From the NCBI RefSeq assembly GCF_001904725.1, contig NZ_MRCE01000053.1, forward strand, positions 1 through 41,773: 41,773 bases of DNA, read 5' to 3'. Below the pieces are notes generated by a model that saw nothing but the letters and a program-made list of their open reading frames with translations, had not been told where the DNA came from and did not search any database. Positions 1 through 41,773 of this stretch are shown here, one piece after another; positions within the stretch are counted from its first letter, which is position 1, and every line of letters begins with the position of its first letter. A program made the position numbers and the translations under genes. The DNA is from Phormidium ambiguum IAM M-71 (lineage in GTDB: Bacteria > Cyanobacteriota > Cyanobacteriia > Cyanobacteriales > Aerosakkonemataceae).

Positions 1-56
1 ACCTTCTGCCTTCTGCCTTCTGCCTTCTGCCTTCTGCCTTCTGCCTTCTGCCTTTT
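1..56. repeat. Heptameric tandem repeat (CTTCTGC)n at window edge
   Basis: About seven tandem copies of CTTCTGC (GGCAGAA on the other strand) run from the first base to the stop codon of the minus-strand kinase gene. This is the short tandemly repeated repetitive (STRR) type known from filamentous cyanobacteria. The same unit recurs near 12.9 kb, 39.9 kb and 41.7 kb. Because the window also ends in this unit, it probably marks an assembly break. Confidence 0.9.
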
Positions 57-1589
57 CTACTGACTCGAAGAGGATTCTTCACTTGGGGGGCTAACTGGTT
101 CGGAAGCGGGGATAGGAGGCATGATTTGTAGGGGTGTAGTTGGTGGAGAAGTTTCGCTGTTTCTTGAGTTTTGATTGTTGGCAGAATTAACCACTGGTGT
201 TGGTTGAGTTTCTGGGACAGAATTTGTTTCTGTTGGGGTTGTTGGGGGGTTAGAATTGCCAGTTGTGGTTTCTGGTGGGTTGGAGTTGTTGGGGTTGGGA
301 GTTTCTGTATTAGTACGAACTCTTTTCCTAGTTTGACGGTATTCTAAAGTTTGTCGATCGCTTTGATCGGAACGAACTCGACGACGAGGACGTTTTGGGG
401 TAGCTTCTTCTCTAGCTACAGGTGTTTGTACAGAATTTTGTCTAGTTGGTGTAATGGTTTTAGTTTGTGAGTTTCTCGGTTGAGAAGTTTTGGGAGAAGT
501 TTTCGGTTCGGGAGAGGGGGCAATAGTGGGTTCTGCGGTAGGCCAATTATCAGTGGGTGGAAAGGACTGTGGACGTTGAAAGATCGTTCCACCATTGCTG
601 AACCGAAGAAACAAACCGAATGACATTCCTACTACAGCAGCGATGGATGCAGTGATAGCTAAAGATTTAAATTTGGGATTTTGGAAGATGGGGGGAATAG
701 TTAGTTGTTGACGGGAGTTGCCGATCGCAGTTGGCACAATAGTTTCAGTGATGCTAGTTATATCAGTATTTTCTGTTTCCGTATTTGGCAGTAAAGATAA
801 CCAATTTTCTACAGTTTGCGGGCGCTTGACCGCTTCCATTTCCATTCCCCGCAAAATCGCTTGTTCGGTTTGCTGGTTAATATTGGGGTTGATTTGACTA
901 GGATTAGGTAAAGAAATGCGATCGCGCAAAGCCGCTGCCACTGGTGGTTGTCCTGTCAGTAAAAAATAAAGAGTAGCAGCCAAAGCATAAACATCCGTAG
1001 CTGGACTGCGACGAGCTTGTGGTAAATATTGTTCTATGGGTGCATATCCAGCTGATAATACGCCTGTGTGAGTTTGGGTAACTCCAGGGGTAAATTCACG
1101 GGCAATCCCAAAATCAATCAAAATTACGGTTTCTGTCCCTTCGCGCCGAATAATATTTTGGGGTTTAACATCTCGATGAAGTAACCCATTTTGGTGAACT
1201 ATCTTTAAAGCCGAACCAATTTGACGAATATAGCGAATAGCTTGTGCTTCGGGCAAAGATTTTCCAGGGACAACTAATTCCGCCAAAGTCAACCCTGGAA
1301 TATAATCCATGACAATGAAAGACTGCCCTTCTTCCTCAAAAAAGTCCAACACTCGCACAATATTAGGGTGCTGACATTTGGCAAGTCGTTGGGCTTCTGC
1401 AACAAATTGTTGCTGAAATCGCTCAAAATACCCTTCTCGGCGCAGTTCTTCATTTAAAGTTTTGATGACAACTGTTTGTCCCAAATAGTTGTGGGTAGCT
1501 TTGTAGGTAATGCCAAATCCTCCCTGACCAATAGCATTATCTAGGATGTACTTGCCATTTTGTAGGACTTTACCAGCAGTGATGTTCAT
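57..1589 (-). CDS. Membrane-anchored serine/threonine protein kinase
   Basis: A Hanks-type kinase that transfers phosphate from ATP to Ser/Thr of target proteins. The kinase domain covers about residues 14-270. It has the glycine loop GQGGFG (21-26), the ATP-binding Lys43, catalytic HRDVKPQN (138-145) and DFG (159-161), followed by the GYAPIEQ activation segment that is usual in cyanobacterial kinases. One membrane segment lies near 310-330. The remaining ~180 residues are rich in Pro, Thr, Ser and Asn with a basic patch (KRPRRRVR), and no sensor domain is recognisable. The kinase domain is therefore cytoplasmic and the low-complexity tail probably periplasmic. The ATG start has no clear Shine-Dalgarno. 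The gene is divergent from the porin gene, with 290 bp between them. Substrate unknown. Confidence 0.93.
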
Positions 1590-1879
1590 GGAGTAACTGA
1601 CGCAACTTAAAACTAGTGGCAGCTTTCCATCATAAGCTACTCTTTGGCAACTGGCCCAAATCTGATGTGCCAGTATCCGATCGAACAGTTTGTCGGTGCA
1701 TTTTACTATTAGGTGTAATTAGTGCAATAAGGCAAAAGGATTACACGCAGAGGTCAGAAGGTTAAAAAGCTTTTATACTCAGCTTTTTACTTGTTTTCAA
1801 CTGCTTAATATTTTGTGCCAAATTGTACTAGGTCTGTTAGTATTATTTGTTTTACGAGCTTTTTTTGGTGTGAGGAGAA

Positions 1880-3670
1880 ATGAATAATTTTGTGTGGAAG
1901 AGTTGGTTAATTAGTCCGGCAATTTTGGTTGCTAGCGGGTTAATGTCTTGGGGTGCGATCGCAGCAGAAGTAACGGACAATGGAAAAGGTAAAGGGGAAA
2001 GTGCGATCGTAATTTCTCAAGTCCCTGATGTAATAGAAACCAACACCATTGACGATCTAAACCAAACTGCAACTGATTCTTTAGATCCTTCCGAATTAGA
2101 TCAAGTAACATCAGTTTCCCAACTGCGCGATGTTCAACCCACAGATTGGGCATTTCAAGCATTACAATCACTAGTAGAACGCTATGGTTGTATTGAAGGT
2201 TATCCCGATCGAACTTATCGTGGTAATCGCGCCATGACTCGTTATGAATTCGCCGCCGGATTAAACAGTTGTTTAGATCGAATTCAAGAGTTAATCGCCG
2301 CTTTACCCCAAGGTATCAACAAAGAAGATTTAGATCGTTTACGCAGATTACAAGAAGAATTTGGCGCAGAATTAGCAACATTGCGCGGTCGAGTTGATGC
2401 CTTAGAAGCAAGAGTCACTGAAGTAGAAGCAAATCAATTTTCTACTACTACTAAACTTAGTGGTTTAGTTACTTTTAACGTTACCACCGCTTCTATTGGT
2501 GGCGATAATGTCAAAGTTGAAGGGTTTAGTGGCCCTCCAGCTATAGCAATGCGCGATCCTGTTACTAATAGGCCAATGGTGAGAAGGGCAGATAATCCCA
2601 ATACTACCTTAAGTGGATTAGCTTGGTTAACCCTCAATACTTCTTTTACAGGTAGAGATTCTTTAGTCACTAAATTAGTAGCTGGAAATGGTAATTCACC
2701 AGTCAATCAATTGCTTTCTGCTGGGTTATTTAACACTGCTGGTACACCATTTTTCGATCAAACTGCTGGGCCAAATGCTAATGAAGTTGTACTCGGTGAA
2801 TTATTTTATAGTTTCCCTGTTAGTGATAACTTACGAGTTACTGTTGGGCCGAGAATCAACTGGTTTCTTCACTTTGATTTTAATCCTTTTACTCTCCCTT
2901 TTACAGGTGCTAATACTTTCAACTCAATTAACAGCACTACTATGACTTCTACAAAGCGTGGTGCAGGTGCAGTTGTTGAATGGAATATCTCGAAAAACTT
3001 TGAATTTCGTACCGCATATTTAGTAGAAAATATTGAGTTTATTCCCGGTGTACGTCCAGCTGCCGATCCTAACAGAGGGATGTTTAATGGTGCAGATACT
3101 ATCACAGCTGAGTTGACTGTTAAACCAGCACCAACAGCTAACATTCGTTTTCTTTACCAGCGTTCTAACCTAGCCAGAAATTTTGCCGGACAGATTTCTG
3201 CCCAACCAATTTTAGGCGTAGCTGATGATGGTTTTGGTGGTAGAGTTCATGATGCTACTGCCGATACTTTTGGCGTAAACTTTGATTGGCTAATCACTAA
3301 AGGTTTTGGCATTTTTGGTCGCTATTACTATTCCACTACTAACATTAGTCCGATTAACCCTGGACTTCCTGATGGCAATATTAATGCCCAAAACATCCAA
3401 GCTGGTTTAGCTTTTCCTGATTTAGTGAAAAGAGGTGCTTTAGCAACTTTAACTTTTGTGATTCCCTTTGATATTTTGGAAGGTCGGAGATATTTAGTTG
3501 CGGGTGGCGGAAATGGGGGAACTCAATACGAAATAGGTGCAACTTACTTCTTCCCTCTTTCTCAAAATATCGGGATCGTACCTTCTTTGTATGTGATTAG
3601 CAATATCAACAATTTCGATGATAACCCGACGGTTTTTGTCGGTAACTTACAAACTGAATTCCGCTTTTAG
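1880..3670 (+). CDS. SLH-domain outer-membrane porin (iron uptake porin/OprB type)
   Basis: A 596-residue outer-membrane porin of the cyanobacterial SomA/OprB-like family. It has a signal peptide (about 1-29, ending IAA-AE), a single S-layer-homology domain (about 76-135, with DVQPTDWAFQAL, EGYPD and MTRYEFAAGL), a coiled coil (about 140-185) and a C-terminal beta-barrel that ends in Phe (TEFRF). In this family the SLH domain binds pyruvylated cell-wall polysaccharide and the barrel passes small solutes or ions; the name 'iron uptake porin' is a family name, and the solute cannot be read from the sequence. The start is supported by GAGGAG five bases upstream of the ATG. A strong hairpin follows the stop codon. 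Confidence 0.92.
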   Translation: MNNFVWKSWLISPAILVASGLMSWGAIAAEVTDNGKGKGESAIVISQVPDVIETNTIDDLNQTATDSLDPSELDQVTSVSQLRDVQPTDWAFQALQSLVERYGCIEGYPDRTYRGNRAMTRYEFAAGLNSCLDRIQELIAALPQGINKEDLDRLRRLQEEFGAELATLRGRVDALEARVTEVEANQFSTTTKLSGLVTFNVTTASIGGDNVKVEGFSGPPAIAMRDPVTNRPMVRRADNPNTTLSGLAWLTLNTSFTGRDSLVTKLVAGNGNSPVNQLLSAGLFNTAGTPFFDQTAGPNANEVVLGELFYSFPVSDNLRVTVGPRINWFLHFDFNPFTLPFTGANTFNSINSTTMTSTKRGAGAVVEWNISKNFEFRTAYLVENIEFIPGVRPAADPNRGMFNGADTITAELTVKPAPTANIRFLYQRSNLARNFAGQISAQPILGVADDGFGGRVHDATADTFGVNFDWLITKGFGIFGRYYYSTTNISPINPGLPDGNINAQNIQAGLAFPDLVKRGALATLTFVIPFDILEGRRYLVAGGGNGGTQYEIGATYFFPLSQNIGIVPSLYVISNINNFDDNPTVFVGNLQTEFRF

Positions 3671-3691
3671 AGCCTAATTTTTTCATGGTTT

Positions 3692-3725
3692 GTTGTAAGG
3701 ACTAAATTCCTTACAACGAACTTTT
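3692..3725. terminator. Hairpin terminator between convergent genes
   Basis: A perfect 9-bp stem GTTGTAAGG / CCTTACAAC (3692-3700 and 3709-3717) with an 8-base loop is followed by GAACTTTTTG. It lies 22 bases after the porin stop and overlaps the stop codon of the minus-strand gene that ends at 3711, so it can serve both. Confidence 0.75.
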
Positions 3726-4061
3726 TGTTTGGCTGGAGTCATTTTGATAGTTGGGTGTAGTTGTTTGTGATCTGCGTTTTTGGTTATTTCTGATGGTTTC
3801 AATTGCTTCTGGTGGGGTATTCGGGCCGATCGCACCACAATAATATAAGTTCATTACTGCTTTAAATGCCCAATCATTTGGTGATAAATCTCGAAATGGA
3901 ATTGGCAAAGTTTCTGCTCTACCTTGAACGCAAGCATTAATGATTTGATCTTCGGTAACTTGTGCTGTTGTACTTTGAGGTGCGCTAGTTTGGGCTAGGG
4001 CAGGTAATGTTAAACACAGGAAAGCGAACAGGGTGGGAGTGGCAATTTTTAAAGGGTTCAT
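3711..4061 (-). CDS. Small secreted protein with a partial SLH motif
   Basis: A 116-residue protein with a signal peptide (about 1-23, ending ALA-QT). The middle (FRDLSPNDWAFKAVMNLYYCGAI) looks like the first half of an S-layer-homology domain, comparable to DVQPTDWAFQALQSLVERYG in the neighbouring porin. The tail (about 85-116) is rich in Thr, Gln, Asn and Ser and probably disordered. It is likely periplasmic, perhaps cell-wall bound. Its position tail-to-tail with an SLH porin fits a cell-envelope role, but no function can be assigned. Translation starts at ATG with only a weak upstream GTGAA. Confidence 0.75.
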   Translation of the reverse strand: MNPLKIATPTLFAFLCLTLPALAQTSAPQSTTAQVTEDQIINACVQGRAETLPIPFRDLSPNDWAFKAVMNLYYCGAIGPNTPPEAIETIRNNQKRRSQTTTPNYQNDSSQTKSSL

Positions 4062-4154
4062 AATTTCACGGTTTTGTGTTTAAAAATGTTTTTTTGCAGA
4101 AGTTTAATAGTGAACTAATTACGCCGTTTGACCCAGCTTTACTGCGTTTTTAGG

Positions 4155-5987
4155 CTACCCTATCTGACTTGCTACTGCTGCTACTAACGTGGCTGGTTCA
4201 ACTGGCTTAGGTAAGTGAAGCTGAAAGCCTGCATTTAACAATTGCTTAGCGTCTTCTTCTCTAGCGTAAGCGGTGAGGGCGATCGCCGGAATCGCATTAG
4301 GTCGTTCTGACTCGATCGCTCGCACTTGACGGATCAGCGCATAGCCATCTCGATCTGGCATTCCCACATCGCTGATTATGATATCAGGCTGTGACTGCTC
4401 GATCGTCTCCAAGGCTTCATTCACCGAAGCCGCTGTTTTGACTTTTGCTCCTGCGCTTTCCAGTACCACAGTCAACAGTTCACGGATATCTGCTTCATCA
4501 ACAACCAGCACAGATACATCACTTAAGGTTCGATCTGATTCAAAAGCGGCGGTTTCCTGGGCTATTGATGAATTTTGGGTGGCTTCAGTAGGCAGCTTGC
4601 ATTCTGCCATCAAGGGTAGCTGTACTGTAAATCTAGCCCCTTGCCCTTCTCCTGGGCTGTTTGCTGTAACGGTTCCTCCGTGCATCTCCACCAGTTGCCG
4701 CACGATCGCTAGCCCTAATCCTAATCCCCCATGATGCCTTGTGGTGGCTCGTTCTTCCTGGCGGAAGCGATCGAAGACGTAAGGTAGAAAGTCTGGCGCA
4801 ATACCTTGACCTGTATCGCTTACCGAAATTACGGCGCTGGAGGAAACGCGCTCTAGCCGAACTTCTATCTGTCCTTCTTTGGGCGTGTATTTAATGGCAT
4901 TGAATAGTAAGTTCCAAACGATCTGCTGTAAGCGATCGGGATCTCCTGAAACTAAACTGGCTGATTCATCTAGAACTGTGATAATCTCAATGTTTTTCGC
5001 TGTGATGGCAAGTTGTACGGAGTCAATACTTGCCCGAATCACAGAAACTAAATTCACTGAGCCAATATTGAGATAAAATTTACCACGAATGATGCGAGAG
5101 GTATCCAGCAGGTCTTCAATCAGTTTTACCTGGATTCTGGCATTCCGCTCGATCGTTTCTAGGGCGCGAGAAACGATTATCTCATCTAACCTCCGACACC
5201 GAAGCATCTGCGCCCAACCTAAGATTGCATTTAATGGGGAGCGAAGTTCGTGGGAGACGATCGCTAAAAATTCATCTTTGATAGTATTTGCTTGGTTAAG
5301 GATTTCCGCTTGTTGTCGCAATTCTTTTTCTAGCTGCTTGCGCTGGGCAATTTCTACTTCTAATTTTTGGTTAGTCATTTCAGCTAACTTTGCCCGTAAC
5401 TGCGCTTCTTCCAGTTGCTTCCGTTCGCTGATGTCCCGCACTAGCCAGCGTAGCCCTGCGATCGCGCCTGTCCAATCTGATACTGTGGTGACTGTTAAGG
5501 CAGCATCAAAGGGATCTGCTTTACGAGGCTGTAACTGAGTAATCCACTCTTGAAGCCGTCCCACTTTATGTAATCGGTTGAGTTCATTGCGGAAAGCTGG
5601 ACGGTGAGGTTCGGGAACAAATACGATTAAAGGCTTACCAATCAAATGCTTTGCTGATACTTTGAGCAGCAAACTAGCGGCTTGATTGGCTTCCTGAATT
5701 GTGCCTTCTATATCAGTAATTAAGTAGCCATCTGGGGCAAATTCAAATAACTCTTGATAGCGCTGTCGTTCTAGTTTTAGTGCCGCATGAGCCTCCAGCA
5801 ATTCCTGATTCTGCTCGTGCAATACCTCTTGAGATACCCGCAGTTCTTCTAGAGAAACTCCCAGTTCTTCTAATACTTCGGGCAGCAGTTCTGGATCTTC
5901 CGATAAGTTAGAGTGAGCACGATGTAATAGCGTACTCACTCGCTCACCTAAAGACTTCATTTTCTGGCTCAGCCACTCGCCGTTCAC
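4155..5987 (-). CDS. PAS-domain hybrid sensor histidine kinase/response regulator
   Basis: A 610-residue cytoplasmic hybrid sensor. Order of parts: N-terminal coiled coil (about 30-80), PAS domain (about 78-190, ending in the PAC-like RDISERK), a second coiled coil (190-235), HisKA dimerisation domain with SHELRSPLN and phospho-acceptor His246, HATPase domain (N363, DTGQG at 391-395, GLGLGL at 421-426) and a C-terminal receiver with Asp540 (SDVGMP) and Lys594 (LPKP). The acidic pocket reads VVDEAD, with Glu in place of the second Asp of the usual DD pair, which is tolerated in many receivers. No membrane segment is seen, so it senses an internal or PAS-bound signal. GTG start. No separate partner regulator is adjacent. 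Confidence 0.93.
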   Translation of the reverse strand: MNGEWLSQKMKSLGERVSTLLHRAHSNLSEDPELLPEVLEELGVSLEELRVSQEVLHEQNQELLEAHAALKLERQRYQELFEFAPDGYLITDIEGTIQEANQAASLLLKVSAKHLIGKPLIVFVPEPHRPAFRNELNRLHKVGRLQEWITQLQPRKADPFDAALTVTTVSDWTGAIAGLRWLVRDISERKQLEEAQLRAKLAEMTNQKLEVEIAQRKQLEKELRQQAEILNQANTIKDEFLAIVSHELRSPLNAILGWAQMLRCRRLDEIIVSRALETIERNARIQVKLIEDLLDTSRIIRGKFYLNIGSVNLVSVIRASIDSVQLAITAKNIEIITVLDESASLVSGDPDRLQQIVWNLLFNAIKYTPKEGQIEVRLERVSSSAVISVSDTGQGIAPDFLPYVFDRFRQEERATTRHHGGLGLGLAIVRQLVEMHGGTVTANSPGEGQGARFTVQLPLMAECKLPTEATQNSSIAQETAAFESDRTLSDVSVLVVDEADIRELLTVVLESAGAKVKTAASVNEALETIEQSQPDIIISDVGMPDRDGYALIRQVRAIESERPNAIPAIALTAYAREEDAKQLLNAGFQLHLPKPVEPATLVAAVASQIG

Positions 5988-6186
5988 ATTCAGTATTCCA
6001 AAAGTACTAAATTCAATTTACTGGAAATCCTTCTGCTGGCATCTACCGTTAGATTCGTCTTATATATACCTAAGACCAAGCAACTCAGCATTGAAATAGA
6101 TCGATCGTCAGTGTGGGGATTTCCTTGTATCATGTCAAAAATTCCCGATCGCAACTTATACCAATTCTCTATGAAGATGCGCTTTA

Positions 6187-6244
6187 TTACACCCCCCTCT
6201 AGTCCCCCCTTAGCAAGGGGGGACGGCGTTAGCCGGGGGGTAAA
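6187..6244. repeat. GC-rich dispersed inverted repeat
   Basis: A nested palindrome: the outer arms TTACACCCCCC and GGGGGGTAAA enclose a 10-bp perfect hairpin GTCCCCCCTT / AAGGGGGGAC (6202-6211 and 6215-6224) and a short GGC-GTTA-GCC stem. Sequences of this C-run/TTAGCAAG/G-run kind are dispersed in many cyanobacterial genomes. It lies between the start of the hybrid kinase gene and the 3' end of the flavoprotein gene, in a 289-bp stretch where I see no gene. Confidence 0.7.
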
Positions 6245-6276
6245 TATATTGCAGTTTCATACAGAGACGGTATTAC

Positions 6277-7437
6277 TCAGGATAATTTTAGTTGGTTAAT
6301 TATTGAATCTTCTTCAGTTTGTGCTTTAGCAAAACGTTTTGCTAATGGGGGAACAAAGACTAAAGGATTACTAAAACCAGAGAAAATATGAATGCCTGTA
6401 AAATTAGGAATTGCGCCAATTACAGGTAAACGATTATGGCTAAATGTTACTAAACAATTGTGCCAAGTTCCTGGTAAGTTCGCCAATTTAGGGAGAATTT
6501 TTCCGACTTGGGTGCGTAGGGCAGTTTCGCTGGTTTTGCGATCGATTTTAGCATGGCGATCGCTCAAAGTCCGGCTAATTTGTCCGATGATAATTCTGCC
6601 ATCTTGAAATTGAATTGCACCCGGATCTAAAATATGCGGAACTATCTCTGTATCTGGTTGTTCCCAAAGATGATCAACTTCTAATTTGCTAGCTTCTGCT
6701 TCTAGTTGAAACCGTTTTAGTTGTGCTGGCATGACTAAAGTTTGTAACTTGATATCAACCGGAGGAATTTCAATAAATTCGGCGTGAGTAAAATACAATC
6801 TAACGTTAATTCCCGCAGTTTTTAGTAAACTTTTACTAACTCCCCCCGCACAAACTACAACATTAGCACTTTGGTAAGTTTCTCTGGTAGTTTTTACTCC
6901 AAAAATTCGCTGTTTTTCTTGCAGAAAATCGACAACTTCAGCTATTTGAATTTCTCCACCTAAATGCCTCATCGCTTGAGTGTAACCTTGAACAGTTAAT
7001 TCTGGGTTAATATGTCCATGTTTAACTGTTAAAGCACCACTAATAGAATTAGGATTTAATAAAGGTTCAATTTCCCCAGCTTCTTTGCTAGTTAAGAGTT
7101 TTGGGGGAATGGCAAATTGACTGTAAGTTTCCGCAATTTTTTCGGGGTCTTCTGTAGTATCAATGGTTAAAATTAAGTTTAATTCCCGAAATTCTGTATC
7201 AGTTTCTAATTCTTCAGATAAAAGGCGATGAATAGCAATTCCTTCATCACAAAGTTGGCGAGTTAAATCTGTTGTTCCCGACCAATATGCTAAACCACCA
7301 TAACTATAACGAGTAGCATTTTGTGGCTTAACTTCTTTTTCTAAAAGTAGCACAGAAAAACCAGATTTTGCTAATTCGTAACCTAAAGCTGCACCTGTAA
7401 TTCCGCCGCCAATAACAATCCAATCGTAGCTTTTCAT
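6277..7437 (-). CDS. FAD-dependent oxidoreductase (DAO / glycine-oxidase-like family)
   Basis: A 386-residue flavoprotein of the D-amino-acid-oxidase superfamily. It has an N-terminal Rossmann dinucleotide-binding motif IGGGITGAALGYELA followed by the acidic strand end LLLEKE. A second FAD contact NVVVCAGG lies mid-protein, and the C-terminal FSHNRLPVIGAIPN...GIHIFSGFSNP matches the family's closing FAD-binding segment. Such enzymes oxidise amines or amino acids, giving the imine and, in oxidases, H2O2. ThiO-type glycine oxidase is one possibility, but the substrate residues cannot be judged here. The ATG start leaves only a few residues before the Rossmann strand. It is on the same strand as the DUF952 gene, 21 bp downstream of it, and the two are probably cotranscribed. 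Confidence 0.85.
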   Translation of the reverse strand: MKSYDWIVIGGGITGAALGYELAKSGFSVLLLEKEVKPQNATRYSYGGLAYWSGTTDLTRQLCDEGIAIHRLLSEELETDTEFRELNLILTIDTTEDPEKIAETYSQFAIPPKLLTSKEAGEIEPLLNPNSISGALTVKHGHINPELTVQGYTQAMRHLGGEIQIAEVVDFLQEKQRIFGVKTTRETYQSANVVVCAGGVSKSLLKTAGINVRLYFTHAEFIEIPPVDIKLQTLVMPAQLKRFQLEAEASKLEVDHLWEQPDTEIVPHILDPGAIQFQDGRIIIGQISRTLSDRHAKIDRKTSETALRTQVGKILPKLANLPGTWHNCLVTFSHNRLPVIGAIPNFTGIHIFSGFSNPLVFVPPLAKRFAKAQTEEDSIINQLKLS

Positions 7438-7458
7438 TTGTCAATTTTTAGTAAGTAT

Positions 7459-7809
7459 CTAAAAATTTAATTTAGCAAGTTTTTCGGGTAATTTAAACTT
7501 GCCGTTAGGTTCTGGGGGAAATGCGATCGCATCAACAACAGCATCAATATTTAAAGCCCCGTAAATATGAGGAAATCTTTCTTCGCCAACTGCTTCATAT
7601 TTAATTTCCGGTTGCACTTTCTCTGCATCAATACAAAGTAAAACTAATCCGGTTTGATTAGCAAAAAAATTGTTAGCTGTGTTTTCCACTTGGGGAATAG
7701 TAGAACAATGAATAAATCCTTCTGAATCTAACGTACTGTTGTAATAAATTCCTGTAACTTTTGCCTGTTCCCATTGGACAGTGTGGGTAATGTGTAAAAT
7801 AATGCTCAA
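7459..7809 (-). CDS. DUF952 family protein
   Basis: A 116-residue cytoplasmic protein with the features of the DUF952 family: an N-terminal IILHIT, the central EGFIHCST with the conserved His, LLCIDAEKV, and the FPHIYGALNIDAV segment. The biochemical role of the family is not established; its fold is often compared with ADP-ribosyltransferase-like proteins, which is not proof of activity. The start is TTG at 7807-7809, chosen because a very strong Shine-Dalgarno (GGGGGAGG) lies 8 bases upstream and no in-frame ATG fits the conserved N-terminus. It is probably the first gene of a two-gene unit with the downstream flavoprotein. Confidence 0.85.
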   Translation of the reverse strand: MSIILHITHTVQWEQAKVTGIYYNSTLDSEGFIHCSTIPQVENTANNFFANQTGLVLLCIDAEKVQPEIKYEAVGEERFPHIYGALNIDAVVDAIAFPPEPNGKFKLPEKLAKLNF

Positions 7810-7933
7810 TTAAATATCCTCCCCCTTGAGTAATATCTGTTTCCAGATTGACGAAACTTAACCTGAGCATAAATTATACATAACCTTGGTACTAAAAAAT
7901 AGAAAAGAAAAGCAATGAATACCGACACCTCGT

Positions 7934-8039
7934 TAGGACTTACGCAGAAAACGCAGAGCTATTACCTGTTTACTAAATAAGAGTTCCGGTAAACAGTTAA
8001 TGGTTAGCGCCCATTTTTTAGGGTAAAGCGTAAGTCCTA
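7934..8039. mobile_element. MITE with 10-bp terminal inverted repeats and TA duplication
   Basis: A 106-bp element bounded by TA-GGACTTACGC (7934-7945) and GCGTAAGTCC-TA (8028-8039): perfect inverted ends flanked by TA on both sides. Inside is a second pair, CTGTTTAC / GTAAACAG. There is no coding capacity. Perfect ends and a TA duplication are the hallmarks of a miniature element moved by an IS630/Tc1-type transposase supplied elsewhere. It sits between the divergent DUF952 gene and the small gene at 8075, and so may alter the promoter of the latter. Confidence 0.8.
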
Positions 8040-8074
8040 TTCATATCTGTTATTTGTAATACTTTTAGAGTGTT

Positions 8075-8320
8075 ATGACTGATTTTTCTGAAGAAAAATG
8101 GCAAAGAATAAAATTTTTAGCCGCCAGATTACAAGCAATTAAAAATTTATTGGATAGTTTTAATCAAGAAGATAATAATCAGCCGTTCACTGAAGAAGTG
8201 CAAAATATTAAAACTCAATTAGAAGCTGAATTTGAAACTAATTTAGATGAATTACTCAAGTTAATTGATGATAATAAAAACAATAATAATCACGCTCGTA
8301 ATGAAACAAATAATCATTAA
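8075..8320 (+). CDS. Small hypothetical protein, helical and Asn-rich at C-terminus
   Basis: An 81-residue cytoplasmic protein that I do not recognise. It is highly charged, with long predicted helices (RIKFLAARLQAIKNLL; LEAEFETNLDELLKLI) and an Asn-rich tail. There is no signal peptide, membrane segment or cysteine. The ATG lies 35 bases after the end of the MITE, so part of its upstream region may be provided by the element. Codons are AT-rich. It reads as a real short gene because it stays open with a plausible heptad-like pattern, but there is no functional clue from its neighbours. Confidence 0.6.
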   Translation: MTDFSEEKWQRIKFLAARLQAIKNLLDSFNQEDNNQPFTEEVQNIKTQLEAEFETNLDELLKLIDDNKNNNNHARNETNNH

Positions 8321-8453
8321 ATTATTCAACAAAAGGAAAATTTTATTGTCTTTAAATACAAATCATATCTTAAAGAAGGATAAAAAAATAATTGATTGGT
8401 TAAATTAAAAAGCTAAACTAGAAAACAGAGCCAAAAAGTAGGAGTATTTCCCA

Positions 8454-8849
8454 ATGACAGCAGAAGCAGAAGCAGCTGTTACATATCAAGGTGGGTGTCA
8501 CTGTGGCGCGGTGCGGTTTCAGGTAATAGTTAATGAACACGAAGCAACAGATTGTAATTGTTCAATCTGTAAAAAGAAAGGTTTTTTGCATTTAATAGTA
8601 CCCAAAGAGCAGTTTACCTTATTAAAAGGTGAAGATGCTTTGACAACTTATACTTTTAATACGGGAGTAGCGAAACATCTGTTTTGTCGAATTTGTGGGA
8701 TACATTCTTTTTATATACCCCGATCGCACCCCGATGGCATAGATGTTAACGTACATTGCTTGGATGAAAATGTCGTGTCACGATTTCGCATCGTTCCTTT
8801 TGATGGCGCAAACTGGGAACAAAATATAAACCAACTGCGAAAAAATTAG
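8454..8849 (+). CDS. GFA-family (CENP-V/GFA) zinc-binding protein
   Basis: A 131-residue member of the glutathione-dependent formaldehyde-activating (GFA/CENP-V) fold family. The zinc ligands are visible in the usual order: GGCHCGAVRF (Cys15, Cys17), CNCSICKKKG, and the later FCRICGIHSFY, followed by HPDGIDVNVHCLD. Family members bind one or two zinc ions, and some bind glutathione or act in S-hydroxymethylglutathione formation, but most have no demonstrated activity, so formaldehyde metabolism should not be assumed. ATG start with GGAG 9 bases upstream. It stands 60 bp before leuB on the same strand; cotranscription is possible. Confidence 0.9.
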   Translation: MTAEAEAAVTYQGGCHCGAVRFQVIVNEHEATDCNCSICKKKGFLHLIVPKEQFTLLKGEDALTTYTFNTGVAKHLFCRICGIHSFYIPRSHPDGIDVNVHCLDENVVSRFRIVPFDGANWEQNINQLRKN

Positions 8850-8909
8850 CATTTAGGTAACAATTAAATGCCAAAATAAATATTCTGCGATTTCAGACTT
8901 AAAACACTC

Positions 8910-10010
8910 ATGACACAATCAGGAAAATATCGGATTACGCTTTTACCCGGTGACGGAATCGGCCCGGAAATAATGGCTGTTACAGTAGACGTATTAAAAG
9001 CAGTAGGTCAGCAATTAGATATCAGCTTTGAATTTCAAAAAGCAAAAATTGGTGGTGCTGCTATTGATGATACAGGCGATCCTTTGCCACCCGCTACATT
9101 AGAAATTTGTCGGAATAGTGATGCTGTTTTACTTGCCGCTATTGGCGGTTGGAAGTGGGATAATTTACCTGCCCAGCAACGTCCCGAACGGGGACTTTTA
9201 GGATTAAGGGCGGGATTAGGTTTATTTGCTAATTTGCGTCCCGCCAAAATTTTACCGCAATTAGTTGATGCTTCCACCTTAAAAAAAGAAGTAGTCAATG
9301 GCGTGGATATTATGGTGGTAAGAGAACTAACTGGGGGAATTTATTTCGGTCAACCGAGAGGAATTTTTGCCACTGAAACAGGTGAAAAACGCGGTGTAAA
9401 TACGATGGTTTACACTGAAAGCGAGATCGATCGCATCGGTAAAGTTGCCTTTGAAACTGCTCAGAAACGTGGTGGTAAACTTTGCTCAGTAGACAAATCA
9501 AATGTGTTAGAAGTATCCCAATTATGGCGCGATCGGATTACCAAATTAGCCCCAGAATATCCTGACGTAGAATTATCTCATCTTTACGTCGATAACGCCG
9601 CGATGCAGTTAGTTCGCGCACCGAAACAATTCGACACAATTGTGACCGGAAATTTATTTGGCGATATTCTTTCTGATGCAGCAGCAATGTTAACAGGTAG
9701 TATTGGTATGTTACCTTCTGCCAGTTTAGGTGCTAGTGGCCCCGGAGTCTTTGAACCAGTTCACGGATCTGCCCCTGACATTGCTGGTCAAGATAAAGCA
9801 AATCCAATAGCACAGGTACTTAGCGCCGCGATGATGTTGCGCTATGGACTCAATCAACCCATCGCTGCCGATCGCCTTGAACAGGCAGTGTTGCAAGTCC
9901 TAGACAAAGGTTATCGCACTGGCGATATTATGTCAGAAGGAATGACCCTTCTAGGCTGTCGCGCAATGGGAGATGCCCTACTGACAGAACTAGAAAACTT
10001 ACAATCTTAA
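8910..10010 (+). CDS. leuB: 3-isopropylmalate dehydrogenase
   Basis: LeuB oxidises and decarboxylates 3-isopropylmalate with NAD+ to 2-ketoisocaproate, the third step specific to leucine biosynthesis, in the cytoplasm. The 366-residue length is typical. Visible motifs: [11 protein letters not shown] at the N-terminus, [13 protein letters not shown] with the substrate-binding arginines, [10 protein letters not shown], the catalytic VDKSNVL (Lys) and HLYVDNAAM (Asp), [10 protein letters not shown] with the metal-binding Asp, and [13 protein letters not shown] for NAD binding. The LRAGLGL loop and NAD-type C-terminal segment separate it from isocitrate dehydrogenase. No other leucine genes are adjacent. 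A 7-bp stem hairpin follows the stop. Confidence 0.97.
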
Positions 10011-10027
10011 TTTTTCTTGTGTTAATT

Positions 10028-10050
10028 GGCAGCTATTATTATCAGCTGCC
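10028..10050 (+). terminator. Possible hairpin terminator after leuB
   Basis: A perfect 7-bp stem GGCAGCT / AGCTGCC (10028-10034 and 10044-10050) with a 9-base AT-only loop begins 17 bases after the leuB stop. There is no T-run behind it, so it may slow or stabilise the transcript rather than terminate it fully. Confidence 0.45.
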
Positions 10051-10088
10051 GCAGCACCTAACAAGTCTAATAGAAATAGGATAAAACT

Positions 10089-10352
10089 GTGTTACAAGCT
10101 GTGCAACAACAAGTAGAAGTTAACATCAACCAAACAAATGTTTCAGATTTACCTGACCCAGGTATATTAAAAGCTGCTCGTAATATTTATCATGTTTATT
10201 ACGAAGTCCATCCTAATGTTTCCCACCATCCTTTGGGCGTGGTAATTAATCGCAATAATCATCGCGGTAAACTGATTTTTTCTCATAAGCCAGTTCTTTT
10301 ACCCGCAGAATGTTTCGTGCCGTTTAATCAGATTGAATCAGAATTATATTAA
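10089..10352 (+). CDS. Hypothetical protein, 87 residues
   Basis: I cannot assign a function. It is a small, soluble, His-containing protein (HVYYEVHPNVSHHPLG, then VVINRNNHRG and LLPAECFVPFNQIE). It has no signal peptide or membrane segment. The likely start is GTG at 10089, followed by LQAVQQQVEVN; an upstream AAATAGGATAAAA gives a weak Shine-Dalgarno-like AGGA. It stands alone between leuB and the prepilin peptidase gene. The mixed hydrophobic/polar pattern and proline spacing look like a folded domain, so I regard it as a real gene, probably restricted to cyanobacteria. Confidence 0.65.
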   Translation: MLQAVQQQVEVNINQTNVSDLPDPGILKAARNIYHVYYEVHPNVSHHPLGVVINRNNHRGKLIFSHKPVLLPAECFVPFNQIESELY

Positions 10353-10554
10353 GCTAATGTTTTTACTGGTTCAGAGGAACTATAATTTATAGTTTTCACT
10401 GGGAATACATGAATTCCTTAATTGCCTGAAATCTAATTTAGGCAAAAATTTATTTATCAAAATACTCTGTAATTTTAGAGCAATGAAATTATCGAAAAGC
10501 AGCTAGTAAGTTACATTTGAGTCCAAATTCTCAACTTACAATAGGAATAAAAAA

Positions 10555-11376
10555 GTGGATACTTTCATCGAATTAACTTTCAATATATTTATATTTTTCT
10601 TAGGTTCATGTTTTGGTAGTTTTCTCAATGTAGTTATTTATCGATTACCAGCAGAATTATCATTACTTTATCCCCCTTCTCGGTGCCCGAAATGCTTAAA
10701 CCAATTAAAGCCTTATGACAACGTTCCGGTATTTGGTTGGTTATGGTTAAAAGGGCGCTGTCGCTATTGTCGCACCAAAATCTCTCCCCGCTACCCTATA
10801 GTAGAAGCTGTTACGGGAATTTTATTTTTGTTAGTGTTTTGGCAGTTTGGTTTTTCCTTACAAACTCTTGGTTTTTGGGCATTTATTTGCTGGCTATTAG
10901 CCTTAGCTTTAATTGATTTAGATACAATGACTTTACCTAATTCTCTAACTCAATCAGGTTTAGTAATTGGGTTAGTGTTTCAATTTGCGATCGGGTTCTT
11001 ACCCAATTACAATTTAGCTCAAGGAATTAATCAATTATTTGCGGGGATAATAGGCGCAGTTTTAGGAATTTTTTTATTTGATTTGATTATTATTATAGGC
11101 TCTTTAATATTTGGGCAAGCAGCTATGGGCGGCGGAGATGCAAAATTAGCCGCCATGATGGGAGCATGGTTAGGATGGAAATATTTATTATTAGCTGGGT
11201 TTTTAGCTTGTTTAATGGGATCATTTGTTGGTGGAGGCGCGATCGCCCTTGGCTTATTAACCCGAAGACAGGCTATGCCCTTTGGCCCTTTTTTGGCACT
11301 AGGAGCAGCAATCACCGTTTTCTTAGGCGAAATGATTTTGTCAACCTATTTAAAACTATTTTTCCCTTTAAGCTAA
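10555..11376 (+). CDS. pilD: Type IV prepilin peptidase / N-methyltransferase
   Basis: PilD is the bifunctional inner-membrane aspartic peptidase that cleaves the leader of type IV prepilins and N-methylates the new N-terminus; it is needed for pili, motility and DNA uptake. The 273-residue protein has GSFLNVVIYRLP near the N-terminus, a cytoplasmic zinc loop with two CxxC pairs (Cys44/47 and Cys69/72), and multiple membrane segments. Catalytic aspartates are at Asp121 or Asp123 (LIDLDTMTLPN) and Asp195 (GGGDAKLAAM). GTG start at 10555 with AGGA upstream. The stop overlaps by 4 bases, tail-to-tail, with a 41-codon minus-strand gene. No pilin gene is nearby. Confidence 0.95.
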   Translation: MDTFIELTFNIFIFFLGSCFGSFLNVVIYRLPAELSLLYPPSRCPKCLNQLKPYDNVPVFGWLWLKGRCRYCRTKISPRYPIVEAVTGILFLLVFWQFGFSLQTLGFWAFICWLLALALIDLDTMTLPNSLTQSGLVIGLVFQFAIGFLPNYNLAQGINQLFAGIIGAVLGIFLFDLIIIIGSLIFGQAAMGGGDAKLAAMMGAWLGWKYLLLAGFLACLMGSFVGGGAIALGLLTRRQAMPFGPFLALGAAITVFLGEMILSTYLKLFFPLS

Positions 11377-11498
11377 GAACTAGCTTGTGGCTGTTGATTT
11401 GGAACATTATTTTGCAAAACGACTATCCATTTACCCGTTTCAGGATCGCGGTAAGTGATAAACGGATTTGGCTTTAAGTACTTGTTGTAAATCTTCAT
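11373..11498 (-). CDS. Very small protein, 41 residues
   Basis: Reading the minus strand from ATG at 11498 to TAG at 11373 gives a 41-residue peptide starting MKIYNKYLKPNPFITYRD and continuing PETGKWIVVLQNN to a polar PQQPQ-like end. It reads like a compact beta-rich protein (YRDPETGKW-IVV), not like random translation. A Shine-Dalgarno-like GGGAG lies about 11 bases upstream. Its stop codon overlaps that of pilD in convergent orientation. No function can be given. The call rests on composition and the ribosome-binding site only, and would be supported by conservation in related genomes. Confidence 0.5.
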   Translation of the reverse strand: MKIYNKYLKPNPFITYRDPETGKWIVVLQNNVPNQQPQASS

Positions 11499-11849
11499 TT
11501 GGTTATAGTCTCCCGATGGTAACTATCAAATATATTCTATTGTCTAAATTACATATACTTATGTGATTGGTAAGGGAAAAAAGACGTGATCCCCTAAAAA
11601 AGTTAACGTAATTCATATCACATAAGAACTGTGATTTACACCTAGAGCTAGCTAAAAGTTAGCTTTTACTAAATAAAGCTATAAATAAAACTGATTAATC
11701 AACCTCCCAATCCAACCTGACGACCTCCAGAGATGCCAAACTTTTAAGATAACATCACTGCTGGCAAAAAATTTGAAAAATGTTAACTTATGTCCTACAA
11801 GAAGAGTTAAAGTGGTGATACTCCGGCTTAGTTAAGAAAAACTGTTTTC
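11499..11849. promoter_or_regulatory. Intergenic region upstream of accD with two palindromes
   Basis: 351 bp without a convincing gene, between the divergent 41-codon gene and accD, so it should hold promoters for both. It contains ATCACATAAGAACTGTGAT (11617-11635), a perfect 6-bp inverted repeat with a 7-base spacer, and AGCTAAAAGTTAGCT near 11650, another inverted repeat. These could be binding sites for a dimeric regulator. No known consensus (NtcA GTA-N8-TAC, or CRP TGTGA-N6-TCACA in that order) is matched. Confidence 0.35.
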
Positions 11850-12779
11850 ATGTCTTTATTTGATTGGTTTGCGAATCGGAAAAAATCCGCTAGTCCGATT
11901 AGTCGAGAACGACAAGAACGAGAAATTGCTGACGGACTTTGGACAAAGTGTGAATCTTGTGGTGTGGTGGCATATACCAAAGACCTGAGAGCTAATCAGA
12001 TGGTTTGCCGGGAATGCGAGCATCACATCAGGATTTACAGTAATGAGCGCATCCGTCAGTTAATCGATTCTAATACCTGGATGCCGATGGATGAGGCAGT
12101 GCGTCCCACAGATCCGCTGCAATTTCGAGATCGCAAATCCTACCGCGATCGCCTGCGAGACACCCAAGAAAAAACCAAATTAGTCGATGCCGTCAACACT
12201 GGAATCGGACAACTCGAAGGCGAAAGAGTTGCTCTCGGAGTCATGGACTTCCGGTTTATGGGTGGCAGTATGGGTTCAGTAGTAGGCGAAAAACTGACTC
12301 GTTTGATTGAAAGAGCCACGCTGGAACGCTTACCCGTAGTAATAATTTGTGCTTCCGGTGGAGCCAGAATGCAAGAAGGGATGTTGAGCTTAATGCAAAT
12401 GGCGAAAATTTCAGGAGCTTTAGAACGTCACAGAGAAGCTCAACTGCTCTACATTCCCGTGTTAACTCATCCCACAACCGGAGGTGTAACCGCCAGTTTT
12501 GCTATGTTGGGGGATATTATTTTGGCAGAACCAAAAGCTACGATCGGCTTTGCAGGTAAACGAGTGATCGAGCAAACTCTCAGAGAAAAATTGCCCGAAG
12601 GTTTCCAAACCTCCGAATATTTGTTACAGCACGGTTTCGTAGATGCGATCGTCCCCAGAACCCAACTGAAATCTACACTAGCTCAACTCATTCGACTTCA
12701 CCGCCCCCAACCAACCAACCATCACGTTTCCTTATCAGAAGTGATTAACGTCTATACCCCAGTTCCTAGCCCAGAGTAA
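11850..12779 (+). CDS. accD: Acetyl-CoA carboxylase carboxyltransferase subunit beta
   Basis: AccD pairs with AccA to form the carboxyltransferase that moves CO2 from biotinylated AccB to acetyl-CoA, giving malonyl-CoA, the first committed step of fatty-acid synthesis. The 309-residue protein has the N-terminal four-Cys zinc ribbon (CESC...CREC, about residues 35-57) and the crotonase-like carboxyltransferase core, with [35 protein letters not shown] forming an oxyanion hole, [16 protein letters not shown] and the [12 protein letters not shown] segment. Length and zinc ribbon are typical for cyanobacteria and chloroplasts. ATG start; the preceding bases contain no strong Shine-Dalgarno. accA is not adjacent. 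Confidence 0.97.
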
Positions 12780-12902
12780 ATCTGAGACAATAAGGCGACA
12801 GGCGGGGAGGCGGGCAGGGAGAAGTGGGTTTGAAGGTTTTCCCAACTTCCCAGATTTTCAGATTAGATATTTATTAAGTATTGAAAAACATTAAAGGCTA
12901 TT

Positions 12903-13030
12903 AGAAGGCAGAAGGAAAGAAAGGCAGAAGGCAGAAGGCAGAAGGCAGAAGGCAGAAGGCAGAAAAATTCCCCTTTCCCTTTTCCCCTTTTTCCCCTTTC
13001 CCCATCTCCCCCTTTCCCCACTCCCCTACC
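12903..13030. repeat. Composite repeat: GGCAGAA heptamers joined to a pyrimidine tract
   Basis: Tandem AGAAGGC units (12903-12964, interrupted by GGAAAGAAA) lead through AAAAATTCCCC into a tract of CCCTTT/CCCC/ATCT runs (to about 13030). The same joining order occurs at 39.9 kb, and inverted at 41.7 kb. It occupies much of the 341-bp gap between accD and the gene at 13121; apart from it I see only a short sequence upstream of that gene. Confidence 0.85.
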
Positions 13031-13120
13031 CTGACGCTGAACTTTTTAATTCTGCCTTAGAAAAGGTGCCGCTCAGTGGCATCATTATGAGAGAGACTCA
13101 ATCTTTTGTAAAAAACCAGT

Positions 13121-13351
13121 ATGGGTTTTGCTAATCTTTCGATTGCCGAAGTCGCAGCTGACTACGACACTTCTGTTACAGAAGTGTTCCAAATTTGCGA
13201 TCGATTAGGCATTCCTTACAAAAACCCCCAGACTCGTTTGGCGCTGGAGGATGCGAAGGCAATCATTTCCGAAATTATGGCTCATAGACCAGACTCAGGC
13301 ACTAACCACCAGGAAGATTTATTCTCGGAAAACCAGAATTCAGCTTCTTAG
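13121..13351 (+). CDS. Small conserved-looking protein with a helix-turn-helix-like N-terminus
   Basis: A 76-residue soluble protein. Residues 5-55 (LSIAEVAADYDTSVTEVFQICDRL, then GIPYKNPQTRLALEDAKAIISEIM) resemble the small helical domains that bind nucleic acid, such as excisionase/MerR-like winged helices or the N-terminal domain of IF-2: an AEVA helix, a short turn, a second helix, a GIPY hinge and a LALEDAKAI helix. The tail is polar and disordered. I suggest a nucleic-acid-binding role by inference only. It lies 179 bp before psbV on the same strand, after a repeat block. The ATG start has no strong Shine-Dalgarno. Confidence 0.7.
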   Translation: MGFANLSIAEVAADYDTSVTEVFQICDRLGIPYKNPQTRLALEDAKAIISEIMAHRPDSGTNHQEDLFSENQNSAS

Positions 13352-13528
13352 AGCCATTAATGCCGATCCTTAATCCGATCTTCTGAGTCAAAGTCACCCA
13401 GCCAGACCTAATGGTATGCTGAGCTTCTGTGTTCAACTGTTGAGGCAATACAGTTTAGCCAGAATTGACTGAGATTGAGTCCCTAAATCAAACTAGAATC
13501 ACGCTCGCCTTATTGTTTTGGGAGAACA

Positions 13529-14020
13529 ATGCTAAAAAAATACTTTTGGCTTGCTGTGGCTACCTTAATCTTCACCTTTCAAATGGTGGTCGGTAGTGCT
13601 TTCGCCATAGAACTCGATGTAGAAACCCGCACAGTGGCTAAGAATGCACAGGGCGATACGATAGTATTGACCTCGAAACAGGTGCAGACAGGCAAACGTT
13701 TATTTAATGCGGTTTGCTCTCAATGTCACAATGGTGGAATTACCAAAACAGACCCTAACGTAGGTCTAGAACCAGAAGCCCTGGCTTTGGCAACTCCACC
13801 TCGTAACAATATCGAAAGTTTGGTAGATTTCATGAAAAATCCTACCAGCTATGATGGGGAAGTGATGATTTCAGAAATCCACCCCAGCAAGAAGAGTAGT
13901 GACATTTTCTCAGAAATGCGAGACCTGACAGATGAAGATCTCAAGGCGATCGCTGGTCACATTCTGATTCAACCAAAAATTGTCGGTGTTAAATGGGGCG
14001 GCGGCAAAATCTACTACTAA
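13529..14020 (+). CDS. psbV: Cytochrome c-550 of photosystem II
   Basis: PsbV is an extrinsic luminal subunit of photosystem II that stabilises the Mn4CaO5 oxygen-evolving cluster and its chloride and calcium binding. The 163-residue precursor has a signal peptide that ends AFA-IELD after residue 26, giving a 137-residue mature protein. The c-type haem site is CSQCH (Cys63, Cys66, His67), and the second axial ligand is His118, position 92 of the mature protein, as known for the family. The C-terminus (GVKWGGGKIYY) is also typical. ATG start with GGGAG 6 bases upstream. It is first in a plus-strand series with petE and petJ and is followed by its own hairpin terminator. Confidence 0.98.
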   Translation: MLKKYFWLAVATLIFTFQMVVGSAFAIELDVETRTVAKNAQGDTIVLTSKQVQTGKRLFNAVCSQCHNGGITKTDPNVGLEPEALALATPPRNNIESLVDFMKNPTSYDGEVMISEIHPSKKSSDIFSEMRDLTDEDLKAIAGHILIQPKIVGVKWGGGKIYY

Positions 14021-14056
14021 AACCGCTTTCCGTTAAGGTAAAACTCCAAAATTAAA

Positions 14057-14106
14057 AGTCAAAAGAAAGAGAAAATATCATTCAAGAGCTTTTTCTTTTG
14101 ACTTTC
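14057..14106 (+). terminator. psbV terminator hairpin
   Basis: The arms AGTCAAAAGAAAGAG (14057-14071) and CTTTTTCTTTTGACT (14089-14103) pair with one mismatch, and TTTCCCC follows. The hairpin starts 37 bases after the psbV stop, which suggests that psbV is transcribed separately from petE. Confidence 0.65.
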
Positions 14107-14304
14107 CCCTTGACGGAAAATTACCAGGTTAAATCACCTCATTAATCGGCATTTGGTAAAGATTTTTTCGGTCTGGATCGCTAGATTCCAGGCTCATCTG
14201 TTTAAGTCGCTGGCAAAATTTACGATTATTCCAGCAGAATTGTCCACTTGCTTGGTATTTTAATTTAAGGTAACCAAGTTCAATGGTAATCTCAGGAGAA
14301 GATT

Positions 14305-14721
14305 ATGAAATTTATGACTGCAATTGGGCGGCGCTTGAGTTTAGCATTCTTGACTATGGTATTAGTCGCCAGTAGCTTCTTTTTGATGGCTTCCCCCGCA
14401 GCTGCGGAAACCTACACAATCAAAATGGGTGCTGATAACGGAATGCTAGCCTTTGACCCGGCTAAAGTAACAATCAAACCCGGAGACACTGTAGAGTGGG
14501 TAAACAACAAAGTTCCTCCCCACAACGTAGTTTTTGATGCAGCTGCTAACCCTGCTAAGAGCGCAGATTTAGCAAAATCCCTTTCTCATAAGCAATTGGT
14601 AATGAAACCAGGTGAGAAGGTTTCGGCAACATTTCCTGCTGATGCTGCGCCTGGTGAGTACACCTACTACTGTGAACCCCATCGCGGTGCGGGTATGATG
14701 GGCAAAATTATTGTCCAATAA
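14305..14721 (+). CDS. petE: Plastocyanin
   Basis: Plastocyanin is the soluble blue-copper protein that carries electrons from cytochrome f to photosystem I, or to terminal oxidases, in the thylakoid lumen. The 138-residue precursor has a signal peptide that ends AAA-ETYT, leaving 104 residues. The four copper ligands are His73, Cys123, His126 and Met131, which are mature positions 39, 89, 92 and 97, exactly as in the family. GGAG lies 8 bases upstream of the ATG. It sits next to petJ, which encodes its functional substitute. In other cyanobacteria the two are regulated oppositely by copper; no operator can be identified here with confidence. Confidence 0.98.
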   Translation: MKFMTAIGRRLSLAFLTMVLVASSFFLMASPAAAETYTIKMGADNGMLAFDPAKVTIKPGDTVEWVNNKVPPHNVVFDAAANPAKSADLAKSLSHKQLVMKPGEKVSATFPADAAPGEYTYYCEPHRGAGMMGKIIVQ

Positions 14722-14841
14722 TACCAACTTCAATCTTTAAGTTCCTTGGTTCATCACAGTAAAGCATTTGCCAGGATCATAAAATATTCTTGGTCAATAA
14801 TTTTATAGCTTGCTGAATAGATTGAGCCAAGGAGAAGTACT

Positions 14842-15174
14842 TTGAAAAAATTAGTTCCAGTCCTATTGCTATCTATAGCAATATTGACTTTTGCCTTAAG
14901 TTCTCCTGCATTAGCAGGAGATATAACTAAAGGTTCAAAAATCTTTAGTGCTAATTGTTCTGCCTGTCATCTGGGTGGAAACAATGTAATTATGGCTAGT
15001 AAAACCTTGAAGAAAGAAGCTTTAGAGAAATATGGTATGAATTCTCTATCAGCTATTATTAATCAGGTGAAAAAAGGCAAAAATGCTATGCCAGCTTTTG
15101 GTGGTCGTCTTTCTGATGACCAAATTGAAGACGTAGCTACATATATCCTAAAGCAAGCCCAAAAGGGTTGGTAG
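14842..15174 (+). CDS. petJ: Cytochrome c6 (cytochrome c-553)
   Basis: Cytochrome c6 replaces plastocyanin as luminal electron carrier between cytochrome b6f and photosystem I, or oxidase, under copper limitation. The 110-residue precursor has a signal peptide cleaved after residue 25 (PALA-GDIT). The haem site is CSACH (Cys39, Cys42, His43), and the axial Met83 in KNAMPAFGG is mature position 58, as expected. The start codon is TTG at 14842, with AAGGAGAAG upstream; the lysine-rich hydrophobic leader begins immediately after it. It is 120 bp downstream of petE on the same strand and ends at a strong terminator. An own promoter in the 120-bp gap is likely if the two genes respond oppositely to copper. 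Confidence 0.97.
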
Positions 15175-15242
15175 TGTCCTGGTTGATTCCCTTAATTTGA
15201 GTAGCAAATTTAAATAGATTTTACTTGAGGCAAAAAGTTTTA

Positions 15243-15280
15243 CCCTTAGTTTGGTTTTTCCTACTAAGGGCTATTTTTTT
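15243..15280 (+). terminator. Rho-independent terminator after petJ
   Basis: The stem CCCTTAGT / ACTAAGGG (15243-15250 and 15263-15270) is followed by CTA and seven T residues, the classical form of an intrinsic terminator. It lies 69 bases after the petJ stop. Confidence 0.85.
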
Positions 15281-15321
15281 GTTTCCAAGTTTATGCTAAA
15301 TCAGGGTTAAAAACTTCTGAT

Positions 15322-15440
15322 AAGACTCGGCGGTTGAAACCGCATCTACACAAACTAAGTCCGCCTTCGCGGACTAAAAAATAACGGGGGTATTAAAGCC
15401 GGATTTTGTACGAGCACTAACCTGAAGTTAGAAGACAGGA
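15322..15440. repeat. Dispersed repeat made of successive small hairpins
   Basis: Three palindromes in a row: GCGGTTGAAACCGC (15330-15343), AGTCCGC-CTTC-GCGGACT (15358-15375) and CTAAC-CTGAA-GTTAG (about 15417-15431). The GAAACCGC...ACTAAGTCCGC...GCGGACT combination is a kind of repeat I know from many filamentous cyanobacteria, probably a MITE or REP-like element. It fills most of the 313-bp gap between petJ and the rhomboid gene; the remainder holds the petJ terminator. Confidence 0.6.
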
Positions 15441-15487
15441 CATTAATAGGTGAGATATCCTGCTAATTGTTTGTTAAGGAAAGTTAA

Positions 15488-16201
15488 ATGGTACCTCTTC
15501 GTGATGAAAATCCAACCATAATCACACCTTATGTGACTTATGGATTGATTATTGCTAATATTTTGGCTTTTGTATACGAATTAACTTTGCCACCGCAACA
15601 ATTGCTCAGCTTTTTTCATTTAGCTGCGATCGTACCAAGGGAATTGAGTGCTAGTTTTGCGGGTGTGGCGATCGATCAACCTGTACCAGAATGGACAACA
15701 TTAATTACTTCTCAATTTCTTCATGCTGGTTTTGCTCATTTAATTGGTAATATGTTGTTTCTCTGGATTTTTGGCAACAATGTTGAAGAAGCTTTAGGTC
15801 ATGTCAAATTTTTGATTTTCTATTTATCTTGTGGAGTATTAGCTGGGCTAGCACAATGGTATTTTTCGATGCAATCTGGGATTCCTTCTTTGGGTGCATC
15901 AGGTGCGATCGCCGGAGTATTAGGAGCTTACATTATTAAATATCCAAATGCTAAAATTCTGACCTTTTTTGGATATTTCTTATTTTATGTTCCGGCGTTC
16001 TTTTTCCTCGGTCTTTGGTTTGTTCAACAAGCATTTTATGGATTTGCTAGTTTACAAGCCCCCACTAATGTAGGTATGGAAAGTGGAGGAATTGCTTATT
16101 GGGCGCACGCTGGCGGCTTTATTTTTGGTGCAATTTTAGGCCCGATTTTGGGGTTATTTGCGAATCAATCTGGCAATCAATCACAAATTGAACAATTTTA
16201 A
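15488..16201 (+). CDS. Rhomboid-family intramembrane serine protease
   Basis: A 237-residue polytopic membrane protein of the rhomboid family, which cuts transmembrane segments of substrate proteins inside the lipid bilayer. The catalytic dyad is present: Ser138 in GASGAIAGVLGAY and His207 in YWAHAGGFIFG. The family's HAGFAHLIGNMLFLWIFG (His79, His84 and Asn88 around the oxyanion pocket) and the GNNVEEALGHVKF loop are also seen. Six or seven membrane helices are likely. ATG start with AAGGAAAG upstream. The substrate is unknown. It converges on the polysaccharide operon and shares a hairpin terminator with it. Confidence 0.94.
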   Translation: MVPLRDENPTIITPYVTYGLIIANILAFVYELTLPPQQLLSFFHLAAIVPRELSASFAGVAIDQPVPEWTTLITSQFLHAGFAHLIGNMLFLWIFGNNVEEALGHVKFLIFYLSCGVLAGLAQWYFSMQSGIPSLGASGAIAGVLGAYIIKYPNAKILTFFGYFLFYVPAFFFLGLWFVQQAFYGFASLQAPTNVGMESGGIAYWAHAGGFIFGAILGPILGLFANQSGNQSQIEQF

Positions 16202-16214
16202 AGCTCGTAAAAAA

Positions 16215-16243
16215 GAGAAAGAAAAGAGATCGTTTTCTTTCTC
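16215..16243. terminator. Bidirectional hairpin terminator
   Basis: An 11-bp perfect stem GAGAAAGAAAA / TTTTCTTTCTC (16215-16225 and 16233-16243) with a 7-base loop lies between the convergent rhomboid and Wzc-like genes. CTTTCTTCTC follows on the plus strand, and an AAAAAAG tract (TTTTTT on the minus strand) precedes it, so it can stop transcription from both sides. Confidence 0.7.
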
Positions 16244-16255
16244 CTTTCTTCTCAA

Positions 16256-18466
16256 TTAAGGTGTAGTAACTTTGATTTCTTCGGGTTCTGGTTCTGATTC
16301 TTGTTTTTCTTGCTGAGTTAAAGTTTCATTTTCTGGTAGTTCAGTTGCGATCGCTTTTTGCTCTGTGAACATTTGTGTTTTTGCGATCGGAATATCCGTA
16401 CCATTAATAATGCCACCCAAGAAAGTAATATCTTCCGATTCTGTCAATTGTTCGGCGGCTTCTGAGAACATACTTTCCACAGTGTAGCCCGGTCGAGCCA
16501 CTAAAATAATGCCATCGGTCATCGGTTCCAAGACAAAGGTATCATTGCAAAGACTCAAAGCTGGAGCATCAATAAATACCATATCGAAGCGACCGCGCAC
16601 ATCTTCTAACAAGCGGCGAAACTCGCTGGATTCTAAGATTGCGGCTGTTTGTGGTACGGGACCCGGACTAGGGACTAAGTATAAATTTTCTACTTCTGGT
16701 ACTAAGCGGACACAATCGCTCCAATTTCCGTAATAACGTAAAGGTTCGATCGCAGCATCTGGATCGGGTGCAACTTTCACGCTTCTAGCGAGGGATGGCG
16801 ATCGCATATCCGCCTCCACAATCAAAGTCCGCTTACCCGCACGGGCAGAAGTAATGGCCATATTATAAGCACTGACACTCTTCCCTTCCTCATTAGTCAC
16901 ACTAGTCAACAAAATGACCTTTACCGGATCTTCACTAGCAGCACGGCGTAAATTAGTCCTTAGCCGTTCATAAGGCTCCAAATAAGGCGAATGAGCATCT
17001 AAAATAATCGGCGTTTCTCCTAATTCTGGGTCGGGAATCGCCACATAAGGCAAAATTCCCAACACAGCCATATCCCGTTGTACCATTGCAGCGCGGATAT
17101 CTTCCATTGTTTGGAACACTCCACCCAGAGAACCCAACAGGAAAATAATTCCCCCACCGACAACTATTCCCACCAAACCGCCAGCTAAAAGTATGACGAT
17201 CGGACTCATAGCTTCTTGAGGTATCAAAGAAGTTTTAGCCGCCCCAAGAGGAATCCAGCTAGCGACTGTCTCCGCCTCAGCAGTTTTCGCATCTGCCAAA
17301 CTTGCCTGCATTTGGCTATACAAATTTTGCTTGAGTTGTAACTTTTCCTGCAACCGCGCTTGTTCTAACTGCTTATTGGGAATAGTAGCGTATTCCTTTC
17401 TCAACCTTTGCTCTTGCTGTATTACACTCTTTAACTGTTGTTGCAGAGTTTCTTTTTGGGTTTGCATAGCTACTAGCTGATTTGCCAAAGCTTGTCTAGC
17501 TGGGTCAAGATTACTATCTTGGCGAACTTGATTAGCACTTTTGAGTGGTGCAGCAATACCACCGCCACCAATAACTTCTGTAGCACGTTGTCTGAGCAAT
17601 TCTTCATAAGAAGCAATTTGCTTACGAAGTTGCACAATATTGGGATGTTTTGGGCGCAAATCTTTTTTGAGAACTTCTAATTGAGATTCGGCTTGGTAGA
17701 TTTGCACTCGCAGATTAGCAATAATTGGATCGGCGCTGAGAGCAGAAGAAGCGTAAGCTTGGTCTGGGTTTAATCCTAATCTTTGTTGCAAACTAGCTAT
17801 TTGAGTTTCAATTCCTTGAGATTGTAATTGTAATGATAATTGTTGGGCTTGATTTTCCAAAATAGACTTGACTAAACTACCATTTTTAGCAGCTAGTAAA
17901 ACTGAGCCTTCGCGTTTAGTATATTGTTCTAAATTTCTTTCCGCTTCTCTTAGTTCTTTTTCTACATTAGGTATGCGTTTTTCAATTTCATTGATAATAG
18001 CCATCAAGCGAGTGGTATTAATTTTGCGACTGAACTTACTCGACTCTTGTAATGCCAAGTTCACTACTTCATTGGCTCGCTTTTGATCCGTATCTTTGTA
18101 AGAAATTGATATTATTGGTGGTGGTGGGGTTTCCCCTTTAGCTGGTGGCTTAGGTAAACCGACATATATGGTTTTACTTAATTGTTTAACATCTACTCTT
18201 GCTTGTTGTGCCACCGCAGAAATCACTTCTTCATTCAAGACTATTTCTTTAGAAGCTACTGGCTGTTGAATGTCGGTGGCGGTTTTGGAAAAGGTTACTC
18301 GTGGTGGATTAGCACCTAGAGAACCTTCGGCGCGGTACTCTTTTGGAGGCGCTGGTTGTTTGGCTACTACCAGAGACACACCCATAACCAGCAGGCAAGC
18401 GGCTAATCCTGTCCATTTATGTTGGTCAAAGGCGATGAAATAGCGTTTAACAATTGGTAAAGTCAT
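16256..18466 (-). CDS. Wzc-like polysaccharide chain-length/P-loop protein (BY-kinase family) lacking a tyrosine tail
   Basis: An inner-membrane co-polymerase of the Wzc/GumC type that controls the length and export of an exopolysaccharide. It has an N-terminal Wzz domain with membrane segment 1 (about 15-33), long periplasmic coiled coils (about 155-400), a second membrane segment (about 420-445) and a cytoplasmic P-loop ATPase. Walker A is TSVTNEEGKS (Lys529), A' is LIVEADMRSP (about 549-557, with Glu where BY-kinases have Asp) and Walker B is MVFIDAP (about 629). The last ~40 residues are acidic and contain no Tyr, so classical C-terminal autophosphorylation is not possible. The ATG at 18466 is preferred over an in-frame TTG four codons upstream. 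It is last in the operon, after the Wza-like gene. Confidence 0.88.
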   Translation of the reverse strand: MTLPIVKRYFIAFDQHKWTGLAACLLVMGVSLVVAKQPAPPKEYRAEGSLGANPPRVTFSKTATDIQQPVASKEIVLNEEVISAVAQQARVDVKQLSKTIYVGLPKPPAKGETPPPPIISISYKDTDQKRANEVVNLALQESSKFSRKINTTRLMAIINEIEKRIPNVEKELREAERNLEQYTKREGSVLLAAKNGSLVKSILENQAQQLSLQLQSQGIETQIASLQQRLGLNPDQAYASSALSADPIIANLRVQIYQAESQLEVLKKDLRPKHPNIVQLRKQIASYEELLRQRATEVIGGGGIAAPLKSANQVRQDSNLDPARQALANQLVAMQTQKETLQQQLKSVIQQEQRLRKEYATIPNKQLEQARLQEKLQLKQNLYSQMQASLADAKTAEAETVASWIPLGAAKTSLIPQEAMSPIVILLAGGLVGIVVGGGIIFLLGSLGGVFQTMEDIRAAMVQRDMAVLGILPYVAIPDPELGETPIILDAHSPYLEPYERLRTNLRRAASEDPVKVILLTSVTNEEGKSVSAYNMAITSARAGKRTLIVEADMRSPSLARSVKVAPDPDAAIEPLRYYGNWSDCVRLVPEVENLYLVPSPGPVPQTAAILESSEFRRLLEDVRGRFDMVFIDAPALSLCNDTFVLEPMTDGIILVARPGYTVESMFSEAAEQLTESEDITFLGGIINGTDIPIAKTQMFTEQKAIATELPENETLTQQEKQESEPEPEEIKVTTP

Positions 18467-18564
18467 AATGAATGGCAACTTTATTTAATGATTTTTCTGG
18501 CGAGATTTTTATTTGTTAATATACTAACTATTATCTCTATATTATCTATAGTATTCCCAATCTT

Positions 18565-19827
18565 TTAATTGCCATTATTTCCTCCGGGACGGAACAGATT
18601 GGTTGCACTATCGGTTAATTCTTGGAAGAAGAGAAGAAATCCTAAAATATCGCGGAAAGGTTGGGTAAAAATGTTGAGGGCATAAGTAATTCGTCCTACT
18701 AGGTTGCGGCCTATAACGATTACATCATTATCTTGCAACAGTATATTTTGGGAAGCGTCGCCAAATAGGGCGCGTCTGGCATTGAGTTCTCGAACGATCG
18801 CTCTACCTCTTTCTCGATCGAATCTAATCACAGCTACACTATCTATGTCAGTACCAACCAAAGATACACCCGCCGCAGTAAAGGCATCTAGGAAACTACT
18901 CCCATTAGCCACAGTCAAATTACCTACAGCTTGGTTGGGGTAACTTAAAATCCGAATATTAATTGTTTGTTGGACTAAGTTGGAACTTGCTACTAATTGA
19001 CGATCGTAATTTTGTTCGGTTCCTACTTGTAATTTTGGCACAATTATCGCATCGCCATCTTCTAAGCGCACTTCGGGAATTGGTTCTCCCGCTGCTAAAG
19101 GAGTGAACAAATCCACTCTTTGTTCAATAAAAGACCCATCCAATAAGAAACGACGAATCACGACTTGTCTTAAATCAGCTTGAGTAGTACTCCCTCCTGC
19201 TGTGAGTAAAGCAGTGGAAAGGCGGGGTAAAGTGGAACCAACAACTAGAGAAAAAGTATAAAGACCTGGACGGGTTACTTCACCAGTAACGGAAACTTGC
19301 AGAGGACGTTGTGCTGCTAATCCGACGGTGACTATGGGGTCGATGACAAATTGATTATAAGCAGCCCGAATTTTTTCTGTAGCTTCTTCAAGAGTCAGAC
19401 CTCTAACTGATACATTTCCAGCCAATGGCAGGATAATATTTCCTTCTGGCCCGACTGCTGCTTGAACGCTAAGTTCGGGAAATCTGGGTACAGAGATGGT
19501 CAACACATCTCCAGGGCCTAAACGATAAGGTCTAAATTGGGGATTAATTGGAAAAGCTTGGGGTGTTTGCTGAAGTTCAAAGGGAACTACTGGGATGGTG
19601 ATTGGCGCTTGGGGAGTAAAGGGAGTGGCAGGTGGTTCTACCCGTTGGGGTGGATTTTGGTTTTCGGTAGGTGGGGTGTTTCCCTGAGAAAGTTTTTGTG
19701 TTTCTTTTCCCCAGCTTTTTTGCCCAAACCACAGTACAGAACTAAAGATTAGCAACAGGGTACTACTGGTGTGTATTCCCAGAATAGTAAGTGCTTTGAA
19801 CTTTTTGCAAAAGAAAACTCCTGTCAT
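18565..19827 (-). CDS. Wza-like polysaccharide export protein with SLBB domains
   Basis: A 420-residue outer-membrane-associated export protein. After an N-terminal hydrophobic segment (about 10-40) and a Pro/Gln-rich linker, the polysaccharide-export domain starts at YRLGPGDVLTISV (about 103-115) and continues through GNIILPLAGNVSVRGLTLEEA. Two soluble-ligand-binding beta-grasp (SLBB) domains follow (LQVSVTGEVTRPG and the later segment around ILSYPNQAVGNLTV...FLDAFTAAGV). The C-terminus FTQPFRDILGFLLFFQEL could form the amphipathic helix barrel known in Wza. It works with the Wzc-like partner encoded 98 bp downstream. The N-terminal segment has no lipobox Cys in the expected place (the only Cys is at residue 7), so it may not be a lipoprotein. 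Confidence 0.9.
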   Translation of the reverse strand: MTGVFFCKKFKALTILGIHTSSTLLLIFSSVLWFGQKSWGKETQKLSQGNTPPTENQNPPQRVEPPATPFTPQAPITIPVVPFELQQTPQAFPINPQFRPYRLGPGDVLTISVPRFPELSVQAAVGPEGNIILPLAGNVSVRGLTLEEATEKIRAAYNQFVIDPIVTVGLAAQRPLQVSVTGEVTRPGLYTFSLVVGSTLPRLSTALLTAGGSTTQADLRQVVIRRFLLDGSFIEQRVDLFTPLAAGEPIPEVRLEDGDAIIVPKLQVGTEQNYDRQLVASSNLVQQTINIRILSYPNQAVGNLTVANGSSFLDAFTAAGVSLVGTDIDSVAVIRFDRERGRAIVRELNARRALFGDASQNILLQDNDVIVIGRNLVGRITYALNIFTQPFRDILGFLLFFQELTDSATNLFRPGGNNGN

Positions 19828-19850
19828 GTGTCAATAGGCGATCGCAATTT

Positions 19851-20561
19851 TTAATTTTTCTTTCTCTGCAATGAACTGGACATGAGTGCAGTTTGTACTG
19901 CTTGACCCAAAGATTGGGCTTTGGGTAATGCTGGTTCGATGTCACCCAAGGGTTCTATAGGAATTTGGATGCTAACTGCTACCCAAGGAACTCGCCGTCC
20001 TTGCCATTGGGCGATTTGGTCTGACCAAAACCATTTGGCAGGGTCTGGATTACCCCCAGAATCCCAAGCGTACCATTGTAGTACAGCAAAGGTTTCTTGC
20101 CGATTTCGACCGCGAAAGTATTGGGCTTCGACTTTGGTTGGTTGTTGATTTTGGCTGGTTGGGGGTATTGTAAACTGTACGGAGCGATCCCGATCGGTTT
20201 GCCAACGTTGAAATCCTTTGACATCGACCCATTGTACTTGTGGTTGATCTTTATCATCTTTTTGCGGACGTAGCAATAGAATCGCGGTGGTTTGAGGGTC
20301 GATTTGTACTTCTTGGTATAACCATTTCTCCCCACTGACTGATACTTCTTTACGGGTTTTGATTTGCCATCCGGGAAGTTCTAATCCTTTTTGGCGAATT
20401 TGTCTCATTTGAGAAATGGTTTTTACTGGTAATGGTTTTTCCCAAGCCCAATGTTTTTGTAAGTATCCAGGTACTGCTCCTACTAAGAGTAAAATTAACA
20501 GGAATAGGAGCAAAATAATGTGGTTTAGTTTAATATTTTCTTTGGTGAGTTTCATCAACAT
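19851..20561 (-). CDS. Cyanoexosortase B system-associated protein
   Basis: A 236-residue protein with a single N-terminal membrane segment (IILLLFLLILLLVGAVPGYL, about 14-33) and a soluble extracytoplasmic domain rich in Trp and Gln (KEVSVSGEKWLYQEVQI; AQYFRGRNRQETFAVLQWYAWDSGG). Its position 82 bp downstream of the exosortase gene and its EpsI-like layout match the protein that regularly accompanies cyanobacterial exosortase B. The role is thought to be linked to export or sorting, but the activity is not known. The start is ATG at 20561; a second ATG two codons later is equally possible. It is separated from the Wza-like gene by only 23 bp. Confidence 0.85.
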   Translation of the reverse strand: MLMKLTKENIKLNHIILLLFLLILLLVGAVPGYLQKHWAWEKPLPVKTISQMRQIRQKGLELPGWQIKTRKEVSVSGEKWLYQEVQIDPQTTAILLLRPQKDDKDQPQVQWVDVKGFQRWQTDRDRSVQFTIPPTSQNQQPTKVEAQYFRGRNRQETFAVLQWYAWDSGGNPDPAKWFWSDQIAQWQGRRVPWVAVSIQIPIEPLGDIEPALPKAQSLGQAVQTALMSSSLQRKKN

Positions 20562-20643
20562 CTGTCAACAAAAGTTTTGCGTTGTGATTTTTGATTTAAA
20601 GTGAAAGTTTACTCAAGATTGAAAGATTTACCACTTTTATTGG

Positions 20644-21564
20644 TTAATCTTGATTATCGGGTGAATCAATCAATTGCGATCGCGTTTCTGGTTCATCAAC
20701 ATCAATGGGAAAATATTTTTCCATGCCATTGATTAATAAAACTAACATACCTAACATTAAAGCTGAGTAGATATCACCACCGCTACCTTCGTGTAGCCAA
20801 TCGAAGGCTCCTTCGTTGCCTGTGCCGTGAAAAAATGTTAGTAGTGTATTGCGAATAATGTTGGCAATTACGCTGATGATGGCGGCGCTACCTAAAAAGA
20901 TGACGCTGCGAGTGCGCGATCGCCAAACTCCTGTCCAATACAGTAACATTAAACCTACATACAAACTGGTAAATAGCATTTTCAACCCAGCACAGTGCGG
21001 GGCAACTTCCACAATTTGTCCACCTACATACAAGTTAATTTCTTCCACAACGACAGGAATACCAAATTGTGTCAAAAGAAACCCCGCAACTGCGGCGATA
21101 AAGCTTTGTAATGGTAAAGCATAAGGTTCAATTAAGTAAGGAATTTTGTTCGGTGTGGCTAATAGCACAAATACCAAAGGAAATGCTTGCAGTTTTAATC
21201 CCGGCATTCCTTTTAACCACAAACAAACTCCGGTTAAAATGAGCGGAAATGATAAGTTAACAAAGTCAGTTAAACCACTGATATAAAAAATTCCACCGAC
21301 AATCAAAAAAGGGACTGCTAGAGGATGAAATTTATCTGGTAATCGATGCCATTTTTTCCGATTTAACCAGACAATATAAGCCGCAAAAGGTAAACCAATT
21401 AAGCCATGACTGAAATATTCATGAATAATGCTGATATCTTTTTTCAGCCAGCCTTGATACCAGTGTAATAATAGCGGAACGTACATCAGTGCTAAAACAA
21501 CTGATATGGCAATTAAGGGTAAATTGTTTTCAATTTTATGACGCAGTGTTAGCTTCGTTTGCAT
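20644..21564 (-). CDS. Cyanoexosortase B
   Basis: Exosortases are polytopic membrane cysteine transpeptidases that process PEP-CTERM-type sorting signals of exported proteins and are usually encoded with exopolysaccharide genes. The 306-residue protein has about eight membrane helices. The candidate catalytic residues are Cys191 in VAPHCAGLKML, Arg238 in ANIIRNTLL and His258 in WLHEGSGGD. The N-terminal LLLHWY...HEYFSHGLIGLPFAAYIVW is typical of the cyanobacterial type B group. It lies in the minus-strand operon between the DegT aminotransferase gene and the associated-protein gene. No protein with an obvious PEP-CTERM tail is encoded in the window, so the substrates must be elsewhere. Confidence 0.92.
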   Translation of the reverse strand: MQTKLTLRHKIENNLPLIAISVVLALMYVPLLLHWYQGWLKKDISIIHEYFSHGLIGLPFAAYIVWLNRKKWHRLPDKFHPLAVPFLIVGGIFYISGLTDFVNLSFPLILTGVCLWLKGMPGLKLQAFPLVFVLLATPNKIPYLIEPYALPLQSFIAAVAGFLLTQFGIPVVVEEINLYVGGQIVEVAPHCAGLKMLFTSLYVGLMLLYWTGVWRSRTRSVIFLGSAAIISVIANIIRNTLLTFFHGTGNEGAFDWLHEGSGGDIYSALMLGMLVLLINGMEKYFPIDVDEPETRSQLIDSPDNQD

Positions 21565-21654
21565 GATTTTTCATTAGTTATTTGTCATTAGTCATTTATT
21601 GTTAATTGGTAGTTAAAAGTAAAATTTTACTAAACTACCAATTCTTAATTTTAG

Positions 21655-22797
21655 CTAGCACCCACATATTTGCGCGATCGCATCGACAACTTGCTTAACT
21701 TGAGTTTCGTTTAACCCTGGGTACATCGGCAAGGAGAGAATTTGTTTTGCCAATGTTTCAGCAACAGGAAAATCTCCTTCTTTATAACCTAAATATTTGT
21801 AAGCTGGTTGGAGATGACAAGGTAGGGGATAATGAATACCTGTTTGAATCCCCATATCTGATAATTTACTTTGGAGAACTTCTCGACTAATTAGGCAATT
21901 TTCCGTAATCCTAACTACATAAAGATGGTAAATATGTCCAGTTTGACTTTGATTTTGGATGGGAATAATACCTTTATTTTGTAATGGCTTCAAGAGGGAA
22001 TCATATTCTTTTGCTGCTGTGTTTCGTTGCAAATTCCACTGTTTTAAATGTGGTAATTTTACTTTAAGAACTGCTGCTTGGAGAGTATCAAGACGACTAT
22101 TCGTGCCATATTCTGTATGAATATATTTTTGTGGTGCGCCGTAGTTGCGTAAAGAACGCAATTTTTGGGCAATATCTGCATCATTAGTAACAACTATTCC
22201 GCCATCTCCCGCTGCACCTAAATTTTTACTCGGATAAAAGCTAAAAGCAGCTGCTTTACCAATACTTCCGGCAATATAACCTTCTCTTTCAGCTAAATGT
22301 GCTTGGGCTGCATCTTCAAAAATTAACAGATTATGGGCGGTGGCGAAATCTTTTAATTGTTGAGGTGAAACTAATTGACCGTAGAGATGGACTGGTAAAA
22401 TAGCTTTGGTTTTAGGTGTAATAGCTTTTTCAGCTGCTTTTAGGTCAATTAAAGCAGTTTCAGGGTCACAATCAACTAAAATTGGCGTAGCTTGAGCGTG
22501 GAGTACGCCGATTAAAGTAGCAATAAAAGTATTGGCTGGTAAGATTACTTCATCGCCTGGTTTAATACCAGATGCTTGTAATCCTAGTGCGATCGCATCT
22601 GTTCCACAAGCAACCCCAACAGCATACTGCACGCCGCAGGCTGTGGCAAAGGCTGTTTCAAATTCTGCTAAAGCTTTTCCTAAAACGAAATCACCTTTTT
22701 GGAGTACATTGTGGATTGCCTGTTCAATTTCGTTTTGAATTGGTTGATGTTGTAGGGTTAAGTCTACAAAAGGAATATTGACTGCGGTGTTAATCAT
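21655..22797 (-). CDS. DegT/DnrJ/EryC1-family sugar aminotransferase
   Basis: A PLP-dependent aminotransferase that makes amino sugars from nucleotide-bound keto-sugars for surface polysaccharide. Motifs in the 380 residues: IPFVDLTLQHQPI at the N-terminus, GTDAIALGLQA for phosphate binding, LPVHLYGQ, FEDAAQAHLAE with the PLP-binding Asp, and FSFYPSKNLGAAGDGG with the Schiff-base Lys. The C-terminal part (IHYPLPCHLQPAY, then ILSLPMYPGLNETQV) is typical of the family. The exact sugar product cannot be deduced. ATG start at 22797. It is the first gene of the five-gene minus-strand operon, and a large inverted repeat lies 31-81 bases upstream of the start. Confidence 0.93.
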   Translation of the reverse strand: MINTAVNIPFVDLTLQHQPIQNEIEQAIHNVLQKGDFVLGKALAEFETAFATACGVQYAVGVACGTDAIALGLQASGIKPGDEVILPANTFIATLIGVLHAQATPILVDCDPETALIDLKAAEKAITPKTKAILPVHLYGQLVSPQQLKDFATAHNLLIFEDAAQAHLAEREGYIAGSIGKAAAFSFYPSKNLGAAGDGGIVVTNDADIAQKLRSLRNYGAPQKYIHTEYGTNSRLDTLQAAVLKVKLPHLKQWNLQRNTAAKEYDSLLKPLQNKGIIPIQNQSQTGHIYHLYVVRITENCLISREVLQSKLSDMGIQTGIHYPLPCHLQPAYKYLGYKEGDFPVAETLAKQILSLPMYPGLNETQVKQVVDAIAQICGC

Positions 22798-22827
22798 AAT
22801 TTGCTTTAGGGCTTAACAATAGTTAGG

Positions 22828-22878
22828 TGTGCAAAAGCCACCTTATTTAGTTATCGGATATCTTGGTGATTTTGCACA
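22828..22878 (-). promoter_or_regulatory. Inverted repeat in the leader of the polysaccharide operon
   Basis: The arms TGTGCAAAAGCCACC (22828-22842) and GGTGATTTTGCACA (22865-22878) pair over almost their full length around a 22-base AT-rich loop. The element lies 31-81 bases upstream of the first operon gene (minus strand), where it could be a dimer operator or an RNA hairpin in the leader. Beyond it, up to 23163, I see no gene; that stretch probably holds the promoter. Confidence 0.5.
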
Positions 22879-23163
22879 GTATAAAATGGTAAAGAGTTGA
22901 TAAATTAATGTATTAATTTTTAATAACTTTACGAATTTTTAGAAAAAGAGTGATTTTTGCCGATCGACCTTTGCGAATGTCACCGCTAAATATAAATCCG
23001 ACTGTTCAGGCTGCTAATTTATCGCTACGTTTGACAAACAACAATGAAATTTCAGTGAACAGTTGTGCCATGTTTGGGCAAAAGTCTAGTATTTTTTCGG
23101 AGGTGATTGAGTGAGTAAACATCCAAGTTTTAATTTTCAAAAATGATGATTTATAACCAAAAT

Positions 23164-23256
23164 TTAGGTTTCTTCCATTACTTCTTCAATAGCATCCTCG
23201 ATTTCTGCGATCGCTACATCTGCTCGATCGGACTTTGAGTAAATCAATAGCAGAAT
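23164..23256 (-). pseudogene. C-terminal remnant of a RelE-like toxin
   Basis: Directly downstream of the antitoxin gene, in another frame, the minus strand reads KILLLIYSKSDRADVAIAEI and ends about 12 residues later in EVMEET and TAA. The pattern LLLIYSKS-x-x-x-D-(V/I)-x-x-x-EI is the usual C-terminus of cyanobacterial RelE/HigB-type mRNA-interferase toxins. Only ~31 codons are left; the upstream part is missing, and there is no start codon with a ribosome-binding site. I infer that the toxin body has been deleted while the antitoxin stayed. Identification by eye only. Confidence 0.55.
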
Positions 23257-23258
23257 TT

Positions 23259-23513
23259 TCAGACATCAATTTCATCCCATAATTCAGATATAGGGAAAGT
23301 TTGTCCTGCTTTTGTTTGACGAAGTGAATCTTTTAAGTCTTGGAGTATTTTTTCCTTGGGTTCTGCTTCATCAATTTGCTCAAGTTGATCTGCTAGGTTT
23401 TGCCAAGATTGGAGGAGATTTTCCCAAACTTCTAGAGGTACTAATACGCCTGTTGTCTCGCCGTTAGTATTAGTGACATATTGCACAAGTTTACTAAAAT
23501 CTGCGATCGTCAT
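23259..23513 (-). CDS. Orphan antitoxin (Phd/YefM-like)
   Basis: A small acidic protein (84 residues from ATG at 23513) with the order expected of an antitoxin: an N-terminal MTIADFSKLVQYVTNTNGETTGVLVPLEVWENLL resembling a DNA-binding Phd/YefM-like domain, and a C-terminal helical, acidic tail (EPKEKILQDLKDSLRQ) that would wrap the toxin. The start at 23513 is supported by AGGGATGACAAA just upstream; an in-frame ATG eight codons earlier (23537) is possible. No intact toxin is adjacent; downstream there is only a short RelE-like remnant. It is divergent from the four-gene HerA/NurA operon, with 154 bp between the two starts. Confidence 0.7.
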   Translation of the reverse strand: MTIADFSKLVQYVTNTNGETTGVLVPLEVWENLLQSWQNLADQLEQIDEAEPKEKILQDLKDSLRQTKAGQTFPISELWDEIDV

Positions 23514-23640
23514 TTTGTCATCCCTACCATTACACACATAATCATAGCAATTTCAGTCATATTACTTTATTTTATAGATAATTTTGTTCTGAGGGGACTT
23601 CTAACCTTGAGGCAAGGAATGATAAACTCAAAATCACATC

Positions 23641-23653
23641 AGTAATCATTACT
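23641..23653. promoter_or_regulatory. Candidate operator of the DUF6884-NurA-HerA-TGT operon
   Basis: AGTAATCATTACT is a perfect 6-bp inverted repeat around a single C, centred 21 bases before the GTG start of the first operon gene. Its position at the promoter or ribosome-binding site suits a repressor. The divergent antitoxin is a possible ligand, since antitoxins often bind such palindromes, but that is only an inference. Confidence 0.4.
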
Positions 23654-23667
23654 ATCAAGTAAAATTC

Positions 23668-24399
23668 GTGAAAGATTTATTAATTCTAAATTGTTCTAAA
23701 TCTAAATGTTCAGATATAGAAACTTTACTAGCACTAGAACGTTATAATGGTGTTGCTTTTCGGGTTGTGCGAAAGTTTTTACAGCAAAGAAAACCGGATT
23801 ATTTAGATATTTTTATCCTTTCTGCTAAGTTTGGACTTATATCCAGTAATGAGTTAATTTCTAATTACGATCAAAAGATGGATAAAAAGCGATCGCAAGA
23901 ATTACAATCTACAGTTAATGCCAAATTTTGCGAACTTTTACAAAGTGGATTTTACAAAAGGTGTTTACTGTGTCTAAGTCAAGATTATTTACAAATTTTT
24001 AATAACTATGAAAAAGTTATACCAGAAAAGCTCACTGTTACTATTGCTACTGGTACAATAGGCAAAAAGCTATCAATATTGCATCATTGGCTTTATGGTA
24101 AACCACCAGAATATTTACATACTGTCAAAGAAAATACTGTCAAAGGAAAAGCGACACTTAAAGGCACTGAAGTCAACTTAAGTAAAGCTGAAATTGTTGC
24201 TATTGCTAGACAAGGATTAATAGAAGGTCAAGGTAAACCTTATAATTACCAAACTTGGTATGTCTTAGTTGATGATAAAAAAGTCTCTCCTAAATGGTTA
24301 GTTAGTCAATTAACTGGATTACCTGTAAGTTCTTTTCATTCTATTAAAGCAAGGCAGATTTTACAACAATTAGGGATAGAGATTTATTCGGAATTATGA
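23668..24399 (+). CDS. DUF6884-like protein with an additional C-terminal domain
   Basis: A 243-residue soluble protein. The N-terminal part (1-145) has the pattern of DUF6884: LLILNCSKSK (Cys9, Lys11, Lys13), FRVVRKFL, FILSAKFGLI (49-58) and NYDQKM (67-71). The layout C-s-K-s-K / LSAKfGLi / YD recalls the DUF5591 domain of archaeal ArcS, an enzyme that modifies 7-deazaguanine in tRNA; this is a comparison by eye. Residues 168-243 form a second domain, with YNYQTWYVLVDDKKVSPKWL followed by SSFHSIKARQILQQLGIEIY, similar to the small head domains found in some McrA-like restriction proteins. GTG start; the stop overlaps the next ATG by 4 bases, so translation is coupled. It lies in a four-gene operon with nurA-, herA- and tgt-like genes. 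Activity unknown. Confidence 0.72.
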   Translation: MKDLLILNCSKSKCSDIETLLALERYNGVAFRVVRKFLQQRKPDYLDIFILSAKFGLISSNELISNYDQKMDKKRSQELQSTVNAKFCELLQSGFYKRCLLCLSQDYLQIFNNYEKVIPEKLTVTIATGTIGKKLSILHHWLYGKPPEYLHTVKENTVKGKATLKGTEVNLSKAEIVAIARQGLIEGQGKPYNYQTWYVLVDDKKVSPKWLVSQLTGLPVSSFHSIKARQILQQLGIEIYSEL

Positions 24400-25907
24400 A
24401 AGATATACCAGAACAATTAAGTTTATTTACCCCAGAACAATTACAAGAAATCACTCAACAGATTATAGTGCAGAGGATTCAACAGCAACCTCATATTTTA
24501 ATAAAGCTACAAGAAAATGCTTTAACTGTTGCTGAAAACTTACAAGGTAATTATTTTGAAAATACAGCTAAACTTGTTAATTTTTTACGGCAAAACAATC
24601 AAAAAAATAATTTGTTTAAAATAGGAAATGTTGGTCAGCCTCAATGGTCTGATGTTCAAGATGAAGTTGTAACCTTTATTGATGGTGGGGTTGGTCAAGT
24701 TGAAATGGCAAGTCCTGTTCCTGTTTTGATCAGGGTGGGTTCTTATAAAGTAAAAACTGGAGAACATGATATTTCTAAAAGAGAAGAGTTTGCTTATTAT
24801 CCTATCATTTTTGGTGATTTAGAAGGAGGAAGCAAAGAGCGCAAAGATTTTGTAGATATTGTTAGGATAACCTCTGAACTTTTAGGTGCAATTGCAGCTT
24901 TAGAAAGAACGCCTGATTTAAAAGTTTTAATGATTCATGGCCCATTAGTTTATATGATGAGTGCTTATGCTGGTCATAGCCCTTTTACAGAAAAAGATAT
25001 TGATTTATTTTTAGAGAATTATCCTGGTTCTGAAAAATTTGCTCAAAAGCTTAAAGAAGATTTCTGGAAAGAAGCTGAATTAATTTATCCTAAAATGACT
25101 TCTCATCATCAACATTTAATTGATAAGAAAGTTTTTGAACCTTTAACATGGATCGCTTTTCTTTATAGGAGATTAATCAAGGAAGCAAAAAGTAGAAAAA
25201 GAAAAATAAAACCTTTAATTATGGGAGTCATTGAACGAAATGAACTTAAAGAATTTAGCTTACGTATGTTTGGTAAAATTTTTGATAATCTACGCAAAAA
25301 TAACCAAAAGAATTACTTTAATGACTTGTATGGAAGAAATGATCTAAATGATCCTAAAGTTTTTTTAGATCGTTTAAATTATAAAGATACTTTATTATTA
25401 TCAATGCTTCTTGAAACCCAAGAATTTTCTCAGCCTTGGGAAATGATTTACAAATACCAAAACTTGCCAGAAGGTGACAAAAGTAACATTATCTTGCCTA
25501 ACGAATCTTATGAAATACCTTTTAAATGGTCTTATTTAAAGCCGGATCAAAGCAAATATTGTTTCCCTAAAGTTACTGGATTTTATTTAAAAGTTTCAGA
25601 TACAACTGAACCAGTAAGGATTGAAGTTTTTAGTGAACTAGGAAAAGAACAAATTACAGAAGCAGCTAAACGAGTTTTTCTCTACAGTCAGCTATTACCC
25701 GGATATGGTTTTCCTATAGGGTTAGATATGGTTGACAAATATGCTAAAGTGCCTAATTGGATGACTGATGCGTATGCAAAACAGATTCAATATCATTTAG
25801 GAGTTAGTTTACAAAGTGGTCAAATAAAAGATAAAGAAATGCGTAAAATGTTAATCCAATCTATTTATATGACTAAAAGAGATTGGTTATTCCGCCCTAA
25901 CGTTTAG
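24396..25907 (+). CDS. nurA: NurA-domain nuclease-like protein with altered metal ligands
   Basis: A 503-residue homologue of NurA, the 5'-3' nuclease that works inside a HerA hexamer. NurA motifs: VTFIDGGVGQVE (Asp96), RITSELLGAI (Glu161), LMIHGPLVY (His181, where canonical NurA has DGSL), a YCFPKVTGFYLKV...PVRIEVF segment, and GFPIGLDMVDKYAKV near the end (Phe439 and Asp447, where NurA has Tyr and His eight residues apart). Metal-site residues therefore read D-E-H-D instead of D-E-D-H, possibly a compensating swap. It is much longer than archaeal NurA (~340 residues), with extra helical segments at 190-360. It overlaps the preceding gene by 4 bases and is followed by herA after 30 bp. Confidence 0.8.
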   Translation: MKDIPEQLSLFTPEQLQEITQQIIVQRIQQQPHILIKLQENALTVAENLQGNYFENTAKLVNFLRQNNQKNNLFKIGNVGQPQWSDVQDEVVTFIDGGVGQVEMASPVPVLIRVGSYKVKTGEHDISKREEFAYYPIIFGDLEGGSKERKDFVDIVRITSELLGAIAALERTPDLKVLMIHGPLVYMMSAYAGHSPFTEKDIDLFLENYPGSEKFAQKLKEDFWKEAELIYPKMTSHHQHLIDKKVFEPLTWIAFLYRRLIKEAKSRKRKIKPLIMGVIERNELKEFSLRMFGKIFDNLRKNNQKNYFNDLYGRNDLNDPKVFLDRLNYKDTLLLSMLLETQEFSQPWEMIYKYQNLPEGDKSNIILPNESYEIPFKWSYLKPDQSKYCFPKVTGFYLKVSDTTEPVRIEVFSELGKEQITEAAKRVFLYSQLLPGYGFPIGLDMVDKYAKVPNWMTDAYAKQIQYHLGVSLQSGQIKDKEMRKMLIQSIYMTKRDWLFRPNV

Positions 25908-25937
25908 ATAAACAAGGAAAGTGTTGAGGTTAAATTA

Positions 25938-27692
25938 ATGGTTAAATCTACACAAAAAAATCAACCCGTTGATAAAGAAAAATATGTTGGTACTTTAGTA
26001 GGAGAAAGTACCAGCAATGAATTTCGTTTAGCAGTAACACCAGAAACCATTAAAGAACAAGATATTATTGCTGTTAATGCTGAATTGAATGCTAACGAAA
26101 AAAATACATCTGAAATAATTCGTATTTGGGCTAAAGTGCAAAAAATTGAAAGATTAAATCCCCTTTTTCCACAAGAATCAGGACATGAATTAGCTTTTAC
26201 TCGTACTAATCCTTTTGATACAGTAATGTCATTAAGTCGAGAAATGGTAACAGCAGTGTGTCAAATTTTGGGTTATGAATCCCAAGACAATCCTACTAGT
26301 GGAAAGTTGAAAAAATTGCGCTATCCCCCTAAACCTGCTTCTAATGCTTATCGTCCCGATAATGAAGATATTGCTCGTATTGTTGTAGGTGAATTAAAAG
26401 AAAATTCCAAGGATGACAAATCAAATCGTAGCTTAGATATTGCTACTCTTTCTAATCGTCGAGACATAAAGGTAGAAGTTGATGGTCATGCCATTGTAAC
26501 TCGCCATTTGGCAATTTTAGCAATGACTGGTGCGGGTAAAAGTTGGGCAGCTAGAAGAATTATTGAACAATTAGCAAATAAACATTATCCTATTATAATT
26601 TTTGACCCTCATGGTGATTATACGGGATTAAGTGATGTGGACGATTTGAAAGATAAGGTTAATCGCTATTATGCTCAGTTTCGTGTTTTTGAACAACCTG
26701 CTGATAAAATTATTGCAATAATTGATTCTTTATCTTCAAAAGAACTTGCACCTACGCAGAGAGACTATTTCCCCAGTCTTTTCGCAGCAGCTAAGTCTTT
26801 GTTAAATAATTCTGACAAAAAAATTGAAGAAAAAATAAGATGGTTAAATGAATATTTATCAAATAATAAAATTGGTATTTATTCAAATTTATTTTTTTTG
26901 GCGGATTTAACTGAAGCAATTGTCAAAGCTGGAAAAAATGATGATACAGATTTCTTTCTTAAGCTTAAAGAATGGACAGAACAGGACTTAACAATTAATA
27001 AGCAAAAAGCAGGGTGGATAGAACCTATAATTGGACGTTTACGGGGAACAGCAGCAGCCTTAAAACGAATGGAAAATATAAGTAAGCAAATATCAAATAA
27101 CGCAGAACCTCTTCCTAATGACTTAGCAACTTTAGTTAATTATAACAAAATAACTGTTGTTTCTTTAGCAGGTTATTCTTCTGATATTCAATCTACAATT
27201 TATAGCTTAGTCGCTGAAGAACTTTTTGAATTGCGTGTAAGGAAAGAGTTACCGTATCAATTTGTAATGGTGTTAGAAGAAGGACACAATTTTGTTCCGG
27301 CCAAAGCTAACTCTTCCGCCGAACAGCGTTCAATAGAAATTACTAAACAAATTGCTCAAGAAGGGCGAAAATTTGGAGTAGGTTTAATTTTAATTAGTCA
27401 ACGTCCATCAAGACTCGATGAAACAACTCTAGCAATGTGTAACTCTTATATTATTATGCGAATGCTTAACCCTGCCGATCAAAGTTTTGTCAGAAAAGTA
27501 ATAGAAAGTTTAGGAGAAGAAGAAACAAAAATGTTATCAGATTTAGAGGTGGGTGAAGCAATTTTATCAGGACAATTTACAAGTTTTCCGATTCTTGTTA
27601 AAATGAAGCAGCCAGAATCTAAAGGCGAACGTGAAGAAAAAAATGCGTTTGATAGTTTAGAAGAAGAATATCAGAAATCAAATAAAAAATAA
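25938..27692 (+). CDS. herA: HerA-type hexameric ATPase/DNA translocase
   Basis: A 584-residue member of the HerA/FtsK superfamily. The N-terminal HAS-barrel (about 14-90, KYVGTLVGESTSNEFRLAV) docks NurA-type partners. The ATPase has Walker A MTGAGKS (196-202, Lys201), the following PIIIFDPHGDY, and Walker B FVMVLEEGHNF (Glu447 and Glu448), then EGRKFGVGLILISQRPSRLD (about 476-495) and MLNPADQSFVRKV with a likely arginine finger. In archaea HerA and NurA resect DNA ends; bacterial HerA proteins with diverse nuclease partners act in phage defence. GAGG lies about 11 bases before the ATG. It is third in the operon, after NurA. Highly AT-rich codons compared with leuB or accD. Confidence 0.92.
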   Translation: MVKSTQKNQPVDKEKYVGTLVGESTSNEFRLAVTPETIKEQDIIAVNAELNANEKNTSEIIRIWAKVQKIERLNPLFPQESGHELAFTRTNPFDTVMSLSREMVTAVCQILGYESQDNPTSGKLKKLRYPPKPASNAYRPDNEDIARIVVGELKENSKDDKSNRSLDIATLSNRRDIKVEVDGHAIVTRHLAILAMTGAGKSWAARRIIEQLANKHYPIIIFDPHGDYTGLSDVDDLKDKVNRYYAQFRVFEQPADKIIAIIDSLSSKELAPTQRDYFPSLFAAAKSLLNNSDKKIEEKIRWLNEYLSNNKIGIYSNLFFLADLTEAIVKAGKNDDTDFFLKLKEWTEQDLTINKQKAGWIEPIIGRLRGTAAALKRMENISKQISNNAEPLPNDLATLVNYNKITVVSLAGYSSDIQSTIYSLVAEELFELRVRKELPYQFVMVLEEGHNFVPAKANSSAEQRSIEITKQIAQEGRKFGVGLILISQRPSRLDETTLAMCNSYIIMRMLNPADQSFVRKVIESLGEEETKMLSDLEVGEAILSGQFTSFPILVKMKQPESKGEREEKNAFDSLEEEYQKSNKK

Positions 27693-27712
27693 TTTTAAAA
27701 GGTAAAAAATAT

Positions 27713-28762
27713 TTGCAAATAGTAGCTGGTTTTGGCTTAAAAGGAATAAAACCCCGTGTTTGGGATTCCACATCGCCTTATCACTTAAAAGATTTACAAG
27801 CGGTGATGATTTCTTATGCTGATTTTCATAAAATGCCTAGTCAAAGAAAAAAAGCGATGGAACAAGGATTACATGAACATTTAGGTGTTCCTAAAAATAT
27901 TAAATTTTATCTTGATAATGGAGCTTTTGCTTTTATTAAAAATAATGAGGAAGTTCCTGTTAAAGAATATGCAGAATTTGTAAGAGAAGCAAAACCAGAC
28001 TGGTTTCCTATTCCTCAAGATTTTATTCCTATTCCTAAAATGACTTTAGAAGAACAGGAAGAATGCTTTAATAAAACTATGAATATGAACTTTCGTTATT
28101 ATCAAGGTGATTATGTGCCTGTAGTTCATATTAGTAATTTTTTAGAACAATATATAAAAAAAATAGTTACCAGTAAAGGTTTATCTAAAAAAACTTCTAT
28201 TGCTCTAGGAGGAATTGTTCCTAACCTATTGCGTGCTTCTAAAGCTATTCCTCATAAACAAATTATAGATAATTTAATTCATTTTCGTCAAAAATTCCCC
28301 GATAAAAAATTACATATTTTTGGAATTGGGGGAACAGCAACTTTACATATTGCGGCACTATTAGGTATTAACTCAGTAGATTCTAGTGGCTGGCGAAATC
28401 GTGCAGCAAGGGGATTAATTCAACTACCAGGAACAGGCGATCGCATTGTTGCAGAATTAGGAAATTGGCGAGGTAGAACCATTAGTAAAGAAGAAGAAAA
28501 AAAACTCAAAGAATGCCAATGTCCTGCTTGCAAACAACATGGTTTAGACGGACTTAAAATGAGTGGAGGAATGGGTTTTTATAATCGAGCAACTCATAAT
28601 TTATGGGTACTACTAAAAGAAGCCAGACAAATTGAAGAACATTTAATAATAGGTGATTATGAAACTTGGTATCAAGAACATTTAGATAATACAATTTACC
28701 GACCTTTAATTAAAGAATTACTTGAAGAATTAAAATTAATCCAATTAGGCAAAATTAGGTAG
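27713..28762 (+). CDS. tRNA-guanine transglycosylase paralogue (DpdA-like candidate)
   Basis: A 349-residue member of the TGT superfamily, which swaps guanine for a 7-deazaguanine base. Visible: FYLDNGAFAF (Asp68, matching the DSGGFQ Asp), PQDFIPIP (Asp103), IALGGIVP, IFGIGG, VDSSGWRNRAARG (Asp223, the nucleophile position) and the zinc site CQCPAC...THNL (Cys268, Cys270, Cys273, His295). Bacterial queuine TGT has the same CxCxxC...H site but different core motifs, so this is a paralogue. DpdA (TgtA5) inserts preQ0 into DNA; whether this one acts on DNA or RNA cannot be decided. The start is TTG with AAAGG upstream. No preQ0-synthesis genes occur in the window. It is the last operon gene, and no clear terminator follows. 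Confidence 0.82.
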   Translation: MQIVAGFGLKGIKPRVWDSTSPYHLKDLQAVMISYADFHKMPSQRKKAMEQGLHEHLGVPKNIKFYLDNGAFAFIKNNEEVPVKEYAEFVREAKPDWFPIPQDFIPIPKMTLEEQEECFNKTMNMNFRYYQGDYVPVVHISNFLEQYIKKIVTSKGLSKKTSIALGGIVPNLLRASKAIPHKQIIDNLIHFRQKFPDKKLHIFGIGGTATLHIAALLGINSVDSSGWRNRAARGLIQLPGTGDRIVAELGNWRGRTISKEEEKKLKECQCPACKQHGLDGLKMSGGMGFYNRATHNLWVLLKEARQIEEHLIIGDYETWYQEHLDNTIYRPLIKELLEELKLIQLGKIR

Positions 28763-28856
28763 AGGTTAATGATTGCGATCGCCCCATCCCTCCTTCAAAA
28801 CCTCAACATAACAATCTTTCAAAGTGTGGGTTACTAAATGCGATCGCGTAAAAAAA

Positions 28857-29258
28857 TTAGCTCCAATCTTCTAATTCTAACCCTTCAATTCTATCAAAAT
28901 GACGCTGGTTATGGGTAACAAGAACCAAATTATTAGCAATAGCAACACCAGCAATTAGCAAATCGATATCATCAACAGGAATACCAGCCCGCCGCAAATT
29001 TGCATATATGGTTGCTGATAGGGTAACAGATTCCTGAGTGAGCGGTAAAATAGTATTTCGTGCAGCAAATTCTAGAAACAAAGAAAGTTTTTTCTGAGCA
29101 TCACGGTGCATTAAGCCGCTCACAATTTCATAATAAGTGACAATGCTAATGTTGATTTTGGGATGCACTGTCAAATAAGCTTGAAACTTGGCTACTACAT
29201 TGGAGTTACCCCGAAAAAACATTGACAGAATATCGGTGTCAATCAAGGCTAATTTCAT
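28857..29258 (-). CDS. vapC: VapC-like PIN-domain ribonuclease toxin
   Basis: A 133-residue PIN-domain protein, the toxin of a type II toxin-antitoxin pair; such toxins cleave RNA (tRNA or rRNA) with Mg2+. The acidic site is complete: Asp7 and Asp9 (LALIDTDIL), Glu44 (TYYEIVSGL), Asp99 (DDIDLLIAGVA), and the closing VTHNQRHF. Length and motif order are normal, so it is probably active. The ATG lies inside the 3' end of the antitoxin gene (20-bp overlap), which couples their translation. It converges on the HerA/NurA/TGT operon, 94 bp from its end. Confidence 0.92.
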   Translation of the reverse strand: MKLALIDTDILSMFFRGNSNVVAKFQAYLTVHPKINISIVTYYEIVSGLMHRDAQKKLSLFLEFAARNTILPLTQESVTLSATIYANLRRAGIPVDDIDLLIAGVAIANNLVLVTHNQRHFDRIEGLELEDWS

Positions 29259-29502
29259 AATCTCGTCTTTGGTTAAAAGCTTGCTGGCGACGAATCGCTA
29301 TTTCATCTACAAATTCGGTGTAAGTTTCATCTAGCATATCACTCCAGCAACCCGCAAATTGTAGAATAGCTTTAGCATCGTTACTAGTATCATCTGCGCT
29401 CGATCGAAAGGAATGGATTAACTCATACAATTCCATCAATTTATCTTCTGGAACTTGCTGAATTTCTTCAAATACTTTGGTTCTAAGTTCAGATATATTC
29501 AT
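29239..29502 (-). CDS. Antitoxin of the VapC-type module
   Basis: An 87-residue acidic protein placed upstream of, and overlapping, the vapC-like gene, the usual order for an antitoxin. The N-terminal MNISELRTKVFEEIQQVPED is followed by a helix ELYELIHSFR; the C-terminal part (MLDETYTEFVDEIAIRRQQA) resembles the toxin-wrapping tails of cyanobacterial VapB-like proteins. No clear AbrB or ribbon-helix-helix motif is visible, so the DNA-binding part remains unclear. AGGAGAG lies 8 bases before the ATG, a strong ribosome-binding site consistent with making excess antitoxin. Confidence 0.8.
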   Translation of the reverse strand: MNISELRTKVFEEIQQVPEDKLMELYELIHSFRSSADDTSNDAKAILQFAGCWSDMLDETYTEFVDEIAIRRQQAFNQRRDYEISLD

Positions 29503-29551
29503 AGTTTAACTCTCCTTTATTACTGAAATTTATAACTATTATTACATTATT

Positions 29552-29950
29552 TTACAAAAACAAACTTGGATCGACTTGGAAAAATTCTCCTAAAACCTCA
29601 GCTTGTTTTTTACTGATTTCTACCTCACCATTGACTACTTCTGCTGTTACTTCTCTCGCACCCAAAGTTTCCACTAAATCTGCTGTTTCTAAACTTCTAG
29701 CTTCCATCAAATGTAGAAGTCTTGAGTGCGGTGTTGAAGCATTAAGCTGGTAATGTTTAGCTTCAAAATCCTCAATTAATCTTACCAATAGTTCCAACAT
29801 AGCATCTTCTTCTGGAGTCAGGTTAGGACGAGAGAGCAGTTCTTCAACAGCTGCTAAAACTTTCTCGTTTTCTTCCTCACTCTTGATAATTCGAGGTTGA
29901 TGTTTAGACAGCAATTCGCCGTAAATTTCAGGATTAAAAGTAAGAGTCAT
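29552..29950 (-). CDS. HigA-like antitoxin/transcriptional regulator without a toxin partner
   Basis: A 132-residue protein from ATG at 29950 (a TTG seven codons upstream is weaker; the ATG has GGA 5 bases before it). The N-terminal half is helical and acidic (KSEEENEKVLAAVEELLSR; TPEEDAMLELLVRLIEDFE). The C-terminal half (HLMEARSLETADLVETLGARE, then ISKKQAEVLGEFFQVDPSLFL) is a degenerate helix-turn-helix like that of HigA antitoxins. The usual HigB toxin would be immediately upstream, but there the strand encodes a GNAT acetyltransferase with its stop 25 bp away. So it is an orphan antitoxin, or an antitoxin with an unusual partner. Confidence 0.75.
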   Translation of the reverse strand: MTLTFNPEIYGELLSKHQPRIIKSEEENEKVLAAVEELLSRPNLTPEEDAMLELLVRLIEDFEAKHYQLNASTPHSRLLHLMEARSLETADLVETLGAREVTAEVVNGEVEISKKQAEVLGEFFQVDPSLFL

Positions 29951-29975
29951 TTTTCCATTTATCTTTGTCAAGTAT

Positions 29976-30458
29976 TTACTCTGTGATATTTAAATTTAAT
30001 CCCATTTCATTAGTAGGTAAAAAACCTAAAGCTGAGTAAACAGGTTTTCCAGATGGTGAAGCGTGTAAAATAGCTCTGGTACAATTTTTAGATTTCAGAT
30101 ATTCTAAAGCCTTATTAGTCAGTTGTTTAGCGATTCCCTTGCCGCGATATTCTGGTTCGACATAAACTCCCCAAATATAGCCGTAATTGCGATATTCTGC
30201 GGTTAGGATATGGGGATATAAACCTGCAAATAACTGGCAACCTACCGAACCAACTATTCGCCCATTTAATTCTGCCACAAAAGCTTGATAGCTGAGTTCT
30301 TGACGAACGCGATCGATAAATTCTAAGGTAATTTTCTGCCAGTCAGATTCAATAAGATTAGCCGAAACATCATTATCCCGCCACATTTGATAAAAATGTT
30401 CGGCAATGATAGTATCTTCTGTTAGTAAAGCTTCTCTTATATGTAATATCCCAACCAA
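29976..30458 (-). CDS. GNAT-family N-acetyltransferase
   Basis: A 160-residue GNAT enzyme, which transfers an acetyl group from acetyl-CoA to an amine. The signature is complete: the beta-4 strand YIWGVYVEPEYRGKGIAKQL (with the Q/RxxGxG/A pyrophosphate loop as RGKGIA), ALEYLKSKNCTRAILHASPSGKPVYSALGF and a C-terminal strand NEMGLNLNI. Substrate unknown. Translation seems to start at TTG (30458). It stands 25 bp upstream of the HigA-like gene on the same strand and is probably cotranscribed with it; toxic GNATs (AtaT/TacT) are paired with RHH antitoxins, which this partner is not, so a toxin role is only a remote option. Confidence 0.88.
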   Translation of the reverse strand: MVGILHIREALLTEDTIIAEHFYQMWRDNDVSANLIESDWQKITLEFIDRVRQELSYQAFVAELNGRIVGSVGCQLFAGLYPHILTAEYRNYGYIWGVYVEPEYRGKGIAKQLTNKALEYLKSKNCTRAILHASPSGKPVYSALGFLPTNEMGLNLNITE

Positions 30459-30599
30459 AAGCCAAAAACTCCTCTTAAATCCTTGTAGTTATTTTACTGG
30501 TTTCGCACTCACTTTTCCCCAATTGGCGAAGATATTTTTGGAGAAACTAGGTTTTTAATTCGGTAAAATAGGTATAACCTGATTCTAGGTAGAATCGTC

Positions 30600-31286
30600 A
30601 TGGTCAAAACACCATCACAACAAGAAATTATTCCCTTTTTAGTAAATGGCGACAAGCTGAACCGCTATGAATTTGAACGCCGCTACAACGCCACGCCTAA
30701 CTTGAAAAAAGCCGAATTAATTGAAGGGATTGTTTATATGGCTGCTGCACTCCGATTTAAAAGTCACAGTCAACCTCATGGTTTGATTGTCGGTTGGTTG
30801 TCTAATTATGTAGCTGTAACGCCTGAAGTGGAATTGGGAGTTGAACCGACTGTGCGGTTAGACTTAGATAATGAACCTCAACCAGATGTAGTTCTTCTCA
30901 TCACACCAGAAGCAGGAGGACAAACACGATTAAGTGAAGATGATTATATTGAAGGAGCGCCAGAATTAGTTGTGGAAATTGCTGCTAGTAGTGCTGCGAT
31001 CGATCTTCATGCTAAAAAACAAGCTTATCGCCGTAATGGAGTTAAAGAATATATTGTTTGGCAAGTTTTGGATCGGAAATTAAGTTGGTTTTATTTAGAA
31101 CAAGGTGAATATTTGGAATTATTGCCGGATAATAATGGAATTTTGCAAAGTCAATTTTTTCCTGGGTTGTGGTTAGCAGTTGCCGATTTATTAGCCGGGA
31201 ATATGCAACAGGTCTTAACTGTTTTACAAGCTGGGTTGCGATCGCCTGAATACTTGGCATTTACTCAAAAATTAAGTAGTAAATAA
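30600..31286 (+). CDS. Uma2-family (DUF820) endonuclease-like protein
   Basis: A 228-residue protein of the Uma2 family, a PD-(D/E)XK nuclease-fold group greatly expanded in cyanobacteria with no established function. The core is visible: RLDLDNEPQPDVVLL (Asp96), APELVVEIAASS (Glu126), then HAKKQAYRRNGVKEYIVW with Lys139/Lys140. The N-terminal YEFERRYNATPNLKKAELIEGIVYMA is typical of the family. The ATG start has no strong Shine-Dalgarno. It is divergent from the GNAT gene; another Uma2 gene lies 1.3 kb downstream, beyond the adenosine deaminase gene, but the two sequences are clearly different, so they are not a recent duplication. Confidence 0.9.
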   Translation: MVKTPSQQEIIPFLVNGDKLNRYEFERRYNATPNLKKAELIEGIVYMAAALRFKSHSQPHGLIVGWLSNYVAVTPEVELGVEPTVRLDLDNEPQPDVVLLITPEAGGQTRLSEDDYIEGAPELVVEIAASSAAIDLHAKKQAYRRNGVKEYIVWQVLDRKLSWFYLEQGEYLELLPDNNGILQSQFFPGLWLAVADLLAGNMQQVLTVLQAGLRSPEYLAFTQKLSSK

Positions 31287-31528
31287 TTTCTGTTATGGCG
31301 ATCGCTTCTACAAGTTCATTTAACCAAGAAGCTAACATAAATTGCAAATAGAAATTTAAAAATCTTATTAAATATCAATATATATTTTTTTATATCTCTT
31401 TGCAACGCATCCTCAAAAGAGTCATAATAAGATCGAGAGAGCAAATATTTATTGTCTAATTAGCAACTGATTTTTAAAGTGAAAGTACATAAGCCACTAA
31501 TTTAGCAAATCCTGATTCTTCATTTTAA

Positions 31529-32557
<1,029 letters not shown>

Positions 32558-32631
32558 AGGACAATTAAACTCTGAATTTATCAGCTTGGATGAATGTTAA
32601 TATCAAAATACCCAAACAGAGGAAACCCAGT

Positions 32632-33327
32632 ATGGTACAACAATTACCAACTGAAACCCAACCAACAATCATTTATCCCGACAGCGACGGTCAACCAATG
32701 TCAGATAACACCGAACAATTCCGCTGGATTGTTTTTATTAAAGAAAATCTAGAAATTTTATTTGCTAATAACCCGGATGTATTTGTTGCAGGCGATCTGC
32801 TTTGGTATCCCATTGAAGGAAATAACAAAATTCGCCAAGCACCTGATGCAATGGTGGTTTTTGGTAGAGAAAAAGGAAAACGCGGTTCTTACAAACAATG
32901 GTTAGAAAATAACATCCCTCCCCAGGTAGTGTTTGAAATTTTATCTCCTGGTAATACAGTTACAGAGATGTTAAGAAAACTTTTGTTTTATCAACATCAC
33001 GGAGTTGAAGAATATTATGTTTATGACCCAGAAAAAGTGGAATTTACTGGTTTTATCCGTGCGGAAAATCAGTTAGTAGAAATTGAGGCAATTAATGGTT
33101 GGGTAAGTCCGCGATTAGGGATAAAATTTGAGTTGAAATCTGATACTTTAGAAATTTTTCGTCCTGATGGACGGCGTTTTCTTACTTCTGTTGAATTAGA
33201 TCGATCGAGTGAAGAGGAACGGCAACGTGCAGAGGATGCGATCGCACAACTTGAAGCAGAAAAACAACGATATCAAGCTTTGATAGAACGTTTGCGGGAA
33301 AAGGGAATTGACCCAGAAAAATTATAG
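32632..33327 (+). CDS. Uma2-family protein with a C-terminal coiled coil
   Basis: A 231-residue Uma2 (DUF820) protein, the second in this region. It has EGNNKIRQAPDAMVVFG with the core Asp, PPQVVFEILSPGNT with the core Glu, and then LRKLLFYQHHGVEEYYVYDPE, the family's final motif. The last ~50 residues (EERQRAEDAIAQLEAEKQRY) form a coiled coil, a frequent extension in cyanobacterial Uma2 proteins. The ATG at 32632 is chosen because AGAGGA stands 8 bases upstream; an ATG at 32590 would add 14 basic residues. It lies downstream of the deaminase gene with a 74-bp gap, and cotranscription is possible. Function unknown. Confidence 0.88.
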   Translation: MVQQLPTETQPTIIYPDSDGQPMSDNTEQFRWIVFIKENLEILFANNPDVFVAGDLLWYPIEGNNKIRQAPDAMVVFGREKGKRGSYKQWLENNIPPQVVFEILSPGNTVTEMLRKLLFYQHHGVEEYYVYDPEKVEFTGFIRAENQLVEIEAINGWVSPRLGIKFELKSDTLEIFRPDGRRFLTSVELDRSSEEERQRAEDAIAQLEAEKQRYQALIERLREKGIDPEKL

Positions 33328-33360
33328 TTCGATAAAACTTTTTTGCCATCTTCAAGCATA

Positions 33361-33391
33361 GATCCCCGACTTCTTGAAGAAGTCGGGGATC
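33361..33391. repeat. Perfect dispersed hairpin GATCCCCGAC...GTCGGGGATC
   Basis: A perfect 15-bp inverted repeat around one G (arms GATCCCCGACTTCTT / AAGAAGTCGGGGATC). It follows the second Uma2 gene by 33 bases. The motif is dispersed in many cyanobacterial genomes, so it is more likely a mobile palindrome than a gene-specific terminator, though it could act as one. It lies in the 173-bp gap before the convergent reductase gene. Confidence 0.8.
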
Positions 33392-33500
33392 TTGGCGAAT
33401 ATATTAAGCTATTCCGCATTTAAAATAGTTTGGAAACAGAAGAAAAATGGTCTAATCTGCCCCCCTGCGGTCTCAATAAGTGATTTAAATGCGCGATCGC

Positions 33501-34634
33501 TTAACGTCCCATTCCCGGAATTAAACCAGAACTTAGACGTTTTACCGCTTTACCAGCAACATCGCCATAGCGTTGTTCTCCGCAGAGAATTTGTGCCATG
33601 ATTTGAGTTGCGGCTGGACGCTTCACACCAATTTTGTAACCAACTTTGGGGACGCGGTAAAATACACCCGCCAAACGTTGTGCCCACACCATGTCACTGC
33701 CCCATTCGTTGTTGACAATTTCGCTATATTTTTCTAAGGCATTGATGTCGCCGCCAACTGCTCGATCGATCGCTTCCGCTGCTTTCATCCCCGTAAACAT
33801 TGCCGGACGAATACCTTCAGCAGTAAACGGATCGACTACACAAGCAGCTTCCCCTGCTAACAACGCATTTTGGGCGTGCAATTTTTGATTACCATCCCAC
33901 AAAGCTAAAGGATGATCGTATTGTTTAGCAGCTGTTAGATCCAGACCGAAAAGTTTGCCATATTCCGGTAACAACTTATTGAAATCAGGTTGATCGCCGC
34001 CTTGGAAAGCACTACCACCGATCGAATAACCGTTGCCTTTCGGGAAGTTCCAAATGTAGCCACTTTTCACCATTCCGAACTCAAAATTGATTTTCGCTTC
34101 TGTTTCTATTGGGTTACTTGTTTCTACTTCTAGCGCCCCAGCTAAACGTTTTTTCCGTTCTTTAAAGCCTAACCATTTTCCTACAGGCCCTTTTGCACCA
34201 TCAGCGGCAATTAAATAGCGACCTTCCACCGGGCCATTAGCGGTATTTACTTGCCAGCGATCGCTTTTAAATTCAATTCCCGTTACTTCTGTATTATCAC
34301 GTAATTCTGCACCCAATCTTTGTGCTTGTTGAATTAAAAAATGATCGAAAATATCCCTACGTACCATCCAAATAGGTTCGCCATTTTTCAGATTTGCTTC
34401 CACAGGATCTTCTAACTTCCAGGTGTAGCAAAGATTACTTACTTTTAAAGAAATAGCCGGAGCAAAATCAAAATCAAACCATTGTGCAACTACGGGTGAC
34501 ACAGCACCGCCACAAGGTTTGTACCGAGGTAGGCTTTCCTTTTCCAGAACTAAAACAGACCTACCACGCTTTGCTAAATGATATGCTGCCGTTCCACCTG
34601 CTGGGCCTGCACCGACAATAATGCAATCAAACAT
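33501..34634 (-). CDS. Geranylgeranyl-reductase-family FAD-dependent oxidoreductase
   Basis: A 377-residue flavoprotein of the geranylgeranyl reductase family, which reduces isoprenoid chains or related double bonds. Motifs: FDCIIVGAGPAGGTAAYHLA (Rossmann FAD binding), VLVLEKESLPRYKPCGGAVS with the family's KPCGG, YLIAADGAKGPVGKWLG (second FAD/NADPH site) and ALLAGEAACVVDPFTAEGIRPAM (FAD-binding GD-like segment). The N-terminal sequence differs from what I recall of chlorophyll-pathway ChlP, so it is more likely a paralogue with another substrate. The start is ATG at 34634, directly before the Rossmann strand; an in-frame TTG at 34682 is less likely. No isoprenoid genes are adjacent. Confidence 0.88.
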   Translation of the reverse strand: MFDCIIVGAGPAGGTAAYHLAKRGRSVLVLEKESLPRYKPCGGAVSPVVAQWFDFDFAPAISLKVSNLCYTWKLEDPVEANLKNGEPIWMVRRDIFDHFLIQQAQRLGAELRDNTEVTGIEFKSDRWQVNTANGPVEGRYLIAADGAKGPVGKWLGFKERKKRLAGALEVETSNPIETEAKINFEFGMVKSGYIWNFPKGNGYSIGGSAFQGGDQPDFNKLLPEYGKLFGLDLTAAKQYDHPLALWDGNQKLHAQNALLAGEAACVVDPFTAEGIRPAMFTGMKAAEAIDRAVGGDINALEKYSEIVNNEWGSDMVWAQRLAGVFYRVPKVGYKIGVKRPAATQIMAQILCGEQRYGDVAGKAVKRLSSGLIPGMGR

Positions 34635-35133
34635 AGCGCAAAAATTTGCTCCTCTATTAGCTAGGACATTAATTTTGACCAACTTCCCAGGTCATTCCCT
34701 TAATCGGAGTTTAACAGGTTTATTGTTCTAGTTACTTAAACAACAGATTTTTGTTTCGTTTTGACTTAATTATTAGTTATTCCTAATTGATATTTATTCG
34801 GATTCTCCTAGAATCTACTGAACGTAAATCTTACTGCCTGACTTACGCAAAAGCGACTCCCCGGTAATTTCAGATAGCAAATAATTCATGGCATATACTG
34901 ATTGCAAATTTTGTGTAAAGAGTCTAATATGAGTTATGAATTTTTTGTAAAGTGGGGAGTTGAGATTTGGGGGAATTTTATTGCTAAAAAACTTCAGCTT
35001 TGATGTAGAAGAAGTATTTCAGCAATTTCAACAATTCAAATTTCAGCATCAGGAACCCAGACAACTATCTGTATATCAACAAAGGAAATTGTTGTAATTC
35101 TGTACCCTGTTCCCTTTATTTGAGGATAAAAAA
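34635..35133. other. Intergenic stretch with a MITE-end remnant and a doubtful short frame
   Basis: About 500 bp without a certain gene. CTGACTTACGCAAAAG (near 34840) resembles the TIR of the MITE at 7934 (GGACTTACGCAGAAAA) and may be a decayed end. A TTG-started frame at 34981-35097 (38 codons, GGGGGA six bases upstream) and an overlapping 24-codon ATG frame at 34929 together read like one frameshifted small protein, but the evidence is weak. The remainder holds the promoter regions of the flanking genes. Confidence 0.35.
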
Positions 35134-35313
35134 ATGACTTGGGAAGTTTGTATCCGCTATTCCAATGGCCAAGAAAAAGTTCTCCGCTCTTACAGAAATC
35201 GGGAAAAAGCTTTGCGTTGTGTAGATGCAATATATAACACCTTGGGCTATCCACTACACTTGGCGTATATTGTCCGTGCAGGTGATGCCCAACAGATGTT
35301 TCAGTCAGCGTAG
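35134..35313 (+). CDS. Small conserved-looking protein, 59 residues
   Basis: ATG at 35134 to TAG at 35313 gives 59 residues beginning MTWEVCIRYSNGQEKVLRSY and ending LAYIVRAGDAQQMFQSA. The pattern (an aromatic beta strand, RYSNGQEKVLR, then a helix REKALRCVDAIY and a second strand HLAYIVRAG) looks like a compact alpha/beta domain. GAGGATAAAAAA before the ATG supplies a good Shine-Dalgarno. I believe that closely similar short proteins occur in many cyanobacteria, from memory and without a search. No function is known. It is convergent with frr, with 87 bp between the stops. Confidence 0.72.
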   Translation: MTWEVCIRYSNGQEKVLRSYRNREKALRCVDAIYNTLGYPLHLAYIVRAGDAQQMFQSA

Positions 35314-35400
35314 TGAAAACGACAGAGGGCAGAAGGAAAGAAACTTGTCCAAAATTGAAAGTTGGTCGTTATTTCTGCCACGCTGCACTTGTTAATTGTT

Positions 35401-35949
35401 TTAAACTGTAGTAATATCTTTCTCCTTTTCTGCTAAAAGTTCTTCAACTTTGGCAATGTACTTATCAGTCATTTTTTGAACTTTATCTTGAGTATCTTTA
35501 GCTTGATCTTCAGATAATTCGCCATTCTTTTCTTGTTTACGAATTGAATCCACTGCATCGCGCCGGATATTGCGAATTGAGACTTTGCCCTCTTCCGCGT
35601 ATTTAGCAGCTAATTTAACCAATTCTTTGCGGCGATCGCTAGTCAGTGGCGGAATATTCAAGCGAATTATCGAACCATCATTATTTGGAGTCAAGCCAAT
35701 ATCCGACAGGGAAATAGCTTTTTCAATCAGATTCAAACTAGTGCGATCGAAAGGTTGAATAGTAATCGTACTCGCATCAGGAGTATTAATACTCGCCAAA
35801 GCTTTTAAAGGTGTTGGTGCGCCGTAATATTCCACCATCACTTTATCTAAAAGTGAAGAATTTGCGCGTCCCGTGCGGATGGTGTTAAAAGAGCGTTGAG
35901 TTGCCTCAACCGCTTTCTGCATGTGGTCTTCAACTTCAGGTAACTTCAT
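35401..35949 (-). CDS. frr: Ribosome recycling factor
   Basis: RRF works with EF-G to split post-termination ribosomes. The 182-residue length is typical. Motifs: the helix-bundle start [43 protein letters not shown] at the domain border, the [14 protein letters not shown]-like segment [13 protein letters not shown], and the C-terminal [21 protein letters not shown]. The start is ATG at 35949, because GGAGG lies 6 bases upstream; this places the start 14 bases inside pyrH. pyrH-frr is a widely conserved pair, and the overlap suggests translational coupling. Confidence 0.98.
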
Positions 35950-36664
35950 ATAATCCTCCGACAATGGTACCGATTTGTTCTCCCATCACAGCCCGACGAA
36001 TATTTCCCCGAACTCCCAGGTCAAATACAATAATCGGAATATTGTTTTCTTTACAAAGAGCGATCGCAGTACTATCCATCACTCGTAGGTCTTGAGTCAA
36101 AACGTGACTGTAGTTCAAACTATGATAGCGACGAGCTTGGGGATTGATATGTGGATCGGAATCATAAATCCCATCAACTTTAGTAGCTTTAAAAATTACA
36201 TCAGCACTGATTTCTGCTGCTCTTAACGCAGCTGTAGTATCAGTAGTGAAGAAAGGATTTCCCGAACCTGCACCAAAAATTACTACCCGTCCTTTTTCCA
36301 AGTGACGAATAGCACGTCTGCGGATGTAAGGTTCTGCAACTTCCTGCATGGCGATCGCACTTTGCACTCGCGTTGGCACATTCATTTGTTCCAAAGCATC
36401 CTGCAACGTCATCGCATTCATCACCGTAGCAATCATGCCAATGTAATCTGCTGTGGCCCGATCCATGCCTCGCGCCGCCCCTTTCACGCCTCGAAAGATG
36501 TTGCCACCACCAACGACAATCGCTACTTGTACGCCAGTGCTGACTACTTCTGCCACTTCAGAGGCGATTTCCTGAACGACTTGGGGATCGATGCCATAAC
36601 CGAGATCGCCCATGAGGGCTTCACCGCTCAGCTTCAGTAAAATCCGCTGGTATGCTGTACCCAT
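35936..36664 (-). CDS. pyrH: UMP kinase (uridylate kinase)
   Basis: PyrH phosphorylates UMP to UDP with ATP, in pyrimidine nucleotide synthesis, as a hexamer in the cytoplasm. The 242-residue protein is of normal length and shows [12 protein letters not shown] (phosphate loop), [12 protein letters not shown] (the UMP/ATP site), the [23 protein letters not shown] dimer region and [15 protein letters not shown]. The C-terminal GEQIGTIVG matches the family. ATG start at 36664. The 3' end carries the frr start and its ribosome-binding site (14-base overlap). Confidence 0.98.
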
Positions 36665-36733
36665 GAAATGACTTATTGCTGCAATTCAAAATTGTATCCA
36701 ATTAAAGATAACAGGTAATGGTATTTGGTAGTT

Positions 36734-36754
36734 GGTAATCGGTAATCGGTAATC
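36734..36754. repeat. Three tandem GGTAATC heptamers
   Basis: GGTAATC occurs three times in perfect tandem, preceded by the degenerate GGTAGTT. It lies upstream of pyrH (minus strand) and 80 bases before the alpha/beta hydrolase start. It is another heptameric STRR family, distinct from GGCAGAA. Confidence 0.75.
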
Positions 36755-36833
36755 GGATTCTTACTATCCACTATCGATCGCCAATTACTTTGCCAAGCAA
36801 CTTAAGTGATTTAGAAGATTCACAATATAGAGA

Positions 36834-37757
36834 GTGACTGCTTTTCTTAATAATTCCATGATTAGCTCTATTTCCATCTCAACTGCGACAACTCAAACTT
36901 GGACTTGGCGAGGTTTTCCCATCTGTTACCAAGCGCAAGGCAGCCAAGGGCCTGCTATTGTTTTAGTACATGGATTTGGGGCTTCTTGGGGACACTGGCG
37001 CAAGAATATTCCCGAACTCGCCAAAAATGCGCGAGTTTTTGCCCTTGACTTAATTGGTTTTGGTGGTTCCGCGAAACCTGTACCGGGAAAGGAAATTAAC
37101 TATACTTTTGAAACTTGGGCGCAGCAAATTGGCGATTTTTGTCGAGAAGTGGTGGGTGAACCAGCTTTTTTGGTGGGAAATTCGATCGGTTGTATTGCCG
37201 CGATGCAAGCTGCTGTAGACTTTCCTGAAATAACTAGAGGAGTAGCATTGCTCAATTGTTCTTTACGATTGTTGCACGATCGCAAACGCGCTACCCTACC
37301 CTGGTATCGTCGTTCCGGTGCTCCTATTGTCCAAAAAATTTTGGCTTTTAAATTAATCGGGCAACTATTTTTTAGTCAAATAGCTAAGCCAAAAGTAGTC
37401 AAGAAAATTCTGCTGCAAGCTTACAAACGTCCCGAAGCAGTCACCGACGAACTAGTAGAAATGTTAATGGCACCAGCCTTAGATCCAGGCGCAGTAGATG
37501 TATTTTTAGCATTTACTCGCTATTCTCAAGGGCCATTACCAGAAGATTTATTACCAATTTTGCCTTGTTCGGCAATTATTTTATGGGGAACAGATGACCC
37601 TTGGGAACCGATCGATCTAGGTCGAGAATTAGCCAATTTCCCCCAAGTAGAAAACTTTATTCCTTTAGAAGGTTTAGGTCATTGTCCCCAAGACGAAGCA
37701 CCAGAAATAGTCAATCCAATTTTGATTGATTGGGTTTTACAAAAAGCTAACCAATAA
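36834..37757 (+). CDS. Alpha/beta hydrolase
   Basis: A 307-residue soluble alpha/beta-hydrolase-fold enzyme. Seen: VLVHGFGASWGHWRKNI (oxyanion region), ALDLIGFGGSAKP, the nucleophile elbow GNSIG (Ser), ILWGTDDPWEP (Asp) and LEGLGHCPQDEAPE (His), which complete the triad. The arrangement FGASWGHWRKNIP and the RRSGAP-type cap are close to plant and cyanobacterial hydrolases of unknown substrate, some of which are linked to chlorophyll breakdown or quinone metabolism; I cannot narrow this further. The start is GTG at 36834 or ATG at 36858, and neither has a strong Shine-Dalgarno. It is divergent from pyrH. Confidence 0.9.
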   Translation: MTAFLNNSMISSISISTATTQTWTWRGFPICYQAQGSQGPAIVLVHGFGASWGHWRKNIPELAKNARVFALDLIGFGGSAKPVPGKEINYTFETWAQQIGDFCREVVGEPAFLVGNSIGCIAAMQAAVDFPEITRGVALLNCSLRLLHDRKRATLPWYRRSGAPIVQKILAFKLIGQLFFSQIAKPKVVKKILLQAYKRPEAVTDELVEMLMAPALDPGAVDVFLAFTRYSQGPLPEDLLPILPCSAIILWGTDDPWEPIDLGRELANFPQVENFIPLEGLGHCPQDEAPEIVNPILIDWVLQKANQ

Positions 37758-37776
37758 TCATCTGTTATTGGTCATT

Positions 37777-37861
37777 AGACCTCTCCAGAAATTAAAATTG
37801 CCTTGCCTGAAACCTTTTTAGAGACGTTGCCTGCAACGTCTCTACTTTTTTGGAGAGGTCT
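37777..37861. mobile_element. 85-bp MITE-like element with nested inverted repeats
   Basis: The perfect 11-bp ends AGACCTCTCCA (37777-37787) and TGGAGAGGTCT (37851-37861) enclose a perfect 12-bp hairpin TAGAGACGTTGC-CT-GCAACGTCTCTA (37819-37844). No coding capacity. The structure (terminal inverted repeats, internal hairpin) is that of a non-autonomous element. It stands just after the hydrolase stop and could also end transcription there. No transposase gene is in the window, and a target duplication is not clear. Confidence 0.65.
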
Positions 37862-37922
37862 TATTTTATTAGTCATCGATCTTTCTTATAAGAAGAAAAT
37901 TCTAATGACTAATGACCAATGA

Positions 37923-39341
37923 CTATTGAGAGGATTTTTGTTGTTTTACCCAATCTTTACCAACAAAAATAGTGATATCAGAGTTAATGTAGCCAGTACT
38001 TTCAACACGCACTTCGCCGATTTCCAAAGCTTGATATATAGCTTCAGCCGCTTGACTATCTCCTCTTTGAGCAAGAATGCGAGTTTCGTTTAAAGTTTCT
38101 GACCAAGGTTCAATAACATTAACATTTCGATAGCCTGCTTTTCGCAACTTTCGGACTAAAGCATCCACTGATTGTGAATCACCTGTACTATCTTTAATCG
38201 CAATTTTTACATTAGTAAAATTGCCATTACGACGAGTATTTCTTGCTGATTCGTTTGAAGTATTGAGATATCGATCGACTAAATCAGAAATTCCTTTGCG
38301 GTTAGGCAACCAATAACTAGCATCATATTGCCCTTCATTACTAAACTGTCCTGGTACTAATAACATTTGAGCATCAGAACGATTCATTTTGACCCCAAAA
38401 CCTACTAAAGCCACTAATTCTTCAACTGATAAATTAGTATCAATATGAGATTGAATTACGCGGAGAATTTCTGGTAATCTGGCTAAAGTTACGGGATTAA
38501 GAGCTTGTTCCATTAATGCTCTCATCACCATTTGTTGCCGTTGAACTCGACCAATATCTCCTAGTTTGTCGTGGCGGAAGCGAAGGAAATTTTGAGTTTG
38601 GGGGCCGTCGAGGTGTTGTTTTCCAGCTTTAAAATCGATGTAAAGATGTTGAGTGTTGTCGGTATATTTCATGTCGTAAGGTACATGAATAGTCACGCCA
38701 CCTAAAGCATCGATGAGTTTTTCGACACCGTGAACATTGATGCGGACATAGCGATCGATCCTAACATCTCCCAGTAAACTACTTACCGTTTTCGCACTCA
38801 ACGCAGGGCCACCATGAACATTAGCTGCGTTAATCTTAGTAACGCCCACTCCTTCGACAAAAGTACGAGTATCACGAGGTACAGAAAGGATAATTAACTT
38901 TTTGGTTTGCGGGTTAAACCGCAACAAAAGCATGGTGTCGGATAAACCTTCAAAAGAATTCAGTACAGGTTCGTATCCGTTCAACGCTGGGTCTGGTTTT
39001 TCCCCCAAATCAGAAGGTAAAACCTTAATCCCCATTACTAAAATGTTTACAGGTCGGGTTAACTCTGGCAACTTGAGATTAGTTGTAGAGATGTTGCCTT
39101 GAGAGAACACCGCTGCTTCTTCTGGACTAAGACGACTCTGCATTAACGGTGTTGTCGAAAGCGATACTGCCAACAGAGCTCCTGCGGTTGCCGACAGCAT
39201 TGCTACACCAGTTAAGCTAAATCCCAGCCATAGCAAACGTAGCTGGCTAATTTTAGATGGCTGTGACGCAATCTTATGGATGGGTTCTTGCTTCTGAGAG
39301 AATGAACCGGAAATTTTTGTAGTTGGCACTAGCTTCCTCAC
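37923..39341 (-). CDS. LCP-family (LytR-CpsA-Psr) cell-wall polymer transferase
   Basis: A 472-residue membrane protein of the LCP family. Such enzymes attach lipid-linked glycopolymers to peptidoglycan or other acceptors. It has a cytoplasmic N-terminus, one membrane segment (about 38-62), and the LCP domain with DTMLLLRFNPQTKKLIILSVPRDT, the NAANVHGGP loop, the DALGGVTIHVP segment and the QNFLRFRHDKLGDIGRVQRQQ arginine motif. A C-terminal LytR_C-like domain (about 380-465, VKIAIKDSTGDSQ to VNVIEPW) follows. GTG start at 39341. In a cyanobacterium it would work in decorating the wall, in line with the SLH proteins in this window. Heptamer repeats (TAATGAC-like) lie just past its stop. Confidence 0.93.
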   Translation of the reverse strand: MRKLVPTTKISGSFSQKQEPIHKIASQPSKISQLRLLWLGFSLTGVAMLSATAGALLAVSLSTTPLMQSRLSPEEAAVFSQGNISTTNLKLPELTRPVNILVMGIKVLPSDLGEKPDPALNGYEPVLNSFEGLSDTMLLLRFNPQTKKLIILSVPRDTRTFVEGVGVTKINAANVHGGPALSAKTVSSLLGDVRIDRYVRINVHGVEKLIDALGGVTIHVPYDMKYTDNTQHLYIDFKAGKQHLDGPQTQNFLRFRHDKLGDIGRVQRQQMVMRALMEQALNPVTLARLPEILRVIQSHIDTNLSVEELVALVGFGVKMNRSDAQMLLVPGQFSNEGQYDASYWLPNRKGISDLVDRYLNTSNESARNTRRNGNFTNVKIAIKDSTGDSQSVDALVRKLRKAGYRNVNVIEPWSETLNETRILAQRGDSQAAEAIYQALEIGEVRVESTGYINSDITIFVGKDWVKQQKSSQ

Positions 39342-39479
39342 ACTCGAAAAATTAGCTGTCTTTAAAGTTACTTAGACCTGACGGTGGAAATAATCATACA
39401 AGTATCTACTACTTCAGTACCGATCGCATAATCCTCATCAGGATTTTGATACTAATAGTTTGGTGTAAATTTGATTATT

Positions 39480-39854
39480 TCAAGGTAGATGTTTACGAAC
39501 TACTCGTTCGGAAATGCGTGTAATCCCAGGTAAGCGCAAAGATTGACGCTGCCACAACCGAAACATTAACCAAGTACTCACCAGAAAGTAACCAGAAGTA
39601 AATAAACTATTGGTTACTAGCAAAGGTAGTTTCCAAGTTTCCGAAGTATCTGCTCCGGCTGCCAATAAAATGTAACCTAAGAGCCAACCAAAAGCTAGAG
39701 TGACGGATAACCGACTAGCTGCCATCTCCTCTCGACTAGCTTGGCCACAGTAAAGTGTCCAAAGGGCTGGAAAAACACCAAACACAGGTATCAAGTACCA
39801 AAATAACTGTAATTGCTTCAGGTCAGAATTTTCAAATGGATTAGTTTTTCTCAT
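39480..39854 (-). CDS. Small membrane protein of unknown function
   Basis: A 124-residue protein with three hydrophobic segments (WYLIPVFGVFPALWTLYC, about 19-36; LSVTLAFGWLLGYILLAAGA, about 49-68; LVTNSLFTSGYFLVSTWLMF, about 79-98) and a basic C-terminus (RISERVVRKHLP). I do not recognise a domain. It lies 138 bp upstream of the LCP gene on the same strand. I recall similar small membrane proteins next to LCP genes in cyanobacteria, but this is from memory. The ATG start is preceded by the AAAAAT of a repeat-rich region. Confidence 0.75.
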   Translation of the reverse strand: MRKTNPFENSDLKQLQLFWYLIPVFGVFPALWTLYCGQASREEMAASRLSVTLAFGWLLGYILLAAGADTSETWKLPLLVTNSLFTSGYFLVSTWLMFRLWQRQSLRLPGITRISERVVRKHLP

Positions 39855-39879
39855 ATTTTTAGTGATTAGTGATTAGGGA

Positions 39880-39997
39880 AAGGCAGAAGGCAGAAGGCAG
39901 AAGGCAGAAGGCAGAAGGAAGGAAAGGCAGAAGGCAGAAGGTAAAAATTCCCCATCTCCCCATCCCCCCATCTCCCCATCTCCCCATCTCCCCATCT
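39880..39997. repeat. Composite repeat: GGCAGAA heptamers plus CCCCATCT runs
   Basis: Tandem GGCAGAA units (39880-39942, interrupted by GGAAGGAAA) pass through AAAAATTCCCC into repeated CCCCATCT (39948-39997) that ends at the TAG stop of the peptidase gene. The order is the same as at 12.9 kb. It fills the gap between the peptidase stop and the start of the small membrane protein gene. Confidence 0.88.
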
Positions 39998-41587
39998 CTA
40001 CTTACTGGGTACAGTCCACCAAGCTAGGGCGTAAGATTGACTTGGTTCGTTGACTTGTTGACGGTGTTGGACGCGGATTTTGTAACGACCTGTTGCGGGG
40101 ACGGGACAGAAAATATGTTCAGTACTATCTGTTTCGCTGATGGAAGCACAGGTGTAGGTGGTGGTGTCGTTACTATCGGCGGGGATTAGGTAAAGGTCGA
40201 GGTTGTTTAAGCCTTGGTCTTTAAAAGTTTCCCCCATATCATATTGCCCATTTTTGTTGGCATCATTTAGATCGACTAAACGATTCCACACTAAAGTTAA
40301 AGAAACGTAGCTTCCTTGTTGTAGGGGTTTATCTAATACGTAATCTATAGAGGCGTTGGCATTTACTTTGTCGTAATCCCAACCTATTTGGGGAACTTTT
40401 TGGGATGGCTTCCATTGTCCGCTTTGAAATTGTTGATAGGCGCGGTAAGCGTTAAGTTGACCTGTTCCCATTTGCATATCTAGGGGAATTTTGACATCTT
40501 TGTAGGCATCGGATTCTAGCCAAGTCCGGTTGCTTTTATCGGAGATAGTTTTGCCCATTCCCATGAATAAACCGTCGCCTTTGTCTTTGAGTTTGTCGGT
40601 GGAGTTGAGTAGTACGGCTTTGGTGACTTGGTGACGGCGGGAGTCGAGACTCCAGTTGGGTTGTTTGGTGCGAAGTTGACGATCGCCAAATTCTTGCAAC
40701 AAAGCTACTGTGGCGGTAACATGAGGTGCTGCCAAACTAGTGCCGCTAACTTTTTGGATTGTCCCTTCAATATTCAAAACGTTGATATCATGTCCAGGTG
40801 CGACTAAACCGATAGCACGCCGAGGGCCTAAATTTATTTCTCTTCCAGCCAGACGACGCACCACAGAAGCTGCACTGTCTCCAATGTTGGCGAAGTCTAC
40901 TTTGGAAAAAATTCCTTTAACACGCTTGGTAAAGGCGATGTTCATTCCATTAAAGTTATCTGTAGGAATAGGAATACCGCCTCTTCCTTGGTTTCCGGCG
41001 ATTATGTACAGTACATCATGAGTTCGAGCCGACCAATCAATACATTGGGTTAACAAAGCATTACCATCTAAAACTGCTTCTGGGCGGGGGTCTCTTTCTA
41101 GAGATTCACCAAAGCTAAAGTTAATGGCGCGAAGGTCTCCCCCATTTTGTTGCGCGAGGTATTGGGAGGCGAGACATTCTTCTGGTTGTCCGCCTTTGTC
41201 CATTGAACCAATAGCGGAAGAGTACAATTTTGCACCTGGAGCAACTCCGGGATATGCTTTGGCGTTACTAATCATCATTGCTGCCACGCTGTAGGCGTGG
41301 GGGTCTACATCGGTGTCGGTTTTGGCTGGATTGTCGCGCCAAAATACTCTTGTTACTTGAACTAATGTGGGGTTTCGATTTGCGGCTTTGTCTACGCCAA
41401 AGAGACCTGGACGACCGATTTCTACTTGTCCGATCGCAATTTTTCGACCAATCAAATTGTAGGGCGCATTGTGTAGCCGAATTGCATCAATACCAGATTC
41501 TCCTACTGAGGAGCCGTCTAAGGCTAGGGCTGCAACGCTCACGCAGCTAGCACTCAAACCGAAAATAATCCACGCTTGTTTTTTCAT
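39998..41587 (-). CDS. Secreted S8 (subtilisin-like) peptidase with an altered Asp position
   Basis: A 529-residue exported protease-like protein. The ATG at 41587 begins a typical signal peptide (MKKQAWIIFGLSASCVSVAALA); a TTG six codons upstream is less likely. S8 motifs: IAIGQVEIGRPG, in which the catalytic Asp appears as Glu56; DPHAYSVAAMM with His97; GVAPGAKLYSSA; IIAGNQG with the oxyanion Asn; and SGTSLAAPHV with the nucleophile Ser. A C-terminal beta domain (about 390-525, SYVSLTLVWN...NNLDLYLIP...YKIRVQHR) resembles the P-proprotein-like domains of bacterial S8 proteases. Probably periplasmic or secreted. Composite repeats stand on both sides of the gene. Confidence 0.88.
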   Translation of the reverse strand: MKKQAWIIFGLSASCVSVAALALDGSSVGESGIDAIRLHNAPYNLIGRKIAIGQVEIGRPGLFGVDKAANRNPTLVQVTRVFWRDNPAKTDTDVDPHAYSVAAMMISNAKAYPGVAPGAKLYSSAIGSMDKGGQPEECLASQYLAQQNGGDLRAINFSFGESLERDPRPEAVLDGNALLTQCIDWSARTHDVLYIIAGNQGRGGIPIPTDNFNGMNIAFTKRVKGIFSKVDFANIGDSAASVVRRLAGREINLGPRRAIGLVAPGHDINVLNIEGTIQKVSGTSLAAPHVTATVALLQEFGDRQLRTKQPNWSLDSRRHQVTKAVLLNSTDKLKDKGDGLFMGMGKTISDKSNRTWLESDAYKDVKIPLDMQMGTGQLNAYRAYQQFQSGQWKPSQKVPQIGWDYDKVNANASIDYVLDKPLQQGSYVSLTLVWNRLVDLNDANKNGQYDMGETFKDQGLNNLDLYLIPADSNDTTTYTCASISETDSTEHIFCPVPATGRYKIRVQHRQQVNEPSQSYALAWWTVPSK

Positions 41588-41654
41588 CAGTTGCCGCACC
41601 AACAAGTCTATTAATTTTAAATTTTAGATTTTAGATTTTGAATTTGCTCTACTA

Positions 41655-41773
41655 ATCTGGGCAGGGGAAAGGGGAAAAAGGGGAAAGGGGGAAAAGGGGA
41701 AAAGGGGGAAAGGGGAATTTTTACCTTCTGCCTTCTGCCTTCTGCCTTCTGCCTTTCTTACCTTCTGCCTTCT
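41655..41773. repeat. Inverted composite repeat at the window end
   Basis: Runs of GGGGAAA/GGGGGAAA (41655-41717) are followed by GGGGAATTTTTACCTTCTGCC and tandem CTTCTGC up to the last base. This is the reverse complement of the composite at 12.9 kb and 39.9 kb. It begins 68 bases upstream of the peptidase start, and the sequence stops inside it. Confidence 0.88.

Follow-up and report, generated by a model that had tools for sequence, protein, structure and literature searches.

A four-gene operon of Phormidium ambiguum that joins a TGT-family enzyme and a DpdC-type protein to HerA-NurA: a probable compact Dpd-like restriction-modification system

Several described systems come close to the operon studied here. 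HerA-effector defence (Sir2-HerA and others, covered by the PADLOC HerA models) combines HerA with a neighbouring effector, and we know of no base-modification module in these systems. In Fusobacterium phage phiFN37, a DUF6884-like gene adjoins a TGT gene and a queuosine precursor (preQ0-type) transporter gene. In the case of Dpd (DpdA-DpdK), the main text of PMC12839542 describes host DNA as what known systems mark and DpdB as the ATPase of the Salmonella-type system. According to the same text, some BREX-Related Capture (BRC) loci combine a HerA/FtsK ATPase with a TGT, and the contents of BRC include PglZ, DUF6079, a STAND NTPase, DUF4007 and GNAT. DpdB and DpdC were reported absent from BRC there, and NurA was unmentioned in that main text. 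The defence operons qatABCD and type IV CBASS contain 7-deazaguanine-pathway proteins (PMC13329287). Their chemistry is QueC-family protein conjugation.

The window, the whole 41,773-nucleotide stretch of contig NZ_MRCE01000053.1, contained four plus-strand open reading frames at 23668-28762. The first two overlap by 4 bp, and 30 and 20 bp separate the following ones. This ORF call bore out the layout given in the first-pass annotation. The genes encode a DUF6884/DpdC-type protein (23668..24399, 243 aa, GTG start), a NurA-family nuclease (24396..25907, 503 aa, ATG start), a HerA/FtsK-type ATPase of Pfam DUF87/HerA (25938..27692, 584 aa, ATG start) and a TGT-family base-exchange enzyme (27713..28762, 349 aa, TTG start). 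These families had also been proposed earlier, and all four were over the curated Pfam cut-offs (E = 5e-11 for DUF6884, 9.4e-9 for NurA, 6e-28 for DUF87 and 5e-9 for TGT). No name or description of an operon of this composition was found in the literature searched, as the first-pass annotation had supposed. No preQ1 riboswitch was found upstream at the Rfam gathering threshold in the window, L036, L045, L051 or L043. The only Rfam match in these five sequences was one tRNA, in L043.

The operon resembled Dpd in its TGT-type base exchange, its DpdC-type partner, the preQ0 genes near its relatives and its DNA-processing effectors. However, it had only four genes, its TGT lacked the DpdA insert and belonged to a clade of its own, and its effector was HerA with NurA, with a probably NurA-like protein, or with Mre11-/Rad50-like proteins. 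No DndB match, which would indicate DpdB (a DGQHR/DndB-like ATPase), was found among the four proteins with Pfam, and the four genes gave no PADLOC match to DpdD-K at E up to 1. The DndB-family matches of this genome lay on another contig, C14, only. By sequence comparison, the operon thus appeared to lack a member of the DpdA clade, DpdB and DpdD-K and to share with Dpd a DpdC-type partner at the level of domain homology. It shared HerA/FtsK and TGT with part of the BRC loci, but the four genes were without BREX parts. PglZ, DUF6079, STAND NTPase and DUF4007 had no match in them with Pfam, nor in the flanking genes by inspection, and the DpdC-type protein and nuclease are core here. In contrast to the HerA-effector systems, the effector was NurA or others. 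The phiFN37 cassette has the same two marking genes and the transporter, but no HerA or NurA was annotated within the 8.4 kb fetched. The operon combines base-exchange TGT with HerA-NurA, whereas qatABCD and type IV CBASS use protein conjugation.

All catalytic and zinc residues of the TGT are intact, as judged from sequence. Asp68 and Asp223 were aligned to Asp89 and Asp264 of E. coli Tgt, and the zinc site of Cys268/270/273 and His295 to Cys302/304/307 and His333. The first-pass annotation had picked out the two aspartates and the CxCxxC...H site, and each found its equivalent. Asp68, Asp103, Gly166, His201, Asp223, Cys268/270/273 and His295 were present in 32 of 32 homologues, including two duplicate pairs, and Gly167 in 31 of 32. 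The protein therefore had the features of the TGT superfamily, namely the general-base/nucleophile Asp, the substrate Asp, the zinc site and a predicted TGT fold (pLDDT 88; TM 0.71-0.72 for the best two structures). The active-site GGIVP loop and His201 matched the preQ0 enzymes 1IQ8 and 7UI4 and differed from E. coli Tgt. A histidine stood at the His201 place in 11/11 reference TGTs, and the GGxVP loop was not universal among DpdA, since L020 and L064 carry GGLAR.

Phylogeny and profiles placed this enzyme apart from known families. The Asp223-to-Cys268 span was 45 residues versus 111-216 in five DpdA rows, showing that the long DpdA insert was missing. In the tree, in which the program flagged long branches and archaeosine TGT was not among the rows, the TGTs of this family formed one clade of 30 rows (99/92), apart from seven DpdA rows (95/95) and from the E. 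coli and own-genome Tgt (100/100). The NCBIfam DpdA model gave 34.9 bits against a cut-off of 200, and PADLOC DpdA matched at 3e-11. The family profile ranked DpdA and Dpd-associated TGTs (up to 43 bits) over the Tgt of the same genome (7.8) and E. coli Tgt (1.7; E = 0.12). An ordinary queuine Tgt duplicate was ruled out by these scores, the separate clade and the GGIVP rather than GGLAVGE-type loop. Grouping with the queuine tRNA enzyme, which the first-pass annotation had named as evidence against its proposal, was not seen. The TGT set was taken at >450 bits, leaving out L019, L031, L052, L053 and L054; the alignment covered 22 of 30 distinct full-length TGTs, and the duplicates L027 and L038 were left out of trees and profile sets. 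A phage origin of the TGT was rejected, with no tblastn match at 1e-5 among 50,697 phage records. In the viral set, a pattern-based scan matched one contig.

The first protein consists of an N-terminal DUF6884 domain (about aa 6-139, 23683-24084, plus strand), which contains Cys9 and Lys13, and a C-terminal domain (about aa 160-243, plus strand) for which no convincing Pfam family was found in the five members scanned. C9, K13, R25 and Y26 were invariant in 18/18 aligned proteins, which were 18 of the 19 in the set. C9 and K13 were retained in 22/23 of a wider set that included duplicates and decayed copies. The model (pLDDT 87) gave YaaA 5CAJ, globally weak at TM 0.35, and AF0587 2Q07 as top folds, both weak matches. 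We take AF0587 to be related to archaeosine synthase, with which the protein presumably shares a Cys-x3-Lys motif. PADLOC matched PDC-M57A (4e-10) and DpdC (4e-6). The domain formed part of a DpdA fusion in L020 and of a TGT fusion elsewhere in the Phormidium genome (L003/L024). Based on the DpdC match, these fusions, the phiFN37 cassette and the equation of DUF6884 with dpdC in the available text of PMC11888242, sequence comparison identifies the protein as DpdC-type at the level of a homologous domain, and not as a bystander. The DUF6884 profile scored just 6-7 bits on proteins adjoining dpdA in two proteobacterial clusters, and Cys9 lay outside the aligned part in these and in haloarchaeal DpdC.

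The two middle genes were predicted to form a HerA-NurA pair, both families being present in adjacent genes, each over its Pfam cut-off. The NurA match was limited to aa 326-452 in the C-terminal half of the 503-aa nuclease. An Asp-Gly-Gly was located at Asp96, and no fewer than 13 of the 14 type-A homologues retained Asp96 and Gly97. The ATPase matched Pfam HerA_C (8e-9) and PADLOC HerA (2.8e-59), with Walker A at aa 198-202 and Walker B probably at Glu447-Glu448. Across the 11 relatives listed, identity was 53-60% for the nuclease and 56-62% for the ATPase.

The TGT profile fetched 30 related loci, of which 20 were complete operons, five were cut by contig ends, four were decayed and one (L050) had no adjacent DUF6884 gene. 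They carried seven phylum names in their records: Cyanobacteria, Chloroflexi, Acidobacteria, Proteobacteria, Bacteroidota, Poribacteria and Actinobacteria. The DUF6884 of L041 was barely recognisable, and none was found in the genome of L042. Among 386 genomes of the phylum, a full-length DUF6884 protein (358-377 bits) occurred in four, including this one, and an intact family TGT in exactly those four. The genes thus co-occur in other genomes, as the first-pass annotation had required, and a chance neighbourhood was ruled out because 20 of 30 loci hold the complete operon.

The outer genes, DUF6884 and TGT, were constant, and the core was variable. Type A was NurA-HerA, as in the window; type B was another HerA with a probably NurA-like protein; and type C was a HerA-like ATPase with Mre11- and Rad50-like proteins. 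No core type was assigned to L042 and L055. The TGT and DUF6884 trees alike placed the window with three type-B loci despite its type-A core, and well-supported branches of the TGT tree required at least four core changes. This disagreement between trees and core type supported core exchange around a constant marking pair. Besides the duplicates, L031 and L054 were excluded from the DUF6884 tree, and L030, L040, L041, L044 and L050 (partial, short or uncalled ORF) gave it no row. The type-B nuclease is likely NurA-like by sequence, as it had a weak Pfam NurA score (E 0.041, one member scanned) and an invariant RDGS motif but no profile-profile match to the window NurA (probability just 0.4). 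The type-C ATPase could be HerA-like, a weak assignment because its DUF87 score of 21.0 bits was below the cut-off of 23.2 and its probability to the window HerA was 34. The 352-aa protein of type C gave no family in two members scanned.

PreQ0 supply genes were found just upstream of the operon in six loci. A YhhQ-family (Vut_1) gene lay directly upstream in L036, L043 and L051 and at an upstream distance of 0.8 kb in L040 (3e-51 to 8e-54 for these four). L046 had a YhhQ-family fragment (9e-9), and L047 had QueD and QueC. No adjoining supply genes were found in the cyanobacterial operons; this genome has QueC and QueD genes away from the operon. A DUF366 gene lay upstream in L045, and the literature search found no link between DUF366 and queuosine.

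These results suggested, with a probability of roughly two in three, that the operon is a compact Dpd-like restriction-modification system in which DNA is marked with preQ0 or its amide and the DNA-degrading effector is modular. The TGT would exchange guanine in the host's own DNA for preQ0 (7-cyano-7-deazaguanine), which would be made by the host and, in relatives, imported or made via operon-adjacent genes. The DpdC-type enzyme would act on the preQ0 nitrile. Its probable reaction is hydrolysis to the amide (dADG), in which its conserved cysteine may take part. The HerA motor and the nuclease would load on and degrade DNA without the mark, and the marking pair would stay together in evolution as the effector core is exchanged. 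We infer DNA as the target, the base identity, amide hydrolysis, attack on unmarked DNA and the defence role. The reading as a whole is favoured by the GGIVP loop with His201, the DpdC-type partner, the preQ0 genes, the DNA-processing partners, the recurrence of the operon and the grouping of the window with type-B loci in both trees. Points against it are the lack of DpdB and of the long DpdA insert, a tRNA enzyme as the nearest solved TGT, GGLAR in L020 and L064, the weak YaaA fold match, the low DUF6884 profile scores beside dpdA, the missing or faint DUF6884 genes of L050, L042 and L041, and the cyanobacterial operons with no adjoining supply genes found. The modification-plus-nuclease outline of the first-pass annotation was kept; it had overlooked the link to DpdC, the preQ0 genes and the modularity of the core.

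The sequence leaves the direction of discrimination unfixed, and marking and degrading genes share one operon, which would allow an effector that recognises the mark as its cue to attack. The TGT would then mark DNA that enters the cell, or that is in a certain state, for attack by HerA-nuclease, leaving the genome unmarked. This is improbable, as it departs from the host marking of known Dpd systems (PMC12839542, main text). Three decayed loci (L031, L052, L054) kept remnants of both marking genes with the core scarce or absent, which fits either direction alike.

Slightly less probable is that the TGT acts on tRNA or other RNA and HerA-nuclease has a repair or defence role unconnected with the base. 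The nearest solved TGT by both sequence and fold was archaeosine TGT, a tRNA enzyme, and 1IQ8 and DpdA 7UI4 were the sole PDB sequence matches. However, the match spanned chain 68-329 of 582, whereas the operon protein stops at 349 aa, and the TIGR00432 score was 35.1 bits against a cut-off of 350, both unlike an archaeosine TGT. Archaeosine TGT has extra C-terminal, tRNA-binding domains. The ranking of DpdA over Tgt by the family profile and the tie of the marking pair to three kinds of DNA-processing core also spoke against RNA.

Phages carry TGT-DUF6884 cassettes, as in phiFN37, and this genome has two further TGT-family genes on other contigs (L023, L024), one of them in fusion with DUF6884. 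Both facts would suit an attack on phage DNA bearing 7-deazaguanines, in which TGT and DUF6884 would handle the foreign base or remove it. The preQ0 import or synthesis genes in six relatives indicate that the base is made rather than removed, and we consider this reading quite unlikely. The surroundings of L023 and L024 were phage- or plasmid-like, judged by eye.

Archaeal HerA, NurA, Mre11 and Rad50 are repair proteins, and one operon copy lies on a plasmid typed mobilizable. Marking and resection might thus serve DNA repair or mobile-element replication, but the patchy spread (4 intact/386 genomes), core exchange and decay are typical of conflict systems and leave genome maintenance a small chance. 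Deazaguanylation of protein, for which the available text of PMC11996544 offers the TGT-family Cap10 of type IV CBASS and L047 an adjoining QueC, is very improbable, because Pfam found no CD-NTase among the four proteins, all base-exchange catalytic and zinc residues are retained and the L047 QueC is paired with QueD as a biosynthetic pair.

Within the preferred reading of a Dpd-like system with a modular effector, we tentatively propose, as a possibility that we would not bet on, a distinct 7-deazaguanine restriction-modification class. Here, the two-gene marking module would recombine with interchangeable end-resection engines without a sequence-specific endonuclease. The engine would enter at DNA ends, and the mark, or DUF6884 reading the mark, would halt resection and spare self DNA. 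If the main reading is true, the Dpd principle of base-exchange DNA marking would be reduced to four genes tractable to reconstitute, and DUF6884, present here in a small protein whose cysteine is conserved, would gain a testable enzymatic role. Repair-type end-resection machines could then act as base-mark defence effectors. The repeated core exchange is a natural experiment, in which the feature common to the three engines should read the mark.

The four open reading frames described by the first-pass annotation, with their overlap and gaps, were confirmed on the window sequence. They were located on the plus strand and encoded DUF6884 (23668-24399), NurA (24396-25907), HerA (25938-27692), and TGT (27713-28762). 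The protein families claimed for them were borne out by Pfam, where DUF6884, NurA, DUF87/HerA, and TGT each scored above the curated cut-off. The region was AT-rich: between 23 and 29 kb, the GC of the 1-kb bins was 0.29-0.34, below most window bins but not below every one. A weak RelB-like match that stayed below its cut-off (23259-23537, minus strand) lay on one side of the operon, and a Pfam PIN-domain gene (28857-29258, minus strand) on the other. A small partner gene accompanied the PIN-domain gene (28857-29502, minus strand).

The window TGT was searched in six frames against 386 genomes of the phylum, and 8 genomes matched, including its own. An intact family TGT was present in 4 of these, namely the own genome, G213 (79%), G203 (67%), and G085 (64%). 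G118 carried a fragment at a contig end, and the remaining 3 showed only distant relatives at 21-24 bits. The DUF6884 profile matched in 11 of the 386 genomes. The 4 strong matches (358-377 bits) were in the same 4 genomes as the intact TGT. The other 7 gave 40 bits or less, and 4 of them lay in 697-737-aa frames resembling DpdA fusions. The window NurA was found in its own genome only (1/386).

A wider pattern-based scan was performed with a five-sequence TGT alignment on one genome per species (84,980 species). It gave 80 pattern matches, resulting in 30 loci, which is a lower bound and includes L027 and L038, identical in position to L016 and L017. Locus contents were scored by six-frame HMM searches, and nine of the genomes were also searched. 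The first-pass annotation had treated the four genes as one system, and the neighborhood did recur beyond the window: 20 of the 30 TGT loci held a complete operon, in which the type of core, the genes between DUF6884 and TGT, varied. One locus (L050) had the core and TGT without an adjacent DUF6884, five were broken off at contig ends (L029, L032, L033, L042, L049), and four were decayed (L031, L052, L053, L054). A strong DUF6884 (315-335 bits) was present on a separate contig in the genomes of L029, L032, and L033, and a partial one (133 bits) in that of L049. The genome search for L042 found no DUF6884 elsewhere. The DUF6884 match of L041 was weak (26 bits), and HerA was split in L035. In Aulosira laxa NIES-50, a form of the operon was on a 40-kb plasmid typed as mobilizable. 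A viral-set contig (L055) carried a lone family TGT with 65% identity. Its genes at 3387-8665 had similar starts and no Pfam family, and adjoined a PAPS-reductase-domain gene.

The catalytic and zinc residues of TGT were invariant in 32 of 32 homologues, which included two duplicate pairs, and Gly167 was kept in 31. In a tree built jointly from 50 TGTs, whose rows did not include archaeosine TGT and whose deeper order was not used owing to a long-branch warning, the family formed one clade (99/92) and DpdA another (95/95). Canonical Tgt stood apart (100/100), so the window TGT did not group with the normal queuine tRNA enzyme. The only solved structures matched by the family profile were archaeosine TGT (2e-10) and DpdA 7UI4 (2e-5). 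These two had the loop Gly-Gly-[VM]-Val-Pro, the family had Gly-Gly-Ile-Val-Pro, and E. coli Tgt had Gly-Gly-Leu-Ala-Val. The exception was DpdA of L020 and L064, with Gly-Gly-Leu-Ala-Arg. His201 of the family was His in archaeosine TGT, in 7UI4, and in all 11 of the other non-canonical reference TGTs, and Tyr in E. coli and own-genome Tgt. Bacterial Tgt uses preQ1 as its substrate. Since archaeosine TGT and DpdA use preQ0 (PMC5485725, PMC12839542), the base used by the family TGT is likely preQ0, as judged from these residues. Archaeosine TGT was also the top Foldseek match, and DpdA was absent among the 50 listed of 187 matches below 0.001. The fold thus did not decide between DNA and RNA.

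PADLOC matched the window DUF6884 protein to PDC-M57A (4e-10) and DpdC (4e-6); for the other three family members scanned, the best DpdC E-values were 1e-4 to 4e-3. A profile of the DUF6884 family reached phage phiFN37 and the own-genome TGT fusion at 37 bits each, haloarchaeal DUF6884/DpdC proteins at 38-41, and DpdA fusions at 22-28. It gave only 6-7 bits for two hypothetical proteins in proteobacterial dpd clusters, taken for DpdC by position. The predicted model (pLDDT 87) best matched the folds of E. coli YaaA (DUF328) and AF0587, weakly across the full length (TM 0.33-0.37). DpdC was placed in DUF328 by PMC12839542, and the dpdC domain was given as DUF6884 by PMC11888242. Cys9 and Lys13 were invariant in 18 aligned sequences. 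Because QueF and QueF-L use a cysteine to form a thioimide with the nitrile of preQ0 (PMC5485725), we infer by analogy that the window-family DUF6884 may make a cysteine-based attack on preQ0; the part that aligned in the putative proteobacterial DpdC proteins did not include Cys9.

Genes for preQ0 supply were present at several loci. In L036, L043, and L051, a YhhQ-family (Vut_1) gene was immediately 5' of DUF6884; in L040 it lay 0.8 kb upstream. L046 had a Vut_1 fragment, and L047 had QueD and QueC genes. A DUF366 gene in L045 was not counted among these supply genes. YhhQ carries preQ0, according to PMC5372724. When four of the proteins served as BLAST queries, no additional copy turned up in the loci, but the L046 fragment was missed too. 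The own genome encoded QueC (264 bits), QueD, and normal Tgt.

Other modification loci were also observed. The own genome had two further TGT-family genes, L024 (10235-11581, contig C67) and L023 (9775-10695, C57). The L024 gene was a TGT with a fused C-terminal DUF6884 domain (PADLOC PDC-M57A 121 bits, DpdA 70 bits). Two DndB-family matches (L079, L080; 397 and 56 bits) on contig C14 (51782-54399) suggest a separate DNA-modification locus. On the haloarchaeal plasmids L015 (4970-11761) and L065 (4004-10642), DpdA was accompanied by a second small TGT, a DUF6884 protein, a queuosine precursor transporter, and a BREX-type ATPase; this is another composite marking system. Plasmid bacterial Dpd clusters L061 (15167-16114) and L064 (13043-13966) had a second small TGT besides DpdA, and that of Nostoc in this pair kept one of four zinc ligands in the alignment.

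In the literature searched, which left most subscription papers outside, HerA, NurA, and tRNA-guanine transglycosylase together gave no match, which does not prove absence. For HerA, NurA, and 7-deazaguanine, the match concerned another subject, and for DpdA with HerA only the BREX paper was on the subject, by title. BRC was the closest published composition found, but according to its authors (PMC12839542) it lacks DpdC, and it has BREX parts.

Three cores were found. Type A, NurA followed by HerA, was present in the window and 13 of the 20 complete operons. Type B (6 of 20) had a different HerA. After it came a 530-554-aa protein in which an Arg-Asp-Gly-Ser motif was invariant and which matched NurA marginally. 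The type-B HerA matched type A with an hhalign probability of 99 and was 22-29% identical to the window HerA in the main BLAST alignments. Type C consisted of two ATPases, one weakly HerA-like and the other of Rad50/SbcC type, together with an Mre11/SbcD-type phosphoesterase and a 352-aa protein. It was present in one complete operon (L030) and on plasmid L014, with pieces in L029 and L032. In L014 (2575-4690) and L030 (428-2558), three genes were kept between DUF6884 and the core. One had a similar start in both and gave a sigma-70-like match in L014, though below cut-off; the others were an uncharacterized gene and one for an M78 peptidase. In L044, a complete type-C core (11108-18587, minus strand) lay on the opposite strand directly beside a type-A operon, and this arrangement is perhaps a core-exchange intermediate or an autonomous system.

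Of the 30 rows of the TGT tree, 28 were typed; this tree needed 5 core-type changes, with at least 4 forced by starred branches. The DUF6884 tree (19 rows) also needed 5, with at least 3 forced. The window TGT was 87-89% identical to that of L025, whose core was type B. At the DNA level, the similarity between the two was 86% over 27703-28729, beginning ten bases 5' of the TGT start, and 68% in the 3' half of DUF6884; blastn gave none between that half and 27703. The window grouped with L025, L016, and L026 in both the DUF6884 tree (98/97) and the TGT tree (100/100). As both trees placed the window in the same group, the outer genes, DUF6884 and TGT, appear from their sequences to move as a pair through changes of core.
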